Assembly: GCA_017626055.1 (NCBI GenBank)
Contig: JAGAJM010000014.1
Location: forward strand, 1 to 64,000
Direction of reading: 5' to 3'
Length of the DNA stretch: 64,000 bases
Source: a bacterium
GTDB taxonomy: Bacteria; Cyanobacteriota; Vampirovibrionia; Gastranaerophilales; Gastranaerophilaceae
Positions 1-64,000 of this stretch are shown here, in pieces. A model generated the notes under the pieces. The model saw only the letters and a list, made by a program, of their open reading frames with translations. It searched no databases and was not told the origin of the DNA. Each line of letters starts with the position of its first letter. Positions within the stretch are counted from its first letter, which is position 1. Both the position numbers and the translations under genes were made by a program.

Positions 1-236
1 CTCGACTTCGTTTTTTAACGCTAACTTTGTTTGCGTTTCGTTCTTTTGTCTTGAATCATTTTTCGAAATTAACAAGTTTTCTGTTTTGCAATACTTTCAT
101 ATTGCTCACACTCGTTTTCAGCTATTCTGTTTTCAATGTTCAGTCTTTTTGTGTTCGCCGCCAACGCTACACTCAACACATATCTAAAGTTGACTCGCTA
201 TCGGGGCATTATCAGACCGGCTATTTTTATTCCGGT
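1..236 (-). other. rRNA operon 5' leader (pre-16S), runs off the left edge
   Basis: Read on the minus strand, this stretch follows a strong promoter and contains a boxA-like antitermination element but no credible gene. Near the edge it has a small inverted repeat (AACGC...GCGTT). This is the layout of a pre-16S leader, so the 16S gene should lie just beyond position 1. The 88-codon frame on the plus strand is phenylalanine- and serine-rich and has no ribosome binding site. It is regarded as chance. Identification is inferred, because no mature rRNA is inside the window. Confidence 0.55.
127..141 (-). promoter_or_regulatory. boxA-like antitermination element
   Basis: The minus strand reads GAACATTGAAAACAG. 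This closely matches the boxA of cyanobacterial rRNA operons (GAACCTTGAAAACTG). It lies about 95 bases after the predicted start of the leader transcript, where NusB/NusE-dependent antitermination is loaded. Confidence 0.55.
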
Positions 237-242
237 TCCCTC

Positions 243-270
243 ATCTTACTACTTCAATTTTTATTGTCAA
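243..270 (-). promoter_or_regulatory. rRNA operon promoter
   Basis: On the minus strand, TTGACA (265-270) is followed after 16 bases by TAAGAT (243-248). An A/T-rich tract at 271-300 lies where an UP element would be. Transcription would start near 236 and run to the left. The near-perfect -35 box, UP-like tract and downstream boxA suit an rRNA promoter. Confidence 0.65.
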
Positions 271-445
271 GTAGTTTTTTAAATAAATTTTAAAAAATAT
301 TTGCTATTTATATTTTCAAAATTCGATGTGCAATGTGCACGTTTTTCAGTGTAAAACAAAAAAAAATAAAAATCAAGTATTTTTTTGCATTTTTTGAAAA
401 ATTTTTTTATTTTCTGTAAATCCCCTAGGTGTCTAGTTTTTAGGA

Positions 446-486
446 GAAAAAAACGATACCTCTAAAATAGAAATATCGTTTTTTAT
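446..486 (-). terminator. terminator of secA
   Basis: AAACGATA and TATCGTTT form a stem with a 15-base loop. A run of T follows on the minus strand, and also on the plus strand. It lies about 30 bases after the secA stop. The remaining bases between 270 and 514 are A/T-rich and show nothing else. Confidence 0.75.
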
Positions 487-513
487 TAATTTAATATACA
501 TGTAATCGATTAT

Positions 514-3159
514 TTATTCTTCGAAATCATGCTCATCCATGTCACTGTTTAGAACTTGAATTCCAAATCTTGTTCTAAATAGATGTTTCACTGTATCACT
601 TTGGATCTCGTACATCATTCTATTAAATAGATCGTAAGCTTCTTTTTTGTATTCAATAAGTGGATCTTTTTGACCATAAGCTCTTAAACCAATACCTTCA
701 CGAAGCATGTCAATATTGTGTAAGTGATCAATCCATTTATTATCAACAACTTTTAATAAGACATCTTTTTCCAATTGTCTTACTAAGTTTTGAGAATTAA
801 ATGGTTCTTGTAAATCGTAATCCGCACCATAATCTTGAATTACTTGGTTATAGAATGAAATAATTTCAATTTCATGCGCTCTATACGCCTCAATCACAAA
901 ATCTTTTATCTTGTTGTACATAGGCTCAAAACGCATGTTCTGAATATCAGAAACTTCAAATGATGAAAGCTGAGGAACGATTGAATGTAATTCTCTAATC
1001 ATTGCTTCTAAATCTTCATACACATACTCCTCAACTTTTTGTTCTGGAGCAATGTAACTTTTCATCAATCTATCAATTTCTCGCTCAATCATGTAATAAA
1101 TATCATCTTGTAAACCTTCACCAGAAAGAACACGTCTTCTTTGGCGATAGAATTTTTCACGTTGAACATTCATAACATCATCATATTCAAGAACGGATTT
1201 TCTCATATCAAAATGGAATGTTTCAACTTTCTTTTGAGCTGATTCAATCTGTCTTGTAATCAATGGTGAATCAATAGCCATATTTTCTGGGATGTTCATC
1301 ATTGTCATAAGTTGTGAAATTTTTTCACCAGCAAATATTCTCATTAAGTTATCTTCTAAAGATAAGAAAAATCTAGTTGAACCAGGGTCACCTTGACGAG
1401 CTGCACGACCTCTTAACTGGTTATCAATACGTCGAGATTCATGACGTTCTGTCCCAATTACGTGCAAACCTCCAACTGCTACAACCTTTTCATGTTCGTA
1501 TTCAGTAGTTTCTCTAGCTTTCGCCAATGCTTCTTCTTTTAATCTTTCGTATTCTGGGTGCTCATCTGTAATTCCTTGTTCATCTAATTCAGCTTTCGCT
1601 AAATATTCAGCATTACCACCTAAAAGAATATCTGTACCACGACCAGCCATGTTAGTTGCAATTGTAACTGCACCTAACCTACCTGCTTGAGCAATAATAT
1701 ATGCTTCTTTTTCGTGATGTTTTGCATTTAACACATTATGACGAATACCACGTTGTTTTAGTAACGCTGAAACATACTCTGATTTTTCAATACTAATTGT
1801 ACCAACCAAAACAGGTCTGCCTAATTTGTGTTGAGCAACTATATCATCAACAACAGATAAATATTTTTGCACCTCTGTTTTGTAAATTACATCTGGATTA
1901 TTTACTCTGATATCTGGCTTGTTAGTTGGAATTGATGTTACTTCTAAATTATAAATTTTACCAAACTCAGCTTCTTCAGTCATTGCAGTACCTGTCATAC
2001 CAGAAAGTTTTGGGTACAATCTGAACAAGTTTTGGTATGTAATACTTGCCAATGTCTGTGTTTCATCTTGAATTGGCACACCCTCTTTTGCTTCAACAGC
2101 TTGGTGCAAACCATCTGACCAACGTCTGCCTTCCATTAAACGACCAGTAAATTCATCAACAATCATTACTTCGCCGTTTCTTACAACATAATCCGTATCT
2201 TTTACAAATAATTCTTTCGCTTTTAATGCTTGTAACAAATGATGAGCATATTGAGTTTGGATATCGAATAAATCTTTTACCCCAATCAACTCTTGAGCTT
2301 TATCAATACCATCTTCTGTTAAAATAACATTTTTATTTTTCTCATCAACAGTATAATCTTTTTCTTTTTCCAATTGAGGAGCAACTCTTGCCATCATTTG
2401 ATAAGTTTCAGCAGATTGTGCTAAACGACCACTAATAATCAATGGAGTTCTTGCTTCATCAATCAAAATACTGTCAACTTCGTCGATAATCGCATAATTG
2501 AATGGGCGTTGGACAAGCATTTCAACACCACCCGCCATATTATCTCTCAAATAGTCAAAACCGAATTCGTTATTTGTACCATAAGTAATATCACATCTAT
2601 ACGCATCACGTTTTACATCAAAATCTCTTGCGCCTTCACCATTAGACAAAACAACACCAACAGTTAAACCTAAGAATTTGTAAATGTTACCCATCCATTC
2701 ACTATCACGTTTTGCAAGGTAATCGTTTACCGTAACAACGTGGACACCTTTACCAGTTAATGCGTTCAAATACGCTGGCAAAGTTGCAACTAATGTTTTA
2801 CCTTCACCAGTTCTCATTTCTGCGATGTGCCCATTATGCAAGAAATAACCACCAATAAGCTGAACATCAAAGTGACGCATGTTTAAAACACGTTTGCCTG
2901 CTTCTCTCACTGTCGCAAACGCTTCTGGTAAAAGTTTATCTAATGCCTCTTTTTCTAATTTCAAATCTTCTTTGAAATTTTTAGATGTAGGACGTTTTGC
3001 CAAAATATCTTTAAACTCTTGAGTTTTCGCTTTCAATTGTTCATCGGTTAATGCTGCAAATTCAGGCTCTAAAGCATTGATATGCTCAATAATCCCCATA
3101 ATTGATTTAACTTTTCTCTCGTTAGGATCCCCCAAAAGCTTTAATAGCATGCTTATCAT
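514..3159 (-). CDS. secA: preprotein translocase ATPase SecA
   Basis: SecA is the motor ATPase that pushes unfolded preproteins through SecYEG. The 881-residue protein has the usual order: NBD1 with Walker A GEGKT (residues 118-122) and DEVDSILIDEARTPL, a preprotein cross-linking region, NBD2 with NMAGRGTDI and a QLRGRAARQGDPG motif, then helical wing and scaffold domains. The first ATG fits a GGAGAGG ribosome binding site 11 bases upstream. The next ATG, three codons on, lies too far away. It ends at DEHDFEE without the C-terminal zinc-binding CxCxxxxxxxxCH motif found in many SecA proteins, so SecB or ribosome contact through that tail is not expected. The gene stands alone between a terminator and the giant EF-hand gene. 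SecE is encoded at 25.8 kb. Confidence 0.98.
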   Translation of the reverse strand: MISMLLKLLGDPNERKVKSIMGIIEHINALEPEFAALTDEQLKAKTQEFKDILAKRPTSKNFKEDLKLEKEALDKLLPEAFATVREAGKRVLNMRHFDVQLIGGYFLHNGHIAEMRTGEGKTLVATLPAYLNALTGKGVHVVTVNDYLAKRDSEWMGNIYKFLGLTVGVVLSNGEGARDFDVKRDAYRCDITYGTNNEFGFDYLRDNMAGGVEMLVQRPFNYAIIDEVDSILIDEARTPLIISGRLAQSAETYQMMARVAPQLEKEKDYTVDEKNKNVILTEDGIDKAQELIGVKDLFDIQTQYAHHLLQALKAKELFVKDTDYVVRNGEVMIVDEFTGRLMEGRRWSDGLHQAVEAKEGVPIQDETQTLASITYQNLFRLYPKLSGMTGTAMTEEAEFGKIYNLEVTSIPTNKPDIRVNNPDVIYKTEVQKYLSVVDDIVAQHKLGRPVLVGTISIEKSEYVSALLKQRGIRHNVLNAKHHEKEAYIIAQAGRLGAVTIATNMAGRGTDILLGGNAEYLAKAELDEQGITDEHPEYERLKEEALAKARETTEYEHEKVVAVGGLHVIGTERHESRRIDNQLRGRAARQGDPGSTRFFLSLEDNLMRIFAGEKISQLMTMMNIPENMAIDSPLITRQIESAQKKVETFHFDMRKSVLEYDDVMNVQREKFYRQRRRVLSGEGLQDDIYYMIEREIDRLMKSYIAPEQKVEEYVYEDLEAMIRELHSIVPQLSSFEVSDIQNMRFEPMYNKIKDFVIEAYRAHEIEIISFYNQVIQDYGADYDLQEPFNSQNLVRQLEKDVLLKVVDNKWIDHLHNIDMLREGIGLRAYGQKDPLIEYKKEAYDLFNRMMYEIQSDTVKHLFRTRFGIQVLNSDMDEHDFEE

Positions 3160-3189
3160 TATTAATATTACCTCTCCAAGTTTATCTTA

Positions 3190-3204
3190 TTACACAAAGT
3201 GTAA
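3190..3204. promoter_or_regulatory. perfect inverted repeat upstream of secA
   Basis: TTACAC-AAA-GTGTAA is a perfect palindrome 31-45 bases before the secA start codon, so it lies in the leader or over the promoter. It could be an operator. No clear -35/-10 pair was seen around it. A role is only inferred. Confidence 0.3.
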
Positions 3205-3268
3205 CATAAATATTAATATTAATAAGGAAATGTTAATGAAAAATTAAGGATTCAAAGTTATACTGAGA

Positions 3269-6200
3269 TTATTCCGCCTTAATAATAACAATTGGAATCT
3301 TTTCTTCCATTGCTTTTCTTAAATACTCTTCAGGAATTGTATTGATATCATCTGTATAAAGAGCCGTAATTTTTGGGTTACTTACAAGAACTTCGTTGTG
3401 CGAGAACCCATTCATCAAGAAATTACCATCTTCATTATAACCAGCTTCTAGTAAAGCTTTGTATGCTTTTGCAAACTCAGGGTCAATTTGCTCTAAATTT
3501 TCAACAGTCATTGTTTGAGTACCTAATTGTTTTTTGATATTATCCATACGCTCTATGTATGCTTTATCAATTTCTTTCATTTGCTGGAATTCTGGTAATG
3601 CTTCAATTTCAGCATTTTGCACGCGTCTTAATTTAATAATTTCATCTTCAATTTGCTTCATTTCAGGCAATTCTCTTAATTGTTGATATTGTGCTTGCGT
3701 TAAAGCACCTTTACCCATTTTTTCTTGAATAAGAAGTTTACGTTTTGATTCTAAATCTCTAATTGCAGTATCATATTTTGAAATAATTGCATCTTTTTCA
3801 GCTGCAAAAGTTTTTGATAATGATTTATAATCAACACCTACCAAATTAGACTTCAAATTGTCAGAAATCATTGTTCTATGTAAATCTTTTGACCCTTTAT
3901 TACCATAAGCACTCAAATTTTGACCACCATAATATTCATTTAACATATTAGTAGTATTTTTACTCATAGAAAAAATATCTCTGCCATAACCAACATATTG
4001 ATGTTCATTTGCCACATCAAAAATAAATCCGTGATGGAATTCTTTAACTAATGCAGCTTTTCCATTAGTAACATAACTTGTACAAATTACTTTATCATCA
4101 GCAAAATCCTTAAATATTTCAAAGTTTGCAAAGTTTGCAGCTCTTGAACCTCCTGTTGTATAACCAGCTTCTGGAGTATGAATAAAGGCATAGAAATTAT
4201 CAATATCTTCTGAATTTACAATATTAACATCATATTTAACTCCATCACGATCCACAATTTGTTTTTTAGCATGTGCCATATAAGTTTCAGCAGTAGTTTG
4301 TGGAAGAACAAAATCTGTAGCTTTCATATCATCAATTTTTGATTTAATAGCTTTATCTAAATATCTTGATAAGCCATCTTTTTCTTTTGTTGAATATAAC
4401 ATTTGAGCAAGATCAAATGTATTTCCTTCTTTTAATCTAAATGCCATTCCATCAATAAATTCTTTACGCTCTGTTCTGCCAAACATATTTGAAGTTAAAC
4501 CTTTTTTAGTTGACATATATGCATCAATTGCATCTGAAGCTTCTACAATTTTATAAACTTTTTGAGCTTCTACATCTGAAATATTAAATTTTTTCGCAAT
4601 GAAATATGCATCAAAAGCAGCTTCTGAAGCTGAACCCGACATTTTATCTGTATTATGTAATAATGTAGCTAACATCAATGTTTTTTGATCACTTGGTGAT
4701 AAATTGTCAAATGCAGGATTTTGAACAATTTTTTGCATCGATTTAATCATCTTAACTGAATTTGCAGAATTATCGATTTGGTTAAATATTTCTGGCATAT
4801 CAGCAGATAATGTTTTTAACATTCTATTCAATTCTGGGATATCATTAGTTGTAACAAAATTAGAGTTTGTATATTCATCAACTGTTGATTTCATATTTTC
4901 AATTACTTCAATAGTTTTTACATCAGTAATATCCAAACTTGCTAAGTCTTTTGCCCTTGTATTAGGATATCCACCTAATTTGCCATCTTCAATTCTGAAA
5001 CCAAAGTAATCTTGAACTTTAGCTTGTTCCATTGGAGATAAATCTTTCATCATATTTTGAACTTTTGACACAAACTCTTCATGAGGCATTGTTAATTCAA
5101 TTTTTCTTAATCCAGACAAGTCCATTGTTTTTAATGAAGTTGCCATATCTTTTAAATTAGCATCAAAAGCTTGAACCCTTGCTGCTGATAATGGTTGGAA
5201 ATCTAATGATAAACTTTGAGTAACACCTCTTACAAGTTTTTCGTACTCCATATCATTTACTGGAATAAGGGGGATAATATCTTTAAGATTATTATCTGCT
5301 AAAATATTTTTATTTTTCAACATTGATAATAATAATTCTCTCTTTTCCATTTTTGACAATTCACATATGTTATTTTTACCCTTAACAGAATCAAAAGAAT
5401 TATATAAAATATAATCATTAATGCCTAATTTAGAAATTTGTTCAGCATCTAATACTTTATTCATTTGTTTAATCGTATCAATTGGCACTATATCCTTTGC
5501 CACAATTATAACCTGTGTAGGTACTAAACCTTCTTGCTTATAATTTGAATAAGTTTCTAGAACTAATTCCACATTATTTCTATTTGTAGATAATAATAAT
5601 TGAACCTTTTCATCTAAATCAAAATCTTTATCATAAACTAATGATTTCGCTAAATTAGTATTACCATAATTAATACTATTCAATAATACTTTAGCATCTT
5701 GAGCTGATATTTCATTATTATAAATAATATCTTTTGCAAATTTCGCATTTGCTTCTCTCACTGAAGACAACAACGCTGTAGAATCATCTATAGATAGTCC
5801 AAAATTTGAAATAACATCATCTGCAAATTCTTTATTATATTTATTTATTGAATCTAAAATTCTACAACTATCAAGCTTATTATAACCTTTTTCTAAATAT
5901 TTCGAAGCGAAATCCACATTATCTTTATTGATTGCAGCAGCATAAAATAACACTTGACTTGTTTTTAAATTTTTATCTGTACATAACTCATTAATAACAA
6001 ATTTAGCAGATTCTTCATCAACTATATTTGGTAAATAACTAGCCACCTCACTTCTTTGAATATTTTCATCATTCAATAAATATTCAACAAAAGGAATTTT
6101 ATAAGCAGGAGTATTCTCAAGTAATGTTTGAGCTATTTCCGGAGTTACATTATTATCCAAAATTAATCTATTTGCCAAAGATACATTCTCTTCATTTGTT

Positions 6201-8938
6201 CTACTCAAAATTACATTTACTTTATCTAAAGATACATCTGGAGTATCTATAATTGTTTTTATTAATGCAAAATTCCCATCATTAACTTGAGATAATAATT
6301 TTGTAATTTCCTCGTCTGTAAGTTCTTTAGATTTTATGATCTCAAACATTTGGGTTTTCGCATTTTGAACACTTGAAGAATCATCAGCTTTTATTACAGT
6401 ACTTAAATCAAATTCCTTAACTACACCAATTTCTTTGCGCAACTTCGCAATATAAGGTAATTCATATTTACAATTATATTTAACCAATAAAGTTTCTAAT
6501 TTATCCAAATATTCTGGAGTAGGATATATACCCTTATCGAACATTTCATCATAAATTCTTGAAACATCTTTTGAAAGAGCACTACGCATTTTAGATGGAG
6601 AATCCATATTTTGTTCTACAATAGCATCTAATTTTTCTTCAGGGGTTAAAATTCTTGAATTTGATACCTCTTCACTTCCTTTTTTAACTGAAACCTCACT
6701 CTCAACTTCTGGAGTCTTTTTAACTTCAGCATCAGCTTGTGGGTTTACTTCGACTTCTGCCTGTGGTTTTACTTCGACTTCAGCTTGTAGTTTAACCTCA
6801 ACTTGAGGTTTTGCTTCTACTTGAGGTTTAACCTCAACGTCTGGAGTAGATTTTGGAGCATTAACATCTGGTGCACCACCTTTAATATGACCTAATCTTG
6901 CAAGAGCCATGCCTGTTGCCAAATCAATAAACGCATCTGATGAACCATAATCATCACCAGCGATTTTTGTAATTCCATAAGAACCAGCAGCATTGATAAT
7001 TTCTTCAGCAAGTTCATTTGCAATAGCTTTATTTACTCCAAAAGCACTCATAAGTTTTGGAGCTAATTCATTTGCACCAACACCGACACCAGCAAATGAC
7101 ATATTCATCAATGTCTTTTTCATAACGGCTTTAGCGTCATCACCATTTGTTAAACCAACTGTAGCAGTCGCAACACCTGTTGTTGCCATTGATGAACCAA
7201 CTTTTGCGGCTTTTGATGCAATTTTAGAAGCCATGCCAGCACCTTGTTGGAATTTTGTAACTGCTGCAAATGCTTTTTCTGCTTTCGCTGCAGCATTAGC
7301 AACTTTAACAGCTTTTGTACCCCACTTAGCTGCACTTACTGCCATTTTTGCAGCTGCCATTTGACCAAGACCTGGAACAAATTGTAATGCAATTGTACCT
7401 GCAACTTCAAATACACCCTCTGTAACCATTTCAGTTACAACCATATTTTCATTGAATTGAGCAACATCTTTTGCAATATCACTTGTCCCAAACGCACTCT
7501 TATTCAACAATTCTAAATCTTTACCCATTTGGTCTAATGTTTTACCATTAGTTAAAGTTTGATATTCTGATTTGGAAGCTGATTTTGTTTCTTTCAAGAA
7601 ATGTAATAACATTTCACGCTTGTCAGCTTCTGTTTTAACTTCTTTACCTGTAACTGCACCATAATTTGCAATAATTGTATCTGCTATTTCATCATTAATT
7701 TGGAATTTTTCTTTAATTTCAGCTCTTAAAGTTGCATAATTCTTAGATTCTGAATTAGCTAGAATTCCATCTGTAACCTTAATTGTTGCATCCATTGCAT
7801 TTGCTTGTTGATATTTGCCTAATGCTACATCACGAGCGGCAATTTTATTTTTATCAAACTCAATACCAAATACTTGCTTATATCTTACTTTAAATTCTTC
7901 TTCTGTTTTTGCAGTAGCAAGAAGTTTAGCGGCTTTTGCATTAGCACCTAATTTCTTGTCCATATCTTCAACTGTTGTACATCCAAACCAACCACAAACA
8001 GTATCACCAACACTTGCAGCCCAACCATCTTCTTCTCTTGCGTCTTTATATTCTTTTTGTGCTTTAGTGTTTTGTTCGCTGAAATCTTTTGCAACAGTTT
8101 CGATTGCTTGTTTTTCAGTAATTTCACCGCCAGCATTTTGTTTTGCAATAATTGCACCACGTAAGAAGTCAATAGCTTTTTCCATATCTTTTGGATTTGT
8201 TCTTCTACCATGTGCATTAAGTTCTGTATTCATGCTGGTATTAAAGTCTTTGCGAGCTTTGTTGATATCTCCTTCAGATACTCCAGCTTCTCTTGCAGCT
8301 TTGCATAAAGTTTGCAATATTGATGTCAACATTACTCGTTGTTCTGCAGCTGAAGCTCCAGTTTCAGAAGTGATTGTATCAATAATTGAACTGTCACTCT
8401 TTTCTTCTTTTTCAAGATAGCTTTGATAACTGTCTAACATTTGTAAAACGTTTTTAGAATTTACATTTTTGTCCCAATAATTCTTCATTTTGATAACACT
8501 ATCACCCCAACTACCAGTGTTGTCATCAGCTATTCCATAGAAATTCTGAGCATGTTTATCTGCAGCTTTGCGAGTTTGCACTTGTTGTTGATACTTAGCA
8601 TCAGCTTTAAATTGTTCAGGATTTTCAACGTATTTGTCATTTAATACAGTACCATCATGCGCTACAACCCACTGTTTACCATTCTGATCAATACACAAAG
8701 AACGACCTTTTTCCAAGGATTTCAATTTAATCATTTGACGCTCAACAGGCTTACCATCTTTTCCTTTAAATTTTGCCGTTACCACACCTTCATACTCACC
8801 CTTTTCAATAACCCCATCCCCGTCTTTGTCAATTTGGTTGAAAATAGATTTTTTGACGTCAGAATCTTGTTGATTGATTCTAGCGCCAATCTTAAATTGA
8901 TTTAAATCTATTTGATTTTGCCCATTAATTTTCGTCAT
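3269..8938 (-). CDS. giant EF-hand and helical-repeat protein, unknown function
   Basis: I do not recognise this 1889-residue protein as a named family. In order it shows: an EF-hand-type calcium loop (DKDGDGVIEKGE, residues 37-48); a module with the motif IDTITSETG (about 125-260) that also occurs three times in the amidase at 52662-55316; an Ala/Gly-rich hydrophobic region (about 510-680); a Pro/Glu/Val/Lys linker of KPQVEV-type repeats (about 695-750); nine or so helical repeats of about 30 residues (875-1130); an HD-phosphohydrolase-like stretch with LLHNTDK near 1428, where HD has become HN; and a C-terminal coiled coil (about 1710-1780). There is no signal peptide. The start at 8938 is preferred over an ATG 15 codons upstream, because MTKINGQ begins the conserved-looking protein. 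Base composition matches the neighbours. Confidence 0.85.
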   Translation of the reverse strand: MTKINGQNQIDLNQFKIGARINQQDSDVKKSIFNQIDKDGDGVIEKGEYEGVVTAKFKGKDGKPVERQMIKLKSLEKGRSLCIDQNGKQWVVAHDGTVLNDKYVENPEQFKADAKYQQQVQTRKAADKHAQNFYGIADDNTGSWGDSVIKMKNYWDKNVNSKNVLQMLDSYQSYLEKEEKSDSSIIDTITSETGASAAEQRVMLTSILQTLCKAAREAGVSEGDINKARKDFNTSMNTELNAHGRRTNPKDMEKAIDFLRGAIIAKQNAGGEITEKQAIETVAKDFSEQNTKAQKEYKDAREEDGWAASVGDTVCGWFGCTTVEDMDKKLGANAKAAKLLATAKTEEEFKVRYKQVFGIEFDKNKIAARDVALGKYQQANAMDATIKVTDGILANSESKNYATLRAEIKEKFQINDEIADTIIANYGAVTGKEVKTEADKREMLLHFLKETKSASKSEYQTLTNGKTLDQMGKDLELLNKSAFGTSDIAKDVAQFNENMVVTEMVTEGVFEVAGTIALQFVPGLGQMAAAKMAVSAAKWGTKAVKVANAAAKAEKAFAAVTKFQQGAGMASKIASKAAKVGSSMATTGVATATVGLTNGDDAKAVMKKTLMNMSFAGVGVGANELAPKLMSAFGVNKAIANELAEEIINAAGSYGITKIAGDDYGSSDAFIDLATGMALARLGHIKGGAPDVNAPKSTPDVEVKPQVEAKPQVEVKLQAEVEVKPQAEVEVNPQADAEVKKTPEVESEVSVKKGSEEVSNSRILTPEEKLDAIVEQNMDSPSKMRSALSKDVSRIYDEMFDKGIYPTPEYLDKLETLLVKYNCKYELPYIAKLRKEIGVVKEFDLSTVIKADDSSSVQNAKTQMFEIIKSKELTDEEITKLLSQVNDGNFALIKTIIDTPDVSLDKVNVILSRTNEENVSLANRLILDNNVTPEIAQTLLENTPAYKIPFVEYLLNDENIQRSEVASYLPNIVDEESAKFVINELCTDKNLKTSQVLFYAAAINKDNVDFASKYLEKGYNKLDSCRILDSINKYNKEFADDVISNFGLSIDDSTALLSSVREANAKFAKDIIYNNEISAQDAKVLLNSINYGNTNLAKSLVYDKDFDLDEKVQLLLSTNRNNVELVLETYSNYKQEGLVPTQVIIVAKDIVPIDTIKQMNKVLDAEQISKLGINDYILYNSFDSVKGKNNICELSKMEKRELLLSMLKNKNILADNNLKDIIPLIPVNDMEYEKLVRGVTQSLSLDFQPLSAARVQAFDANLKDMATSLKTMDLSGLRKIELTMPHEEFVSKVQNMMKDLSPMEQAKVQDYFGFRIEDGKLGGYPNTRAKDLASLDITDVKTIEVIENMKSTVDEYTNSNFVTTNDIPELNRMLKTLSADMPEIFNQIDNSANSVKMIKSMQKIVQNPAFDNLSPSDQKTLMLATLLHNTDKMSGSASEAAFDAYFIAKKFNISDVEAQKVYKIVEASDAIDAYMSTKKGLTSNMFGRTERKEFIDGMAFRLKEGNTFDLAQMLYSTKEKDGLSRYLDKAIKSKIDDMKATDFVLPQTTAETYMAHAKKQIVDRDGVKYDVNIVNSEDIDNFYAFIHTPEAGYTTGGSRAANFANFEIFKDFADDKVICTSYVTNGKAALVKEFHHGFIFDVANEHQYVGYGRDIFSMSKNTTNMLNEYYGGQNLSAYGNKGSKDLHRTMISDNLKSNLVGVDYKSLSKTFAAEKDAIISKYDTAIRDLESKRKLLIQEKMGKGALTQAQYQQLRELPEMKQIEDEIIKLRRVQNAEIEALPEFQQMKEIDKAYIERMDNIKKQLGTQTMTVENLEQIDPEFAKAYKALLEAGYNEDGNFLMNGFSHNEVLVSNPKITALYTDDINTIPEEYLRKAMEEKIPIVIIKAE

Positions 8939-8945
8939 GATAATA

Positions 8946-8971
8946 CAACCTAATAAACATTTACTAGGTTG
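8946..8971 (-). promoter_or_regulatory. hairpin covering the ribosome binding site of the giant gene
   Basis: CAACCTAGTAAA pairs with TTTATTAGGTTG around a two-base centre, with one G-U pair. The 3' arm contains the only Shine-Dalgarno-like bases (TAGGTTG), seven bases before the ATG at 8938. If it folds, it would hide the ribosome binding site. This suggests translational control or mRNA protection. Confidence 0.45.
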
Positions 8972-9014
8972 TTTACGGCACACTTAATCCAAAACTTAAA
9001 AACTTTTGGACAAG

Positions 9015-9033
9015 TTGTAACATAATGTAACAA
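9015..9033. promoter_or_regulatory. TGTTACA direct-repeat motif upstream of the giant gene
   Basis: On the gene strand it reads TTGTTACATTATGTTACAA, two TGTTACA units spaced one helical turn apart. It lies 77-95 bases before the start codon. A 16/19 match lies 73-91 bases before the start at 41820. A binding site for a shared regulator is inferred. Confidence 0.35.
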
Positions 9034-9039
9034 AGTCGC

Positions 9040-12015
9040 TTACGCAGACAGAGTAAAGATTTCGTAGATTTCTTCGTCTGAAAGTTCTGTGATGATTTTT
9101 TCACCTTCGTAAACCGCCAAATCTGCAAGCTCTTTCTTTGACTTAAGCATTTCGTCAATTTTTTCTTCAAAAGTTCCTAATGTAATCATTCTGTGAACCA
9201 TTACATTCTTATCTTGACCTATACGATATGTTCTGTCTGTTGCTTGATCCTCAACCGCTGGGTTCCACCACAAATCATAGTGGATAACATTTGTTGCACT
9301 TGTTAAGTTCAAACCTGTACCACCAGCTTTTAATGAAAGAATCATAACTTTGCAATCATCAGTAGTTTGGAATTTTTCGATTAATTCTTCACGTTGAGGA
9401 ACAGTCAAACTACCATGGAAGAATAATGGTTCTGTATTACATTCTTGTCCAATAACCTTGCATAAAATATCACCCATTTCCTTATACTGAGTAAAGATAA
9501 GTGTTTTTTCTCCATTATCCAAAATACTTTGAACAAGGTCGATACATTTTTCCATCTTACCAGACATTTCACGACCCATTTCACCTGATTTAAGGAATTG
9601 ATATGGATGGTTACAAATCTGTTTAAGCGCAGTAATAAGTTTGAAGATATTTCCACGTCTGTTGACACCAGTAAAGCCACTGATTTTTGTCATCATTTCG
9701 TTTAATGTTTTTTCGTATAGAACTGCTTGAACTTTTGACAAGTAACAGTATTCGTTTAGAACCATCTTTTCTGGGAGGTCTGAAATTACGTTCTTATCAG
9801 TTTTCAAACGTCTTAATACGAATGGCGAAATTGACATTTTCAACTTGTTCGCACGTGAATGTTCTTTAAATCTTTCAATAGGAATTGCATAACTTTTTTG
9901 GAACTCTCTAAGTGAACCCAAATAACCTTTATTGATGAAGTCAAAAATACTCCACAATTCAGTTAATCTGTTTTCAACTGGAGTACCTGTCATTGCAATT
10001 TTAACATCCGATTTTAACATCTTGATAGCAAGAGTTTGAGCAGTGTCTGGATTTTTGATATTTTGAGCCTCATCAACAATAATCACACTCCAAGCATGTT
10101 TTTTCAATTCTTCAACATCTATTCTCATAATTGCATATGTTGTAAGAATTACATCGTGATTAACATCTAATTGTCTATCTGCACCATGATAAATCGTTGC
10201 ATCAAGATTTGGAGCAAACATTTGCAATTCTTTCATCCAGTTACCCATCAATGTTGTTGGGCAAATTACAAGAACTGGTTTTTTAAGTTTGCCTTCTTCT
10301 TTCATCTTCAAGATTAAACTAATAACCTGAATTGTTTTACCAAGCCCCATATCATCAGCCATACAAGCCCCAAAACCTTTTGAAACGTTTGTCCATAACC
10401 ATTTCAAACCGATTTCTTGGTAAGGTCTTAATTCACCTTTCAATTCTTTTGGTAATGTCATATCAACAGGTTTTGTAAAGTCTGATAGAACCCTTGCAAA
10501 CGCTGCATCATAATCAAAATCATATTGATCCAATTGACCAGATAATGAAGCGTGGATAAGTTCCATTCTAGACATAGATTTAAGATTTGCTTTTGCAATT
10601 TGTTCAAAAATCTTTTTACTTTCTTCTTGGTCAATAAGTACATATTTATTTTTGTATTTTATTAAGCCACTGTGATTTTCAACAAGTTTTTGATACTCTT
10701 CCATAGAAATTTTTTCATTACCGATAGCAATTTCATATGTAAAATCAAGAATATCATCCAATGAAATCTTAGAAGATGAGGTATTATTGTTAATCAAATC
10801 TGCCAAATCTTCTGAACGAGCTTCTTTCACTTTAGCATTTATTGAAGCTCTTGGAATCACAATATTTGCAAGCTCTTCAGGTAAAATAACTTCAATTTGA
10901 GCTTTTTGAAGATAATAAGCGGTTTGAGTAATAATTTTGTAAATCTCGTTCAAGTTCAAATCAAGAGCTAGCTTATCTTCATCTTCAAACAAGTCTTCTA
11001 ATTCTGGCATATAACGAAGTGCATAGTTCAATTGCTTTTCAACAATTCTCGAAATATCACTAGCTTTAGCACCAAAAACTTCTTCATCTGAATATAATTT
11101 ATCAATCAATACACTTTCTTCTGTTTTTCTGTTTTTGATGTGAACTTTTAATCTAAATAATTCATCTTCAATCTTCTCTATTTTAAAGAATGGAATAACA
11201 TCATATTTACCTAGATAAAGTTCATCAAACCAAGCTGCAAAACTTTCTGCTAAATCTTTCCCTTTTAATACTGCTCGTTGTTCCAAATCTTTTAATAAGT
11301 AAGTTCCAGATTTAACATCTTTAAATCTGTACATTTTAATTCCTAAAAATTTATAAATTACATAATTTAAGTATGTATAAATAAATTCATAGACAAAATC
11401 TTTTGGTTTTTCACCTTCAATAAACAAATCTTCTGGCATACATTCTTCAAACTGGTTGATAATTCTAGCCATTTTCTGATTATTGATAATTGGTTCATAA
11501 ACAATTCTGAACATTTGGTTATAACGTTTCACTGTTGGGATGAAATACAATTTTTCAATCAACTTCATAACGAAATAAGTCAACTTATTCAAATAAATAA
11601 AAGTTGGAGATAAGTCAGCAAGATCAACAATATTACCAAACCCACCAAAATAATCCATTACCAAATCCCAAGCCATAAAATAACCAACTTTATCACCCAA
11701 AACTTCTGATTTAAAACGGAATAATGAACCTTTTGATTTTAGATAGTATTGGAAATTATTTGTTGGAGTAACAAAGAAAGATAACTTTCCAGCTTTATTG
11801 ATTAGATGAAAATTAGTATTACGAGTTGGCGCATTTGGACTTAAAAATACACCTGCAAATTCATCTTCAATAATTTGATAAATCATACTTAATGTATAGC
11901 GAAAATCCTTATTTTTAAAGTTTTCTGGGTTTTCACTTAAGTTGAAAAACAACTCATCAACATTATTCTTTTTAAACGAAAAATCAATATCTAAATCTTC
12001 AATCTTGTTACTCAT
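9040..12015 (-). CDS. SNF2-family helicase-like ATPase
   Basis: This is a 991-residue Swi2/Snf2 superfamily protein. Such ATPases move along double-stranded DNA to remodel or remove bound proteins. In bacteria the exact role is usually unknown; RapA is one case. The C-terminal half carries the motor: Walker A DDMGLGKTIQ, motif II VDEAQNIKN, motif III MTGTPVENR, motif V SLKAGGTGLNLT and motif VI DQATDRTYRIGQ. The first 500 or so residues match no domain I know and may bind substrate. The start at 12015 is chosen because AGG lies seven bases upstream. An earlier ATG at 12033 would add six residues encoded partly by the adjacent palindromic repeat. It lies downstream of gpmI on the same strand, 90 bases apart. 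Confidence 0.9.
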   Translation of the reverse strand: MSNKIEDLDIDFSFKKNNVDELFFNLSENPENFKNKDFRYTLSMIYQIIEDEFAGVFLSPNAPTRNTNFHLINKAGKLSFFVTPTNNFQYYLKSKGSLFRFKSEVLGDKVGYFMAWDLVMDYFGGFGNIVDLADLSPTFIYLNKLTYFVMKLIEKLYFIPTVKRYNQMFRIVYEPIINNQKMARIINQFEECMPEDLFIEGEKPKDFVYEFIYTYLNYVIYKFLGIKMYRFKDVKSGTYLLKDLEQRAVLKGKDLAESFAAWFDELYLGKYDVIPFFKIEKIEDELFRLKVHIKNRKTEESVLIDKLYSDEEVFGAKASDISRIVEKQLNYALRYMPELEDLFEDEDKLALDLNLNEIYKIITQTAYYLQKAQIEVILPEELANIVIPRASINAKVKEARSEDLADLINNNTSSSKISLDDILDFTYEIAIGNEKISMEEYQKLVENHSGLIKYKNKYVLIDQEESKKIFEQIAKANLKSMSRMELIHASLSGQLDQYDFDYDAAFARVLSDFTKPVDMTLPKELKGELRPYQEIGLKWLWTNVSKGFGACMADDMGLGKTIQVISLILKMKEEGKLKKPVLVICPTTLMGNWMKELQMFAPNLDATIYHGADRQLDVNHDVILTTYAIMRIDVEELKKHAWSVIIVDEAQNIKNPDTAQTLAIKMLKSDVKIAMTGTPVENRLTELWSIFDFINKGYLGSLREFQKSYAIPIERFKEHSRANKLKMSISPFVLRRLKTDKNVISDLPEKMVLNEYCYLSKVQAVLYEKTLNEMMTKISGFTGVNRRGNIFKLITALKQICNHPYQFLKSGEMGREMSGKMEKCIDLVQSILDNGEKTLIFTQYKEMGDILCKVIGQECNTEPLFFHGSLTVPQREELIEKFQTTDDCKVMILSLKAGGTGLNLTSATNVIHYDLWWNPAVEDQATDRTYRIGQDKNVMVHRMITLGTFEEKIDEMLKSKKELADLAVYEGEKIITELSDEEIYEIFTLSA

Positions 12016-12028
12016 ATTTCTACCTATC

Positions 12029-12098
12029 GTCATTCTGAGGTTTTGTTATAAATGAGATTCTTCGCTTCGCTCAGAATGACAAAACCGAAGAATCTCAT
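12029..12098. repeat. palindromic interspersed repeat, copy 1
   Basis: GTCATTCTGAG (12029-12039) and CTCAGAATGAC (12070-12080) are exact inverted repeats. A second pair, GAGATTCTTCG and CGAAGAATCTC, overlaps them. The element fills the gap between gpmI and the helicase gene. Related copies are at 13882, 26663 and 33172. Confidence 0.8.
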
Positions 12099-12107
12099 AA
12101 CTATTTC

Positions 12108-13646
12108 TTATTTAATTAATGATTTACCAGTCATTTCTTTTGGTTGCTCAATACCGAACAGTTGAAGAACTGTTGGAGCTACATCACACAATGCACCAGT
12201 TTCTCTCAATTCCATATCAGCAGGAGCATTGATTAAAACAAATGGAACTTCATTTGTTGTGTGAGCAGTTTGAGGCTTACCAGTTTCTTCATCAACCATA
12301 GTTTCTGAGTTACCATGGTCTGCTGTTAATAACATAACGATACCGTTAGCTTTACAAGCCTCAGCAATTTTACCAACACACTCATCAACCACTTTACAAG
12401 CCTTAGCAGCCGCTGGGATATCCCCTGTATGACCAACCATATCTGGATTTGCAAAGTTAACCAAAATAAATTGATATTTTGTATCTTCGATAGCTTTTAA
12501 TACATTTTCACAAACTTCTGGAGCACTCATTTCTGGTTGCAAATCATAAGTCGCAACTTTTGGTGAAGCAACAAGAACACGAGTTTCGTGAGCTTGAGGT
12601 TCATCGATACCACCATTAAAGAAGAATGTAACGTGAGCATATTTTTCAGTTTCAGCAGTTCTGAATTGGTTAATTCCATTTGCTTCTAAAACATCACCTA
12701 AAATGTTCACTAATTTTTCTTTCGGATAAGCTACTGGATATGTGAAAGTAGCTTCATAACTTGTCATTGTTGTATATAGAATATTTTTTAGAACTTTCTT
12801 TCTATCAAAACCATCAAAATCAACAAAATTCATAGCTTTGGTAATTTCACGAGCTCTGTCAGGTCTGTAATTGAAGAAAATAATTGAATCGTTATCGTGA
12901 ATTCTGCTTGCATTTACCTCTTCTTCACTACCAATTACTGTTGGCAATACAAATTCATCAGTTTCACCTTTTTCATAAGATTTTTTAATACCTTCAATAG
13001 CAGTTGCAGCTTTTTCGCCTTCACCAAGAAGTAATGCATTATAACCTTTTTCAACTCTATCCCAACGATTATCCCTGTCCATAATATAATAACGACCGAT
13101 AACTGTTGCAACAGGTGGAAGATTATATTTTGCTAATTCATCTTCAACAACTTGAACATATTCACAAGCACTAGCTGGAGGTGTATCACGACCATCTAAG
13201 AATGCGTGAACATAAACCTTAGTCAAACCATTATCAGCAGCCATTTTGATTAGGGCTGTTAAATGATCTAATGATGAGTGAACCCCACCAGTTGAAACTA
13301 AACCATAAATATGTAAAGCTGAATTATTTTTCTTCGCATGTTCAATAGCATTTAAAAATCTTTCATTTTGGAAGAATGAACCATCTTTAATTGCATTGTT
13401 AATTTTTGACAAATCTTGGTAAACAATTCTACCAGCACCCAAATTCAAGTGACCAACTTCAGAGTTACCCATTTGACCTTCTGGCAAACCAACATTTTCA
13501 CCATCAGCTTTGATGTGAATAAATTTTTCTTCTTTCTCTAATTTTGGAACATAAATTGGATTTGCCAATTTAGTCGCATCATATTTTTCTGAACCAGTTG
13601 AAATTCCCCAACCATCCATAATACATAGTAATACTCTTTTAGACAT
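12108..13646 (-). CDS. gpmI: 2,3-bisphosphoglycerate-independent phosphoglycerate mutase
   Basis: GpmI interconverts 3- and 2-phosphoglycerate in glycolysis, using two Mn2+ ions and a phosphoserine intermediate. The 512-residue length is typical. Visible motifs are CIMDGWG at the N-terminus (metal site), GNSEVGHLNLGAGR with the catalytic serine, HAFLDGRDTPP, RYYIMDRDNRWDR, FNYRPDRARE and LTADHGNSE (metal ligands). The ATG is preceded by AAGAAGGGA. A good promoter (13683-13711) lies just upstream, so the gene is transcribed independently of the autotransporters. No gpmA-type enzyme is present in the window. Confidence 0.98.
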   Translation of the reverse strand: MSKRVLLCIMDGWGISTGSEKYDATKLANPIYVPKLEKEEKFIHIKADGENVGLPEGQMGNSEVGHLNLGAGRIVYQDLSKINNAIKDGSFFQNERFLNAIEHAKKNNSALHIYGLVSTGGVHSSLDHLTALIKMAADNGLTKVYVHAFLDGRDTPPASACEYVQVVEDELAKYNLPPVATVIGRYYIMDRDNRWDRVEKGYNALLLGEGEKAATAIEGIKKSYEKGETDEFVLPTVIGSEEEVNASRIHDNDSIIFFNYRPDRAREITKAMNFVDFDGFDRKKVLKNILYTTMTSYEATFTYPVAYPKEKLVNILGDVLEANGINQFRTAETEKYAHVTFFFNGGIDEPQAHETRVLVASPKVATYDLQPEMSAPEVCENVLKAIEDTKYQFILVNFANPDMVGHTGDIPAAAKACKVVDECVGKIAEACKANGIVMLLTADHGNSETMVDEETGKPQTAHTTNEVPFVLINAPADMELRETGALCDVAPTVLQLFGIEQPKEMTGKSLIK

Positions 13647-13682
13647 TTATAATCCCTTCTTTCTACTATCCACGTTGGAGAA

Positions 13683-13711
13683 ATTTTACCAAGAACATAT
13701 CCCAAATTCAA
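13683..13711 (-). promoter_or_regulatory. promoter of gpmI
   Basis: TTGAAT (13706-13711), a 17-base spacer and TAAAAT (13683-13688) on the minus strand. It lies between the autotransporter terminator and the gpmI start codon. Confidence 0.65.
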
Positions 13712-13735
13712 GAGAAAACCAAAATTTGTGTTAAT

Positions 13736-13767
13736 AAAAAGACACCTTTTAAAAAGGTGTCTTTTTT
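13736..13767 (-). terminator. terminator of the autotransporter genes
   Basis: AAAAAGACACCTTTT pairs with its complement and is followed by a T run on the minus strand. It begins only eight bases after the stop codon of the gene ending at 13775. Confidence 0.85.
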
Positions 13768-13774
13768 GAAATTA

Positions 13775-16700
13775 TTATAACTGTTTCAACATCCCTGAAC
13801 TTGCGGTTCTTGATGTATTATGTCTAGCACCATATACCATTCTTTGTTCTGGTATCATTTGTTTTAATATCTTACGACTTCCGTCATTCTGAGCGGAGCG
13901 AAGAATCTCATTACTTGTTCGAGATCCTTCGGTTTTCACCTCAGGATGACGACTTAACTGCTTAGCTGCTTCGCTTCCTATCTTCTTAGCCTCTTTTTTC
14001 AAGAATGGTTTGAATACTTTTTGGCTATCATCTTTATCCTTACCGATTGCCCAACGGAAACCTGCAGTTAAAGAAATACCATTACGTCCACCATTTTGAA
14101 TCATTGCTTGACCAAATGCCATGAAATTATCTTTCATACGTTTTTGAACACCAACACCATATTGAACATATGGTTTCATACTCATACTTGGTAATTTCAC
14201 ACCATTTGCAGTAGCACTTGAGTTATCCATCACATTCCACACCATACTTACGCCTAAATATGGTTGCCATCCGCCTTTAGTATTTCCGATAAGTTTTAAC
14301 CCTGGGGCTAATTGTAATGCGTGTAATGGGTCGTTATTAATTCTTACACCAGCAGCGTTTGTATAATCGAAAGTATTTACAAATGTGTATGATACAAGCA
14401 TTGATGGTTGAAGAATTACTTTACCTTCTTTAAATTCGAAGTTATAACCCATTTTATTACCAATACCAGCAAGTAACATTGCATAATCTTCATTACCATA
14501 CATATTTGTATTATTAGCCACACTAGCACCAGTAGATAATGTAGTTGCGTTGAAGAAATTACCTTTGTACAAGGTCATTGTTCCGCCTAATAAACCACCA
14601 TTTTGATATGAATCAACACCAGAATATCTTTGTGATGCACCATTATATCCAATATAGCCAGTAAATACTCTGTCCCAACCGCCTTTGATACTTTCTAACT
14701 CTGTATCAAAACCAACCAAAGTACCATAAGTGATATTACTTACTTTTGGACCATTATCCAAATTTACACTTTCAAATGTTGCGTAAGGTTTTACCCAAGC
14801 ACTTGCAGTTTCTTGTCTTGTAAATAATGGTGAGAATGTTCCAACATCTGTTGCATCACCTGTTGGAGATAGAGCATATTTATTTCTATCTCTAATTGCA
14901 ATACGTTCAAGATATGGAATATTCATAAAGTTATCTGCGTTTTGGAATGCGTAGTTGAATGTTGTTGACATTGTTGACATAGCACCCGCAGCACTAGAAA
15001 CAGATGAACCTAGAACCGCTGGGTTAAACGCATCTGATGGGTTACCTGGAGTTGTACCAGCTCCACCACCAGGAACAATCACAGGTATTTTATCCCCACG
15101 AGTGAACACAAAGTATCCACCTTCACCTTGTCCATAATCATTAGTGTTATCATAAACTGCATTATATTTATAAATAGGTGTGTAGAATGTAGTTTGTTCA
15201 GGGTGAGGCATTTCACCAAAATTAGCTTCTACATTATTCATCAAACCTGTTTCTGCAAAGTAAATAGCGGCTACATCTTGACCATCTTTCATATCAGAAA
15301 TCATATTAAGACCACTAACTACTAAATTACCCTCATTATAACCATTAAATATCTCGTCACTATCTGATAACGGTCTTTGTCCATAGGAATCTTGAACCTC
15401 AAATCTATCCATTACTTCGTTTTCAAGGTCAACATCACCATAAAATTTTGTATCTCCATTGATAGTTAAGTTGTATGGATTAGAAACTCCAACTTCATTA
15501 TTTATCATAGAAAATGATCCAGAGTTCAATGTCAAGAAATGATTATCTAAAACATTATCTCTCAATCCTAGATGTAGGTTAGCATTTGATAAATACACCC
15601 AAGTTGGACCACCATAAATATTGCTATCAAATTCTTCATCAAGAGATCCTGGTTGAGGAGCAATAGCATAAATATTATTATTTAATGTAATTTTACCAGT
15701 TTCATCCCCTGTAAAATGAACAGCACCACCATTTAAAACAACCGCATCATCTATTTGGATTGAAGCACCAGTATTTGCAATAAATTGAAGATTTGAGTAA
15801 TCATCAGCAAAAATAGCTTCATTACGTTTGCCATAAGAATCCTCAACATAGTTTCCACTAATTACTGATTTATAACCATTATTTGCAATGATATCCAAAT
15901 CTCTTTGGGTATAAATCGCACCACCTCTAGCATAAGAATTTTCACCCTCAGCTTTTGCATAGTTATTTATGAATGACGAATTTACAATAGCAGGATTATA
16001 CGAAGGTACTTCCATATATGTACTTGGAATATTCTCTAATGATAAAGCTGCCTCTCGATTAGAATAACCATTATAAATTGCACCACCTGATGCTCTACTC
16101 CAAGAATCACCTGTTGATAATGCATAGTTTCCACTAAATGTTCCTGAAATTGTTGTTGGCTTGACACGACTATCACTTGTTAAGAAAATTGCACCACCAT
16201 ACGCATCACTACCTTTTGCATAGTTTCCTGCAAAGTTACCAATCATATTACCATAATAACCAGTTTCAACTGCAATAGCACCACCCATAGCAGGACCATT
16301 ATTTGCTTGAGCATAGTTGTTAGAGAAATTTGCATTGATATCACCAATACTACCATCAACAGCGCCTATTGCCCCACCTTCTGCCCAATAACGATATGCC
16401 ATTACAGAGTTGTTTTTAAATTCACCTGAGATATTACCAATGTAACCATCATTAAGAATCGCACCACCATAGGCACTTTCGTCAGCTTCAACTCTGTTAC
16501 CATCAAATACAGTATTTTCAATAGAACCGATTGATGAATTATAATCATTAAATATCGCACCACCATTTGCAAAACCATAATCTAAATTATTAATAGCAGC
16601 ATTGTTTTTAAATGTTGAATTAGCGATTTTATTAATTATTGAACCATCATTATATATTGCACCACCCATAGCATATGGAGATTGCGTACGAGGAGTTATA

Positions 16701-18931
16701 CTCTCGGGCCTGTTATCAATAAGAACTTCAGCTTTATTACCCTCAAATAGAGTATTACCAATAGTTGAAATTACACCAAAGTTGTTATACAACGCACCAC
16801 CTGAAGAATAACGATAAGATGTAGCTGCGTTATCCACAAATGCAGAATCCATAATACCTTTGTTGTTTAGCATCATATAATCATCAGGATATGGTGCAGA
16901 TTGATCATATGTTGAAATACTTTCTGGCTCTGAATAAGGTTCTTCCGCACCAATCATGCCTCTGTTTGAGATAGCACCACCCATAGCATAACTAGGAGCT
17001 TGAGCTTGGTTACCAACAAACGCAACATTTTTTATATTATTAATAGAATAAGCATTTGAAATTGCACCACCATCAGCTGACTCTTGATAAGAAGTTGCAG
17101 TATTTTCAATAAATGAAGCTGCGAATTTGCCCTCTTCTGCATCACCGCCAATTACACCAATAATTCCGCCATTTGCAATAGCACCACCTGATGTAGAATA
17201 ATAGCCTTCAGCTGAGTTGTTTTCAAAATTACCTTTAATATTTGAAATCATACTCCAATCTGAATTAAAAATTGCACCACCATAGGCACCCTCATTATAT
17301 GAAATTGCTTTGTTTCCAACAAAATCCGCTTCAATACCGCCAACAAATTCTGGACCAGAATAATACGCCTCTGGTGAAATTAAATCAACAGGGTTTTGAG
17401 TTAAAATTACACCTTCAGAAATAGCTTGTTCCATATCAACTTTAAACTCTGCAAATTCTTCATCTGAACAAGTGTAGTTGTATTCAATGGTATTAATTGT
17501 ACCAATTTTCATACCCTCAGCAAGTGCTTCTTCTAGCATTGTGTAAGGTACAACATCTTGACCTTCTGGAGCTACACCGTAAAAAATTAATGTTTCACCA
17601 CTTTCACTTGTGAAAGTACCTTTAATAACATCAACATTTTGAACCATACTACCATCGGCTTCTTCCACAGTACCGATATCATAATCGTTGACAATCGCAC
17701 CACCATAGGCAGCCTGAGACACTTCGACTTTATTGTCTTTAAATAAACCAGTTATAGTATCAACAATTCGACCACTATTATAAATTGCACCACCATAACC
17801 ATTACTATAATTTGGAGCATAAACTCCATTTTCTATAAAATCAGCATCAATTTTTCCTATTGTATTTTGGTTAGCAATAGCACCACCTCTATACTCCGAA
17901 GGGTTTGCAACATAAGTTTGAATACCACCATCATCTAAACTTGTAGGCACTGCCATTTGCTCCACGCTATTCCTAATAAATACAGAATTTGTTATATTAT
18001 CATATCTAGGAGTTTCATCATTTGCAGGTTCTACATTTGCCACTGCAGCTTTTGGCAAATTCACATAAATAAGCGCACCACCGCTGGCATAGCTATCCGT
18101 TGCTAAAACTTTATTCTCCGCAAAAATAGAGTTTTCTATTTGCAAACTACCTTCATGAATAATAGCTCCACCTGAATCACCTGAAATATTATTATAAAAT
18201 CCACTATTCTTAATATTCATAGAGCCGAAATTAGCAATAGCACCACCTGAATAATAAGCTCGGTTTCCCACAAAATTCCCAGTTAAACTTCCAACGTCAG
18301 CCCTATTGTATATTGCCCCACCTTCTTGAGCACTATTATCAATAAAATCACCAACAATCTTTTCAACGTCGCCATAATGATATGTATGTATCGCTCCACC
18401 TGAAGAATAAGATTCATTTCCTAAAAAATCACCTTTTATTGTACCAATAGAAGCGCCCCAATCTTTATATATAGCACCACCATCTGAATCTGAGTAATTG
18501 CCAACAAAATGTCCATTGATATTTACTGCATCTGTGCTATTAACCAAAATTGCACCACCCTCTTCGGTTGATGAGTTATTAAAATACGAAGTCTCAACAG
18601 TCATTGCTGATTCAATAACCTCGTGAGTTGATGACCCTTGCACAAGATCATCTATTTGAAGTTTTGTATTTTCACCAAAAGAATAATAAACAGGAACAAT
18701 TTCGCCAGATTCACTATCATATTCATACTTAGTAATGTAAGGAGTTTCAATAGAATCAGCATTGAAATTATCGCCACGACCAACTTCTGTCATAGTATAT
18801 AAAGACTCATCACCTAAAGTTGGATTAGCAAAATTATCAGCAGCTTGAGCTGAAACGCCAACACTAATCGCACATCCAGCTAGTGCCGTTGCAGATAAAA
18901 TCTTTGTTAAATCTTTACTACTTTTTGACAT
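13775..18931 (-). CDS. autotransporter adhesin with Pmp-like GGAI/FxxN repeats (paralog 1)
   Basis: This is a type Va secreted surface protein of 1718 residues. The start at 18931 has GAGG nine bases upstream and gives a clear signal peptide (MSKSSKDLTKIL..., cut after SAQA at about residue 30). The passenger carries about 23 GGA(I/L) motifs alternating with FxxN, the repeat signature of chlamydial polymorphic membrane proteins. It is expected to fold as a beta-helix. The autotransporter beta-barrel spans about residues 1380-1630 and ends in NGISLTAGFRWAIG. Unusually, about 90 residues follow the last strand. Residues about 1660-1683 (SRHPEVKTEGS...) are encoded by a palindromic repeat inserted in frame (13882-13951). 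The downstream paralog lacks this insert. The barrel is very similar to paralog 2. Confidence 0.92.
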   Translation of the reverse strand: MSKSSKDLTKILSATALAGCAISVGVSAQAADNFANPTLGDESLYTMTEVGRGDNFNADSIETPYITKYEYDSESGEIVPVYYSFGENTKLQIDDLVQGSSTHEVIESAMTVETSYFNNSSTEEGGAILVNSTDAVNINGHFVGNYSDSDGGAIYKDWGASIGTIKGDFLGNESYSSGGAIHTYHYGDVEKIVGDFIDNSAQEGGAIYNRADVGSLTGNFVGNRAYYSGGAIANFGSMNIKNSGFYNNISGDSGGAIIHEGSLQIENSIFAENKVLATDSYASGGALIYVNLPKAAVANVEPANDETPRYDNITNSVFIRNSVEQMAVPTSLDDGGIQTYVANPSEYRGGAIANQNTIGKIDADFIENGVYAPNYSNGYGGAIYNSGRIVDTITGLFKDNKVEVSQAAYGGAIVNDYDIGTVEEADGSMVQNVDVIKGTFTSESGETLIFYGVAPEGQDVVPYTMLEEALAEGMKIGTINTIEYNYTCSDEEFAEFKVDMEQAISEGVILTQNPVDLISPEAYYSGPEFVGGIEADFVGNKAISYNEGAYGGAIFNSDWSMISNIKGNFENNSAEGYYSTSGGAIANGGIIGVIGGDAEEGKFAASFIENTATSYQESADGGAISNAYSINNIKNVAFVGNQAQAPSYAMGGAISNRGMIGAEEPYSEPESISTYDQSAPYPDDYMMLNNKGIMDSAFVDNAATSYRYSSGGALYNNFGVISTIGNTLFEGNKAEVLIDNRPESITPRTQSPYAMGGAIYNDGSIINKIANSTFKNNAAINNLDYGFANGGAIFNDYNSSIGSIENTVFDGNRVEADESAYGGAILNDGYIGNISGEFKNNSVMAYRYWAEGGAIGAVDGSIGDINANFSNNYAQANNGPAMGGAIAVETGYYGNMIGNFAGNYAKGSDAYGGAIFLTSDSRVKPTTISGTFSGNYALSTGDSWSRASGGAIYNGYSNREAALSLENIPSTYMEVPSYNPAIVNSSFINNYAKAEGENSYARGGAIYTQRDLDIIANNGYKSVISGNYVEDSYGKRNEAIFADDYSNLQFIANTGASIQIDDAVVLNGGAVHFTGDETGKITLNNNIYAIAPQPGSLDEEFDSNIYGGPTWVYLSNANLHLGLRDNVLDNHFLTLNSGSFSMINNEVGVSNPYNLTINGDTKFYGDVDLENEVMDRFEVQDSYGQRPLSDSDEIFNGYNEGNLVVSGLNMISDMKDGQDVAAIYFAETGLMNNVEANFGEMPHPEQTTFYTPIYKYNAVYDNTNDYGQGEGGYFVFTRGDKIPVIVPGGGAGTTPGNPSDAFNPAVLGSSVSSAAGAMSTMSTTFNYAFQNADNFMNIPYLERIAIRDRNKYALSPTGDATDVGTFSPLFTRQETASAWVKPYATFESVNLDNGPKVSNITYGTLVGFDTELESIKGGWDRVFTGYIGYNGASQRYSGVDSYQNGGLLGGTMTLYKGNFFNATTLSTGASVANNTNMYGNEDYAMLLAGIGNKMGYNFEFKEGKVILQPSMLVSYTFVNTFDYTNAAGVRINNDPLHALQLAPGLKLIGNTKGGWQPYLGVSMVWNVMDNSSATANGVKLPSMSMKPYVQYGVGVQKRMKDNFMAFGQAMIQNGGRNGISLTAGFRWAIGKDKDDSQKVFKPFLKKEAKKIGSEAAKQLSRHPEVKTEGSRTSNEILRSAQNDGSRKILKQMIPEQRMVYGARHNTSRTASSGMLKQL
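13882..13951. repeat. palindromic repeat inserted in a coding region, copy 2
   Basis: CGTCATTCTGAG (13882-13893) and CTCAGGATGACG (13940-13951) are inverted arms of the same family as the intergenic copy at 12029. Here the element lies within the C-terminal tail of the autotransporter gene and keeps the frame open. The paralog at 19035 has the flanking residues (KILKQM) without the insert. Confidence 0.85.
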
Positions 18932-19034
18932 ACCAAAAATCCTCACAATATTTCCATCATAATAGTTAATTTTACTATTATTTAACCCTAATATCCTCAT
19001 TCAATAGGTTGATTTTAACCTCAAACACCAATTA

Positions 19035-22000
19035 CTATTTACTTTTAATAAAAGCTGTTTTTTGATAAGGTGACATTTGCTTTAAAATTTTTACTGTTTT
19101 TAAATTTTTACAATCTTTTTGAACGTCTTTATATTGAGGATTGCCATATCCTAATGCCCATCTAAATCCTGCAGTTAAAGAAACACCATTTCTTCCACCG
19201 TTTTGAACCATAGCTTGACCAAATGCCATGAAATTATCTTTCATACGTTTTTGAACACCAACACCATATTGAACATATGGTTTAATACTCATACTCGGAA
19301 GTCTAACACCATCAGCAATAACATCAGTCTTACCCATAGCATTCCAAACCATACTTACACTCAAATATGGTTGCCAACCTGTTTTAGTATTTCCAATAAT
19401 TTTAACACATGGTGCAATTTGAAGTGCGTGCAATGACTCATTATCGACTCTAACACCTGCAGCATTAGTGTAATCAAAAGCATTTATAAATGTATAACTT
19501 AAAAGTAAAGATGGCTGTAATATACATTTACCCCCTTTAAATTCAAAATTATAACCAGTTTTGTTACCAACTCCAGAATACAACATAGCAAAATCTTCAC
19601 TACCATACATTGTTCGACTATCCGAAACGCTAGCTCCGACAGAAATTGTTGTAGCATTAAAGAAATTACCTTTATACAAGGTCATTGTTCCACCTAACAA
19701 ACCACCATTTTGATACGAATCAACACCAGAAAATCTTTGAGATGCACCATTATAACCAATATAACCAGTTAAAGCTCTATCCCAACCATTTCCCAATTGT
19801 TCAATTCTAGTATCAAAACCTATCAACGTTCCATAAGCTATATTACTAACACTAGGACCATTTTTTAATCCAACATTTTCAAATGTTGCATAAGATTTTA
19901 CCCAAGAACTACTATATTCATCATTGTTAAACAATGAAGCCTGTTGCTTACCAAAAGTTGAAATCGCATATTTATTCTCATCTCTAAACGCAATACGTTC
20001 ACGATAAGGCAAATTCATAAAATCAGAAGCATTTTTGAAAGAATAATTCATAGTCTGATTCATTGTACCTAACACCCCAACAGTAGCCACTACAGAAGAC
20101 GACAAAATCGCTGGGTTATAATCATTTACAACTTCTCCAGTTCCTCTTGAGAAAATAAAATCACCATTTGAATTATTATATTGAACACAATATTTATAAA
20201 TTGGGGCAAAAGCTGTAGTCACTTGCGTATCTTTTGATAACTCATCAAAACCGATATATTTCACACTATCTTTGAACCCATTAAAAGCAAAAGGAACAGA
20301 CACTGTTTCATTTATTGAATCAGAAAGCAAATTAATTTTATCTACATTAATGGACACCCCATTTTGAACAATTGTATTTTGAGGCAATCTGTCCATTTTT
20401 ACATTTGCCAAATCCGCATCTAAATCCAGCTTAAAATCACCCTTAATATTCAACGAATTCATAGTATGATGCTCTATGCTATCAGTGATTAGATTTAAGC
20501 GACCAGAATTTATAAGAAAATCTGAAGTTGCCAAAGCATTTGAATCTTTGACAAACAACGTAATATCACTCAATGATACATTTGCATTTTTAATCTGATT
20601 ATTTAAATTAACAAAACTATCAGAACTACCTTTAATCTCTACTTTGTATCCATTTTCACCAGCTATTGAATCATCTAGATTTATTTTTCCGCCATTAACA
20701 CTATTCAACGTCAAAGTTTTATCCTTATCAGCAATGAATATTGCATCAGCAGAACTCTCAGAAGAATTTCCTGAAATATCAATGGTAGTTGAATCCGCAG
20801 TAAGACTAACATCAGCAAGAGAATATATCGCAGAGCCGTTCACTTGTGTTGCAATATTATCTATCAATGAAACATTAGTTAGGTTTATAACAGCATTAGG
20901 ATTTGTTGCATCAATAACGGAACCTCGTTCACCACTTGCACCAGTAATTTTAATATTAGACACAAATAATTCAGTGTCATTTGACAGCTGGAACAAGCTA
21001 TGTCCTTGAGCATTAATTGTAGATGGCGTATCTTTTGACAAACCAATAATTTCAAATTTACCAGAAGCAGTTTCACCCAAATTAGCAGTAAGGTTGTAAT
21101 CATCTGGGGTTCTAAAAACAAAACTTCTCTGCTCAAACCCTAGCTTAGAATTTATTACCTTCAGACCATCAAAAATTGTACCATTGATTGTAATACTATC
21201 ATTAACAGTGTTTGTTGTTGATAACTCTATACCATCAGGAACAGTAACTATTTGATCATTATATATAACATTTTCGATATATGGAATCGTAATTATATTG
21301 TCTGATAATGCAAGTTTCAAACCAGCATTTTGAGTTTTCAAAAGTTGAACAGTTATAGGAGTTCCAGAATAAGAATTCAAACAATTTAATAACCCTATTT
21401 TAATAACACCAGATGATTCTTTTGTTGTTTTTATACTATCCCCAACTCCATTTATTAAATCAATATCAAAATTATAAACAGCAGTATCGTCAGATTTTAA
21501 AGTATAAAATTCACTTTCTCCAATTTTATTATCCACAAAATCAACAATCACATTTTCAACAGAAACATCAGCTTTTTGAATTTGATTAAACAAGCCAATC
21601 TTACCTGTAGAATCCCCTGTCAAATACACATTATAACCAGTTTGCCCATCAATATAATCATTAAAAATTATTTTACCATTATTAACGGCACTCAATGTTA
21701 AATTCAAATTATTTCCATCAACATATATAGCTTCATTTAACTTTTGCCCACCAACTTTAACATAGTTATCCGTAAATTCTGAAACTTTATTATCAGCAAT
21801 AATATTCAAGTTAGACTTTGTATATATAGCACCACCTCTTGCAACTCCTTTTGAATTAGTATTTTCATTATAGTTGCCAATAAATAATGAATTTATAATT
21901 CCACCCACTACATTATCATTTTCATCTTTTCGTCCAATGGTAACCCCAGAATCAATCATCAATGCGCCACCTTTTGACTCTTCACCACCAGCAAAAGTAT

Positions 22001-23270
22001 AGTTACCAATAAACTTGCCAGTTATATTACCTATAACAGAATTTGGATTTAAGTTAATAGCGCCACCATATGACTTTAAATTTAGAGATTTTGCATAGTT
22101 ACCTGTAAAATAATTAGCTATAATATCTCCAACAGAATAATTATTACCTACATAAATCGCACCACCTCTTGCTGGGTCATTAACCCCAATAGCATAATTA
22201 TTTTTAAAGTTTCCTTGTATTGCATTAGTAATATAACCTTCATTCTGAATTGCACCACCTTGCGCATGATTACCAGAAACGTAATTGTCTATAAAATCTC
22301 CTTTTATATTATTTATAGTGCCCTTGTCATTAAAAATCGCACCACCACGAACAAGTGAAGATGTTGAACGAATATAATTGCCTACATAATCACCATCAAT
22401 ATTACCAATTTGACCTCTGTAATTATATATCGCACCACCTTTACCCTCATTTACAGTAATCAATGAATTTTCCGTAAAATCACCACTAATTGACAAAGTT
22501 TGAGATGCATTATCTGTATAAATAGCTCCACCGTGAGCCGTTGTCGCAGTAATTCTATTACGTAAAAAATCGCCTTGAATATTTCCCATTGTTGAGTTTA
22601 CGCCATTAAATATAGCACCACCCTTACCAATTTTATCTACAGAATTTAAAATAATTTCATTTTCACTAAAATCCGCAGATATATCACCTATTGTTGAAGC
22701 ATTCGTATTCCAAATAACTCCACCTTGAGCTTCTTTATTACTTTCAATTATATTTTTTGAAAACAATGAATCTGTTATAGATAAAATTTTACCATTTACT
22801 TCATTTACTATCACACCACCATAAGTAGCACCCAAGGTTGAAGAAAGTTTATTCCTCAAAAATTGCCCACTTAATTTAGTAATTTCGGCACCTTTATTAT
22901 AAATAACAACACCTTTAATATCAGCAGTATCGTGTAAATATTTATTATCAGCAAAAGTTACATTATCAAAACTAGCTTTACCAGCAGACATTTTAACAAC
23001 TTGTCCAATTGAATTTTTTAAAGCAGTATTTTTTATATTAAGCGCAGCATCAACATTTGAAATAACAAAGCCAGAATAACCATTCAAATCTATTGTTGAT
23101 TTTTTATCACCATCAACAACACCATTTATATTCCATATCCCACTAACATTCCCTATATTTTGTTCAGCAGTATAAACAGAATCTGCAGAATTAAAATCAT
23201 AATCAGACACAACAGCACCATTAGTTGGAGTATTTAACCCAACTAATCCTAAAGCCAAATATATAGCCAA
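19035..23270 (-). CDS. autotransporter adhesin (paralog 2), start codon uncertain
   Basis: This is a type Va autotransporter of at least 1411 residues. It has about eleven GGA(I/V) repeats in the first 520 residues, a less repetitive beta-helix-like middle, and a C-terminal barrel (about 1065-1373) closely matching paralog 1. A 71-base stretch is identical between the genes (19213-19283 and 14106-14176). The start is odd. The frame stays open upstream to about 23390 but contains no ATG or GTG. The only canonical candidate is the TTG at 23270, which cuts into the signal peptide and has no ribosome binding site at proper distance. Upstream in-frame residues (ISKDTISKR) would restore the usual basic signal n-region, and AGAGG lies five bases before an in-frame ATC. 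The true start may be non-canonical or mutated. The gene may form an operon with paralog 1. Confidence 0.82.
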   Translation of the reverse strand: MAIYLALGLVGLNTPTNGAVVSDYDFNSADSVYTAEQNIGNVSGIWNINGVVDGDKKSTIDLNGYSGFVISNVDAALNIKNTALKNSIGQVVKMSAGKASFDNVTFADNKYLHDTADIKGVVIYNKGAEITKLSGQFLRNKLSSTLGATYGGVIVNEVNGKILSITDSLFSKNIIESNKEAQGGVIWNTNASTIGDISADFSENEIILNSVDKIGKGGAIFNGVNSTMGNIQGDFLRNRITATTAHGGAIYTDNASQTLSISGDFTENSLITVNEGKGGAIYNYRGQIGNIDGDYVGNYIRSTSSLVRGGAIFNDKGTINNIKGDFIDNYVSGNHAQGGAIQNEGYITNAIQGNFKNNYAIGVNDPARGGAIYVGNNYSVGDIIANYFTGNYAKSLNLKSYGGAINLNPNSVIGNITGKFIGNYTFAGGEESKGGALMIDSGVTIGRKDENDNVVGGIINSLFIGNYNENTNSKGVARGGAIYTKSNLNIIADNKVSEFTDNYVKVGGQKLNEAIYVDGNNLNLTLSAVNNGKIIFNDYIDGQTGYNVYLTGDSTGKIGLFNQIQKADVSVENVIVDFVDNKIGESEFYTLKSDDTAVYNFDIDLINGVGDSIKTTKESSGVIKIGLLNCLNSYSGTPITVQLLKTQNAGLKLALSDNIITIPYIENVIYNDQIVTVPDGIELSTTNTVNDSITINGTIFDGLKVINSKLGFEQRSFVFRTPDDYNLTANLGETASGKFEIIGLSKDTPSTINAQGHSLFQLSNDTELFVSNIKITGASGERGSVIDATNPNAVINLTNVSLIDNIATQVNGSAIYSLADVSLTADSTTIDISGNSSESSADAIFIADKDKTLTLNSVNGGKINLDDSIAGENGYKVEIKGSSDSFVNLNNQIKNANVSLSDITLFVKDSNALATSDFLINSGRLNLITDSIEHHTMNSLNIKGDFKLDLDADLANVKMDRLPQNTIVQNGVSINVDKINLLSDSINETVSVPFAFNGFKDSVKYIGFDELSKDTQVTTAFAPIYKYCVQYNNSNGDFIFSRGTGEVVNDYNPAILSSSVVATVGVLGTMNQTMNYSFKNASDFMNLPYRERIAFRDENKYAISTFGKQQASLFNNDEYSSSWVKSYATFENVGLKNGPSVSNIAYGTLIGFDTRIEQLGNGWDRALTGYIGYNGASQRFSGVDSYQNGGLLGGTMTLYKGNFFNATTISVGASVSDSRTMYGSEDFAMLYSGVGNKTGYNFEFKGGKCILQPSLLLSYTFINAFDYTNAAGVRVDNESLHALQIAPCVKIIGNTKTGWQPYLSVSMVWNAMGKTDVIADGVRLPSMSIKPYVQYGVGVQKRMKDNFMAFGQAMVQNGGRNGVSLTAGFRWALGYGNPQYKDVQKDCKNLKTVKILKQMSPYQKTAFIKSK

Positions 23271-23453
23271 TCTTTTAGAAATTGTGTCCTTGCTGATATC
23301 AACCTCTGATTTTTGAACAATAACATTTGGTAATAATCTAAAAACTTGATTATTACAACAAATATTTATAGTCGTACTGCTACCGCAATTTTAACTTTTT
23401 ATCTAATAAATTTCCTCATACTAATAAAGGAATTTATAACATTTAAAATGCGC

Positions 23454-23481
23454 AAAAAAAAAGCTTCTAAAGAAGAAGCTT
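23454..23481 (-). terminator. intrinsic terminator upstream of the autotransporter pair
   Basis: AAGCTTCT (23461-23468) pairs with AGAAGCTT (23474-23481). On the minus strand the hairpin is followed by nine T. No gene on the minus strand ends here, because coaD points the other way. It therefore ends either a small RNA from 23482-23700 or a leader of the autotransporter operon. Confidence 0.65.
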
Positions 23482-23679
23482 CCTTGGAATCTGTTACAAT
23501 TCCTCGTGTAAAAGATTAGTAGGTAGAAAGTAGAAGGTAGTAGTGTATATAAAACTTAGTTTATATATCTCTTATATACTTATAAAGTATTTTTGATATA
23601 TCAAATTGCGCAGAACATATTAAAACTTTACAAACCTTAACATGTTCAAACCCATGTCTGATCATGGTTTTGGCAGATA

Positions 23680-23708
23680 TTGAAAAAAAAAGCAAAGTAA
23701 ATTATAAT
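23680..23708 (+). promoter_or_regulatory. promoter of coaD
   Basis: TTGAAA (23680-23685), a 17-base spacer and TATAAT (23703-23708). The transcript would start near 23715, just before the coaD ribosome binding site. The rest of 23271-23680 has no gene. It holds a GTAGAA-rich stretch and a TTTGATATATCAAA palindrome near 23600. Confidence 0.75.
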
Positions 23709-23730
23709 CAACGTGAAAAGAGGATTTGTT

Positions 23731-24204
23731 ATGAAAATTGCAATATATCCAGGAAGTTTTGATCCTGTAACAAAAGGACATTTAGACATCTTAAAGAATG
23801 CATCAGAAATCTTTGACAAAGTTATTATTGCGGTGGCACACAATGGCGAGAAAAAAGGATTTTTGACAGTAGAAGAACGAGTAATGTTAATCAAAGAAAG
23901 CATAAAAGATTTCAATAATGTTGAGGTAGATGCTTTTGAGGGTTTGACTATTGAATATGCAAAAAAACACGGAGCAGAAGTTTTGATACGTGGATTGCGT
24001 GCGGTTTCTGATTTTGAATACGAAATGCAATTATCACAAACAAATAGTGCACTTTGTCCAGATATTAAAACAGTTTTCTTAATTACAAAACCGAAATACA
24101 ACTTTATTTCATCAAGTACAATAAAAGAAATTTTGAACAATGGTGGAGATATCTCAAAATTTGTACCAGACGCAGTTTTTGAATACTTAACAAGGGGTAA
24201 ATAA
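23731..24204 (+). CDS. coaD: phosphopantetheine adenylyltransferase
   Basis: CoaD makes dephospho-CoA from ATP and 4'-phosphopantetheine, the fourth step of coenzyme A synthesis. With the start at 23731 (AGAGG seven bases upstream) the protein has 157 residues, the usual size. It begins MKIAIYPGSFDPVTKGH, including the nucleotidyltransferase TxGH motif (residues 14-17). It also has VLIRGLRAVSDFEYE and the C-terminal ISSSTIKEI nucleotide-binding motif. An ATG six codons upstream lies before the ribosome binding site and is not used. It is the first gene of a probable run with the next gene, which follows after 15 bases. Confidence 0.97.
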   Translation: MKIAIYPGSFDPVTKGHLDILKNASEIFDKVIIAVAHNGEKKGFLTVEERVMLIKESIKDFNNVEVDAFEGLTIEYAKKHGAEVLIRGLRAVSDFEYEMQLSQTNSALCPDIKTVFLITKPKYNFISSSTIKEILNNGGDISKFVPDAVFEYLTRGK

Positions 24205-24219
24205 AGGGAGTCGATAATA

Positions 24220-24597
24220 GTGGAATTTAAGTCACTAGAAATTATCAAAGATTTAGAAAAACAAATCCAAACTGGTTATTCTTTGAGTATTTTCAAAGGA
24301 TACGTCGCGATTAACAAACGTGGTGTGGAAAAACTTATCGATGAACTTTATGCAAATTTACCAGATGATGTTGTGGCGGCAAGAACTTACTTAAAAAATA
24401 AAAACCAGCAAGTTAATTCCAATCAATCATCTGAAATTTTTGATAACATCAAAAAATTTGAAACACAAATTGAAGGACCTATACAAATTGCAACGCATGT
24501 CATTGTCAACGTTAAAGAGATAGAAAATTTACTTGACAAAATATACAGTTCATTACCGACAGAAATACAAGAGGCAAACATTTTAGACAAACAGTAA
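24220..24597 (+). CDS. unknown protein with two copies of a small YSL/LP module
   Basis: This 125-residue protein has no recognised function. It starts with GTG, nine bases after AAGGGAG. It consists of two copies of a roughly 50-residue unit: residues about 8-58 (GYSL..., NKRGVEKLIDELYANLP, AARTYLK) and about 74-122 (VNVKEIENLLDKIYSSLP, EANILDK). The same unit forms the N-terminus of the protein at 24697-25245. The two genes are therefore paralogous and probably act together. The unit is predicted to be helical. Neither membrane segments nor a signal peptide are visible. Confidence 0.8.
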   Translation: MEFKSLEIIKDLEKQIQTGYSLSIFKGYVAINKRGVEKLIDELYANLPDDVVAARTYLKNKNQQVNSNQSSEIFDNIKKFETQIEGPIQIATHVIVNVKEIENLLDKIYSSLPTEIQEANILDKQ

Positions 24598-24627
24598 AGA
24601 CATGTTAACAGTATTAAGAAGTATTAT

Positions 24628-24656
24628 TTGACAATTAAAATTTGCTTATGTAATAT
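24628..24656 (+). promoter_or_regulatory. promoter of the gene at 24697
   Basis: TTGACA (24628-24633), a 17-base spacer and TAATAT (24651-24656). It gives the downstream gene its own transcript of about 34 leader bases. Confidence 0.8.
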
Positions 24657-24696
24657 GTAATTATAAAATGTAGTAGGGATAAAAGGGATATTAGAC

Positions 24697-25245
24697 ATGC
24701 CACAAAATGGAGTGTATGATTTACTTAAATTATTAGAAATCGCTGTTGATGACGGCTATTCTTTGGGTAAATGGACTTTAGTAAACAAAAGAGAAATCGA
24801 AGATTTAATCGATAGAATATATGCAGCTTTGCCTGTTGAAGTTCAAGAAGCAAGATTATTCTTAAAACGTAAAGAAGAACTTCAAAATGAAGCTCAACAA
24901 AAAGCTAATAAAATTTTACAAGACGCTCAAGCTGAAGCTGACAGAAAACTTTCTGAGTCAGATCAATTGAAAGCTATTGAACGTGAAGGTATCAGAATTA
25001 AAAATGAAGTTGTAGAAGATTGTGAAAAAATGAAACACATTGCACTTCAAGATGCAGAAAACGTAAGACTTCAAGCAACAGATGAAGCATTAAAAATTAG
25101 AGAAAATGCTGAATTATACGCACAACAAGTTTTAACAAGTTTAGAAGGCAACTTAACTCAACTTCAACAAGGTGTAAAAAACTGCCAAATCTATGTTGAA
25201 CAACTTAGAACAGATGCCGTTAGCAAATACGGACAACGTCGCTAA
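24697..25245 (+). CDS. coiled-coil protein with YSL/LP N-terminal module
   Basis: This 182-residue protein has an N-terminal unit (LLKLLEIAVDDGYSLGK, NKREIEDLIDRIYAALP, EARLFLK; residues about 8-55) shared with the gene just upstream. A long, charged, Ala/Gln/Glu-rich coiled coil (about 60-170) follows. The pattern resembles the ATP synthase B-subunit and DivIVA-like scaffolds found in cyanobacteria and Firmicutes. That is only a structural likeness. It has its own promoter, an AGGGA ribosome binding site and a terminator, so it is a single-gene unit. The strong promoter suggests an abundant protein, perhaps in cell shape or division. Confidence 0.85.
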   Translation: MPQNGVYDLLKLLEIAVDDGYSLGKWTLVNKREIEDLIDRIYAALPVEVQEARLFLKRKEELQNEAQQKANKILQDAQAEADRKLSESDQLKAIEREGIRIKNEVVEDCEKMKHIALQDAENVRLQATDEALKIRENAELYAQQVLTSLEGNLTQLQQGVKNCQIYVEQLRTDAVSKYGQRR

Positions 25246-25268
25246 TTCCACCTTTTAATAAAAAATTA

Positions 25269-25299
25269 AAAAAGCACTCGGGAATCGGGTGCTTTTTTT
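25269..25299 (+). terminator. terminator after the coiled-coil gene
   Basis: AGCACTCG and CGGGTGCT form a stem around GGAAT, followed by seven T. Confidence 0.9.
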
Positions 25300-25332
25300 C
25301 TGTCAAAAATGTAGTATTTGTTTACAATTCAG

Positions 25333-25360
25333 TTGCAATTAATTTTGTTTGATATAAAAT
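25333..25360 (+). promoter_or_regulatory. promoter of the rpmG-secE-nusG-rplKA cluster
   Basis: TTGCAA (25333-25338), a 16-base spacer and TAAAAT (25355-25360). It would give a leader of about 80 bases before rpmG. Confidence 0.55.
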
Positions 25361-25380
25361 AATGTTATAAGCCGAAAAAG

Positions 25381-25405
25381 AGAATGTGTAACCCACATTC
25401 TTTTT
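25381..25405 (+). promoter_or_regulatory. attenuator-like hairpin in the rpmG leader
   Basis: AGAATGTG pairs with CACATTCT around a five-base loop and is followed by TTTT. It lies between the predicted promoter and rpmG. It looks like a weak intrinsic terminator in a ribosomal-protein leader and could set read-through. Confidence 0.45.
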
Positions 25406-25444
25406 AAATGGAAAATAAATAAATTAAGATAAGGAAATAAAACA

Positions 25445-25612
25445 ATGGGTATCAAAGGAAAAAATGACAGAATGGTAGTTCTAGCATGTGAAGAATGCAA
25501 AGAAAGAAACTACACAACAACTAAAAACAAAAAAAATCACAAAGAAAGAATGGAACTAAACAAATATTGTCCAAAATGCCAAAAACACACTGCGCATAAA
25601 GAGACAAAATAA
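25445..25612 (+). CDS. rpmG: 50S ribosomal protein L33
   Basis: This is a 55-residue ribosomal protein of the large subunit near the E site. The sequence begins [18 protein letters not shown] and carries two zinc-ribbon pairs, CEEC and CPKC, so this is the C+ (zinc-binding) form. AAGGA lies nine bases before the ATG. It heads the cluster rpmG, tRNA-Trp, secE, nusG, rplK, rplA, an order common in bacteria. Bases 25613-25692 between it and the tRNA contain only an imperfect hairpin (AGCTAAGT/ACTTAGCT), probably a processing site. Confidence 0.97.
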
Positions 25613-25692
25613 GTAGCTTAGTTGAAAGCAGCTAAGTTGCTATGTTAACAAGACACTTAGCTCTCAGCTGCTTATCTTCCTAGCTACTGTAT

Positions 25693-25765
25693 GCGTCCTT
25701 AGTTCAGTTGGTAGAACGTCGGTCTCCAAAACCGGATGTCGAGGGTTCGAGTCCTTCAGGGCGCG
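25693..25765 (+). tRNA. tRNA-Trp (CCA anticodon)
   Basis: The acceptor stem GCGTCCT pairs with AGGGCGC with one G-U pair. The D arm is GTTC...GAAC, the anticodon loop CTCCAAA gives CCA, and the T arm has TTCGAGT. The discriminator is G and the CCA end is not encoded. Its place between rpmG and secE is conserved in many bacteria. Confidence 0.97.
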
Positions 25766-25798
25766 AGTTTTAACTTTAAAATAAAGGATTATAACAAA

Positions 25799-25990
25799 AT
25801 GAATTCAACAGTAGAAGCAATCAAAACATATTTTAAAGGTGTAAAAACAGAATGGGGCAAAGTTAGCTGGCCTGAAAAAAGACAAGTTATTTTTGAAACA
25901 TTCGCAGTAATTTTTATCACATTTGTTTTTACTGTGGCAATTTTCGTTATAGACCTAGTATTCAAAGGCCTACTTAGCCTAATTAAGTAA
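25799..25990 (+). CDS. secE: preprotein translocase subunit SecE
   Basis: SecE is the small clamp subunit of the SecYEG channel. The 63-residue protein has the single-membrane-span form: an amphipathic helix with the conserved WGKVSWPEKRQV segment (about residues 18-29), then one hydrophobic helix. The ATG at 25799 follows AAAGGA. A frame extending upstream would overlap the tRNA and is not used. SecA, its partner, is at 514-3159. Confidence 0.97.
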   Translation: MNSTVEAIKTYFKGVKTEWGKVSWPEKRQVIFETFAVIFITFVFTVAIFVIDLVFKGLLSLIK

Positions 25991-26019
25991 AAAATTTAAG
26001 CAAAATATAAGGGTGGCTT

Positions 26020-26658
26020 ATGACTAAAAACGAAAAAACAATGGAAGAACAATTGAATGAAGATATCTTAGCTGAAAAAGCTGAGGCTGAAGCTATTGAA
26101 GCTGAAGCTAACGAAGCAAAAGAAGCTAAGAAAAACCAAAAAAGATGGTACATTGTTCACACTTATTCAGGATACGAAAACAAAGTTAAAGTTAACTTAG
26201 AAAAACGTATCGAATACATGAATATGGGTGATAAAATTTTCAGAATTGAAGTTCCACAAAAAACAGTAACCCAAATGAAGTCTGGTAAAAAACAGGAAAA
26301 AGAAGAAAAAATCTTCCCTGGCTATGTACTTGTTGAAATGATTATGGATGAAGACAGCTGGTACGTAGTAAGACACACTTCAGGTGTTACAAAATTCGTG
26401 GGTTCTGCGAAAAAACCTATTCCTGCAAGAGAAAGTGAAATCAAAAAGATTCTTCACAGATCTACATCTCAAGTTGAAAAAATCGAACTTGATGTTAAAG
26501 CAGGTGACAAAGTTAGAATTATTTCTGGTCCATTTGCAGACTTTGATGCTGATATTATTGAAGTTTACCCAGATAAATCTAAACTTAGAGCAAACGTTTC
26601 AATCTTTGGACGTGAAACTCCAGTTGAATTGGAATACAAACAAATCAACAAATTATAA
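26020..26658 (+). CDS. nusG: transcription termination/antitermination factor NusG
   Basis: NusG binds RNA polymerase to reduce pausing and links it to Rho or the ribosome. The 212-residue protein has an NGN domain starting at RWYIVHTYSGYENKV (about 42-56) with EKIFPGYVLVEM, and a C-terminal KOW domain (AGDKVRIISGPFADFDADI, about 162-180). The first 40 residues are an acidic, Ala/Glu-rich extension not found in short NusG proteins. AAGGG lies upstream of the ATG at 26020. NusG, NusA and the boxA at the left edge point to conventional rRNA antitermination. Confidence 0.98.
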   Translation: MTKNEKTMEEQLNEDILAEKAEAEAIEAEANEAKEAKKNQKRWYIVHTYSGYENKVKVNLEKRIEYMNMGDKIFRIEVPQKTVTQMKSGKKQEKEEKIFPGYVLVEMIMDEDSWYVVRHTSGVTKFVGSAKKPIPARESEIKKILHRSTSQVEKIELDVKAGDKVRIISGPFADFDADIIEVYPDKSKLRANVSIFGRETPVELEYKQINKL

Positions 26659-26662
26659 TAAT

Positions 26663-26698
26663 GTCATTCCGAAGGCGCTAGCCCCAGGAATCTCATAA
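26663..26698. repeat. half copy of the palindromic repeat, copy 3
   Basis: GTCATTCCGAAGGCGCTAGC and GGAATCTCATAAC resemble one arm of the element at 12029. It lies between nusG and rplK. The second arm is missing. Confidence 0.5.
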
Positions 26699-26716
26699 CA
26701 GTTAGTACAAACAAAT

Positions 26717-26744
26717 GTGGAAGGGACGCCCCCGTTTGAACCAC
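26717..26744 (+). promoter_or_regulatory. L1-stalk-like RNA element before rplK
   Basis: The RNA reads GTGGAAGGGACGCC...TTGAACCAC, with GTGG pairing CCAC. It resembles the L1 stalk of 23S rRNA (GUGGGAGG, GGACGCC, UUGAAAUACCAC). It ends just before the rplK ribosome binding site. L1 is known to repress its own operon by binding such a mimic. Confidence 0.6.
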
Positions 26745-26758
26745 AAAAGGAGAAAAAA

Positions 26759-27187
26759 ATGGCAAAAAAAGTAACAGGAAAAATTAAGCTTCAAATCGAA
26801 GCTGGTAAAGCAAATCCAGCACCTCCAGTTGGTCCTGCTTTAGGTCAACACGGTGTTAACATCATGGATTTCTGTAAACAGTTCAATGCTAGAACTGAAT
26901 CACAAGCTGGATACATCATCCCAGTAGTTATTGATGTTTATGAAGATAAAAGTTTCACTTTCATCATCAAATCACCTCCAGCTCCAGTATTGATTAAAAA
27001 AGCATTAAATATCACTAAAGGCTCAGCAGCTCCTAACAAAGATAAAGTTGCATCAATTACAAAAGCTCAACTAGAAGAAATTGCTAAAATCAAGATGAAT
27101 GATTTGAACGCAACTTCTATGGAAGCAGCAGTAAAAATGATCGCTGGTTCTTGCAGAGCTATGGGTGTTACAGTAAAAGAAGATTAA
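26759..27187 (+). CDS. rplK: 50S ribosomal protein L11
   Basis: L11 forms the base of the GTPase-associated stalk. The 142-residue protein begins [18 protein letters not shown] and shows the conserved [22 protein letters not shown] (about 21-42), the [11 protein letters not shown] linker and a C-terminal RNA-binding domain ending [10 protein letters not shown]. The ATG at 26759 has AAAAGGAG upstream. The earlier in-frame start at 26717 would lie inside the L1-like element and is rejected. Confidence 0.98.
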
Positions 27188-27190
27188 TTA

Positions 27191-27220
27191 GATGGAAGGA
27201 CGCAAGTCCGCTATTACCAC
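27191..27220 (+). promoter_or_regulatory. L1-stalk-like RNA element before rplA
   Basis: TGGAAGGACGCAAGTCC...TATTACCAC repeats the motif found before rplK and again matches the L1 stalk (GGACGCCAGUC, AAAUACCAC). GGAC-GCAA-GTCC forms a GNRA-capped stem. It lies directly before AAAGGA of rplA. Confidence 0.55.
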
Positions 27221-27236
27221 GAAAGGAAATTAAAAA

Positions 27237-27959
27237 ATGTCAAAATTAACTAAAAAACAAAAGAAAATGCAAGAAATGCTAGAAGGTTTCGTACAACCAT
27301 CTACTGCAGTTGATGCAATTAAAAAATTACAAGAAATTTCTAAAGAAGTTTCTAAATTTAACGAAACAGTTGAATGTCACATGCGTTTAGGTATTGACGT
27401 ACGTCAAGCAGATCAACAAATCAGATCAACAGTAGTTTTACCAGCTGGTCTTGGTAAAGAAGTTAGAGTTTGCGTTATCGCTAAAGGTGCTAAAGCATCT
27501 GAAGCTACTGAAGCTGGTGCAGAATTCGCTGGTGCTGAAGAAATCATCGATAAAATTTCTGGCGGTTGGTTCGAATTCGATACATTGATCGCAACTCCTG
27601 ATTGTATGGGTATGTTGGGTAAATTAGGTAGAGTTTTAGGTCCTAAAGGCTTAATGCCAAACCCAAAAACTGGTACAGTTACAATGGATATCGCTAAAGC
27701 AGTTAAAGATGCTAAAGCTGGTAAAGTTGAATATCGTGCAGACAAACAAGGTATGATCCACTGTCCAATCGGTAAAGTTCAATTCACTGAAGAAGATCTT
27801 GTTAAAAACTTTGCTACATTGGCTGATGCTGTATTAAAAGCAAAACCTGCTTCAGCAAAAGGTACATTCGTTAAATCAGTTTACTTATCAACTACAATGG
27901 GTCCTGGTATTAAATTAGATGCTAAAACTATTGCAGCTGAAGTTAAAGAATTGATTTAG
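27237..27959 (+). CDS. rplA: 50S ribosomal protein L1
   Basis: L1 binds the mobile stalk of 23S rRNA and acts as a translational repressor of its own mRNA in other bacteria. The 240-residue length is typical. It contains [42 protein letters not shown] and the C-terminal [20 protein letters not shown] precedes the ATG. In most bacteria rplJ, rplL, rpoB and rpoC follow. Here a strong terminator and an opposing gene come next, so that part of the cluster lies elsewhere. Confidence 0.98.
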
Positions 27960-27980
27960 TAGAATAAAACCCAATAGTAA

Positions 27981-28014
27981 AAAAAGACTTTGAGATTTTT
28001 CTCAAAGTCTTTTT
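27981..28014. terminator. bidirectional terminator after rplA
   Basis: A perfect 15-base stem (AAAAAGACTTTGAGA and complement) has a TTTT loop and T runs on both strands. It serves rplA and the convergent small gene, whose stop codon touches it. Confidence 0.92.
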
Positions 28015-28296
28015 TTATTTGTGCTTAAATATCTTTGCTGCCCTTTTGCATATCTCGTCATAAGGTTTGGCTATCTTAAATAATGAACGATACACATCTA
28101 CTGTATCTTTCAAAAAAACAAGCCCTAATGCCCCAAGCCCAAAAGCTTCGGGATTTCGACTAACTGAATAAAATAATGATGAAAAACCTAGTGTAGTCCC
28201 AGCAGCAACTGCACCCAAATAAGTTAAATGCTTCGCTCTTTTATATTGTCTTGTAATGGCAGTTCCGCCATATGATTTTAGGGGATTGATTTTCAT
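28015..28296 (-). CDS. small membrane protein, unknown function
   Basis: This 93-residue protein is not recognised. The ATG at 28296 has AAGGA eight bases upstream and gives MKINPLKSYGGTAITRQ. An upstream ATG 11 codons earlier lacks a ribosome binding site. Two short hydrophobic stretches (LGAVAAGTTLGFSSLF and FGLGALGLVFL) may be membrane helices, and the C-terminus is basic. It is a single-gene unit that uses the terminator shared with rplA. Confidence 0.7.
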   Translation of the reverse strand: MKINPLKSYGGTAITRQYKRAKHLTYLGAVAAGTTLGFSSLFYSVSRNPEAFGLGALGLVFLKDTVDVYRSLFKIAKPYDEICKRAAKIFKHK

Positions 28297-28347
28297 AAAC
28301 TTTTTCCTTGTACAAATATTATAAAACAAAAGAAAAATATTTTTGCT

Positions 28348-28382
28348 AAAAAAAGGCTCTGAGAAAATTCTCAGAGCCTTTT
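28348..28382 (-). terminator. terminator of the TM2 gene
   Basis: AAAAGGCTCTGAGAA pairs with TTCTCAGAGCCTTTT, followed by a T run on the minus strand. Confidence 0.88.
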
Positions 28383-28396
28383 AATCTGTTATAATT

Positions 28397-28639
28397 TTAT
28401 CTTACTAATTCTTGACCATCAAATGTCTTAAATTTACCAATACAAATGTTAATTAAATCAACTAGCGCCCAAATACCAGTAATGATAGTACCGCCAATCC
28501 AACCAATTAACAATGTAATTAGTAGCATTGCAACTGCAGTTTTAGTATGACCAGTATAGAATCTATGAGCACCAAACACTCCTAGGAATAAGCATAATAA
28601 AATAGTTGCAACAAATGTTTTACCTTGAGTTTCTGACAT
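28397..28639 (-). CDS. TM2 domain membrane protein
   Basis: This is an 80-residue protein of the TM2 family: two membrane helices joined by a short loop. The sequence shows ATILLCLFLGVFGAHRFYTGHTKTA, with the conserved G-x-HRFYxG turn, then a second helix with IGGTIITGIWALVDLI. The cellular role of bacterial TM2 proteins is not settled. AAAGGAG lies before the ATG, and a terminator follows. Confidence 0.92.
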   Translation of the reverse strand: MSETQGKTFVATILLCLFLGVFGAHRFYTGHTKTAVAMLLITLLIGWIGGTIITGIWALVDLINICIGKFKTFDGQELVR

Positions 28640-28730
28640 AATTCTCTCCTTTTTCTTCTTCCATTAACTCCTACATTACGCATAGAATACTATCATATTT
28701 TTTATATCAAGGCAATACAATAAACGCATT

Positions 28731-28760
28731 AAAAAAGGTGATTAAACAATCACCTTTTTT
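28731..28760 (-). terminator. terminator of the symporter/ACT operon
   Basis: AAAAAAGGTGATT pairs with its complement around AAAC. It starts three bases after the stop of the ACT gene. Confidence 0.9.
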
Positions 28761-28763
28761 ATC

Positions 28764-29039
28764 TTATATCTTATGCATGTTATCTACAATTTCTTTTTTC
28801 TGAACCCAGATTTCCATTCCCATTTCCTCACCACACTTAGTTAGAGCTTCTTTAATTTCTTTAAAGGAAGATTGAGAATTACTGATATTGCAAAGCATAA
28901 ACATTACAAAATGTCCTTGCATAAGTGTTTGCTTAATATCTTCGATATTAACTGAATATTGAGCCATTGTTGCTGTAACTTTTGCAACGATACCAATATT
29001 ATCAACACCTGAAACCGTAACAATAATTTTATCTGACAT
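28764..29039 (-). CDS. ACT domain protein (UPF0237 type)
   Basis: This 91-residue protein is a single ACT domain, beginning KIIVTVSGVDNIGIVAKVTATMAQYSVNI. ACT domains usually bind amino acids and regulate enzymes or transporters. The start overlaps the stop of the symporter gene (TAATG), so translation is coupled. AAGGATGG lies upstream within the symporter gene. Coupling suggests that the protein senses or regulates amino-acid uptake, although this is inference. The family is often annotated as UPF0237. Confidence 0.9.
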   Translation of the reverse strand: MSDKIIVTVSGVDNIGIVAKVTATMAQYSVNIEDIKQTLMQGHFVMFMLCNISNSQSSFKEIKEALTKCGEEMGMEIWVQKKEIVDNMHKI

Positions 29040-30667
29040 TATTCGCCATCCTTTACATTTTCAACTTCTTTTACAGTTGATACAAAAACTGGAGTAGGTT
29101 CAACTTCTTCCAACGCTTCTGTATGCCATTTTTTATAAACAAATCTACCTAAATTATGTCTTTGTGCATAAGCCTTAAGTTCTTTTTTAACTTCTGGAGC
29201 TAAGAAATAAAGAACAATTACGTTAGGTACACACATTGCAATCATCATAGCATCTGTAATATTGATAATTGAATCAACATTCATTGCTGAACCAATAATG
29301 ATAAATAAACAATAAATTAAATTGAATGTTAATACACGTTTTTTACCTTCACCAAGCAAGAATGTCCAAGCTTTTTGCCCATAATATGCCCAAGAAATCA
29401 ATGTTGACATCGCAAATAAAACTGCAATTATAGACAGAACAATTGGGAAGAATGAAATTACAGACTGAAAAGCTGATGAAGCTAATTCAATACCATTTGG
29501 ATTAATTGTTGTTCCTGCAGTTCTAGCAGTTTCAACAGCAGCAACAGCTGGTTTCCAAGCTCCTGTTACAACAATTACAACTGATGTAAATAGACATAAA
29601 ACACCAGTTAAGAAAGTTTCTAATAAAGCAACAAAACCTTGAGAAACAGTTTCTTTAGTTTGAGCAGTTGCATAAACAATTGCAGCAGCACCAGTACCAG
29701 CTTCGTTAGATTGAACTGAACGTCTTAACCCAAAGATTAAAACCCCCATAAAACCAACAGTAACAGCTTTTGGTGAAAACGCTTCTTGCATAATCAAACC
29801 TAATGCGGCAGGAATCCCTTTAATATTTACTAATATAACAATCAAACCTGAAATAATATACAACGCACACATTGTAGGAGTCAAAATGGTTGTAACTTTA
29901 GCAATACTTTTGATACCACCCATTACAACTAAACCAATTAAAACTGCAGCAATAGTACCAATTACCCAAGCATAACCATGGAAAATACTATGTTCACCAC
30001 CAGTAATAAATATTAATTGGTGAGCAGTTTGGTTAATTTGGATCATATTACCACCTGTAATACCACCACCGATACAAAGAATAGCAAATATTACAGACAA
30101 AGGTTGACCTAACCATCTTAAGCCTTTTCTAGTTAAACCATGAGCAATATAATGCATCGGTCCACCAGAAACTGAACCATCTGGGTTAAATCTTCTATAT
30201 TTTACTGCCAAAGTAGCTTCAACAAACTTGATAGACATACCCAACAAAGCACCCGCAAAAATCCAAAATGCTGCACCAGGTCCACCTAGTGAAATTGAAA
30301 TTGCAACCCCTGCAATAGAACCGATACCAATTGTCCCTGACAATGCAGTAGCTAATGCTTGGAATGAAGAAACTTCACCACAATCATCACCTTTTTCACC
30401 AGGTTTTGCAATTAAGTCAATCGCGTGCTTGAAGCCCCAAACCGCAATACCTCTGTAATAGAACGTGAAGAAAATACCTGCAAAAAGAATCCATAAAACA
30501 ATAATTGGAACTTCTACGCTACCAATTTTAATTGGGAAAAAGATTAATTTTGCAATGAAATCTGTAACTGGGGCAATATTCTTGTCGATAAACTCATCGA
30601 CGTTCATAGCATAAGCACCCTGAACAGTAGATAACATTAACATTAAAAAAGTCATAAATTTCTTCAT
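29039..30667 (-). CDS. sodium:alanine/glycine symporter (AGCS family)
   Basis: This 542-residue inner-membrane transporter moves alanine or glycine with Na+. The AGCS signature region is clear: ALATALSGTIGIGSIAGVA and GGPGAAFWIF, then FVEATLAVKYR, GGPMHYI and RRSVQSNEAGTGAA. About ten to eleven helices are visible. The first 20 residues (MKKFMTFLMLMLSTVQGAYA) look like a cleavable signal peptide before the usual N-terminus. AAAGGA precedes the start. It forms a two-gene operon with the ACT protein. Confidence 0.95.
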   Translation of the reverse strand: MKKFMTFLMLMLSTVQGAYAMNVDEFIDKNIAPVTDFIAKLIFFPIKIGSVEVPIIVLWILFAGIFFTFYYRGIAVWGFKHAIDLIAKPGEKGDDCGEVSSFQALATALSGTIGIGSIAGVAISISLGGPGAAFWIFAGALLGMSIKFVEATLAVKYRRFNPDGSVSGGPMHYIAHGLTRKGLRWLGQPLSVIFAILCIGGGITGGNMIQINQTAHQLIFITGGEHSIFHGYAWVIGTIAAVLIGLVVMGGIKSIAKVTTILTPTMCALYIISGLIVILVNIKGIPAALGLIMQEAFSPKAVTVGFMGVLIFGLRRSVQSNEAGTGAAAIVYATAQTKETVSQGFVALLETFLTGVLCLFTSVVIVVTGAWKPAVAAVETARTAGTTINPNGIELASSAFQSVISFFPIVLSIIAVLFAMSTLISWAYYGQKAWTFLLGEGKKRVLTFNLIYCLFIIIGSAMNVDSIINITDAMMIAMCVPNVIVLYFLAPEVKKELKAYAQRHNLGRFVYKKWHTEALEEVEPTPVFVSTVKEVENVKDGE

Positions 30668-30743
30668 TTAGTCTATCCTTTCAGCTGTGTTTATTTTGTT
30701 AAGTCAATAAAAAAATATATTCCCAACCTTAACAATTACTAAA

Positions 30744-30752
30744 ATTATAGCA
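30744..30752 (-). promoter_or_regulatory. extended -10 promoter of the symporter operon
   Basis: TGCTATAAT on the minus strand is an extended -10 box, with a weak TTGGTT 15 bases upstream. The leader is about 70 bases. Confidence 0.5.
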
Positions 30753-30823
30753 AAAACATGCCAAAACCAAAAAACCAAGGGCAAATCTGTTACTAACTGT
30801 TACACTTATATACTTCTTATCGC

Positions 30824-30851
30824 TTGAGAAAATTAAAAAAAGTGCTATAAT
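30824..30851 (+). promoter_or_regulatory. promoter of the GH57 gene
   Basis: TTGAGA (30824-30829), a 16-base spacer and TATAAT (30846-30851) with a TGC extension. The start of transcription would be near 30858, so the leader is only about 15 bases and begins at the ribosome binding site. Confidence 0.7.
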
Positions 30852-30872
30852 GAAGAAAAGGGGTGTGTGGAA

Positions 30873-33146
30873 ATGATGATGAGTCAGACGAAAAAGTTAT
30901 CCATTGCGTTTTACTGGCATATGCACCAGCCAGTTTATCAATTAACACCAAATGGGGACTTCTTAATGCCTTGGGTAAGACTTCACGCTGTGAAAGACTA
31001 TCTGGATATGGCTTTGTGGGCAAAAAAATTCGAAAAATTAAAACTGAATTTTAACTTTGTCCCAGTATTAATCGATTCAATTATTGATTATGGAGAAAAA
31101 GAGGCTCACGATATCCATTCACGAATGACTGTTGCCCCAACAGAAAATCTAAACAACGAAGACAAATTATTTATTTTAACTAACTTTTTTGACGCAAACT
31201 ATCAAACAATGATACTGCCAAACCCTGAATATCACAGACTTTACCAAATAGTGCAAGCTGCAGGTACTGATGATGTTTCAGTTTTAACAGATCAAGAGTA
31301 TTCAGATTTGATGGCGTTATTTAACCTTGCATGGATGGATCCATCTTACAAAACAACAGATACTAATTTAAAACGTTTAGTAAAAAAAGGTAAAAATTAT
31401 ACTCTTGAAGATAGAAGACAAATTATCGAAATTCAAAGAGAAATTATTAGAAAAATTATTCCATCAATTAAAAAATTAGTAGAAAAAAATAAAATTGAAA
31501 TTACCACAAGCCCTTATTTTCACCCAATTTTACCAATTCTACTAGACTATAAAAATATCAAGAAAAATGCATCTCCAGATGATGAACTTTTGAGCCTAAA
31601 AACAGAATTAGACGCAAAACTTCAAACAAAAATGGCACTTGATAGAATAGAAGAAGTATTTGGCAAACGTCCTAAAGGGGTTTGGCCATCTGAACAGTGC
31701 GTAAATGGTAAAACACTTGAAATGCTAAGTAACCTTGGTGTTGAATGGTCAATTTCTGATGAAGGAATTCTTGCAAATTCAATTAACTTTGAATTTGAAC
31801 ACGATTTTAAAGGTTACTTAAAAGAACCTTATCACTTATTAAAAACTTATCAATACAAAACTAAAGCTTCTGATATCAAAATGATTTTCAGAGATTCAAC
31901 AATTCCGAATTTGATAAGTTTTGAATATCAAAACCATAATCCGCTAACAACAGCTGGAGATTTGTACGACAGAATTAAAGTCCTACAAAGTAAAATTTTA
32001 TCTTCACCAGATAAAGAACATCTTTTGACTATCGCATTAGATGGCGAAAACTGTTGGGAAAATTACCTAGAAGATGGCGCATCTTTCTTAAAAGCATTAT
32101 ACACACTTATCACAGAAGATGAATCATTAGAAACAGTTTTAATCAGTGAATATTTAGATAAAGCAAAAGAAAACAAAGTCCTAAACAAAATTTCATCAGG
32201 TTCTTGGATAAACAGAAACTTCAAATTATGGGTTGATGAACCCGTAAAAGATTTGGCTTGGGCATATTTAAGACGAGTAAGACACGACTTTTCTGAATAT
32301 GTAAAACGTGAACCATTAAACCCAAATATTGAAACTGCAAGACGAGAATTATTCATTGCAGAAGGTAGCGATTGGTTCTGGTGGTATGGTGAACCAAATG
32401 ATTCTGGCAGAGATAATATTTTTGATTTCTTATTCAGAACTCACCTAAAAAATATTTATAGATGTTTAGGTCTAGACACTCCTAAATATCTAGATTTCCC
32501 ACTGTCTAATTTATCAACTTCAAAACCATCAAAATATCCATTATCATTAATTACACCGACAATTGATGGTAAATTTATCACAAGAGAAGATGATATATGG
32601 AATAGTGCTGGATGTATTGATATTCCAGATGGTCCAGTTCTTAGAGAATCAAAATTATTTGATAATATTCGCTTTGGTAATGATGAAGAAAACTTCTATC
32701 TAAAATTACACATGAATAAATACATTAGAGAAAACGCAGATTTAACAAAACGTACTTATCAAATGTATATTTATCTAAGAAAAGCTGGTAACAAACAAGC
32801 TCTAGCACCTGTTAGATTAATCAATAAAACAGAAAATATTGCACCTGTTTCATTGGAAAAATTCCACAACGAAATCCAAATTGCAATCAGAAATGATAAA
32901 TTGCAATTAATTCGTTTGATTAAAGCTATCCCAGGGGATATGTGGGTACTAGAACAATCTAAAAAAATTGAAACAGCGTATGATGAAGTTTTAGACGTAA
33001 AAATTCCATTTGAGTTATTGGATATAAAAGCTGGTGAAACTTTGGAATTCTTATTTGTTAACGCAAATTACGGCGTAAAAGATTTCTACATTCCAAACGA
33101 AACAGTATTATCTGTAACAAGACCTGCTTTGGTAACTAATAAGTAA
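30873..33146 (+). CDS. glycoside hydrolase family 57 protein (alpha-amylase/glucanotransferase type)
   Basis: GH57 enzymes cut, transfer or branch alpha-glucans such as glycogen. The 757-residue protein has HMHQP (residues 16-20), the N-terminal family motif, and GVWPSEQ with the predicted nucleophile Glu274. It also has a following SISDEGIL segment and FRDSTIPNLISF with the likely acid/base Asp. About 170 C-terminal residues after the catalytic part look like a beta-sandwich carbohydrate-binding region. AGGGG lies nine bases before ATG 30873. A GTG six bases earlier sits too close to it. No signal peptide is seen, so it probably acts on stored glycogen in the cytoplasm. Exact specificity cannot be read. 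Confidence 0.92.
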   Translation: MMMSQTKKLSIAFYWHMHQPVYQLTPNGDFLMPWVRLHAVKDYLDMALWAKKFEKLKLNFNFVPVLIDSIIDYGEKEAHDIHSRMTVAPTENLNNEDKLFILTNFFDANYQTMILPNPEYHRLYQIVQAAGTDDVSVLTDQEYSDLMALFNLAWMDPSYKTTDTNLKRLVKKGKNYTLEDRRQIIEIQREIIRKIIPSIKKLVEKNKIEITTSPYFHPILPILLDYKNIKKNASPDDELLSLKTELDAKLQTKMALDRIEEVFGKRPKGVWPSEQCVNGKTLEMLSNLGVEWSISDEGILANSINFEFEHDFKGYLKEPYHLLKTYQYKTKASDIKMIFRDSTIPNLISFEYQNHNPLTTAGDLYDRIKVLQSKILSSPDKEHLLTIALDGENCWENYLEDGASFLKALYTLITEDESLETVLISEYLDKAKENKVLNKISSGSWINRNFKLWVDEPVKDLAWAYLRRVRHDFSEYVKREPLNPNIETARRELFIAEGSDWFWWYGEPNDSGRDNIFDFLFRTHLKNIYRCLGLDTPKYLDFPLSNLSTSKPSKYPLSLITPTIDGKFITREDDIWNSAGCIDIPDGPVLRESKLFDNIRFGNDEENFYLKLHMNKYIRENADLTKRTYQMYIYLRKAGNKQALAPVRLINKTENIAPVSLEKFHNEIQIAIRNDKLQLIRLIKAIPGDMWVLEQSKKIETAYDEVLDVKIPFELLDIKAGETLEFLFVNANYGVKDFYIPNETVLSVTRPALVTNK

Positions 33147-33171
33147 TTACATTGTTCGACCTTAAAAAATT

Positions 33172-33254
33172 ATGTCATCCTGAACTGGATTCAGGATCTC
33201 ATCACTCAATGAATTAGCTCTATTATGAGATTCTGACTTTCGTCAGAAAGACAT
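33172..33254. repeat. palindromic repeat, copy 4 (diverged)
   Basis: ATGTCATCCTGAACTGG at one end and CGTCAGAAAGACAT at the other form imperfect inverted arms. GGATCTCAT and ATGAGATTC pair inside. It lies between the convergent GH57 and DUF3137 genes and ends exactly at the DUF3137 stop. Confidence 0.65.
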
Positions 33255-34391
33255 CTATAAACCTAATTTTTCATTAAGTTTTAATTCTTCAACCAAATCC
33301 AATACTGAGCAAATTTCTTCAAAACATTGGACAAATGTTTTTTCGCCAATATCTGATAAGAAATTCCCAAGGTTAAACATATCTCTACCCGTATGGATTA
33401 GAATTACTATCTTTTTATCCTTAAAAGAAACCCTGACATATTTTGCTTTAAATGTTTCTTTTATCTTTTTAAGTCTTTCCATAAACGCAGTTGTAAGAAT
33501 ATATCTAGCTTCAATTTGATTTTGGGAATAAACATTATATTCATTAGAAAATTCAACATCTTCCAAATTTACTTCTTGATATTTACCCTTATCAACAGTT
33601 AAATTATCTTTCACATTATTCTTTTCTAAAATAAATGTATGTCCCTCAAAGTCTTTATTCATATCGATTTCTACAAGCAACCCTTTAAATTGTTTGGATG
33701 TAAAATATTGAAACGAAAAACAAATCAATATAATTAAAATAATCACAAATCCAATAATCGGTAAAAATGCACAAATAAAGATTGAGAAAAACAAAGCTAA
33801 GGCTATAAAATGAACTTTAAACACAGAAGTATCTCCGTCAAACATTGTCAAGCTTACCCCTTTATAGGAGCCAGAAATACAATCATCAAATAATTTAAGC
33901 GGAGTATTTAAAATGTTTGTTCCTTCTCCTAAAAATTTCCTTTTCTTAAAATTTGGATGAGTAAAAAATGGACTCCAAGTAAAATCCCCAAATAATGTAA
34001 CAAATTTACTCATCAATCGTTTTTTAATCTCATTATCTGCAGACATTGGAAGCGTTGTAGTAGTCCCAGAAACCTTGAATACGTGAATATCATTTTCCTT
34101 ATCCATCTTTTTCAAGATTTCCATTACCCCCAAAACAACAAAAGCTAACACAAATGGTAGAAGCATAGGAACAACTTCCAATCCTCCTATTTTTATTATT
34201 TCCCCAAGAATTGACATTATCGGTATAAATATAACAGTTCCAACTATTGATAAAAACAATAACCAAAATAAAGCAATAGAAGTATATGAAATAAATTTAG
34301 CTTTATTGAAACATTTCAGATTATATTTCACTTCTTTCACATAAAACTCAGAAAGTTTTGTCAATAATTCATAACGTTCTTGCTTATTCAT
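33255..34391 (-). CDS. DUF3137 family membrane protein
   Basis: This 378-residue protein resembles the DUF3137 family. Two pairs of membrane helices are visible (about residues 32-90 and 192-230). The C-terminal part has the family pattern: FKGLLVEIDMNKDFEGHTF, VEFSNEYNVYSQNQIEARYIL and FMERLKKI. The function is unknown. AAAGGA precedes the ATG, and a TATAAT box lies about 20 bases further upstream. Bases 34392-34484 also hold a small GC-rich hairpin (GTCC...GGAC). Confidence 0.82.
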   Translation of the reverse strand: MNKQERYELLTKLSEFYVKEVKYNLKCFNKAKFISYTSIALFWLLFLSIVGTVIFIPIMSILGEIIKIGGLEVVPMLLPFVLAFVVLGVMEILKKMDKENDIHVFKVSGTTTTLPMSADNEIKKRLMSKFVTLFGDFTWSPFFTHPNFKKRKFLGEGTNILNTPLKLFDDCISGSYKGVSLTMFDGDTSVFKVHFIALALFFSIFICAFLPIIGFVIILIILICFSFQYFTSKQFKGLLVEIDMNKDFEGHTFILEKNNVKDNLTVDKGKYQEVNLEDVEFSNEYNVYSQNQIEARYILTTAFMERLKKIKETFKAKYVRVSFKDKKIVILIHTGRDMFNLGNFLSDIGEKTFVQCFEEICSVLDLVEELKLNEKLGL

Positions 34392-34484
34392 CTATCCATT
34401 CCTTTTATATTATAGCCCTGCGGAGCACATTTACCTATCAAGTCTTTAGGCTGTTGGTAGCATAATGCCCCGTCCGACCGAGGA

Positions 34485-35315
34485 CTACATATCTAGTGCA
34501 ACATCAAGTGTTGGAGCTTTTGCAACAATTGCACTTGATGAGATAATATCAACACCACATTCTGCAATTTTGCGAACAGTATCAAGATGAACATTACCGC
34601 TAGCTTCAACAGTTGCTCTGTGGTCAATAAGCTCAACTGCTTCTTTCATTTGCTCTAAAGTCATATTATCAAGCATAATAATATCAACACCCAATGGTAG
34701 AGCTTCTCTGATTTGTTCCAAAGTATCACATTCAAGCTCAATTTTATGAGCGTGAGAAAGATTAGCCTTAACCAATTTCACAGCATTTGTAACAGAACCA
34801 GCAACTTGAATATGGTTATCTTTAATCATTGCACAATCTGACAAATTAAATCTATGCAACGCACCGCCACCAACTTTTACAGAATATTTTTCAAATGCTC
34901 TAAAACCTGGTGTAGTTTTTCTTGTATCAACGATTTTGCAAGGTAAATCACCAATAGCTTGTTGATATTTGTTAGTTTCAGTTGCAATACCACTCATTCT
35001 TTGAACATAATTTAGTGCAACTCTTTCACCTAATAATAAATATTTTCCAGGACCTTCAATAGTTGCTAGGATATCGCCTTTCTTAATTTTGTCACCATCT
35101 TTGAATAGTAATTCAACTTTAACTTTTGGTGATAGAACTTTGAAAACAGTTTTAAAAACTTCTAAACCGCAAATTACACCCTCACAACGAGAAGCAAGAC
35201 GTGCTGAAAAGATTTCATCTTCGCCCAAAATACTTTCTGTTGTAACATCACCAAATCCAATATCTTCCATCAACGCTGCTTTAACGTGATCTTCTACATA
35301 AAAACTACTTAGCAA
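34485..35315 (-). CDS. nadC: nicotinate-nucleotide pyrophosphorylase (carboxylating)
   Basis: NadC converts quinolinate and PRPP to nicotinate mononucleotide, the third step of de novo NAD synthesis. The 276-residue protein contains EDIGFGDVTTE, GERVALNYVQRMSGIAT, VDTRKTTPGFRAFEKYSVKVGGGALHR and IMLDNM, all family hallmarks. It starts with TTG at 35315, nine bases after AAAGGAG that lies inside the nadB frame. The two genes overlap by 11 bases, so translation is coupled. NadA is not in the window. Confidence 0.97.
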   Translation of the reverse strand: MLSSFYVEDHVKAALMEDIGFGDVTTESILGEDEIFSARLASRCEGVICGLEVFKTVFKVLSPKVKVELLFKDGDKIKKGDILATIEGPGKYLLLGERVALNYVQRMSGIATETNKYQQAIGDLPCKIVDTRKTTPGFRAFEKYSVKVGGGALHRFNLSDCAMIKDNHIQVAGSVTNAVKLVKANLSHAHKIELECDTLEQIREALPLGVDIIMLDNMTLEQMKEAVELIDHRATVEASGNVHLDTVRKIAECGVDIISSSAIVAKAPTLDVALDM

Positions 35316-36921
35316 AATATATTTCTCCTTTATTTTTATCTACCAAACTATGTTCACAAACCTCATTAGTATTTAAATAATCCACACGATAATGTGCACC
35401 ACGAGATTCTTTTCTGTTTAGTGCAGATTTTACAATAAGCTCTGCCGTAATTAACATATTGCGAAGTTCATATTCATCTTTTGACAAACATTTATCTTCA
35501 CGGTCAAATTCTTTTGAAAGTTTTTCGATATTTGCCTGAGCAGATTTCATCACTTGCTCATTTCTAAAAATACCAACTCCAGACCACATTGTAGCCTGTA
35601 ATTCTTCTTTCAATGCTTTTACATCAACTGGTTTTAATTCTGAATCTTGCTCATATTTTGAAATTATAGAATTAAATTTTTCATTAGTTTCAAAATCAGC
35701 ATTATCATTTACACCAATATTTTTCAAATATTCAGCAACTTCATAAGCACAAACAACGCACTCTAAAAGCGAATTGCTTGCCAATCTGTTTCCACCATGT
35801 AAACCAGTAGATGAAACTTCACCAATTGCATACAAACCTTTAACAGAGGATTCTCCACGAATATTTGTTTTAACTCCACCCATAAAATAATGAGCCGCAG
35901 GAGCAACTGGAATTAAATCTTGAGTAATATCAATATCATATTCTTTACATTTTTTTGCAATTGTTGGGAAACGTTTTAATAATTTTTCTTCCCCTAAACC
36001 TGTTGCATTCAAAAATACACAAGGATCGCCATTGTTGTTCATCTCACAAAATATTGAACGAGCAACAATATCTCTTGGTGCTAATTCTTTTTTCTCGTGG
36101 TATTTGAACATAAATTCCATACCGAACTCATCACAAAGTTTCGCCCCTTCACCACGGACAGCTTCACTAATTAAAAATCTATTTTCAGCACCATCAAATG
36201 CTAATGCAGTTGGGTGAAATTGCACAAATTCCATATCTTGCAATACTGCCCCAGCCCTGTAACTAAGCGCAAAACCATCACCAGTGGCACCTTTTGGATT
36301 TGTTGTATATTGGTAAAGTTGACCCAAACCACCTGTTGCCATAATCACAGTATTTGAATAGATAGTTTCATACTCATCTTTTTCATTAAGTAAAACAACA
36401 CCACCACAAGTATTTTCATCAATCAATAAATCAACGGCAACTGTATTTTCGTAAAGTGTAATATTTTTATTTTCCTTAACTGCTTGGCAAAGAGCAATTT
36501 CCATTTCACGACCTGTTGCATCCCCACCAGAATGTAAAATTCTTCTAACGCTATGTGCCGCTTCTTTTGTTAGAGTGAACTTTCCATTTTCATCCCTGTC
36601 AAATTCCACCCCAAATTTCAATAAATCTTTTACAACTTTATCAGAATTTTCACTTATAAATCTGATAGTATCCAATTCACTTAAACCAGCTCCAGCTTTG
36701 ATAGTATCAGTTACGTGAGATTCAACAGAATCTTTTTCATTCTCTTTCAAAACCGCAACCATACCACCTTGTGCATAGTATGAATTACTTTCACCCAATT
36801 TTGATTTAGTAACCAACAATACTCCATTTGGTAACTGCAATTGTTGTTCAATTTTTAACGCAGCATACAAACCTGCAATGCCACTACCTATAATTACTGC
36901 TGAAAATTTGGAGTACTTCAT
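35305..36921 (-). CDS. nadB: L-aspartate oxidase
   Basis: NadB oxidises L-aspartate to iminoaspartate, the first step of de novo NAD synthesis, and can use fumarate or oxygen. The 538-residue flavoprotein has the FAD-binding GSGIAGLYAALKI (12-24), SNSYYAQGGMVA, the HSVRRILHSGGDATGREME substrate region, DMEFVQFHPTAL and GLHGGNRLASNSLLE. AAGGG precedes the ATG. It forms an operon with nadC. The divergent 200-base gap to the response regulator holds A/T-rich promoter sequence only. Confidence 0.97.
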   Translation of the reverse strand: MKYSKFSAVIIGSGIAGLYAALKIEQQLQLPNGVLLVTKSKLGESNSYYAQGGMVAVLKENEKDSVESHVTDTIKAGAGLSELDTIRFISENSDKVVKDLLKFGVEFDRDENGKFTLTKEAAHSVRRILHSGGDATGREMEIALCQAVKENKNITLYENTVAVDLLIDENTCGGVVLLNEKDEYETIYSNTVIMATGGLGQLYQYTTNPKGATGDGFALSYRAGAVLQDMEFVQFHPTALAFDGAENRFLISEAVRGEGAKLCDEFGMEFMFKYHEKKELAPRDIVARSIFCEMNNNGDPCVFLNATGLGEEKLLKRFPTIAKKCKEYDIDITQDLIPVAPAAHYFMGGVKTNIRGESSVKGLYAIGEVSSTGLHGGNRLASNSLLECVVCAYEVAEYLKNIGVNDNADFETNEKFNSIISKYEQDSELKPVDVKALKEELQATMWSGVGIFRNEQVMKSAQANIEKLSKEFDREDKCLSKDEYELRNMLITAELIVKSALNRKESRGAHYRVDYLNTNEVCEHSLVDKNKGEIYFAK

Positions 36922-37123
36922 TTATCTAATCCCTTAATATTTTATCCTACTAATTTTATAACAAACAGAATATTTTAGCTACTTTTTAGACAAATATTTT
37001 TATAAAACAATCTCAAATTTTAAACAAAAATTCAAACATAAAAATAATACCTTACCTTTTGTCCCATTTGCAATACAAGTCATTTGATTATCTAAATATA
37101 ATAATAAAAAATGAGGGAAAATT

Positions 37124-37792
37124 ATGACAAATTCAGCAATAAAATTGTTATTAGTAGAAGATCATAAATTAATGCGAGTAGGCTTAAAATCTCTTTTCGA
37201 AGAACAAGACGGATTAGAAGTAACTTCAGAAGCCGAAAATGGCAAAGACGCCATTGAAAAATTTAAAGCAACGCATCCTGATGTAACTCTTATGGATATA
37301 GGACTTCCAGATATTTCTGGTATTGAAGCTACAAAAAGAATTTTAGAATTAAATACAAATGCAAAAATAATAATTCTCACATCTCATCTAAGCGAAAATG
37401 AAGTATTAGATGCCCTGCAATCTGGCGCATGTGCTTATGTTATGAAAGATATAAATACAGAAATTTTAAAAATGATTATCCTAACAATAAAAGAAGGAGC
37501 CATGTGGATTGACCCACTAGCCGTACCAATTTTAAGAGATAAAAATTGCGGTCTAGTTCCTCAGCGCCAAATGTCTAGAGCAATGTTTAGAGAACAACAT
37601 TCAAACCTTACACAAAGAGAATATGAAGTCCTAAAACTAATAGTTGACGGAAAATCAAATAATGAAATCGCTGAAGAATTAACGATTTCATCCCACACTG
37701 CAAAAGCCCACGTTTGCAATATTATCCAAAAATTGGTAGTAGATGACAGAACACAAGCTGCTGTTAAAGCATTAAAAGAGGGACTTGTTTAA
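37124..37792 (+). CDS. NarL/FixJ family response regulator
   Basis: This 222-residue two-component regulator has a receiver domain with the acidic pair ED (12-13), phospho-acceptor Asp58 in LMDIGLPD, the conserved Thr/Ser in ILTSH and a Lys in VMKD. A LuxR-type helix-turn-helix at the C-terminus follows (LTQREYEVLKLIVDGKSNNEIAEEL, about 162-186). GAGGGA precedes the ATG. No histidine kinase is adjacent, so the partner is unknown. The genes it controls cannot be read from the sequence. Confidence 0.95.
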   Translation: MTNSAIKLLLVEDHKLMRVGLKSLFEEQDGLEVTSEAENGKDAIEKFKATHPDVTLMDIGLPDISGIEATKRILELNTNAKIIILTSHLSENEVLDALQSGACAYVMKDINTEILKMIILTIKEGAMWIDPLAVPILRDKNCGLVPQRQMSRAMFREQHSNLTQREYEVLKLIVDGKSNNEIAEELTISSHTAKAHVCNIIQKLVVDDRTQAAVKALKEGLV

Positions 37793-37801
37793 AACCCAAA
37801 A

Positions 37802-37823
37802 GAGAACCGATCAATCGGTTCTC
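37802..37823. terminator. terminator hairpin between convergent genes
   Basis: GAGAACCGAT pairs with ATCGGTTCTC around a two-base centre. The minus strand continues with TTTTGGGTTTT. The plus strand has no T run, so it fits the minus-strand gene better. Confidence 0.6.
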
Positions 37824-37847
37824 CCATTGCAACAAATGCAATTAAAA

Positions 37848-38153
37848 CTAAGCAACATTTTCTTGTCTAATAAATCTCAAAACTTTATTTGAGACAATAG
37901 ATTTTATATCTGAATCTGCATCTTTTAAATATTCAAAAGCCATAAATAAAAATCTATTCTTATCATACCAACGACGCATATTGTAAGAACGAATTCTATC
38001 TAAATAAATTTGTCTATTTGGCTCATAACCAGCAATTCGCAACTCCGATAAAATTAATTTTGCATATCTTGTACGATCTTCTTCTTTTGCACACTCGATC
38101 TTACTAATAACAAAACAAACATCTGGGGTAAGTTCATACCATCTATTACGCAT
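37848..38153 (-). CDS. small protein, unknown function
   Basis: This 101-residue protein is not recognised. It is charged, rich in Arg and Tyr, and probably all helical. It has a clear AAGGAG ribosome binding site, and a TATAAT box at 38184-38189 about 30 bases before the ATG. The motif YNMRRWYDKNRFLFMAFEYL is the most distinctive part. It lacks cysteine clusters, membrane segments and a signal peptide. It is a single-gene unit between the response regulator and nusA. Confidence 0.75.
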   Translation of the reverse strand: MRNRWYELTPDVCFVISKIECAKEEDRTRYAKLILSELRIAGYEPNRQIYLDRIRSYNMRRWYDKNRFLFMAFEYLKDADSDIKSIVSNKVLRFIRQENVA

Positions 38154-38246
38154 AAAATCTCCTTATAATATCCCTATATATATATTATAAGATATCCTTT
38201 AAGAAATTTAAAGTGTAATACTATTTAATTAATACATATGTTTACA

Positions 38247-38280
38247 AAAACAACAGATAGGTAATCCTATCTGTTGTTTT
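38247..38280 (-). terminator. terminator of rimP-nusA
   Basis: AACAACAGATAGG pairs with CCTATCTGTTGTT around TAAT, and the minus strand continues with T. It lies 26 bases after the nusA stop. Confidence 0.88.
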
Positions 38281-38305
38281 AATTAGTTTTATATCATTAA
38301 AAAGA

Positions 38306-39550
38306 CTATTCTTCAGTTTCTTCTACGTCTTCAGCTTCTTCAACTGGAATATCTTCTTCATCGTATGCTTGTTGATTCATTTCTTCAGCAATTTCTTCTT
38401 GCAATTCTTCAGAATCTACAACATCTTCAACTGCAACTTCTTCAACTTCATCGTATTCGTAGTTGCTTACACGTTGGTCTTCAGCTTGTTCCATTTGAGA
38501 AACTGATTTAATATCAATTTTCCAGTTAGTCAATTTGTGAGCAAGTCTTACGTTTTGACCTTCACGACCGATAGCTAGAGATAATTGATCATCTGGAACA
38601 ACTACCAATGCTTCGTGGTTGTATTCATCATCAGCCATAATATCAACTGACACAACTCTCGCTGGAGATAATGCGTTTACGATATATTCAACTGGATCTT
38701 CTGAATATCTAACGATATCGATTTTTTCATTTTTAAGCTCAGAAACGATAGTTTGAATTCTAGAACCTCTAGGTCCGATACAAGCACCTACTGAATCAAC
38801 TTCAGGATCGTTTGACCATACAGCAATTTTTGTTCTGTAACCAGCTTCACGAGAAATTGATTTAATTTCTACGATACCATCTTCAATTTCAGGAACTTCA
38901 AGTTCGAATAATTCTCTAACGATTTCAGCATGTCCGTGAGAAACAATAACTTGAGGAAGTCTTGTTGTTTCTTTTACGTTAAGAACAAATACTCTGATTC
39001 TGTTACCAGGTTTGTAATACTCACCAGGAATTTGTTCTTTTCTTGGCATAATAGCATCAGTTTTACCGATGTTTACGATAACATTTCTTCTATCATCAAG
39101 TTTTTGGATAATACCTGTAATTAGTGTTCCTTTTTTATCAAGGAATTCGTTTAATACAAGATTTCTTTCTGCTTCTCTGATTCTTTGAGTTAAAACTTGG
39201 TTAGCAGCTTGAGCAGCAATACGACCAAATTGTTCTGGTGTAACTTCCAATTTAACTTCATCGCCTAATTCAACAGACTCATCGATTTCTTTAGCTTCAG
39301 CAAGTGAAATTTCATTGTCTGGATCTTCAACTGATTCAACAACAACTTTACCTTTGAAAATACCGATTTCGCCAGATTGTTCATCTAAAAATGCTTCAAC
39401 ATTTTCGATTTCTTTAATTCTTAAGTGCTTTTTGTAAGCAGCAACCATAGCATCACATAAAGAAGAAATAACCACTTCTTTAGATATGCCTTTCTCTCTT
39501 TCTAACTCTTCGAAAACTTCATTTAAGTTTCCAGCTCCGATTTTAATCAT
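38306..39550 (-). CDS. nusA: transcription factor NusA
   Basis: NusA binds RNA polymerase, promotes pausing and termination, and takes part in rRNA antitermination. The 414-residue protein has the N-terminal polymerase-binding domain, an S1 domain (about 135-200, LITGIIQKLDDRRNVIVNIG), and two KH domains with EIVRELFELEVPEI, GACIGPRGSRIQ and LAIGREGQNVRLA. It ends in a Glu/Asp-rich tail of about 55 residues. AAAGGA precedes the ATG. It follows rimP as in most bacteria. The usual next gene, infB, is absent, because a terminator follows directly. Confidence 0.98.
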   Translation of the reverse strand: MIKIGAGNLNEVFEELEREKGISKEVVISSLCDAMVAAYKKHLRIKEIENVEAFLDEQSGEIGIFKGKVVVESVEDPDNEISLAEAKEIDESVELGDEVKLEVTPEQFGRIAAQAANQVLTQRIREAERNLVLNEFLDKKGTLITGIIQKLDDRRNVIVNIGKTDAIMPRKEQIPGEYYKPGNRIRVFVLNVKETTRLPQVIVSHGHAEIVRELFELEVPEIEDGIVEIKSISREAGYRTKIAVWSNDPEVDSVGACIGPRGSRIQTIVSELKNEKIDIVRYSEDPVEYIVNALSPARVVSVDIMADDEYNHEALVVVPDDQLSLAIGREGQNVRLAHKLTNWKIDIKSVSQMEQAEDQRVSNYEYDEVEEVAVEDVVDSEELQEEIAEEMNQQAYDEEDIPVEEAEDVEETEE

Positions 39551-39576
39551 TTGCCTTTTCCTTTCGTTTTATAAAA

Positions 39577-40059
39577 TTAATCAATATACAATTTAGCTGA
39601 CTGGATGTTATTCTTTGGAATTTGAAGCTCATTTCCATCATCAAAACGGAAGAATGTCAAACCCTCATTTGTATCATAGTCAAGTATTTCACCTTTGAAG
39701 ATTTTTTCAGTTTCACCTTCAAGAGGCTCTTTAAGTTTCAAGCTAATTCTTTTACCTTTAAAGATAATAAATTCTTTTTCAGATTTAAACTTACGTTCTA
39801 AACCTGGAGAAGAAACTTCCAAGTAGTATTTTACAGGAATAAGTTCTTCCAAAAATCCTTCAAGACTTCTTGTAACATTTTCACAATCATCTAAAGTTAT
39901 TGGATGGTCACTTGAATATAAGAAAATTCTCAAAAACCAACGATGATTTTCTTTAGAAAAATCAATTTCGATTGGGACTAAATTGTAACGCATAGCCGTA
40001 TTTTCAATTAACGGAGTAATTGCGTTTAAAATCTCTAATCTATTGATATCTTGTTTCAT
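39577..40059 (-). CDS. rimP: ribosome maturation factor RimP
   Basis: RimP helps assemble the 30S subunit. The 160-residue protein shows the family core: PIEIDF, WFLRIFLYSSDHPITLDDCENVTRSL, and YYLEVSSPGLERKF with a following SH3-like domain. The ATG at 40059 lies eight bases after AAAGG. A GTG two codons earlier is only two bases from that site and is not used. The gene lies 26 bases upstream of nusA, in one operon. Its leader contains a promoter followed by an intrinsic terminator, discussed as a possible autogenous control. Confidence 0.95.
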   Translation of the reverse strand: MKQDINRLEILNAITPLIENTAMRYNLVPIEIDFSKENHRWFLRIFLYSSDHPITLDDCENVTRSLEGFLEELIPVKYYLEVSSPGLERKFKSEKEFIIFKGKRISLKLKEPLEGETEKIFKGEILDYDTNEGLTFFRFDDGNELQIPKNNIQSAKLYID

Positions 40060-40083
40060 CAGCACAACCTTTCCTACTTAGTG

Positions 40084-40113
40084 AAAAAAAGAACGGGGTC
40101 TCCGTTCTTTTTT
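40084..40113 (-). terminator. terminator in the rimP leader / after the coiled-coil gene
   Basis: AAAAAAGAACGG pairs with CCGTTCTTTTTT around a five-base loop and is followed by seven T on the minus strand. It lies about 70 bases after the coiled-coil gene stop and 25 bases before the rimP start. Confidence 0.88.
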
Positions 40114-40139
40114 CATTAGCAATACTGCTTGCTGTTTAT

Positions 40140-40168
40140 ATTCTAATATACATACCTCAAAATGTAAA
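40140..40168 (-). promoter_or_regulatory. promoter of rimP-nusA, upstream of the terminator
   Basis: TTTACA (40163-40168), a 17-base spacer and TAGAAT (40140-40145) on the minus strand. Transcription would start near 40133 and meet the hairpin at 40113-40084 before rimP. Confidence 0.6.
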
Positions 40169-40182
40169 GCCTTTGTAAAGGT

Positions 40183-41820
40183 TTAGTTAAGTTGAGCTTT
40201 TATCTCATCTGGCAACTCATCTGCGGTAATTGGTTGACCATTACGATAATGATATGTTTCACCAGCTAATGTAAATGTCTTATATTCATTACCATCAGAA
40301 CCTTTAATCATTGGCGCATTCTTTAAAGAAGTTTCGAAAGCTGGACCTTCTAATTGTGCAGCTCTTATATGTCTTGCTTCATTTTCTTCATTGTTCCTTT
40401 TAACTTTATCTAAACGTTTTAATTCACGTTTACTTACACCATCAGAAGTATCAACTTTACCCATTAAATCAGAGTTTCTTGCATTATCTTTGTCGATAGC
40501 TTTTTCTAATTTATTAAATTCTTTAATTTCAGCTTTTTCTAATTTTTCAAGTCGTTTTTCTTGAGCTTTGATGTTGCTAGCTAAAGCATTCAAATCTTGA
40601 GAGTTTGCAGCAAATTTTTCTACGGCTTCTTTTGCGTCAGCTAGAGCTTTTTTAGATTTTTCTAAGTCTTTTTTCTTAGCATCTAATTCTGCTTTTTTAT
40701 CTTTAAGTTCTTTTTGAGCTTTATTTAATTGGTCTTCAGCTTTTTTAACATCTTCTTTACCAGTTTGAAGTTCGTTATATGCTTTTTCTTTAGCAGCTTG
40801 AGCGTCTTGTTGCGCTTTTTCTTTAGCTGCTTTATCTGTTTCTGCTTTTTGTTTTCTAGCTCTTGCATTATCAACTTTAGTTTGAGCTGCTTGAATTTTT
40901 GCATCCCTACCAGGAGTATCAGGAGGTAGAGCTTGAGCTGTTGCTAATTCGCCCTCAGCAGTAGCTAAAGCTGATGTTGCTTCATTTAATTCAGTAGTAG
41001 CTTTATCTAAATTTGCATTTGCAGTTTCAAGACCTTCACATTTTTTAGCGTAATCTGAATTTAAACTTTGAAGTTTAGTCTTACAACTAGCAACTGATTG
41101 TTCTTTTTGTGAAACTTCACCAGTCAATTTATCACATGCAGCTTGGTCATCAGCAACTTTTTCAGCTAAACCATCCATTTTACCTTGAGCATCATTTGCT
41201 GCCTCTTGTAATTTTGGTGATTGTTCTTGTAATTCAGCTTGTTTCATCTTAGCTTCAGCAATAGCAGCTCTTAATGAAGATGAATCAGTCGCACCAGACA
41301 TAGTACCAATTGTACTTGCAATAGCATCTGAAGCTGGTTGAACTCCGCCACCACCTAAGCCACTTAGTGCATTACCGAGTTTACCGCCTAATGATGTAGA
41401 TGAAACTCCATCATTTCCTCCAAATACGCCTAATTGGTTCAACAAGCTCATGCCTGCAACGATTGTTTGACCAATAACCATGCCTTTTGCATAATCATTG
41501 TTTACTTTAACATTTTGCATACCATAATTACCAACTGGTCCAGAGAATTGTGGTGCATATGATCTACGTGGTCCACTTGCACCATTTAATGATGCTCTCA
41601 TACCTTGATAATTATATTGATGTTGTCCTTTTGATACATGTTGTCCAGGAACCCAATTTGTCCTTGGAGAACCTTTGAATGAGAACAAAGAAGATTTTGT
41701 AGCAACAGAAGAACTTTGCAAGTTCTTTGCAGCTTGCGCAGATGTGCCAGTTGTTTTACGTGCCCCAAATGTTGACGCACCCAAGCCAGCTTTATTCAGT
41801 TTTCCGAAATCAACTGCCAT
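40183..41820 (-). CDS. long coiled-coil protein, unknown function
   Basis: This 545-residue protein is not recognised. The first 190 residues are rich in Gly, Ser and Ala, including GLGGGG, with a short hydrophobic stretch (AKGMVIGQTIVAGMSLL). Residues about 193-440 form a long Ala/Lys/Glu coiled coil with repeated KAEKDLxKAxxEL-like heptads. The C-terminal 100 residues are more compact, with DGNEYKTFTLAGETYHYRNGQPI. No signal peptide is present. The ribosome binding site is AAAGAGAG. A TGTTACA-type motif lies 73-91 bases before the ATG, as for the giant EF-hand gene. Confidence 0.82.
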   Translation of the reverse strand: MAVDFGKLNKAGLGASTFGARKTTGTSAQAAKNLQSSSVATKSSLFSFKGSPRTNWVPGQHVSKGQHQYNYQGMRASLNGASGPRRSYAPQFSGPVGNYGMQNVKVNNDYAKGMVIGQTIVAGMSLLNQLGVFGGNDGVSSTSLGGKLGNALSGLGGGGVQPASDAIASTIGTMSGATDSSSLRAAIAEAKMKQAELQEQSPKLQEAANDAQGKMDGLAEKVADDQAACDKLTGEVSQKEQSVASCKTKLQSLNSDYAKKCEGLETANANLDKATTELNEATSALATAEGELATAQALPPDTPGRDAKIQAAQTKVDNARARKQKAETDKAAKEKAQQDAQAAKEKAYNELQTGKEDVKKAEDQLNKAQKELKDKKAELDAKKKDLEKSKKALADAKEAVEKFAANSQDLNALASNIKAQEKRLEKLEKAEIKEFNKLEKAIDKDNARNSDLMGKVDTSDGVSKRELKRLDKVKRNNEENEARHIRAAQLEGPAFETSLKNAPMIKGSDGNEYKTFTLAGETYHYRNGQPITADELPDEIKAQLN

Positions 41821-41892
41821 AATAGTTCTCTCTCTTTAGTTCTTAAATATATAAAAACATGCGAGAAAGCCCAATTTCACATGATTTCAGAC

Positions 41893-41911
41893 TTGTTACA
41901 TTTGTTTACAA
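41893..41911. promoter_or_regulatory. TGTTACA-type motif upstream of the coiled-coil gene
   Basis: The plus strand reads TTGTTACATTTGTTTACAA. It matches the motif at 9015-9033 in 16 of 19 positions when that one is read on its minus strand. It ends 18 bases before the anmK stop codon at 41930. Confidence 0.35.
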
Positions 41912-41929
41912 TTGGATTTGCAATAATCT

Positions 41930-43057
41930 TTAATATGTTAATTTCCCTAGTACAACACGCTTGTTTGCACCAGTACAACAAGGTAAATTATTTGGAATTC
42001 CATAATATGTACAATAACCTAACAAAGCAAATGCCATAATTTCTTTAAAATTATTAGAAATTCCATAATCTTCACACGTAGTTAAATCAATATGCTTTGG
42101 CAAATAAGTTCTTAACATACTCATTAACGTTTTATTATAAGCCCCGCCACCACAAATAACAGCTTCATGAATGGATACATTAGGATATACAAATCTTTCA
42201 TAACTTTGTGCAATCGTTTTAGCAGTCAATGCCGTAACTGTTGCGACAATATCTCGCTCATCTTCTGGGGCAAATTTTAAAACATTCTCTATATAAGTTG
42301 GAGAAAAATACTCTCTGCCAGTAGATTTTGGCGGATCCATAAAATAATATTCATCTTGCAACAAACATTCTAACCAAGTATCTGAAACCGTTCCAGAAGC
42401 ACCAATTTCACCATCTTTGTCATAAGCAAGCCCAAAATACTTATTCACACAATAATCAATCATAATATTGCCTAAACCAGTATCGAAGCCAAAAGTATCA
42501 TAATCTTGTGAAACAACTGTTACATTCGAAATTCCACCAATATTTTGAATTGCATAGTTCTTACCTTTACCCTTAAACCACTGCTCATCAGCAAAGCAAA
42601 CTAAAGGTGCACCTTGTCCATTCTGAGCTATATCAGCTTCTCTAAAATTAGAAATAGTTAAGCAACCAGTTTCTTGTGCAATAACAGAACTTTCACCAAT
42701 TTGTAATGTGCTTTTTAGACTGATATTGTCGATTTTTTCATCAAAAGGATAATGATAAACTGTTTGACCATGACTTGAAATAAAATCAGGCTTGCCAAAT
42801 TCTGAAATCAAAACATTTGCAGCATCCGCAAAACATTTTCCAATAACAAAATTCATCTGACAGATATCTTTAATAGATGCTTCACCTCGAAACATTTGAA
42901 AAATTTTTGACCTTACATGCTCTGGATATTGATAATTTATCCCTCGAATTAACTTTACAGTTTTGTCTGGATAAACTTCACAAAAACCAGCATCAATACT
43001 ATCGCATGAGGTTCCAGACATCAAAGCTATAACTTTTTTCACTTCTAATTCTTGCAT
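41930..43057 (-). CDS. anmK: anhydro-N-acetylmuramic acid kinase
   Basis: AnmK phosphorylates and opens 1,6-anhydro-MurNAc released from peptidoglycan, giving MurNAc-6-phosphate for recycling. The 375-residue protein has the family P-loop-like VIALMSGTSCDSIDAG (9-24), SSHGQTVYHYP, NIGGISNVTVV, FDTGLGNIMIDY and AVICGGGAYN. No good ribosome binding site is seen before the ATG at 43057. MurQ is not next to it. It fits with the peptidoglycan hydrolases at 51.6-57 kb. Confidence 0.96.
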   Translation of the reverse strand: MQELEVKKVIALMSGTSCDSIDAGFCEVYPDKTVKLIRGINYQYPEHVRSKIFQMFRGEASIKDICQMNFVIGKCFADAANVLISEFGKPDFISSHGQTVYHYPFDEKIDNISLKSTLQIGESSVIAQETGCLTISNFREADIAQNGQGAPLVCFADEQWFKGKGKNYAIQNIGGISNVTVVSQDYDTFGFDTGLGNIMIDYCVNKYFGLAYDKDGEIGASGTVSDTWLECLLQDEYYFMDPPKSTGREYFSPTYIENVLKFAPEDERDIVATVTALTAKTIAQSYERFVYPNVSIHEAVICGGGAYNKTLMSMLRTYLPKHIDLTTCEDYGISNNFKEIMAFALLGYCTYYGIPNNLPCCTGANKRVVLGKLTY

Positions 43058-43092
43058 AAATCTATAATATTAAATTTCTAACCTCTTGGCAA

Positions 43093-43132
43093 GAAAAAAA
43101 CAAAAGCCTGTAACCAAATTTGGCTACAAGCT
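43093..43132 (-). terminator. strong terminator upstream of anmK
   Basis: AGCTTGTAGCCAAA pairs over 14 bases with TTTGGTTACAGGCT (two or three G-U pairs) and is followed by TTTTGTTTTTTT on the minus strand. No minus-strand gene ends here. Confidence 0.85.
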
Positions 43133-43440
43133 ATTAAAGTTTACAACTATCCTTACTAACTCTCTTCTAAAAGTCTATACTTTTACTCCCGAAATAAACT
43201 AGATATACATAACATATTAAGATGTAAACTAAAAATATCCCTAATCATACAGTTATAAAACTATTCTGTACCTCAATAATCTCTTTTTCCCTTTTTGGAC
43301 TACTTCACCATCACCTCTATTTCCATACGTCCAATTAAATCTTTTATGTCTAATGTTACCAACCCAGGTAACTGAACCCTTCCTCTATCTGGTAGCCTTT
43401 TTTCAATTCGGCTTTCCTTATGTATTCTAATTTAGAACTA
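43133..43440 (-). ncRNA. candidate structured RNA or anmK leader, family unknown
   Basis: The 630 bases from 43058 to 43690 hold no credible gene. On the minus strand, a TATACT box near 43441-43446 could start an RNA of about 340 bases ending at the strong terminator. It contains several local helices: GTTACC-TGGGTT-GGTAAC, TTGGAC...GTCCAA enclosing a purine-rich region, and AAAAGT-ATAG-ACTTTT. I could not match it to tmRNA, SRP RNA, 6S RNA, T-box or a named riboswitch. It could be a stand-alone RNA or a terminating leader controlling anmK. Confidence 0.3.
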
Positions 43441-43690
43441 AGTATAACGGATTACAAGTAACATTTTAATAATAAAATTTTACATTTGACCATGCCCCTT
43501 GATTTCGTAAGTAAAAATTCGAGTTATAAAATCTTAATGAAGAAAATTTAATGAAATCATGTAAAAATTTTTCAAAATTTTATTTGACAAAAGAAAATTA
43601 GTTATATTTTTTCAAGCATGCTTTTGTAACAATTAGAAAAAGCTGAAGATTTGTGATAGACTGGATTGTAGTAACTTTTAAGGAGTCAAA

Positions 43691-44632
43691 ATGAAAGAGT
43701 TTTTAAAGACAAATACAGTTACATATAATTTGATGTCTTTTACAGCTTTTAAATCAATTCTTCTATTTTCTTTACTGATAGAAAGCCCTAAATCATATGA
43801 AGAAATTCAAGAATTTATGGCTAATCATGAATATTTACACGAAAGTCTTTCTATTGATGCTCTAAGAAATTACTTCAATTCTTTAAAAGAAATTGGTTGT
43901 ACTATTAAAAGACAAACAATCAATGGAGTTACAAAATATTCAATAGATTCGCATCCTTTTGTTTTGAAATTTGATGAAAAACAAGTTAAAAGTATTATCA
44001 AAATTTACAAAGCTATTTCTAAAAATATTGAAGTTACAGACTTAATAACTCTACAAAAGTTTTTTACAAAGATTTCAGAACATGTCCACAATGAAGAATT
44101 AAAAACAAAATTGCAAAATCTTTCACCAATTTCTAACATAGACCCAAAAATTATTTATGACTTATTAAAATATGCAGAAAACAACACCGAAATTTCAATT
44201 TATTATAATTCTGCGAATTCTGGAAAGAAAAATATAACAATTATTGTAGATAAAATGCACATAACTAACGGAAAGCTATACATATCTGGGGTTAATTCTG
44301 AATATGATACCTATTCAAGTTTTCTAGTAAACAAAATTATAAAAATAAATAGCATTAATTTGCATGAAAAAACACTTTCAACACCAGAATTAACAGTAGG
44401 TTACGAATACACAAAAGAAGATAATGAAAGTTTTGAATTACTTGATAATGAAAAAATTATAAAAAAACAAAAAAACAAATTAACAATCGAAATCACATCA
44501 AAAAACAGATTTGAAATTACACAACGTATTATGTCCCATTCTGTAAAATGTAAGGTTTTATACCCACAAAATTACAAAGAACATATACTTTCAACACTAA
44601 AGAAAATGAAAGAAGGTTACATTGGGCAATAA
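43691..44632 (+). CDS. WYL-domain transcription regulator-like protein 1
   Basis: This 313-residue protein has a probable N-terminal winged helix (SFTAFKSILLFSLLIESPKSYEEIQEF, then LRNYFNSLKEIGCTIKR). A WYL-type ligand-binding domain follows at about 165-235 (ISIYYNSANSGKKNITIIVDKMHITNGKLYISG), with a C-terminal WCX-like region. WYL proteins sense nucleic acids or small ligands and control stress, defence or DNA-damage genes. AAGGAG precedes the ATG. It overlaps the next WYL gene by 11 bases. No defence genes lie nearby, so the target is unknown. Confidence 0.75.
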   Translation: MKEFLKTNTVTYNLMSFTAFKSILLFSLLIESPKSYEEIQEFMANHEYLHESLSIDALRNYFNSLKEIGCTIKRQTINGVTKYSIDSHPFVLKFDEKQVKSIIKIYKAISKNIEVTDLITLQKFFTKISEHVHNEELKTKLQNLSPISNIDPKIIYDLLKYAENNTEISIYYNSANSGKKNITIIVDKMHITNGKLYISGVNSEYDTYSSFLVNKIIKINSINLHEKTLSTPELTVGYEYTKEDNESFELLDNEKIIKKQKNKLTIEITSKNRFEITQRIMSHSVKCKVLYPQNYKEHILSTLKKMKEGYIGQ

Positions 44633-45542
44633 AAAACTTAATCGTGGATGTTTAAAAATTTTTCAACTTCTCAAACTGCTTTACGAAGATAATGCAGATT
44701 ATGATAGCGTTGTTAAAATATTTAAAGATGAAACAGAAGGGCAAAGTGCAAATACTATCCAAGTTAATCTTAATAAATACTTCAATACCCTAAAAATTTT
44801 TGGAATAAAAATAAAAAAAGAAAATAATAAGTTTAAACTTTTAAGCAGTTTATATTCAATGAATTTTACAGTTGAAGATTTAAAAGCAATAAGCATTTTG
44901 GCTTCATCTATCGATAAATTCCCAGAACTAGATTTAACTCAAGATGTTAATGAATTTATCCAATCTTTAGAAGCCAGAATGAACAATGAAGATAAAAATA
45001 AATTAAATAATTTTAGTAAAAATATTCACGCCAATAATTCTTTTTACTATACAAATTTTAGAGAACAAATTAAACAATGTGAACAAGTTTGCAAAGATAA
45101 TTTCAATATAAATCTTATTTACACAAAAAGAAATAAAGAAATTTCTTGCAAATGTACTCCAAAAGAAGTTCTATACGATTCTAAAAATGCATACCTAAAA
45201 ATTTATGACATACAAAAACGCCAACACTATGAAATTCCGATAAGCAATATTTTATCAATTACAGAATTACCTCAAATGTCGAACAAAATTGAGATGAAAA
45301 CAACAGTTGTTTTCAAACTTAAAAATAGACTCGCAAAGACCTACAAATTAAAAGAAAACGAATACTCTGAAGGATTTGATGAAGAAGGTAATCAAACCAT
45401 CGTAAATAAAAGTGGCGTTCTAAACACATTAATTCCACGCTTGTTAAGATATTCATACGATTGTGAAATAATTACACCAAAATACCTAAGAGAAGAAATG
45501 AAATCTATAATTAACGAAATAATTAATCAGTACGAAGAATAA
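44622..45542 (+). CDS. WYL-domain transcription regulator-like protein 2
   Basis: This 306-residue protein has the same architecture as its upstream neighbour: a helix-turn-helix part (LKIFQLLKLLYEDNADYDSV, then LNKYFNTLKIFGIKIKKENN) and a diverged WYL region (INLIYTKRNKEISCKCTPKEVLYDSKNAYLKIYD). It ends in a WCX-like part with LLRYSYDCEIITP. It starts with TTG inside the end of the first gene, about five bases after AGAAGG, so translation is coupled. The two proteins probably form a heteromer, which is inference. The gene ends three bases before the convergent der stop, with no terminator between. Confidence 0.72.
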   Translation: MGNKKLNRGCLKIFQLLKLLYEDNADYDSVVKIFKDETEGQSANTIQVNLNKYFNTLKIFGIKIKKENNKFKLLSSLYSMNFTVEDLKAISILASSIDKFPELDLTQDVNEFIQSLEARMNNEDKNKLNNFSKNIHANNSFYYTNFREQIKQCEQVCKDNFNINLIYTKRNKEISCKCTPKEVLYDSKNAYLKIYDIQKRQHYEIPISNILSITELPQMSNKIEMKTTVVFKLKNRLAKTYKLKENEYSEGFDEEGNQTIVNKSGVLNTLIPRLLRYSYDCEIITPKYLREEMKSIINEIINQYEE

Positions 45543-45545
45543 AAA

Positions 45546-46874
45546 TTATTTCTTTTCCCCACGTTCACGAACAGAAATTCTAATTGGTGTTCCAAAGAAC
45601 CCAAACGCTTCTCTTAATTTATTTTCCAAATAACGTTTATAACTATCTTTCAAAAGTTCTTCACTATTAACAAAAAGAACAAATGTTGGAGGTTGAGTTT
45701 TTGCTTGAGTAACATAGTAAATTTTCAACCTTTTACCCTTGAAACTTGTAGGAGGGTTAAGTGCATAAGCCTCGTTAATAACTTTGTTCAACAATCCTGT
45801 TGAAACACGTTTTACACATTGTTCATAAACTTTTTCACTTTCTTCAAAAATTTGAGAAAGGCGTTGTTTTGTAACCGCACTAATAAAGATTTTTGGAGCA
45901 AAACTCAAAAATGGAATATCTACATTTAATTCTTTTTCAAATTTATTCAAAGTATTGGCTTTTTTATCTTCAATCAAATCCCATTTGTTAATTGCAACAA
46001 TCAAACCTTTTCCAGATTCAGTAATAATTGAAGAAATCTTTTTATCTTGGTCTGAAATACCTTCTTTCGCATCAATAACCAAAAGCGCAACATCACATTC
46101 TCTAATTGAACGGATTGCTCTATCTACGGCAAATTTTTCAACACCATAATCAACTTTTGATTTTTTACGAATACCAGCAGTATCAACAATGATAAATTCT
46201 TTATCTTTATAAGTTACATAACTATCAATACTATCTCGAGTAGTACCAGAAACATCTGAAACAATTACTCTATCAGTATTTAATAAAGCATTAACAATAG
46301 AAGATTTACCTGCATTAGGACGACCAACAATCGCAATTCTAATACGTTTATCTTCTTCTTCAGCTTCAAAAACTTCAAAATCTTCAGTTACAATTTCTAA
46401 CAAATCACCAACACCACCAGAGCCGTGCAATGCAGAAATACCAATAGGATCTCCTAATGATAGTGCATAGAATTCACTTGTCATAAGTAATGATTCTGGG
46501 TTATCGCATTTATTTACAGCCAAAAATACAGGTTTTCCTGATTGTCTTAAAATATTTGCAATATCATAATCGATTGGATTTAAACCATCTTTTCCGTCAA
46601 CGATAAAAATAATTTTTTCAGCTTCTTCACATGCTAATTTTGCTTGATCGAAAATTGAAACCATAATATCATCGTCATCCCCAGGAATAATACCACCAGT
46701 ATCAATAACAGTAAAAGGTTTATTTTGCCATTCAACATCAAAATAAATTCTATCACGAGTAACCCCAGGTAAATCATCAACAATCGAGTGTCTTGAACCC
46801 ACAAGACGATTGACAAATGTTGATTTGCCTACGTTTGATCTTCCTACTATTGCTACTGTTGGTTTTCTTTTCAT
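45546..46874 (-). CDS. der: ribosome biogenesis GTPase Der (EngA)
   Basis: Der is needed to assemble the 50S subunit. The 442-residue protein has two GTPase domains in tandem, the family hallmark. Domain 1 has GRSNVGKST (10-18), DTGGI and NKCDNPE. Domain 2 has GRPNAGKSS (185-193), DTAGIRKKSK and NKWDLI. A KH-like domain follows (KRLKIYYVTQAKTQPPTFVLFVN). The TTTAGG before the ATG is weak. It is followed on the same strand by no close gene; the WYL operon converges on it. Confidence 0.98.
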   Translation of the reverse strand: MKRKPTVAIVGRSNVGKSTFVNRLVGSRHSIVDDLPGVTRDRIYFDVEWQNKPFTVIDTGGIIPGDDDDIMVSIFDQAKLACEEAEKIIFIVDGKDGLNPIDYDIANILRQSGKPVFLAVNKCDNPESLLMTSEFYALSLGDPIGISALHGSGGVGDLLEIVTEDFEVFEAEEEDKRIRIAIVGRPNAGKSSIVNALLNTDRVIVSDVSGTTRDSIDSYVTYKDKEFIIVDTAGIRKKSKVDYGVEKFAVDRAIRSIRECDVALLVIDAKEGISDQDKKISSIITESGKGLIVAINKWDLIEDKKANTLNKFEKELNVDIPFLSFAPKIFISAVTKQRLSQIFEESEKVYEQCVKRVSTGLLNKVINEAYALNPPTSFKGKRLKIYYVTQAKTQPPTFVLFVNSEELLKDSYKRYLENKLREAFGFFGTPIRISVRERGEKK

Positions 46875-46917
46875 ACCTAAATGCTATCATGGATAAAATT
46901 AAATGTAAAATAGCAAA

Positions 46918-47511
46918 CTATGAAACCAATTTAGACAATTTTACCGCAGGATTATAAGCTGGCAAAATTTCTAAACACGTATCAAGTGATTTTCTACATT
47001 GTGCATAATTTTTATCATTGTGATAAAAAATATAAGCTAGCAAATAATGAAGCTCTGGATCGTGATAAAACTTATCTTTAGCACGTCTTAGATAAAACAT
47101 TGCTGCTGACATCAAGTTATTTGCCCAAAAAGCTCGTCCAATAAACTTGTAACATTCAGGATTATAATATGCCATAAAGTCAGCATATTTAATTATTTTT
47201 TCAACATAATTCCCTTTACAATACAAAATTAAAATACTCAAATCAAGTTCTAAGAAATTTCTAACTTGGAAATATGTTGGAAAAGATTTTATATCATCTT
47301 TGATTAATTGCAAAATGAAAAGCCCCCACGCTGCACGATTATCATAATCTTTTGCAAGCGTAAAGAGCTTTTCTGCTTTACTTAATTCATCTAGAACTAT
47401 ACAACAATATCCAGCTTCTACCCAATAGCCATTGTTCTCAAAATATGCTCTACAACCTTTAACTCTGCCTGCTAAAAAGTCTTTTTTTACTTTTTCATAT
47501 TCAGATAACAT
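46918..47511 (-). CDS. TPR-like helical protein, unknown function
   Basis: This 197-residue protein of paired helices resembles tetratricopeptide repeats (about residues 5-60 and 115-190, e.g. AMFYLRRAKDKFYHDPELHYLLAYIFYHN). It has no signal peptide or enzyme motif. The ATG at 47511 is preferred over a GTG two codons earlier because the weak GGTAG site is better spaced. It follows the secreted TPR gene by 23 bases, so the two are probably co-transcribed and may be partners. Confidence 0.75.
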   Translation of the reverse strand: MLSEYEKVKKDFLAGRVKGCRAYFENNGYWVEAGYCCIVLDELSKAEKLFTLAKDYDNRAAWGLFILQLIKDDIKSFPTYFQVRNFLELDLSILILYCKGNYVEKIIKYADFMAYYNPECYKFIGRAFWANNLMSAAMFYLRRAKDKFYHDPELHYLLAYIFYHNDKNYAQCRKSLDTCLEILPAYNPAVKLSKLVS

Positions 47512-47534
47512 AGGCACTACCGATGGATAAGTTA

Positions 47535-48845
47535 TTATAGTGTCAAATTACCCATCATTGATTGCATCATCAATGACTGAATTACTTCTGGAGATAATTT
47601 CTTATCACCTTGTTCAGACATATAAGGTAGCAAATCCATCATCTCATTACGTTCTGATTTTGCTTTTTCTGAACCGAAAAGCATTTGTAACTCTTCAAGT
47701 TCTTGTCTTTGTCTGATATATTCTGGATCTTTTGAAATTTCTTCAAACATTTTTGATGGTTCAGCGTAAGCTAATTTAACCATACCTGAATCTGAATGTT
47801 TGTCATCAAATTTTTGAATTTCTTCAAGATTTTTCATTTCTTGTTTATCAGTAGCCTCGCTATCTGGAGCTGATTCTGTAGTATTAACAGCATCGATAAT
47901 TTTTCTTAATTGAAGTTGTTTGTATTCTTTCTTCAACTCTGGAGAGAAACCATCGCCATATGGTGCATTAATAAATGCATCAAGCTCAGCATCTTGTCTG
48001 CCAAATGGAAGAATAATTTTAATTTTATTATTATCTTGCTGACCATTTTGATTTGCTTCTTCTTCAGTTGGTTCATATGGAGATAATCTATCTTTCAAAC
48101 TAGCAAGATTTCTTTTTACCAATACTTCTGGATCGATTGGAGTTAAGTTTGCATTTTGAACCATATCTGCATATGGATAAATTAATTCAGGTTCATTCAC
48201 GTTTTGGTAACAAGTTTCATTTTCTAATCCCATAACGCAGTTACGACCATTTGTTGCATATTTAACAATCATAGGGTTATCGTTTAATTCGATAACTTTT
48301 TCATATGCCATGATAGCATTATCTTTATCACTTACTTTTGAATAGCACATAGCTAAGTAGTAAAAACCAAGAGTGTCATTTGGGTATTGTCTAACGTAAG
48401 AAGTACATTCTTGTAAACAGCCAGCATAATCTGCTCTACGATATTTTTCTACAATACTGTCAAAAGAAGGTTCTGGATAGAATGATGGTCCTTCTGTCCA
48501 AGCAGGAACAGCTTCTGGATCAGAATAAACATTTCTTGAAGATTCACGTAAGAACTCATTACGTCTTTGAGGTTTAGCAGGAGCCTGCTCCCCATCAAGG
48601 AAACCGCCATCTTCACTGTAACCGCCATCTTCTGACATAGTGCCTTCATTTTGAGCAGCCATAGAATTTGAATAAAATTCATCCATAACCTGTTCTCTTG
48701 AGCCATCTTCAACCGCAGCTTTCGGATGAGTATCTTCGTACAAGTTATAATTGCTTAGTGGATTTTTCCAAGCCGCAAAAGCTACTGGTGTCATTGTGTT
48801 CAACACCATTACAGTCGCTAGTAATAAGCCTATTTTCTTCTTCAT
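47535..48845 (-). CDS. secreted TPR-repeat protein
   Basis: This 436-residue protein has a clear signal peptide (KKKIGLLLATVMVLNTMTPVAFA, cut near residue 26). About 110 disordered acidic residues follow. Then come two TPR units (about 125-195, YRRADYAGCLQECTSYVRQYPNDTLGFYYLAMCYSKVSDKDNAIMAYEKVIEL) and a Glu/Gln-rich helical C-terminus. It is likely periplasmic. The ATG at 48845 is chosen over an adjacent TTG because AGAGG lies eight bases upstream. A TTGGAA/TATAAA pair about 40 bases upstream may be the promoter. It pairs with the TPR gene downstream. Confidence 0.82.
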   Translation of the reverse strand: MKKKIGLLLATVMVLNTMTPVAFAAWKNPLSNYNLYEDTHPKAAVEDGSREQVMDEFYSNSMAAQNEGTMSEDGGYSEDGGFLDGEQAPAKPQRRNEFLRESSRNVYSDPEAVPAWTEGPSFYPEPSFDSIVEKYRRADYAGCLQECTSYVRQYPNDTLGFYYLAMCYSKVSDKDNAIMAYEKVIELNDNPMIVKYATNGRNCVMGLENETCYQNVNEPELIYPYADMVQNANLTPIDPEVLVKRNLASLKDRLSPYEPTEEEANQNGQQDNNKIKIILPFGRQDAELDAFINAPYGDGFSPELKKEYKQLQLRKIIDAVNTTESAPDSEATDKQEMKNLEEIQKFDDKHSDSGMVKLAYAEPSKMFEEISKDPEYIRQRQELEELQMLFGSEKAKSERNEMMDLLPYMSEQGDKKLSPEVIQSLMMQSMMGNLTL

Positions 48846-48948
48846 CAATCTGTCCTCTTTTTATATTTTTATAATGAAAATTCCTTCTTTTCCAACGTTA
48901 TTATATGATATTATATTAATTACGTCATAATACAAACGGATGATATTC

Positions 48949-49518
48949 TTAAATTTTTCTTGCAAATTTACATCCACAATAATTTTGTCTGTACAAATTT
49001 AACGAACCCGAAATTTGATTTGTTCTCAAAAATCCATCCTGTTTTCTAAAATTTTGTGCAAAATACTTCAAATCATAATCTTTTGCAATATCTTGCCCAA
49101 TTTTTGTAAGTTTATCATAATTTTTATGGGGACTTATGACCATAGAAGTTGTAAATTCTTCTATCCCTAAATTTTTCGCTAATTCAGCAGACTTTTTTAA
49201 CCTAAGCTCAAAACACTTGTCACATCTAAGTCCTTTTTCTGGTTCATCTTCTAGTCCTTTGACATAATCATAATAAACCTCAGGCTCATAATCACCAATA
49301 ATCAATTCACATCCAAAGTGAGAACATAGTGTTTTTTGGGCATCTAAACGTTTTTCATATTCTTCTAGTGGAAAAATATTTGGGTTGTAAAAATAAACAA
49401 CAACAGAATATCCCATATCCTTTAATAAAGATATGGGATAACCTGAACAAATTGCACAACAAGCATGCAACAATATTTTTTTAGAAGAATGAATGTTTTG
49501 CTTTTCCACCACGTTCAA
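48949..49518 (-). CDS. queH: epoxyqueuosine reductase QueH
   Basis: QueH (formerly DUF208) makes the last step of queuosine synthesis in tRNA and replaces QueG. The protein shows HACCAIC (18-24, close to the usual HxCCAPC), VVYFYNPNIFPLEEYEKR, GLRCDKCFELRL, FTTSMVISPHKNYDKL and YCGCKFA, all expected cysteines and ligands. The 5' end overlaps the VKOR gene by 38 bases. The start is uncertain: TTG at 49518 gives 189 residues, and no strong ribosome binding site marks any choice. Overlap suggests one transcript with the disulfide enzyme. Confidence 0.92.
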   Translation of the reverse strand: MNVVEKQNIHSSKKILLHACCAICSGYPISLLKDMGYSVVVYFYNPNIFPLEEYEKRLDAQKTLCSHFGCELIIGDYEPEVYYDYVKGLEDEPEKGLRCDKCFELRLKKSAELAKNLGIEEFTTSMVISPHKNYDKLTKIGQDIAKDYDLKYFAQNFRKQDGFLRTNQISGSLNLYRQNYCGCKFARKI

Positions 49519-50713
49519 TTATCCATTTTTTAAATGCTGGATATCCACCTTTTGGAATACCCATTTCAAATTCGTCACCCATTTGCATTGTAGGAGTACC
49601 AATTTGACCATTATTAACTGCTCTATCAATATCTGCATTGATAATATCTTTAACTATCTTGCTGTGCGCATCTTGTTTCAATTTATCCATATCCAAATCA
49701 AAACCAGATTCTTCAAGCACTCTAATTACATCACTTTCTGTTGCTGGTTTTTTCTCAAAGAATAATGAATTAACTTCCCAGAATTTACCTTGCATATGAG
49801 CAGCCTCAGCATATCTAGCCATTGTACAAGAACCTACGTGAAATTCTTGAGTCATATATCTATTACAATCAGTGTCTAATGGCAAACTATGATGTTCAAT
49901 TCTAAGGTTTGTGAAATCCCCAGCCAATTTGTGAACCATCATATTAAATACTGAACACATTGGACACATATAATCAGAATAAACATGTAATACAACCGCA
50001 TCTTCAGCATCTGAGCCTAATACATTGCCAGTAATTGCATATTTATTAGTTTTAGATTTCAAAAATTCACCATAACCACGTTGATTTTTTAATGCTGGTG
50101 AAAATACAGCAGAAGTATAAGTCCAACCTAAAAATCCAACTGCTAAAGCCATCACCACAATAAATGCAACTCTATATGGGATTGGTTTTAATGCATCCAC
50201 AAAATCAATCCAACTTTGTTTAATTGCAGTAATAAAATCACCTTCAATACCAATTACCGCAACAATACCAATAATTAAATTAACGATATAAGTTGCAGCA
50301 CACATTATACAAAGTTTTTTAATTCCAAATAAACTTACACAAAGTAAAATCATTGAAATTGTAAACGAAATCACACCTAAAGAAGCAATGTAATGATACT
50401 TATTTTTAAATACTTCTAAAAATTTTAAACCAGGAAACTTTTTCAATCTATCAACACACATAAGCATCATCATAAACGCATACAAGAACATTCCCCAATA
50501 TGCTAATGGAACACCAAAGAATTGAGATTCAGTTGTTCTTGCAACCGCATCACAATCCATAAAATCACTAATTGCACAAGCGCTAGGTAATGCATATTGG
50601 TTAAAGTTAGCTTCATAATATACAATTGCTAAATATATAGTTAAAGCGAACCCTGTAAACATTAAGAACCATAATGCTGTATCTTTTAACAGATTTTTTT
50701 TATTTTCTTCCAT
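49481..50713 (-). CDS. VKOR-thioredoxin fusion, disulfide bond formation
   Basis: This 410-residue membrane protein joins a vitamin K epoxide reductase-like domain to a DsbA-type thioredoxin domain. The VKOR part has loop cysteines 46 and 54, a quinone-site CIMC (135-138) and four to five helices (about 10-155). A further helix (about 182-205) leads to a periplasmic thioredoxin fold with CPMC (250-253) and the cis-proline GTPTM (residues about 375-379). The domain order is the one known from cyanobacteria. It reoxidises itself through quinone and oxidises secreted proteins, so separate DsbA/DsbB would not be needed. AAGGGGAG precedes the ATG. Confidence 0.93.
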   Translation of the reverse strand: MEENKKNLLKDTALWFLMFTGFALTIYLAIVYYEANFNQYALPSACAISDFMDCDAVARTTESQFFGVPLAYWGMFLYAFMMMLMCVDRLKKFPGLKFLEVFKNKYHYIASLGVISFTISMILLCVSLFGIKKLCIMCAATYIVNLIIGIVAVIGIEGDFITAIKQSWIDFVDALKPIPYRVAFIVVMALAVGFLGWTYTSAVFSPALKNQRGYGEFLKSKTNKYAITGNVLGSDAEDAVVLHVYSDYMCPMCSVFNMMVHKLAGDFTNLRIEHHSLPLDTDCNRYMTQEFHVGSCTMARYAEAAHMQGKFWEVNSLFFEKKPATESDVIRVLEESGFDLDMDKLKQDAHSKIVKDIINADIDRAVNNGQIGTPTMQMGDEFEMGIPKGGYPAFKKWIIERGGKAKHSFF

Positions 50714-50745
50714 AATCTCTCCCCTTTTAACAGATTTATAAATAT

Positions 50746-50774
50746 ATATTACCTTTTCAAAATAAATTAATCAA
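50746..50774 (-). promoter_or_regulatory. promoter of the VKOR-queH transcript
   Basis: TTGATT (50769-50774), a 17-base spacer and TAATAT (50746-50751) on the minus strand. Confidence 0.6.
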
Positions 50775-50789
50775 CCAACTTAATATCTA

Positions 50790-50818
50790 TTGAAGAAAAA
50801 ACATATTAATGATAAAAT
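50790..50818 (+). promoter_or_regulatory. promoter of the gene at 50844
   Basis: TTGAAG (50790-50795), a 17-base spacer and TAAAAT (50813-50818). It is divergent from the VKOR promoter and gives a leader of about 20 bases. Confidence 0.65.
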
Positions 50819-50843
50819 GCAAGATGTTTAAAGGAATAAAAAG

Positions 50844-51563
50844 TTGAACAGACAATTTTTAGCACAATTTTTAAATAAAATTTCAGACTTCCCAAGCTGG
50901 GTAAAAGAAATAATATATGTAAAACTATCTGAAGAAATCAATAAAGATAGCAACCTTGCATACACTTTTGCTACATACAAACCAATTTTAACATACAAAG
51001 GTAAATGCGAATTAGATTTTAAAAAATCTAGTTTTGACACAAATATTTATAATATTTTATCAGCTGCCGACAACGACAACAGTATTTCTGATATCACAAT
51101 CAATACATATCTTTCAATGGAAGAAGTTGCTGGATATTTTCTATTCGGGGTTGATGAAGGTTATTTTGAAATTCCAGATAATTCACAAATTTTAAGTATC
51201 GCAGGATTTTTAGCAGGGAAATTGAGAACTGGTGAATACTTTATGAATAGTGGCACAATTTCTGAAACTGAACTAAATTCAGCCGTTGAAACCTATGAAA
51301 AAAACAAAGATAACAAAAAATTTGGTCAATCTTTAATAGAATTGGGATTAATCACACAAAGACAACTTGATACAATTTTATTGATAAAAGAAGAGGCTAA
51401 AAAACGTTTTGTTTTAGATCACAATGAAGTTCCAGAGATCAATCAAGAATACGCTAAAGATTCTGATAATTATCAAAAACAAATTGAAGATTTAAAAGAA
51501 GAAAATAGCAAACTAAAAACTAAATTAGACCAACTTTTGACTATGGTAAAAAGACACGAATAA
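50844..51563 (+). CDS. GspE/PilB N-terminal-like domain protein
   Basis: This 239-residue protein has no full-length match I recognise. Residues about 130-190 (GEYFMNSGTISETELNSAVE and FGQSLIELGLITQRQLDTILL) show the paired LG-x-L-x-GLI-x-QL pattern of the N-terminal domain of type II secretion and type IV pilus ATPases (MshEN-like, which can bind c-di-GMP). No ATPase domain follows. Instead there is a coiled coil (about 205-235). It starts with TTG, eight bases after AAAGGA. A role in pilus or secretion control is inferred; a prepilin is encoded at 61.4 kb. Confidence 0.7.
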   Translation: MNRQFLAQFLNKISDFPSWVKEIIYVKLSEEINKDSNLAYTFATYKPILTYKGKCELDFKKSSFDTNIYNILSAADNDNSISDITINTYLSMEEVAGYFLFGVDEGYFEIPDNSQILSIAGFLAGKLRTGEYFMNSGTISETELNSAVETYEKNKDNKKFGQSLIELGLITQRQLDTILLIKEEAKKRFVLDHNEVPEINQEYAKDSDNYQKQIEDLKEENSKLKTKLDQLLTMVKRHE

Positions 51564-51567
51564 TCAT

Positions 51568-52653
51568 TTATTCAGTTACATATTTAAGAGTTATTTTATC
51601 CCCAAAATAACTTTGAATATCTTTATTATACCCAACAATTTGAGCTTCAAAACTTTTGCCTTTTTCTTGACATTCAGCCCTTAAAAGTGCAACACCTTTA
51701 TCGTAAAGTGCTTGTGCAGTTGCAACATTCGATTGTGGAGCTTTACCAGAATACATTTTTGTCGCAATAGAAATATCAAATAATCTGCGTTTTGCAAGAC
51801 CACTCATTTCTTTTCCAGTGTTAGTTGATTTTATATTGGTAAATTTATTTATTGCAGCCTCATATTTACCATTTTTCAAACACCATGCAAGTCCTTCAGT
51901 ATCTTTGATAATTGCATTACCTTTATTAAATACCATATCTAATAGGGATTCTTTCATTGGTTGAGGCATTTTATCATAATTATTTTGTCCAATAATTGCT
52001 GCAATATTTTCTTCGGTTTCCAATAAATCACTTGCGAAAAGTTCACAAACTTCTGCATCTGATAAATTTAAGTCACCATATTTTTTTATTATTTCTTGTT
52101 TATCTTTATCATTTTGAATAGCGTGTCCAATACCAATAGTTTGAACTCCTGCTTTGTCAATATATGGAGTGTTATGGAATTTGTTATCAGGAGTATTAGG
52201 AGCATCTTCTGCTTTTTTCCACTGTTTCACAAATTCTTCACTCAATCCCATTGCTTTTGCAACATCTTTCAAATTTTTGACATTAACTATTTTACGTGCA
52301 GATGGAATATTAACACTTTGTCCAAGTTTTAATTTTGTATTTTCATTAAACCCAGGGTTAACTGAATACAACGCTTCTAAAGATACACCATATCTTCTTG
52401 AAATTTTGGACAAGGTATCACCAGCAGCAACTGTATGAATTTTTGGGGGTGATTTTTGAATATATTTTTCTCGTTCTATTTGAGTATCAGAAATTTCTTT
52501 GCCATACTTAATTTCACTAGAATTTTCTGTTTTTTGACCAGAAGTCATCTGAACAGGCTTTGCTGGAGTTGATTTTTTAGTTGTATCAACACTTGAGGCT
52601 TTTCCTAGAGAATCTGTTCTTTCTGTAAATATAGCTTTTAATTTATCTAACAT
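51568..52653 (-). CDS. LysM-domain lysozyme (GH24 type)
   Basis: This 361-residue peptidoglycan hydrolase has a Ser/Thr/Lys-rich start without a signal peptide. A LysM domain follows (about 72-117, HTVAAGDTLSKISRRYGVSLEALYSVNPGF), then a phage-lysozyme-like domain (about 140-330). The latter has YIDKAGVQTIGIGHA with the conserved G-x-TIG-x-GH motif. The likely catalytic Glu is in KKAEDAP. The ribosome binding site AAGG overlaps the stop codon of the amidase gene just upstream, so the two are co-translated. It probably cleaves the glycan strand next to the amidase cutting stems. Confidence 0.88.
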   Translation of the reverse strand: MLDKLKAIFTERTDSLGKASSVDTTKKSTPAKPVQMTSGQKTENSSEIKYGKEISDTQIEREKYIQKSPPKIHTVAAGDTLSKISRRYGVSLEALYSVNPGFNENTKLKLGQSVNIPSARKIVNVKNLKDVAKAMGLSEEFVKQWKKAEDAPNTPDNKFHNTPYIDKAGVQTIGIGHAIQNDKDKQEIIKKYGDLNLSDAEVCELFASDLLETEENIAAIIGQNNYDKMPQPMKESLLDMVFNKGNAIIKDTEGLAWCLKNGKYEAAINKFTNIKSTNTGKEMSGLAKRRLFDISIATKMYSGKAPQSNVATAQALYDKGVALLRAECQEKGKSFEAQIVGYNKDIQSYFGDKITLKYVTE

Positions 52654-52661
52654 ATTTTACC

Positions 52662-55316
52662 TTATTTTCGTTTAAAATATTCTTCAATACTACTGAATGT
52701 TGCAGAGATAAATTGATTTTGATAATCTGGATCAACCAATTTACCACTATCTGGACCTGTCATATAGTCAATTTCCAACAATACTGACGGGATACCTTGA
52801 CTTGCTCTTAATACATAACTATTTGTTGCAACCGCTGTTGTATCTTTCATCATAATATCATCTTGAGCACCCAAGTTTCTGTATAAAGTTTGTGCAAACA
52901 GAGAATCTCTTGAATCTCCTTCATTATAACAAATTACAGAACCTGTTGTTTCTGGTTTTCTACTTGAGTTACAATGCAAAGAGACAAACATTGTTTTGTC
53001 TGCACCAAACCTTGTTTTATATTTTTTCGTTAAATTTTCAACTGTATTATGCTTCGAGTTATCCATTACATCTACTCGACCTTGAAGAGTTACAACAGTA
53101 TAACCTTGTTTTCTAAGTCTTTGGATTAAATCTTCCGAATAATTTGTTGCAATATCAAATTCTTCAATTGCATAATATTCATTTGTACCATCATTTTTTG
53201 GTAAATATGAGAACGTACCCGCATCATAAGCTGCTGATGCAAATCCTCCATGACCAGTATTAACAATAATACATTTACCATTAGATTTACCAATTGGAGC
53301 AAGCTCTTTTATTTTTGGAGATTGATCAATATTACCATTTCTATCTAACGTTGGAGTTGGACGATTAATTGTTGAAACATCAACTGTTGCCCATCTTGCT
53401 TTTGCCAGCTCAATTCTTCTATCTTCTTCAGAAAGTGTTGGATCATTCTGAATTCTTTGTATCAAAACTTCTCTAAATGATGGATAATACTGACCAGTTC
53501 TAGAATCCGTTACACCTTGATAAAAGTTTCGTTCTCTATCACGTCTTGCATCTTTTAGAATTTGACGACCTTTTTGTTCAGCTTTTGTTTGACCTGCTGG
53601 AGGTAAATCTTTATCATAAGTTGGAGTGTAGCGAGTTTTCATATCATCACCACTTCCATTGATTAATCTGTCAATCATATTGTCAAGATTATCAGTTTTT
53701 ACAAAACCTGCTTTGTTAAACTGTTTATCAAGCTCAGCTACAAATTCTTGCCTGTACTCTTCTGTACCACAAGTTTGTTCAGACAAAGCATCGTAAATAT
53801 GCATAACTGCATCTTTTCTAAGTTGAGCATCGTCCATTGATTCACTTGTAATAGCTTCAATTAATGATTCTTTTGTTTTTAAAGAGTCATATTGCAAAAC
53901 AACTTCTAAAGCATTTTTAGGAGTAATCATATTTAAAAGAACTTGAAATTCTCTTTGATCAACTGCACCTGAAATGAAATTATCATCAATCATCTCTTCC
54001 ATTCTTGTTGCAATTTCTTTAGGATTTGCAGTCATATGTTCAATATATGTTTCAAGTGCCTTTGTATTCATTGGTAAAGTCGCATCTGTTTGTTCTTGCA
54101 ATTCTGCCTTAAACAAATCTCGAACTTTTTCAGGTGTGCCTAATTTATCAGCATAAGCATCAAAAATATGTTCAATTGCTTGTTGTCTAGCTTTAGGATC
54201 ACTAGAAGTTTCATCCGCAATTGCTTCGAAAATAGATTCACCCGTATTCAATTTATCATACGCAGCCATAACATCTGCCACATTATCTTTATCGATTAAA
54301 TCTAACACTTCATTAAAAGTATCAGTACCAACTGCACCTCTATTATCATCAACCTCTTTTTCTAATTGAGAAGCAATAATTTCAGGTGTACCAATCATTC
54401 TAAGAAGCATATCTTCCATACGTTCAGTATCCACCATGCCTGAATCCTCAAACCTTGCATCTAATTCAGCTTGGAATTTTGCCCTGTATTCAGGATCTGT
54501 CTTAGTAGCTTTTGCTAAGGCATCATAAATATGCATAACTGCAGCTTTTCTATCTTCAGGTTTACTACCTGTTTCACTTGTAATTGTGTTAATTAAACTT
54601 TCTTTTTTATTATCTGGATTGTCATTATATTTTAATAATACTTCAGTAACATTTTTTGAATTGATTTGCTCGATTAAAGCATCAAAATCTGGACGTCCTA
54701 CCGCTTTTGAATTATCATCCGCAAATTCATAAATTTTTTGTCCCAATTCAGCTGGAGTATAATCAGAATTCCATTTTCTTCTATTATCAGCAGCAGAAGT
54801 TGTTGCCGCTTTAGATGGATCTCTAACGACTTCTTGTTTTGGCGCTGAAGTTGTATCTTTTTTAGCTGTTGAATCAGGTTTTTGAGTTTCAACAGGTTTT
54901 GTTTCCGCTTTTTTTGCAGTATCTGCCGCTGGAGCTGGGGTTGTTGCTTGAGCAGGTGCAGGTGTTGTAACTTTAGCAGAAGTATTACCTTTATACTGAG
55001 CAGGTTTATTGATTACATAAAACTGCTCGCCACTTTTTACAGTATAATCACGCCATTTACTATGATCAATGCCATTTAAAATACAAAAAGCTTTCATATC
55101 CATTTCATTGGCAGTAACCGCAAGATTATATATACCTTTACCTTGAGCAGGCTGTGATTTTGCCAAATGAGCTTTCAAATCTTCAACAGAAATCCCTAAT
55201 TGTTCAGCTGCTTTTTGTAAAGTCTTTGCATCTGGAAATTTTCTTTCAGAAACAGTCGCAGAAACAGAGGTTGTTCCTTTTGCTGAACTTGCTCCATTTA
55301 CATTTGAAAATACCAT
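52662..55316 (-). CDS. N-acetylmuramoyl-L-alanine amidase with three helical modules
   Basis: This 884-residue protein begins with a diverged LysM-like part (about 20-110). A Pro/Ala/Thr linker with AQATTPAP repeats comes next. Three roughly 123-residue modules follow (about 187-305, 306-428, 428-553), each with a KNVxEVL...ESLIxxITSET...AVxHIxDAL core. An amidase_3 domain closes it (about 680-884). That domain has NTGHGG, IEEFD, SLHCNS and PSVLLEIDYMT, holding the zinc ligands and catalytic Glu. Amidase_3 enzymes remove stem peptides from peptidoglycan. There is no signal peptide. Start 55316 has GGAG eight bases upstream; an ATG nine codons earlier does not. The same module occurs once in the giant protein at 3269-8938. 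Confidence 0.9.
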   Translation of the reverse strand: MVFSNVNGASSAKGTTSVSATVSERKFPDAKTLQKAAEQLGISVEDLKAHLAKSQPAQGKGIYNLAVTANEMDMKAFCILNGIDHSKWRDYTVKSGEQFYVINKPAQYKGNTSAKVTTPAPAQATTPAPAADTAKKAETKPVETQKPDSTAKKDTTSAPKQEVVRDPSKAATTSAADNRRKWNSDYTPAELGQKIYEFADDNSKAVGRPDFDALIEQINSKNVTEVLLKYNDNPDNKKESLINTITSETGSKPEDRKAAVMHIYDALAKATKTDPEYRAKFQAELDARFEDSGMVDTERMEDMLLRMIGTPEIIASQLEKEVDDNRGAVGTDTFNEVLDLIDKDNVADVMAAYDKLNTGESIFEAIADETSSDPKARQQAIEHIFDAYADKLGTPEKVRDLFKAELQEQTDATLPMNTKALETYIEHMTANPKEIATRMEEMIDDNFISGAVDQREFQVLLNMITPKNALEVVLQYDSLKTKESLIEAITSESMDDAQLRKDAVMHIYDALSEQTCGTEEYRQEFVAELDKQFNKAGFVKTDNLDNMIDRLINGSGDDMKTRYTPTYDKDLPPAGQTKAEQKGRQILKDARRDRERNFYQGVTDSRTGQYYPSFREVLIQRIQNDPTLSEEDRRIELAKARWATVDVSTINRPTPTLDRNGNIDQSPKIKELAPIGKSNGKCIIVNTGHGGFASAAYDAGTFSYLPKNDGTNEYYAIEEFDIATNYSEDLIQRLRKQGYTVVTLQGRVDVMDNSKHNTVENLTKKYKTRFGADKTMFVSLHCNSSRKPETTGSVICYNEGDSRDSLFAQTLYRNLGAQDDIMMKDTTAVATNSYVLRASQGIPSVLLEIDYMTGPDSGKLVDPDYQNQFISATFSSIEEYFKRK

Positions 55317-55342
55317 TTTACTTTCTCCATTAAAAGTACACA

Positions 55343-55401
55343 CATAACAAATATCGGCATTACCAAAGATAAACTTTAATAATACCGATACAAATGTTAT
55401 G
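55343..55401. repeat. long imperfect palindrome before the modular amidase gene
   Basis: A stem of 16 base pairs (ATCGGTATTATTAAAG with CTTTGGTAATGCCGAT, several G-U pairs) has a TTTAT loop. Outer arms CATAAC/GTTATG pair as well. It lies between two minus-strand amidase genes and lacks a T run, so it may be a leader structure or a weak terminator. Confidence 0.6.
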
Positions 55402-55419
55402 AAAATTTACAATCTAAAC

Positions 55420-56961
55420 TTAGACGCCAAAATACTCTTCAATTGAATCAGCAACTGCTTTCATTGTATTTTGTCTAAATGAAGATGAGTCAATATTTTT
55501 CAAATCATTTGGATTAGACTGATATCCCATTTCTAACAAGATAGATGGAATTGATGCAGTATTTCTCAAAATACCTAAACCACTGTGTTGAGATTGAGTA
55601 TCAGCCTTCACTGAACAGTTATCAAACTTCTCGAACCTTTTATCAACTTTTTCTGCTAATTTTTTATCAGTAGAAACATAATAGAATACATCCAGACCTT
55701 CTGGCCTTGAAGAACCCGCCGCATTACAATGGATACTGATTAACATATGCGGTTTAAATTTAGCTTTTGCATCACAAACTTGTTTTGCTTTACCACCAGT
55801 ATAAATAACAGTAGCTCCACGAGATGTCAATTCTTTGATTAATTCATCTGCAAAGTTTCTATTTTTATACCATTCATAAATAGTCTTACCATTTGCATCA
55901 TCAGCGTGAGTTCCTGGGTCAAACTTTTTACCAGAACCCCACCCATGACCTGCGTTGACCATAATTGTTTTTCCTTTTAAATCACCATTTTTATTTGTTG
56001 GGTTAAATTTGATAACTTCAGCTTTTACTGAGCCATCTGCACCGATAGGAATCAATGGTTTTTTACCACCAGTTGCAACTTTTTCACCAGGTTTGGCGGT
56101 TACATAACCACAACTTGGAACTTTGTAATAACCTGTTTTTGAGTCTTGTACCCTTGTACTGCCATCACTTGTTGCAGAACCAGAGGCTGCAGCTTTAGTA
56201 CCAAAGATATATAATTTTTCATTTGCCTTTGGTTCATAATTTTTAGGAAACCCATTTAGTTCCATAATTTCAGATTTAGTCATACCATTTGAATTAGCCA
56301 AAATCCAGCTCCAACCTTTACCTGCAGGAACAGTTAATGTCGGAACATTTTTTATGACTTGTCCAATACCAAGATTTGAACTTTTCAAACCTGTACGTTT
56401 TTTAAAATCATTAACATTCATGTTGAATCTATCAGCAATAGCATATAACGTATCATCTTTTTTAACAGTATATTGACCTTTTGCTCTATCTGAAGCTTCG
56501 TCAGAAGCTACTGCAGTAGTTGAAGATGTAGAAGAAGCCCCAGATGTTGAAGCACTTGGGTTTGCTTTTTTAATTTCTTCTGCGGTAAAAGCTCTAAAAA
56601 ATTGTTCTCCAGGTTGTGGAACATATTTTTCACTTATATCATTCAATTTGCAAAAATCTTTAAGACTCATACCTGCCGATTTTGCAAGAGCTGTTAAACC
56701 TTGACCTTGTTTACATTTTACAGTTTTGAGACCTGTCAACTCTTCTTTTGCAGATAATGAAGATGTTGATCTACCAATCAATTTCATGAATGTTTTATAG
56801 TTATCAATACCAAAACGCATTGCAATCGTAGAAAGAGTTTCTTTAGGTCTTACTCGATAACGACCTTTTTTTCTTGCATCTACAATTAAATCTTCTTCTG
56901 TTTGCGGTTTATTTGCAGGTTGCATCGCATACGATGATACACCAGAAATTCTTTCTACCAT
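55420..56961 (-). CDS. multi-LysM N-acetylmuramoyl-L-alanine amidase
   Basis: This 513-residue protein has several LysM or LysM-like repeats: RYRVRPKETLSTIAMRFGI (about 34-80), GQGLTALAKSAGMSLKDFC (about 88-130), QYTVKKDDTLYAIADRFNM (about 165-205), and a diverged fourth (about 210-250). A C-terminal amidase_3 domain (about 335-513) carries NAGHGWGSG, IYEWYKNRNF, LISIHCNA and PSILLEMGY. LysM anchors it to glycan strands. No signal peptide is visible, as in the two neighbouring hydrolases. TAGGAG precedes the ATG at 56961. An exact inverted repeat (57045-57060) lies about 90 bases upstream. Confidence 0.93.
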   Translation of the reverse strand: MVERISGVSSYAMQPANKPQTEEDLIVDARKKGRYRVRPKETLSTIAMRFGIDNYKTFMKLIGRSTSSLSAKEELTGLKTVKCKQGQGLTALAKSAGMSLKDFCKLNDISEKYVPQPGEQFFRAFTAEEIKKANPSASTSGASSTSSTTAVASDEASDRAKGQYTVKKDDTLYAIADRFNMNVNDFKKRTGLKSSNLGIGQVIKNVPTLTVPAGKGWSWILANSNGMTKSEIMELNGFPKNYEPKANEKLYIFGTKAAASGSATSDGSTRVQDSKTGYYKVPSCGYVTAKPGEKVATGGKKPLIPIGADGSVKAEVIKFNPTNKNGDLKGKTIMVNAGHGWGSGKKFDPGTHADDANGKTIYEWYKNRNFADELIKELTSRGATVIYTGGKAKQVCDAKAKFKPHMLISIHCNAAGSSRPEGLDVFYYVSTDKKLAEKVDKRFEKFDNCSVKADTQSQHSGLGILRNTASIPSILLEMGYQSNPNDLKNIDSSSFRQNTMKAVADSIEEYFGV

Positions 56962-57044
56962 AGGTACACTTCTCCTATACTTTTCTTATATACAGAAAAC
57001 TAAACGACATACTTATAGAAGAACTTTAACATTTTTTGAGTTAA

Positions 57045-57060
57045 GTTACAAAGTTGTAAC
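57045..57060. promoter_or_regulatory. inverted repeat upstream of the LysM amidase
   Basis: GTTACAA-AG-TTGTAAC is a perfect palindrome 84-99 bases before the start codon. It is related to the TGTTACA motifs at 9015 and 41893 and may be an operator. It abuts the upp stop codon at 57064. Confidence 0.4.
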
Positions 57061-57063
57061 AAA

Positions 57064-57714
57064 CTAGGTATTAAAAATTCTATCTCCAGCATCACCCATA
57101 CCAGGAACAATATAACCCTTTTCGTTCAAATGATCATCAATTGCAGCTGTGATAATCTCAATATTTGGATAATGTTTTTGAATATTTTTAATTCCTTCAG
57201 GAGCGGCAATAATACAAATGCATTTGATATTTTCAACAGGAATACCTTTGCTTGCATATAGTTCAATCGCTGCAAGCAATGAATTACCAGTCGCAAGCAT
57301 TGGATCTGTTATATAAATATAGAATTTTTCAGGATTTGTAGCATCCATCGGAACTTTGTTGTAGTACCAAACAGGTTTTAAAGTTTCCTCATCACGATAC
57401 ATACCAATATGGCGAATTGTAGCTTGAGGTAAAATATCAATCGCTTCATCAGTGAAAATTAGACCCGCTCTCAAGATTGGAGAAATTATCAATTCAATAT
57501 TAGGGTCAACTGTTTTAGCTTTAAATGTTGTTAAAGGAGTTGTAACATCTTGTTCTACAAGTGGTAAATTTTTTGCAGCCTCATACAAAAGACATCTTGT
57601 AATCTTTCTTGTCGCAATCCTTACACCTTGACTATCAGTATCTTTATCTCGCATTGTACATAAATTTAACGCAACCACTGGATTGTCAATAACTCTAACC
57701 TTGTCTAAATTCAT
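57064..57714 (-). CDS. upp: uracil phosphoribosyltransferase
   Basis: Upp salvages uracil to UMP with PRPP. The 216-residue protein has ISPILRAGLIFTDEAIDILP (78-97), IGMYRDEETLKPVWYYNKVP and the PRPP loop ITDPMLATGNS (135-145), then the C-terminal uracil-binding IVPGMGDAGDRIF. AGGAG lies in the end of the MCE gene, and the two genes are eight bases apart, so they share a transcript although no metabolic link is obvious. Confidence 0.97.
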   Translation of the reverse strand: MNLDKVRVIDNPVVALNLCTMRDKDTDSQGVRIATRKITRCLLYEAAKNLPLVEQDVTTPLTTFKAKTVDPNIELIISPILRAGLIFTDEAIDILPQATIRHIGMYRDEETLKPVWYYNKVPMDATNPEKFYIYITDPMLATGNSLLAAIELYASKGIPVENIKCICIIAAPEGIKNIQKHYPNIEIITAAIDDHLNEKGYIVPGMGDAGDRIFNT

Positions 57715-57722
57715 ATAAACTC

Positions 57723-58361
57723 CTATTCGCTTTTTTTATTTCCCCTAAATGGTGCCATAAATTCTTTTTCCATTTTAATAACAGCATCTAGCGATTTATT
57801 AACTTGATCTAACATTTTATCCGTTTCAACTGGCTCAACAACGTTTTTAGGAACAGTACCACTTGATGTAAATTCAAATTGACTTGCAGAATAATCAAGC
57901 GTTGTAATAATTGAATCTAACTCTTTAAAAATACTATCAAATAAAGACATTACCTTACTTAATCTTGTAGGTTCTTTAATTCGAATAATTTGATCTGTCG
58001 GAACACTCTTGTCTGGCGGATAAATTTCTAAGGCTTTTGAACCACCTAAACCAAATGCCTCAACTGTTGCAATAGAACCTGTTGGTAACACCAACCCATC
58101 TTGCTCAACAATAAACTTGATATAAACATCAGAAGATACAATCTGAATCTTCTTTACATGACCAATTTGAACACCCAAAAATTTTACAGGCGAACCAACA
58201 ATCAAACCATCAACATCTTCCATAAAAATTTGGTATGTTTTATATTGTTTTTGATTTTTGTAATTATGGTATCTTACGCCAATAACAATACATGCTACAA
58301 TAATTAGCCATATAGCAAATTCAATCCACGCATATACTCTGACATTCTTAAATAACTTCAT
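57723..58361 (-). CDS. MCE/MlaD domain protein
   Basis: This 212-residue protein has an N-terminal membrane anchor (VYAWIEFAIWLIIVACIVIGVRY, about 9-31). One MCE domain (about 40-118) follows, with YQIFMEDVDGLIVGSPVKFLGVQIGHVKKI, then a helical tail. MCE proteins form hexameric rings that bind phospholipids in periplasmic transport between membranes. MlaE and MlaF partners, the permease and ATPase, are not adjacent. The start has no ribosome binding site. A TATAAT box ends eight bases before the ATG, so the mRNA may be leaderless. Confidence 0.9.
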   Translation of the reverse strand: MKLFKNVRVYAWIEFAIWLIIVACIVIGVRYHNYKNQKQYKTYQIFMEDVDGLIVGSPVKFLGVQIGHVKKIQIVSSDVYIKFIVEQDGLVLPTGSIATVEAFGLGGSKALEIYPPDKSVPTDQIIRIKEPTRLSKVMSLFDSIFKELDSIITTLDYSASQFEFTSSGTVPKNVVEPVETDKMLDQVNKSLDAVIKMEKEFMAPFRGNKKSE

Positions 58362-58368
58362 AGCTTTT

Positions 58369-58376
58369 ATTATACA
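58369..58376 (-). promoter_or_regulatory. extended -10 box giving a leaderless MCE mRNA
   Basis: TGTATAAT on the minus strand ends eight bases before the start codon, with a weak TTATAT 17 bases upstream. The predicted transcript begins at or next to the A of the ATG at 58361. Confidence 0.45.
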
Positions 58377-58442
58377 CTAAATTCTTCTATAATATAAATA
58401 TTAATATTTAATTTTACACATTTTTGTAATAGATTTGATACT

Positions 58443-58832
58443 ATGTTAGACTTAGCAAAATCAATAATTTACGAATTCTTATCCTATTTCGTTCCAGAAA
58501 AATTAACCTACAAAATTACTGGCGAATGTAAAAAATGTGGAAAATGTTGTAACTACATGTATAGCGTTGACACCTACACGGAAAAAGAATTTGAAATTAT
58601 GCAAAAAATTTTTCCAACATATAAAAGGTTTTATATAAAAGGAAAAGATGAAGAAGGAAATCTCATTTTTGCCTGCAAACTTGTAACCCCAGAAGGACTT
58701 TGCTCAGATTATAAACACAGACCAAGAATGTGCAGAAAATATCCTGCAAAAAGAATTTCCTACCCAGGCAAACTCCACGAAGGTTGTGGCTATACTGTTC
58801 ACATCAAGAAATTTGAAGATTACTTAAAGTAA
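58443..58832 (+). CDS. YkgJ-type cysteine cluster protein
   Basis: This 129-residue protein of the zinc/iron-chelating YkgJ family has CKKCGKCC (34-41), FACKLVTPEGLC, YKHRPRMCRKYP and a final EGCGY. The cysteines match the family pattern CxxCxxCC...C...C...C. These proteins bind a metal cluster, and their role is not established. No ribosome binding site is visible before the ATG. It is divergent from the MCE gene. Its 3' end overlaps the EamA gene by nine bases. Confidence 0.88.
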   Translation: MLDLAKSIIYEFLSYFVPEKLTYKITGECKKCGKCCNYMYSVDTYTEKEFEIMQKIFPTYKRFYIKGKDEEGNLIFACKLVTPEGLCSDYKHRPRMCRKYPAKRISYPGKLHEGCGYTVHIKKFEDYLK

Positions 58833-59681
58833 AATCAAACAACTTCCCACAATCATAATTATTGCACCAATTAACTTTTTAACAATATGACTCTCTTTAA
58901 ATACTTTATATCCAAAAATAATCGCTATAATACTAGACAACTGAAACAACGCCAATGACAAACCTACATTCAATTTTTCAAACACAATATTTGTCGAAAA
59001 TTGCATTAGCCCTAAACATACTGCAATCACAAAAATAGATAACAAATCTTTTTTAAAAAGAGGTTGTAATTTCTTTTTCAATAACAAAACAAGAATTAAA
59101 GAAAAGGCAAATCCTGAAAAGCACCATAAAATAAAACATTCCGCTGGCGAAGAAATTAAAATTATCTTTTTTAAAACAGCCGCTTCCGCTCCTGTAAGAA
59201 ATAATGCACAAAATCTTAGAATAATGTCCTTTCGCTTGAATAGCTTGAAACTAAACCCTTCTTTGACAGTATCAAAAATAAACCAACTTCCACAAATTAT
59301 TAATAACACCCCTAAAATAGCTTTAATATTTGGAATTTCACCCAGTATCACAAACCCAAATAAAAGTCCCACAAGGCATTTGTACGAATTAATAGGTCCT
59401 AATACAGATAATTCACCACATTGGAGAGCTTTTATCAGACAGACAGTACCTAAAGTACACAAAAATCCTGCTAGTAAAACGTAATTCCAAAAACTAAATC
59501 CATATGAATTCCAATTATAGTCAGCCATACAGACATTTACAACACAAGCAAGACTTAACAATCCATATGAATACAAGTTAATCAAAACCGCTGAATGTCT
59601 TTCTGACAATGCTTTTTGTAACATATTAGCAATAGGATTTGAAAAAATTCTAAAACCTAAAGCGCAAAGTGTTGTCAACAT
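58824..59681 (-). CDS. EamA/DMT-family membrane transporter
   Basis: This 285-residue protein has ten membrane helices in two EamA halves (about 1-135 and 145-285). Each ends in a helix of the type IKAILGVLLIICGSWFIF or IVKKLIGAIIMIVGSCLILL. These transporters export or import metabolites, often amino acids or nucleotide sugars. The substrate cannot be read. It starts three bases after the corA-like stop on the same strand, so the two genes are co-transcribed. Confidence 0.88.
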   Translation of the reverse strand: MLTTLCALGFRIFSNPIANMLQKALSERHSAVLINLYSYGLLSLACVVNVCMADYNWNSYGFSFWNYVLLAGFLCTLGTVCLIKALQCGELSVLGPINSYKCLVGLLFGFVILGEIPNIKAILGVLLIICGSWFIFDTVKEGFSFKLFKRKDIILRFCALFLTGAEAAVLKKIILISSPAECFILWCFSGFAFSLILVLLLKKKLQPLFKKDLLSIFVIAVCLGLMQFSTNIVFEKLNVGLSLALFQLSSIIAIIFGYKVFKESHIVKKLIGAIIMIVGSCLILL

Positions 59682-59684
59682 AGA

Positions 59685-60638
59685 CTACATCATACCTTTT
59701 CTGTTAAAGAACACTGCAACAATACAAGTTGCAACAACAGAAATTGTAATTACAAATAAAAATCCTAATGGATTTGAACCAAATGGAATAGGTACGTTCA
59801 TACCCCAGAAGCTACCAATCATCGTTGGAATTGACATGATAATTGTAATCGCAGCCAAGAATTTCATCACTAAGTTCAAATTGTTATTAATAATTGACGC
59901 CATACAATCCATCATACTTTCTAAAATTGTCCTGTGCATTTCAACCATCTCTGCAGCCTGTTTATTTTCGATGATAACATCTTCTAGCATATCAATATCA
60001 TCTTCAGTAAATTTCAAAATTCTTTGCAATGATGGAGCATTAACCATTCTCAAAAGTTTTTGCAACACTAACTGGTTGTCTTTTAATGCTGTTGTGAAAT
60101 AAACTAGAGACTTTTGAATTTCCATCAATTGAAATAATGCCTTATTATGAGTAGTTTTTCTCAACGAATCTTCAATATTTTCAGTCTGTTTATTAATGAT
60201 ATTCAAATATCTCAAATAGAATTTCGCAGCTCTAAACAAAATATTCAACATAAAATGAGCTTTATGTCTTGTATCAAAAAACTTAGCAGTATCTTCATTG
60301 AATGAATTAATAATTTTATTCTCGTGAGAACAAACAGTGATAATACTTTCAGGCGTAAAAATCAAACCTAAAGGCAATGTATCAAAGTTACCTTCTTCAT
60401 CCATAACTGGAACGTTAGTAATGATTAAAAGATTACCATCTTCAAATTCCATACGAGATAACTCGTCGGCGTCCAGTGAGTTATTCAAGAAACTTTCATC
60501 CAAACCCAACACAAGAGCAACTTGTTGAACCTCTTCACGAGTAGGATCTATCAGGTTAAACCAAGAACCTGATACAGCTTCGTTTAAATTTAGTTTTTGT
60601 AGGGTACCATTGTCTTGAGTTTTAGTGATTTCTAACAT
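59685..60638 (-). CDS. CorA-family magnesium/cobalt transporter
   Basis: This 317-residue divalent-cation channel has a large cytoplasmic N-terminal domain, a long stalk helix and two C-terminal membrane helices. The GMN selectivity motif is at 279-281 in GSFWGMNVPIPFG. AGGAAG precedes the ATG, and a good promoter (60672-60700) lies upstream. The transporter gene for EamA follows directly. CorA is usually constitutive. Confidence 0.94.
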   Translation of the reverse strand: MLEITKTQDNGTLQKLNLNEAVSGSWFNLIDPTREEVQQVALVLGLDESFLNNSLDADELSRMEFEDGNLLIITNVPVMDEEGNFDTLPLGLIFTPESIITVCSHENKIINSFNEDTAKFFDTRHKAHFMLNILFRAAKFYLRYLNIINKQTENIEDSLRKTTHNKALFQLMEIQKSLVYFTTALKDNQLVLQKLLRMVNAPSLQRILKFTEDDIDMLEDVIIENKQAAEMVEMHRTILESMMDCMASIINNNLNLVMKFLAAITIIMSIPTMIGSFWGMNVPIPFGSNPLGFLFVITISVVATCIVAVFFNRKGMM

Positions 60639-60671
60639 AATAATCGCTTCCTGACTGACTAACTTAAGACA

Positions 60672-60700
60672 ATTAAACTACACTTTTTTTCAAAGTTCAA
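60672..60700 (-). promoter_or_regulatory. promoter of the corA-EamA operon
   Basis: TTGAAC (60695-60700), a 17-base spacer and TTTAAT (60672-60677) on the minus strand. Confidence 0.6.
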
Positions 60701-60743
60701 TAGTACAAAAAATGGAATTTACAAAAAATAAACAAGTCGAAGA

Positions 60744-61127
60744 TTAATACTCTTCAACAGTATCTCCATCATCTTTTGAGGCATTATACATATTTTGAAG
60801 TTTCTTCACTCTCAAGATTTCTTTCAAATCTTCAGTAATTTTATCTTCTTCATCTAAAACTGCTTTACGTTTTTTAGCGTTCAAAACATTAGCAACATTC
60901 ATCATCGCAAGAGAATTGAGCGTTGCCCTAAGCACCGCACTTTGGTCCATATATTGATTTTGTTGAGCAGGCATACTTTCTTCTTCTCCACCACGTTGAG
61001 AGAAGTATTCGCCGCCTTGGCCCATTTTATCATCTGATAATTTTGCAGCTGTTCCTGATATATCTCCGCTTTTAAAATTAAAAGCTCCGCCTATACCAAA
61101 GAAACCTGCAGATCTGTTATCGACCAT
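60744..61127 (-). CDS. small protein, unknown function
   Basis: This 127-residue protein is not recognised. It begins MVDNRSAGFFGIGGAFNFKSGD, which resembles the leaderless Gly-rich starts of other large proteins here. The middle has a helix (VLRATLNSLAMMNVANVLNA), and the rest is charged and coiled (KITEDLKEILRVKKL), ending DTVEEY. The ATG at 61127 follows AAAGGG. A GTG six codons earlier would overlap that site. A TATAAT box lies at 61201-61206 and a TGTAAAC-type motif further up. Confidence 0.75.
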   Translation of the reverse strand: MVDNRSAGFFGIGGAFNFKSGDISGTAAKLSDDKMGQGGEYFSQRGGEEESMPAQQNQYMDQSAVLRATLNSLAMMNVANVLNAKKRKAVLDEEDKITEDLKEILRVKKLQNMYNASKDDGDTVEEY

Positions 61128-61254
61128 AGTTTCTAACCCTTTCACGAAAATTTAAGAATAGCAAATACACCTAAACCATCGTGTTCATAATATCCTACAC
61201 ATTATAAAATGCGTGATGTATTATTAACTCGTCTGAACGGATTATTTTGCTACT

Positions 61255-61275
61255 ATGTAAACAAAATTTTACAAT
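61255..61275. promoter_or_regulatory. TGTAAAC inverted motif upstream of the small protein
   Basis: ATGTAAAC-AAAAT-TTTACAAT is an imperfect inverted repeat about 50 bases upstream of the TATAAT box at 61201-61206. It resembles the motifs at 9015, 41893 and 57045. Confidence 0.3.
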
Positions 61276-61335
61276 CCGCTTGTTTTTGTACCTCTTATTT
61301 AAACGCCTACAATACTACTATTATAGCATATTCTA

Positions 61336-61364
61336 TTGAAAAATACAACCCAATATGATATAAT
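61336..61364 (+). promoter_or_regulatory. promoter of the prepilin gene
   Basis: TTGAAA (61336-61341), a 17-base spacer and TATAAT (61359-61364). It gives a leader of about 35 bases. Confidence 0.75.
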
Positions 61365-61406
61365 AAGTAATATATTATAAATTGTTATAGGATTGAGGAT
61401 TAAAAG

Positions 61407-62120
61407 ATGAAAAGATTAAATAACGCATTTACGTTGACTGAACTTTTGGTTGCATTAGGTGTTATCGCAATTTTATGTGCGGTATTATTACCAGTTATTT
61501 TCAACTTGATGCCTAACCAAAATACTATTATGGCAAAACGTGCATATTATACATTACAAACAGTTGTGAGCGATATGCTTAACGATGAAGCTTGCTATCC
61601 AGATAGAACTAATGCTTTGGATAATCCAAGAGTTGGTCTTGACGATGGTTTTGGATACGTAAACTGCGTTCCTTGGGGCGAAGCATACCTAGAATCAGAA
61701 GATCCTGAACACAAATTTGTTTATGTATTCAAAGACAAATTAGGTTTATACACTGCAGGAAATGACACAGCAAACCAAAAAACAATTTTCTCAACTTCAG
61801 ATGGTATCGATTGGTCAGTATCAAATTTCGCATTTAATCCAAGCAATGCAGAAGGCGGATCAGTTAAAATCACTGTTGACGTAAACGGAAAAGACGCTCC
61901 AAACTGCGGGGGTAAGAATTATGCATACGCTACTGAAATGGGATCTGGAGATGATTCTGCTTGCGCAACAAGAGAAAACGGCTTTGACAGATTCCAAGTT
62001 ACAATTAAAGGTAATGGTCAAATAACCTTTAATGCTAACGACAAATGGGCTATCAATGCAGTTAAAGTTAATAGAAACATCACAAGTGATAAAAACTCTA
62101 ACGACGAAGATGACAATTAA
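61407..62120 (+). CDS. type IV pilin / pseudopilin-like protein
   Basis: This 237-residue protein has a class III (prepilin) signal. MKRLNNA is followed by FTLTELLVALGVIAILCAVLLPVIF, so a prepilin peptidase would cut after the alanine, with Glu at position 5 of the mature protein. A globular C-terminal part with several cysteines (NDEACYPD, VNCVPWG, NCGGK, SACATRE) and a glycine-rich stretch (GDGFGYVN type) follows. It could be a minor pilin or a type II secretion pseudopilin. TGAGGA precedes the ATG, and it has its own promoter. No pilus machinery genes lie next to it. It ends four bases before rnpB. Confidence 0.88.
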   Translation: MKRLNNAFTLTELLVALGVIAILCAVLLPVIFNLMPNQNTIMAKRAYYTLQTVVSDMLNDEACYPDRTNALDNPRVGLDDGFGYVNCVPWGEAYLESEDPEHKFVYVFKDKLGLYTAGNDTANQKTIFSTSDGIDWSVSNFAFNPSNAEGGSVKITVDVNGKDAPNCGGKNYAYATEMGSGDDSACATRENGFDRFQVTIKGNGQITFNANDKWAINAVKVNRNITSDKNSNDEDDN

Positions 62121-62124
62121 TAAT

Positions 62125-62460
62125 AAAGTAGTCGGATAATCGCGCCGCAAGGTGAGGAAAGTCCGTGCATCCCAGAACAGACCGCCGGAGAAACTCCGGA
62201 CGATGCGAGTCGGTGGATAGTGCCACAGAAATGAAGACTGCCGATGGGCTTTATGCCACAGGCGATGGTGCAACGGTGAGTTAAGAGCTTCACCAGTGAT
62301 ATCGAGAGGTATCAGCTAGGTAAACCCCGGTCGGATGCAAGATTGAATCGAAGGTTATAAAGGTTGTTCGCCAACTTCGGAAAAATCGCTAGAGATTAGG
62401 AGCAATCCTAATACCAGATAGATGATTATCTAAAACAGAACACGGCTTACGGGCTGCTTT
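62125..62460 (+). ncRNA. rnpB: RNase P RNA (type A)
   Basis: The RNA component of ribonuclease P trims the 5' ends of pre-tRNAs. The conserved core GAGGAAAGTCCGTGC is at about 62154, followed by ACAGACCGCC. The J/P4-3' region GAACACGGCTTACGGG is at the 3' end. AAAGTAGTC (62125-62133) pairs with GGGCTGCTTT to close P1. About 336 bases is normal. No separate promoter is clear, because it starts four bases after the prepilin stop. Confidence 0.95.
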
Positions 62461-62468
62461 ATTAATTT

Positions 62469-62499
62469 AAAAGACGAACTTTTACAGTTCGTCTTTTTT
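62469..62499 (+). terminator. terminator of rnpB
   Basis: AAAAGACGAACT pairs with AGTTCGTCTTTT around TTTAC, followed by T. The hairpin starts eight bases after rnpB. Confidence 0.9.
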
Positions 62500-62509
62500 A
62501 GGTTATAAT
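62481..62509 (+). promoter_or_regulatory. promoter of tmk, overlapping the terminator
   Basis: TTTACA (62481-62486), a 17-base spacer and TATAAT (62504-62509). The -35 box is the loop of the rnpB terminator, and the -10 box lies just after its T run. Confidence 0.75.
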
Positions 62510-62530
62510 AAAGCATAGAAAGAGGGATTT

Positions 62531-63145
62531 ATGAAAAAAGGTTTGTTTATAACATTCGAAGGTGCAGATGGTTGCGGAAAAACAACCCAACTTAACTTGC
62601 TTAAAGACTATTTAGAAAACAATGGTTATGAAGTTGTTCTAACTCGTGAACCTGGAGGAAAAGGTTTAGGCGAAAAAGTTAGAGAAATTTTATTAAATTA
62701 TGATGGGGAAGTTTCAAATCGTTGCGAATCATTTTTATTTTTAGCCGATAGAGCGCAAAATATAGATATTATTGTAAATCCTGCAATCGAACAAGGAAAA
62801 ATCGTACTTTGTGATAGACACACAGATAGTTCAGTTGCCTATCAAGGTTACGGCAGAGGTTTAGACATAAATCAAATCAATACATTAAACAACCTTGCAA
62901 CAAACAACAAAAAACCAGATTTAACTCTTGTTTTTGATGTAGATATCGAAACTTCAATGCAAAGAGTTGGCAATGAAAAAGATAGAATGGAAAGTGCTGG
63001 TAAAGACTTCTTCAACAGAGTTAGAAATGGATATTTAGAACTTGCAAAACAAGAACCTGAAAGAATTAAAGTAGTTGATTCTACAAAATCTATTCAAGAA
63101 GTTCAAAAAGATGTCCTAGAAATTATTAAAACTAAATTGAACTAA
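62531..63145 (+). CDS. tmk: thymidylate kinase
   Basis: Tmk phosphorylates dTMP to dTDP. The 204-residue protein has Walker A FEGADGCGKTTQ (9-20), TREPGG (about 38-43), the LID/DRx signature LCDRHTDSSVAYQGYGRG and KPDLTLVFDVD. The DRY triplet common in the family is DRH here. AGAGGG precedes the ATG. It has its own promoter. The NDK-like gene follows after 43 bases and may be co-transcribed; the two enzymes act in sequence on dTMP and dTDP. Confidence 0.97.
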   Translation: MKKGLFITFEGADGCGKTTQLNLLKDYLENNGYEVVLTREPGGKGLGEKVREILLNYDGEVSNRCESFLFLADRAQNIDIIVNPAIEQGKIVLCDRHTDSSVAYQGYGRGLDINQINTLNNLATNNKKPDLTLVFDVDIETSMQRVGNEKDRMESAGKDFFNRVRNGYLELAKQEPERIKVVDSTKSIQEVQKDVLEIIKTKLN

Positions 63146-63188
63146 CAAAAATAATAATGTTCAGACTTCTAATATATGAAGGTGAATT

Positions 63189-63617
63189 ATGTACATATCC
63201 CCAACAAATCAGAATTATAATCCAAATTTTCAAGCTTACGAAAAAACATTTGTAATTATTAAGCCAGATGCCGTTAAACGTAATCTTGAAATTGAAATTT
63301 TGAATAAAATTAAAAATTCTGGTTTAGAAATACTTGAAGAATGGAGCGGAGTTGCACCAAGGAAAATGGTTGAAGGTAATTATATCCAATATAAAGAAAA
63401 ACCTTTCTTCCAAGAATGGATAGATTTTATGATGTCAGGAAGATTAAGAGCAATTGTTTTAGGGGGAGATGACGCAATAGAGAAAGCTGGCACCATAAAA
63501 AAACAAGTACGTAGCGAATATGCGCCAAACGAAAAAAGACTTAATCTTATTCACTGCTCAGATGATGTCGAAGAAGCAAGAAAAGAAATTGCGAACTTTT
63601 TAGACACAAGAGCCTAG
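63189..63617 (+). CDS. ndk: nucleoside-diphosphate kinase, short form
   Basis: NDK balances nucleoside triphosphates using a phosphohistidine. The core begins KTFVIIKPDAVKRN (about 19-32) and has YKEKPFFQEWIDFMMSG and LNLIHCSD with catalytic His122, where HGSD is usual. The stretch before that histidine is about 14 residues shorter than normal: the GATDPAxAxPGTIRGDF segment is reduced to KAGTIKKQV. The Arg of GTIR is replaced by Lys. The first 18 residues (MYISPTNQNYNPNFQAYE) are an extra N-terminal tail. The preceding AAGGTGAATT is a weak ribosome binding site. It follows tmk. Activity is likely but not certain. Confidence 0.85.
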   Translation: MYISPTNQNYNPNFQAYEKTFVIIKPDAVKRNLEIEILNKIKNSGLEILEEWSGVAPRKMVEGNYIQYKEKPFFQEWIDFMMSGRLRAIVLGGDDAIEKAGTIKKQVRSEYAPNEKRLNLIHCSDDVEEARKEIANFLDTRA

Positions 63618-64000
63618 AAATCAGATACAAATTGCTGACTTGCAAATTTTGGTTCATAATCATTCAATTTAGAATATTCAATACCAGATTCTACAAAATC
63701 AACATTTGCACCATATTCATCACCCATACGCTTTTTAGCCCATCCTCGTTCTGCGTATAATGATTTCACATTATCAGAAAACATTTCACTGTTACTTTCT
63801 GCATAAGAAATCAATGTATTATATGAAGCTAAAGCAGTTACATAATCTTCCATTAAATAATACATATATGCTTGATCACACGAAATATAAAATTGGTTTT
63901 TAAAATCATTTTTCTTTAAAGATGCCATTAAATCAGTATATTCTTGAATAATTGTTTCGGGCATATTATTTTCGATCTTAAATATAGATTTCACCCAAAG
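63614..64000 (-). CDS. TPR-like protein, 5' part outside the window
   Basis: At least 126 residues of a helical protein are visible. The frame is open to the right edge, and no start with a ribosome binding site is visible, so the N-terminus probably lies beyond 64000. The visible part resembles TPR units (QFYISCDQAYMYYLMEDYVTALASYNTLISYAE and SLYAERGWAKKRMGDEYGANVDF, with the A-x-Y pattern). It ends EPKFASQQFVSDF. The 3' end overlaps the NDK stop by four bases. Confidence 0.65.
   Translation of the reverse strand, partial: LWVKSIFKIENNMPETIIQEYTDLMASLKKNDFKNQFYISCDQAYMYYLMEDYVTALASYNTLISYAESNSEMFSDNVKSLYAERGWAKKRMGDEYGANVDFVESGIEYSKLNDYEPKFASQQFVSDF

Follow-up and report, generated by a model that had tools for sequence, protein, structure and literature searches.

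A CGTC-type palindromic repeat pair inserted in frame in the C-terminal tail of an autotransporter gene of Gastranaerophilales

How does a palindromic repeat come to lie within an open autotransporter gene, and was it inserted there or does it belong to the ancestral tail of the protein? The question is raised by a 64,000-nucleotide stretch of DNA (the window), which is contig 4 of the 1.87-Mb draft genome of an uncultured Gastranaerophilales bacterium (labelled G000). For its gpmI gene, the closest named sequences come from gut metagenomes, many of them assigned to Candidatus Gastranaerophilales or Melainabacteria, so the host is a non-photosynthetic relative of cyanobacteria living in the gut. 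A preliminary description had placed a 70-base palindromic element within the C-terminal tail of the autotransporter gene AT1. The element was found at this position, with inverted-repeat arms at 13882-13893 and 13940-13951, but it proved to be two separate REP hairpins lying back to back rather than a single palindrome.

AT1 is encoded on the minus strand by an open reading frame (ORF) of 1,741 codons (13775-19000), of which position 19000 is merely the start of the longest ORF; a start at 18931 (MSKSSKD..., followed by a signal peptide) is plausible. The protein has a Pmp-like passenger containing repeats of the Chlamydia Pmp type (Chlam_PMP) and a C-terminal β-barrel translocator domain (14051-14803, minus strand), which ends at ...AGFRW. 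In the AlphaFold2 model of a 342-residue piece, strands extend to residue 251, with pLDDT mostly 75-94, and fold comparison matches the barrel to the autotransporter translocators AIDA-I (E = 6e-14), EspP, BrkA, and NalP. Outer membrane barrels usually end with the last barrel strand. A C-terminal extension, KILKQMTPEQ...NTSRTAxSGxLxQ, follows this strand in many autotransporters of the lineage and is conserved among them. In AT1, the approximately 90 residues after the barrel, including the insert, are predicted to be mostly disordered (pLDDT mostly <50). They comprise a linker (AIGKDKDD...AAKQL, 13956-14050), the repeat pair, and a conserved tail in the same frame (KILKQM...GMLKQL, 13778-13873), which is also conserved in paralogues with and without an insert. 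The neighboring paralogue AT2 (19035-23270, minus strand) reaches KILKQM without the insert, as the preliminary description noted, and its linker is shorter in other respects too. Four other contigs of G000 (C3, C13, C19, and C26) break at their ends inside autotransporter copies (L170-L173), so the assembly does not show the full size of the family.

The insert proper (13883-13950) consists of two REP-like palindromes of 27 and 30 nucleotides in inverted orientation. Unit A, GTCATTCTGAGCGGAGCGAAGAATCTC, occupies 13883-13909 on the plus strand and reads EILRSAQND on the minus strand; unit B, GTCATCCTGAGGTGAAAACCGAAGGATCTC, occupies 13921-13950 on the minus strand and encodes RHPEVKTEGSR; and an 11-nucleotide spacer (13910-13920) separates them. 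Both units pair over 5 bp, followed by a 2-nucleotide GA/AG mismatch and a further 2 to 3 bp. The 68-nucleotide element folds better than its shuffles (z = -2.87), and the window contains two copies of the core 27-mer, whereas shuffling predicts none. The AT1 ORF stays open through the insert in the frame RHPEVKTEGSR...EILRSAQND, and the repeats contribute the residues RHPEVKTEGSRTSNEILRSAQND. A 7-nucleotide direct repeat, ACGACTT, stands at 13874-13880 and again 75 nucleotides away at 13949-13955, and the insert plus one copy of it amounts to 75 nucleotides, or 25 codons; at this spacing, ...AAKQL would run directly into SRKILKQM if 25 codons were omitted. The repeat is a candidate target duplication that is not general to the family: across 178 element clusters, the mean shared end-string was 3.96 versus 3.86 under the null, and target-site duplication was rejected as a family property. 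In the absence of such an excess, the AT1 repeat may be due to chance.

Two further copies listed in the preliminary description, at 12029 and 33172, are both intergenic as claimed, but neither is a simple copy of the AT1 element. The former (12029-12102), beside gpmI (12108-13646), is a nested composite in which outer REP arms surround an inverted inner REP, and the latter (33174-33250) belongs to a different, ATCCT subfamily (GTCATCCTGAACTGGATTCAGGATCTC), with an 8-bp stem and a 5-nucleotide loop followed by a second hairpin. In addition, an intergenic variant with an ATTCC arm lies a few bases past a stop codon on the plus strand (26663-26694). The whole genome contains approximately 17 related elements, most of them intergenic and often immediately after a stop codon; four are genic and in frame, namely, those in AT1, in a short-chain dehydrogenase-type (SDR) gene on contig 5, and in two autotransporter tails at contig ends. 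The nested composite, of approximately 75 nucleotides, recurs between genes and inside genes for CoaBC and a Zn-dependent alcohol dehydrogenase-like oxidoreductase (Zn-ADH) (12029-12102, L304, and L258), and it may be the mobile unit.

In a comparison of the tails from 28 related autotransporter genes, most lacked a CGTC REP. Homologues without such repeats (AT2, L175, L176, L194-L200, and L364) align with AT1 on both sides of the insert, so that the insertion boundary anticipated in the preliminary description is present. Where REPs are present, in tails of G028, G000, and G023, the units differ from tail to tail and lie in the same linker, either singly or in stacks of up to four or more. 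Downstream of the insert, the tails of AT1 and L174 differ with a dN of 0.167 and a dS of 0.916, and dN is well below dS in most tail pairs of equal length (the L181 versus L365-L367 pairs were left out of this count because of indel misalignment). The conserved tail 3′ of the REP inserts thus appears to be mostly under purifying selection, and coding is maintained beyond the element. Conservation of the flanking protein on both sides, purifying selection on the downstream tail, and the many homologues without the insert together confirm, at the level of sequence comparison, that the AT1 segment is an insertion. Close orthologs offer no exact empty site for AT1, and the syntenic copy in G028 contains other REPs. 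A search for exact empty sites in G028 and G059 found intergenic copies that are absent from some relatives, but their ends have diverged too far to delimit the unit that was inserted.

Could the segment instead be part of an ancestral tail that paralogues have lost? One REP unit with its flank (AAGTAATGAGATTCTTCGCTCCGCTCAGAATGAC) is common to AT1 and the G028 paralogues L180 and L181, so the insertion either is older than their divergence or has been copied from one to another. Most relatives, including G018, G017, G010, and G059, nevertheless have tails without a CGTC REP unit, the tails that have one carry differing units, and the same sequence is found in intergenic DNA and in unrelated genes. 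Furthermore, the linker sequence differs between species and between paralogues and so is not a shared ancestral tail; loss of an ancestral segment is already largely refuted and is very improbable. It is even harder to believe that the insert is a chimera created in assembling a metagenome-derived genome. The G000 autotransporter copies at contig ends do indicate a gene family that is hard to assemble, but the AT1 insert is interior to its contig and keeps the frame, and similar inserts recur in independent assemblies, the SDR insert being common to G000, G009, G028, and G059.

The insertion in AT1 recurs as a type in other genes and species. Searching relatives for copies within genes, as the preliminary description proposed, revealed many in-frame copies: 16 of 96 element clusters in a systematic sample were intragenic and in frame, and a codon-usage scan gave 31 in-gene candidates among 186 clusters, a figure that includes chance matches (ATTGC arms in L099, L104, and L109 and an ATTCT match in L104). 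Hosts of in-frame REPs include genes for the SDR/FabG-like protein, LeuRS, ArgRS, CoaBC, RsmD, NIF3, the Zn-dependent oxidoreductase, an Xaa-Pro peptidase-like protein, and a dual ABC ATPase, and empty orthologues exist for SDR, CoaBC, and RsmD. A loop of CoaBC that is 24 residues long in most of the genus (for example, KNPDILAELCKNKTSQTIVGFCAE) shows REP-derived expansions, of 23 residues in G031 and 33 in G012, and in G033 it contains another palindrome. The SDR insert is progressively decayed across G000, G059, G009, and G028 and is absent from the other relatives read. The G028 copy (L374, at the end of contig C129) has an in-frame TGA soon after the decayed REP, which points to a pseudogene or else to a fault in assembling the contig end. 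LeuRS, with an insert at approximately residue 372 of 837, still matches its curated model over the full length (1,067 bits).

The choice of reading frame in these genes is not even. Two of the six frames of a REP unit contain a stop and four are open, yet 15 of 17 units use the hydrophilic frames EILRxAQND and HSERSEES and only two use VILSxAKNL (P = 0.001 for hand-collapsed events, which is approximate because units of the same element partly depend on one another). A preference for hydrophilic frames is to be expected if the inserts that survive are those tolerated in surface loops. Genes for CoaBC and an ABC ATPase, as well as autotransporter tails, also contain an in-frame palindrome of a second type (CCCTCTCCC...GGGAGAGGG-like), with the readings HPDPLPKGARE, SPHPSPQGEGE, or TLSLGEGA (L310, L241, L071, L364, L367, L368, and L253). 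The exact REP 27-mer was found in 46 stretches of a viral collection (L404-L449) from many different metagenome samples, and the repeat is therefore not confined to the lineage.

Within the 28 autotransporter genes, REPs are concentrated at one place: 15 units lie in 6,081 nucleotides of tails, versus one doubtful match in 59,043 nucleotides of gene bodies, an approximately hundredfold difference in density. The linker that joins the barrel to the C-terminal tail is thus, as judged from these sequences, a REP hotspot in which different REP families are stacked. Among three paralogues in G028, identity reaches 98% over a 123-nucleotide REP module but just 65 to 71% over the next ~107 nucleotides, and L174, L177, and L179 have one common prefix followed by different REPs. 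Such a pattern is consistent with the exchange of REP modules between paralogous genes, with direction and mechanism deduced from the pattern itself. It is tentatively suggested that the linker serves as a landing and exchange site, into which several REP families insert in frame and from which they are swapped between paralogues through recombination at the repeats, so that selfish palindromes would build and rebuild a segment of a surface protein. Different REPs are known from about the same recB site in two Xanthomonas species (PMC3733652); apart from that case, no precedent was found for REPs that repeatedly stack and are exchanged at a single site in a family of paralogues.

The segment in AT1 is very probably a back-to-back pair of nonautonomous CGTC-type REPs that entered the unstructured linker between the β-barrel and the short conserved tail. 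It would persist because its net length is a multiple of three, its frame is stop free and hydrophilic, and the site tolerates extra residues. Entry presumably involved a replicative or transposition-like process, and most in-gene copies may be near-neutral survivors; once present in paralogous autotransporters, the repeats could act as patches of homology through which modules are exchanged by recombination.

Two other accounts of why the palindromes are kept bear on this explanation. The concentration of REPs in tails, the occurrence of several REP families and other palindromes at one place, and the exchange of modules among paralogues would also be expected if the repeats varied the length and sequence of the tail adaptively, the hotspot then reflecting positive selection and not tolerance alone. 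This is rather unlikely, since the AlphaFold2 model and barrel topology suggest that a tail past the last barrel strand should face the periplasm and not the host, housekeeping enzymes in which no diversification is expected also hold in-frame REPs, and some REP-bearing tails belong to broken copies (L182 and L184). Alternatively, the palindromes could be retained for a role in RNA or DNA near the 3′ end of the gene, in mRNA stability or in a gyrase-related or terminator-like function, with translation being incidental. The folding of the 68-nucleotide element is consistent with this, as is the position of many intergenic copies right after stop codons, which is known for REPs (PMC3733652). 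However, inserts also occur deep within genes (LeuRS, CoaBC, and ArgRS), older SDR copies have kept the frame after losing the palindrome (CHSERSEES, CHSEQSEKS, and CQFGQSEES), and an Rfam search with the element returned no match; a primary RNA or DNA role is accordingly given little chance.

In the published view, CGTC REPs have no dedicated transposase, and the enzyme that mobilizes them is a stated open question (PMC3733652). No Y1_Tnp match, and hence no RAYT, was found in G000. RAYT-like Y1 transposases of about 150 to 240 residues are encoded by many relatives (among G004-G079), and their presence shows a weak association with higher REP numbers (P = 0.008 in a Mann-Whitney test across the genus that took no account of phylogeny). 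RAYT was considered as the mobilizer, but G000, G028, and G060 have REPs without RAYT and the RAYT-like genes are mostly unflanked by REPs; no link is claimed. The clade could help to answer the question of mobilization. Moreover, dozens of its species have been sequenced, so that for a given gene (SDR, CoaBC, RsmD, or the autotransporters) empty sites can be set beside fresh and decayed inserts, which makes the fate of such inserts directly testable.

Palindromic repeats that are translated tend to be cited as a peculiarity of Rickettsia, and a 2024 review of prokaryotic MITEs regarded the same route to new protein segments as merely "conceivable" elsewhere among prokaryotes (PMC10969869). 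The phenomenon, familiar above all from Rickettsia, thus also shapes proteins in a distant gut lineage. A literature search found no report of translated palindromic repeats in this lineage, in agreement with the preliminary description. The novelty it attached to the finding was overstated, since in-frame REPs have already been documented far outside Rickettsia: several species have intragenic REPs, among them dimers and also clusters that encode as many as 82 residues (PMC3733652). Intragenic CGTC REPs having been published for other species, the AT1 element is of a known kind, to which a lineage is newly added.

Of the known systems, RAYT-mobilized REPINs, built from GTAG REPs, share with the present elements the scattering of inverted REP pairs through a genome, but the tag here is CGTC, G000 has no RAYT, and the RAYT-like genes of relatives mostly stand apart from REPs. 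The coding palindromes of nematomorph mitochondria are likewise translated as part of functional proteins, although they are long, perfect, and maintained (PMC6649704), whereas those described here are short, imperfect, and decaying over time. The closer resemblance is to the CGTC-tagged REP superfamily (Di Nocera et al. 2013), in which a tag that is often TGTC precedes an 8- to 9-bp stem beginning with AT and a 4- to 5-nucleotide loop, the tail is mostly CCA, and dimers are predominantly head to head and only rarely tail to tail (PMC3733652). Both AT1 units start with an unpaired CGTC tag, the base before GTC being mostly T or C across the DNA examined, and the stem starts with AT in all units. 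A 3-nucleotide tail, dimers, intragenic units, and the lack of a dedicated transposase are further points of likeness. Unlike the published REPs, the tail here is mostly CTC, several units have the GA/AG stem mismatch, the tags of the AT1 pair lie outside (tail to tail, on a plain reading of the head as the tag end), and REP-in-REP composites occur. The analogy with Rickettsia palindromic elements drawn in the preliminary description is apt, as RPE-4 and RPE-6 of R. conorii have been classed as CGTC REPs (the CGTC-4 and CGTC-1 repeats, respectively) (PMC3733652). They too are short CGTC palindromes, single or paired, found in frame in unrelated genes, including housekeeping genes, and between genes (PMC3733652, PMC10969869). 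Their host, however, is an obligate intracellular alphaproteobacterium and not a member of Gastranaerophilales, a cyanobacterial lineage of the gut; the arms here are ATTCT, ATCCT, and ATTGC with CTC ends; and copies here pile up in one linker of paralogous autotransporters. In-frame insertion into unrelated genes with retention of the host protein, a property of RPEs, is also seen here as far as gene sequences indicate. Found in Gastranaerophilales, the AT1 element does not belong to a defined RPE family, but by analogy it appears to work like one.

What the first reader, a model, noticed from the sequence alone, without database searches (positions are those of the whole stretch)
51568..56961. 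Cluster of three peptidoglycan hydrolases without signal peptides
A GH24-type lysozyme and two amidase_3 proteins lie in tandem on one strand. All have LysM or linker regions that imply action on the wall. None begins with a Sec or Tat signal. The first amidase and the lysozyme are translationally coupled. They may be delivered by a dedicated secretion route, used against other cells, or released by lysis. In a lineage related to the predator Vampirovibrio this is notable.
Basis: partly seen in the sequence, partly recalled or inferred. Interest (0 to 1): 0.65.

Follow-up and report, generated by a model that had tools for sequence, protein, structure and literature searches.

The report
Wall-cutting enzymes in a secretion regulon
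Three enzymes that cut bacterial cell walls carry no ordinary export tag, and their genes appear to be switched on together with those of a stripped-down, flagellum-like secretion machine in gut relatives of cyanobacteria, alongside other effector-like proteins that share the same building block.

Summary
In detail: two Amidase_3 proteins and one GH24 lysozyme lie in tandem, their active-site residues are intact, and none has a signal peptide. The cassette is syntenic in genus-mates, never with a signal peptide, while other amidases and lysozymes of the same group do have one. There is no VirB4-type T4SS (0 of 40 genomes). The genome does have a full flagellar-type type III export apparatus with rod genes; no hook-sized or FlgK-sized rod-family protein was found in any of 25 genus genomes. 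The amidase–lysozyme operon and the annexin-like giant protein at 3269–8938 each lie 33–34 nt downstream of a sigma-28-like promoter, as do most other annexin-like proteins in genus-mates. Those others carry ADP-ribosyltransferase, calpain-like protease and weak transglycosylase-like domains. The 884-aa amidase carries three annexin-like repeats of the same family. Most likely the hydrolases are late-class, signal-peptide-less substrates of this T3SS. Regulation is well supported, the route is inferred, and the target (other bacteria, own wall, host) is open. The Vampirovibrio/T4SS parallel is not.

The parts
55420..56961 (-). 513-aa amidase: four LysM stretches, C-terminal Amidase_3, no signal peptide
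52662..55316 (-). 884-aa amidase (start ATG 55316): S/T/N-rich N-terminus, three annexin-like repeats, C-terminal Amidase_3, no signal peptide
54393..54737 (-). annexin-like repeat 1 of the 884-aa amidase
   Evidence: E 2.0e-46
54030..54368 (-). annexin-like repeat 2
   Evidence: E 6.2e-43
53661..54005 (-). annexin-like repeat 3
   Evidence: E 1.3e-44
51568..52653 (-). 361-aa LysM + GH24 lysozyme, 8 nt after the 884-aa amidase, no signal peptide
55351..55378 (-). sigma-28-like promoter of the 884-aa amidase-lysozyme pair, TAAAGTTT-n12-GCCGATAT, 34 nt before the start codon
   Evidence: consensus seen in PMC2859248
57001..57028 (-). weaker sigma-28-like site before the 513-aa amidase, TAAAGTTC-n12-GTCGTTTA, 39 nt before the start codon
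3269..8938 (-). 1889-aa protein without signal peptide (start ATG 8938, MTKINGQ): weak EF-hand, one annexin-like repeat; candidate co-regulated substrate
8162..8545 (-). annexin-like repeat in that protein
   Evidence: E 4.3e-35
8972..8999 (-). sigma-28-like promoter TTAAGTTT-n12-GCCGTAAA, 33 nt before ATG 8938

Best explanation
The amidases and the lysozyme are late-class substrates of a flagellar-type T3SS that seems to have kept the basal body and rod but not the hook and filament. A sigma-28 (FliA-type) factor turns on the amidase-lysozyme operon together with other signal-peptide-less proteins that share an annexin-like repeat. The N-terminus, not a Sec or Tat signal, is expected to guide them through the export gate. 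Outside the inner membrane, LysM and perhaps annexin-like modules would hold them to wall and membrane while they cut peptidoglycan, most likely as effectors. Shown: the domains, the lack of signal peptides, conserved synteny, the T3SS genes, the promoter-like sites, and sequence-level membership of the annexin-like-repeat family. Inferred: that sigma-28 reads these sites, that the T3SS exports the proteins, and what they act on.
For: 1. T3SS. Own genome: FliE, FliF/SctJ, FliH/SctL, FlhA/SctV (L083); FliO, FliP, FliQ, FliR, FliMN (L092/L093); FlhB (L105); FliI/SctN, 554 bits over a 379.5 cut-off, on the window's own contig; FlgB, FlgC and two FlgF/G-like rod proteins (L104). Own FlhA is 74% identical to the second FlhA of a flagellate relative and 39% to that relative's other FlhA.

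2. No hook- or FlgK-sized rod-family frame in the 25 genus genomes (1-3 matches each, frames up to 252 aa); the flagellate relatives have 4-9 matches with frames up to 561 aa.

3. Promoter. TAAAGTTT-n11-GCCGATAA is the published sigma-28 consensus (passages). At 15 or more of 16 matches, 310,506 bases of own genome give three sites, each intergenic and before a start codon: the 884-aa amidase, the 1889-aa protein and L092:7517; eight shuffles give 0-1 each, the reversed sequence 1. Score 13 or more upstream: 14 of 15 cassette amidases, 8 of 12 annexin-like-repeat proteins, 6 of 247 background genes, 0 of 7 signal-peptide hydrolases, 0 of 6 T3SS structural starts; Fisher p = 3e-9 for the repeat proteins.

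4. Shared module. The repeat occurs in 18 of 40 genomes, all in this genus. Carriers include PF03496 ADP-ribosyltransferase (46.6 bits, cut-off 23.4) and PF00648 calpain-like proteases (two over cut-off).

5. Precedent in this order: the rod operon of four flagellate relatives holds a transglycosylase without signal peptide, and own genome has the orthologue.

6. A natural amidase-lysozyme fusion (L108) suggests the two work in one compartment.
Against: No secretion was measured. The T3SS is in 40 of 40 genomes, the cassette-type lysozyme in only 15 of 36 genus genomes, so presence does not co-vary tightly. Three of 12 repeat proteins (L229, L236, L237) score 10-11 at the promoter and one (L232) scores 12; the rod transglycosylase (0 of 6) and the other signal-peptide-less hydrolases (0 of 5) lack the site. 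At score 13-14 the 310-kb scan is no better than shuffles (89 vs 72-99; 9 vs 3-8), and in the window alone 16 sites with up to 3 mismatches are found against 11.1 expected. Most sites have a 12-nt spacer, the consensus 11. The sigma-factor candidate beside flhB is FliA/WhiG-like but well under the family cut-off (79.5 vs 189.6). The lysozyme's amphipathic N-terminus is unlike the amidases'. No flagellin- or hook-specific model was searched. Stretches of own genome were chosen around T3SS and hydrolase genes, not at random.
Confidence: 0.55

Rival explanations
1. Same regulon and same T3SS export, but the enzymes act on the cell's own wall: they open or trim peptidoglycan around the rod-only machine, as FlgJ does for the flagellar rod (recalled).
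For: A transglycosylase without signal peptide is encoded in the rod operon of sister families and retained here. LysM domains bind wall (recalled).
Against: That transglycosylase is still present in the genus, so the role is already filled. 21 of 36 genus genomes lack the cassette-type lysozyme although all 25 genus genomes have the machine. The rod transglycosylase has no sigma-28-like site, the cassette does.
Confidence: 0.2
2. A domesticated endolysin pair: the enzymes stay in the cytosol and act only when the cell or a sibling lyses, or in programmed lysis.
For: GH24 and LysM/Amidase_3 are typical endolysin folds; PHROGs calls the lysozyme (9.1e-18) and the 513-aa amidase (2.1e-27) endolysin.
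Against: No relative in the viral-contig scan beyond one distant 32% match. The genes lie between UPRTase and conserved housekeeping genes in every genome read. No holin family was matched nearby, but few neighbours were searched. No sheath gene in own genome.
Confidence: 0.15
3. Export by another route (type I, VI or VII system, vesicles) or a true cytosolic role; the sigma-28-like sites then mark a motility or surface regulon only.
For: Type I, VI and VII systems were not searched in own genome. A genus-mate (G006) has a type I exporter next to its T3SS genes (identified by eye).
Against: Di Rienzi 2013 reports that gut Melainabacteria lack a type I system (passages). VirB4 0 of 40.
Confidence: 0.1

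Closest known systems
Flagellar T3SS used to secrete non-flagellar proteins (Campylobacter jejuni Cia, FspA; Yersinia YplA)
   Same: Flagellar-type export gate, no Sec signal, N-terminal export sequence, link to sigma-28/FlgM (PMC2764114, abstract and passages).
   Different: There the hook and filament are present; here no hook- or FlgK-sized gene was found. The cargo here is wall hydrolases with annexin-like repeats.
FlgJ and rod-associated lytic transglycosylases
   Same: Muralytic enzymes without Sec signal, tied to a flagellar-type T3SS; one such enzyme is conserved in this order.
   Different: Different enzyme families (Amidase_3, GH24), separate operon, sigma-28-like promoter, patchy in the genus.
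Bacterial annexins fused to toxin domains (Kodavali 2014)
   Same: Annexin-like repeats joined to enzyme and toxin domains (passages).
   Different: Melainabacteria and cyanobacteria are not mentioned in that paper's text (0 occurrences); an amidase fusion was not seen in the passages read. The similarity here is remote and Pfam's Annexin cut-off is not reached.
Flagellar remnant of MEL.A1 (Di Rienzi 2013)
   Different: That paper reads it as ongoing genome reduction. Here the machine is conserved across a genus and is a distinct second system also present in most flagellate relatives.
Phage endolysins (GH24; LysM + Amidase_3)
   Same: Same catalytic folds and no signal peptide.
   Different: No phage context, no holin recognised, own sigma-28-like promoter, annexin-like repeats in one.

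Membership tests
Amidase_3 (PF01520) | Profile score over cut-off and intact metal ligands | tested here: met
   65.5 and 91.5 bits over 27; H688, E718, H780, E847 invariant in 13 of 13; structural matches Z 17-21.5
GH24 phage lysozyme (PF00959) | Profile score over cut-off and E-D-T triad | tested here: met
   50.5 over 22.3 bits; E149, D166, T172 invariant in 12 of 12
Flagellar-type T3SS export apparatus (own genome) | FlhA, FlhB, FliP, FliQ, FliR, FliI, FliH, FliF genes | tested here: met
Complete flagellum | Hook, hook-filament junction, flagellin | tested here: inconclusive
   Only small rod-type frames in 25 of 25 genus genomes; hook- and flagellin-specific models not searched
T3SS substrate | T3SS-dependent secretion through an N-terminal signal | not testable with these tools
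   No culture or secretion assay
Sigma-28 (FliA) regulon | Promoter close to TAAAGTTT-n11-GCCGATAA at promoter distance from the start | tested here: met
   14 of 15 amidases score 13 or more of 16, 32-39 nt from start; background 6 of 247. Spacer usually 12
Sigma-28 (FliA) regulon | A FliA factor in the genome that reads the sites | tested here: inconclusive
   FliA/WhiG-like sigma beside flhB, 79.5 bits under a 189.6 cut-off
Annexin repeats | Pfam Annexin (PF00191) over its cut-off | tested here: not met
   Weak only: 13.8-14.2 bits against 25 in three repeat proteins; no match to the long amidase at E 0.1
Annexin repeats | Annexin-like fold and remote sequence similarity | tested here: inconclusive
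   All 50 listed structural rows are annexins or annexin fusions, best Z 8.9; Foldseek best E 0.095; phmmer of one member hits annexins at E 0.0035; the repeat profile itself finds no annexin
Phage lysis cassette | Endolysin next to a holin in phage or prophage context | tested here: inconclusive
   Housekeeping neighbours, no phage genes recognised; holin models not searched systematically
Type IV secretion (VirB4) | VirB4 ATPase family PF03135 present | tested here: not met
   0 of 40 genomes, control rings in Caulobacter

The most novel reading that the evidence does not exclude
A gut lineage sister to cyanobacteria has turned a second flagellar-type basal body (rod but no hook or filament, conserved across the order) into an effector secretion machine, with sigma-28 as the effector sigma factor and an annexin-like repeat as the common effector module. 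The amidase-lysozyme cassette is its wall-attacking arm against neighbouring bacteria.
Probability: 0.35. Interest if true: 0.87.

Novelty: new variant of a known kind. Interest (0 to 1): 0.7.

Why it matters
Filament-less flagellar gene sets in these abundant but rarely cultured gut bacteria have been read as decay (PMC3787301, passages). Here the machine is kept in every genus genome searched, and a promoter signature points to its likely cargo. That makes 'what is a flagellum without a filament for?' directly testable, and gives a list of candidate effectors (wall hydrolases, ADP-ribosyltransferase, calpain-like proteases) in a common gut lineage. It also adds a possible annexin-like module to bacterial secreted enzymes.

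Tried and rejected
Mis-called starts hiding a signal peptide: rejected. Upstream in-frame stretches are 0-11 codons for 12 of 13 lysozymes (35 codons in L112) and 4-9 codons for 9 of 15 amidases; the other six amidases have 17-30 codons with some hydrophobic character. Before the 884-aa amidase that stretch has no ATG/GTG/TTG ahead of GTG 55343, holds the promoter-like site, and differs by 2 of 103 nt from the nearest relative while synonymous sites differ by 37%, so it is better read as a regulatory region.

Type IV secretion: 0 of 40. Phage-tail-like sheath (PF04984): absent from own genome, present in 7 of 40; the type VI sheath family was not searched.

Loss of the rod transglycosylase and its replacement by the cassette: I suspected this when it was missing next to flgC in genus-mates. 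The orthologue was then found elsewhere in own genome, so the idea was dropped.

A lineage-wide 'FxG/FxA' N-terminal motif as export signal: by a simple pattern it is not enriched (12 of 203 in residues 1-45 against 8-10 in inner windows).

The hydrolase N-terminal motif is loose and was written after seeing the sequences: amidases 9 of 13, repeat proteins 5 of 12, background 12 of 259.

Repeat profile against solved structures: no annexin. C-terminus of L230 looked calpain-like to the eye; Pfam and the solved structures give no match. L235's transglycosylase match is below Pfam's cut-off (14.2 vs 21.3). C-terminus of the 1889-aa protein: no clear family.

Rows left out. One search used 15 amidases; partial ones at contig ends (L048, L107, L110) were left out, and own and L112 count twice each. 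It used 12 repeat proteins out of the 46 matches listed; the non-amidase rest were not fetched. The 247 background genes come only from stretches of own genome that I had fetched.

Full report
What is there. The window (contig C4 of an unnamed 1.87-Mb genome) holds, on the minus strand, a 513-aa LysM-Amidase_3 protein, an 884-aa Amidase_3 protein and a 361-aa LysM-GH24 lysozyme. Active-site residues are invariant across 13 amidases and 12 lysozymes, and the genes are under purifying selection (dN/dS 0.10-0.20 against the nearest relative). The same genome has two other Amidase_3 proteins that do carry signal peptides, so the lack of one here is a property of this cassette and not of the genome.

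Conservation. Among 59 relatives (own included), 15 of 36 genus genomes and 0 of 23 others have the cassette-type lysozyme (E below 1e-60). In the 12 genomes where both genes were read, the amidase and lysozyme are 2-15 nt apart. A UPRTase gene lies upstream in all of them. Most relatives have one amidase; own genome and the 89%-identical L112 have two. In one further genome amidase and lysozyme are fused in a single 897-aa protein. A scan of the public genome collection returned 40 loci; 37 are clear relatives (31-89% identity), and every one of these whose title names a lineage is a Melainabacteria, Gastranaerophilales or Cyanobacteria bin, except one archived as Fusobacterium sp. CAG:439. 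The viral collection gave one distant match.

The secretion machine. FlhA-family proteins are found in 40 of 40 genomes. A high-scoring FlhA (E about 1e-265) occurs in 13 of 15 non-genus genomes and in none of 25 genus genomes. A second type (E about 1e-187 to 1e-218) occurs in all 25 genus genomes and 13 of the 15 others. Own FlhA, FlhB and FliF match the second set of a flagellate relative (74, 65 and 50% identity, against 39 and 38% to its first FlhA and FlhB). In four flagellate relatives the second set forms an operon with FlgF/G-like, FlgB and FlgC rod proteins, a transglycosylase without signal peptide, FliE, FliF, a FliG-like protein, FliH and FlhA. Own genome keeps the parts in several places: FliE-FlhA on C10, FliO-FliR and FliMN on C23, FlhB with a FliA/WhiG-like sigma gene next to it on C23, rod genes on C20, FliI on C4, and the transglycosylase on C19. 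Rod-family matches in the genus are small, so hook and junction proteins look absent; flagellin was not searched. Di Rienzi 2013 described a gut genome without filament, cap, junction and L/P rings as ongoing reduction (passages).

The promoter. The published sigma-28 consensus is TAAAGTTT-n11-GCCGATAA (PMC2859248 and PMC7286023, passages). The amidase gene in every genome read has a match 32-39 nt before its start (12-16 of 16 positions). Between the 513-aa and 884-aa amidases the 103-nt spacer differs from L112 at 2 positions although synonymous sites differ by 36-41% in the three genes. In 310,506 bases of own genome the three sites scoring 15 or more of 16 lie before the 884-aa amidase, the 1889-aa protein of the same window and L092:7517. 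At lower scores the scan is no better than chance, so single weaker sites, such as that of the 513-aa amidase (13 of 16), carry little weight alone. Tested upstream of genes, 14 of 15 cassette amidases and 8 of 12 annexin-like-repeat proteins score 13 or more, against 6 of 247 background genes, 0 of 7 signal-peptide hydrolases, 0 of 6 rod transglycosylases, 0 of 6 T3SS structural starts and 0 of 5 other signal-peptide-less hydrolases. The amidases are orthologues, so their count is not 15 independent events. The repeat proteins differ in most of their length.

The shared module. The 884-aa amidase has three copies of a repeat of about 115 residues. A profile search finds it in 18 of 40 genomes, all in this genus. 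In own genome it also occurs in the 1889-aa protein and in a 408-aa protein with a glycine-zipper C-terminus. In genus-mates it occurs in proteins with an ADP-ribosyltransferase exoenzyme domain (46.6 bits, cut-off 23.4), calpain-like protease domains (two over cut-off), a weak transglycosylase-like region and EF-hand/LysM giants. The predicted repeat region (pLDDT 87.6, pTM 0.82) matches annexins in all 50 listed rows, with modest Z (best 8.9), and one member hits annexins at E 0.0035 by sequence. The Pfam Annexin cut-off is not met, so I call the repeats annexin-like. Bacterial annexins fused to toxin domains are known (PMC3894181, abstract and passages).

How it most likely works. Signal-peptide-less wall hydrolases with the promoter class of late flagellar genes, sharing a module with effector-like proteins, in a lineage whose flagellar-type export machine lacks recognisable hook genes, fit best with export through that machine. 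Flagellar T3SSs are known to export non-flagellar proteins by N-terminal sequences (PMC2764114, abstract and passages). The target is open: neighbouring bacteria, the cell's own wall, or the host environment.

Novelty. Full-text searches for Gastranaerophilales with type III secretion, Melainabacteria with flagella and secretion system, Vampirovibrionia with flagella, Melainabacteria with effector and Gastranaerophilales with flagell and secretion listed no paper whose title or abstract start describes such a regulon. Three papers from these lists were opened, by passages only, and subscription journals are mostly not held. Each ingredient is known; the combination appears new.

Noticed in passing
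L083:5413-6468 and L092:7517-9670 (own genome): Two proteins of unknown family share the N-terminus MGxAASQAR...ARK..EY; the second has one of the three best sigma-28-like sites in the bases scanned. Candidate extracellular parts or substrates of the T3SS.
   Followed up: partly
L085:10323-11798 (own genome): A 491-aa protein with only the C-terminal part of FlhA (FHIPEP positions 309-652); similar roughly 480-520-aa frames occur in the other genomes. Function unknown.
   Followed up: no
L069, L079 (GH24), L075, L080 (LysM + Amidase_3), L076 (GH24), genus-mates: Further wall hydrolases without signal peptide. L069, L079, L075 and L080 share by eye an N-terminal domain (KGC.F...) unlike the cassette; none has the sigma-28-like site.
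   Followed up: partly
L035:11035-13965, L036:3189 and 9730, L085:11806, L229:4500: Several proteins, including one that looks like a nucleoside diphosphate kinase, begin with an N/Q/S-rich stretch ending in a motif like NFQA, TFTG or SFKG. Overall enrichment not shown.
   Followed up: partly
window 55345-55400 and amidase upstream regions of L037, L038, L039, L041, L109: The sigma-28-like site is nested in an inverted repeat followed by a T-rich run; the arms differ between genomes but stay complementary by eye, as if a terminator of the upstream gene overlaps the promoter.
   Followed up: no
window 13775-19000 and 19035-23270: Two neighbouring giant proteins with many GGAIYN-type repeats and a similar C-terminal region that looks autotransporter-like; not searched.
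   Followed up: no
L229:6754-7980 (own genome), L236, L237: Annexin-like-repeat proteins sharing the N-terminal motif MG[MV]TNFGGDTQ.FT; only the own copy ends in a glycine-zipper stretch. None has the sigma-28-like site.
   Followed up: partly
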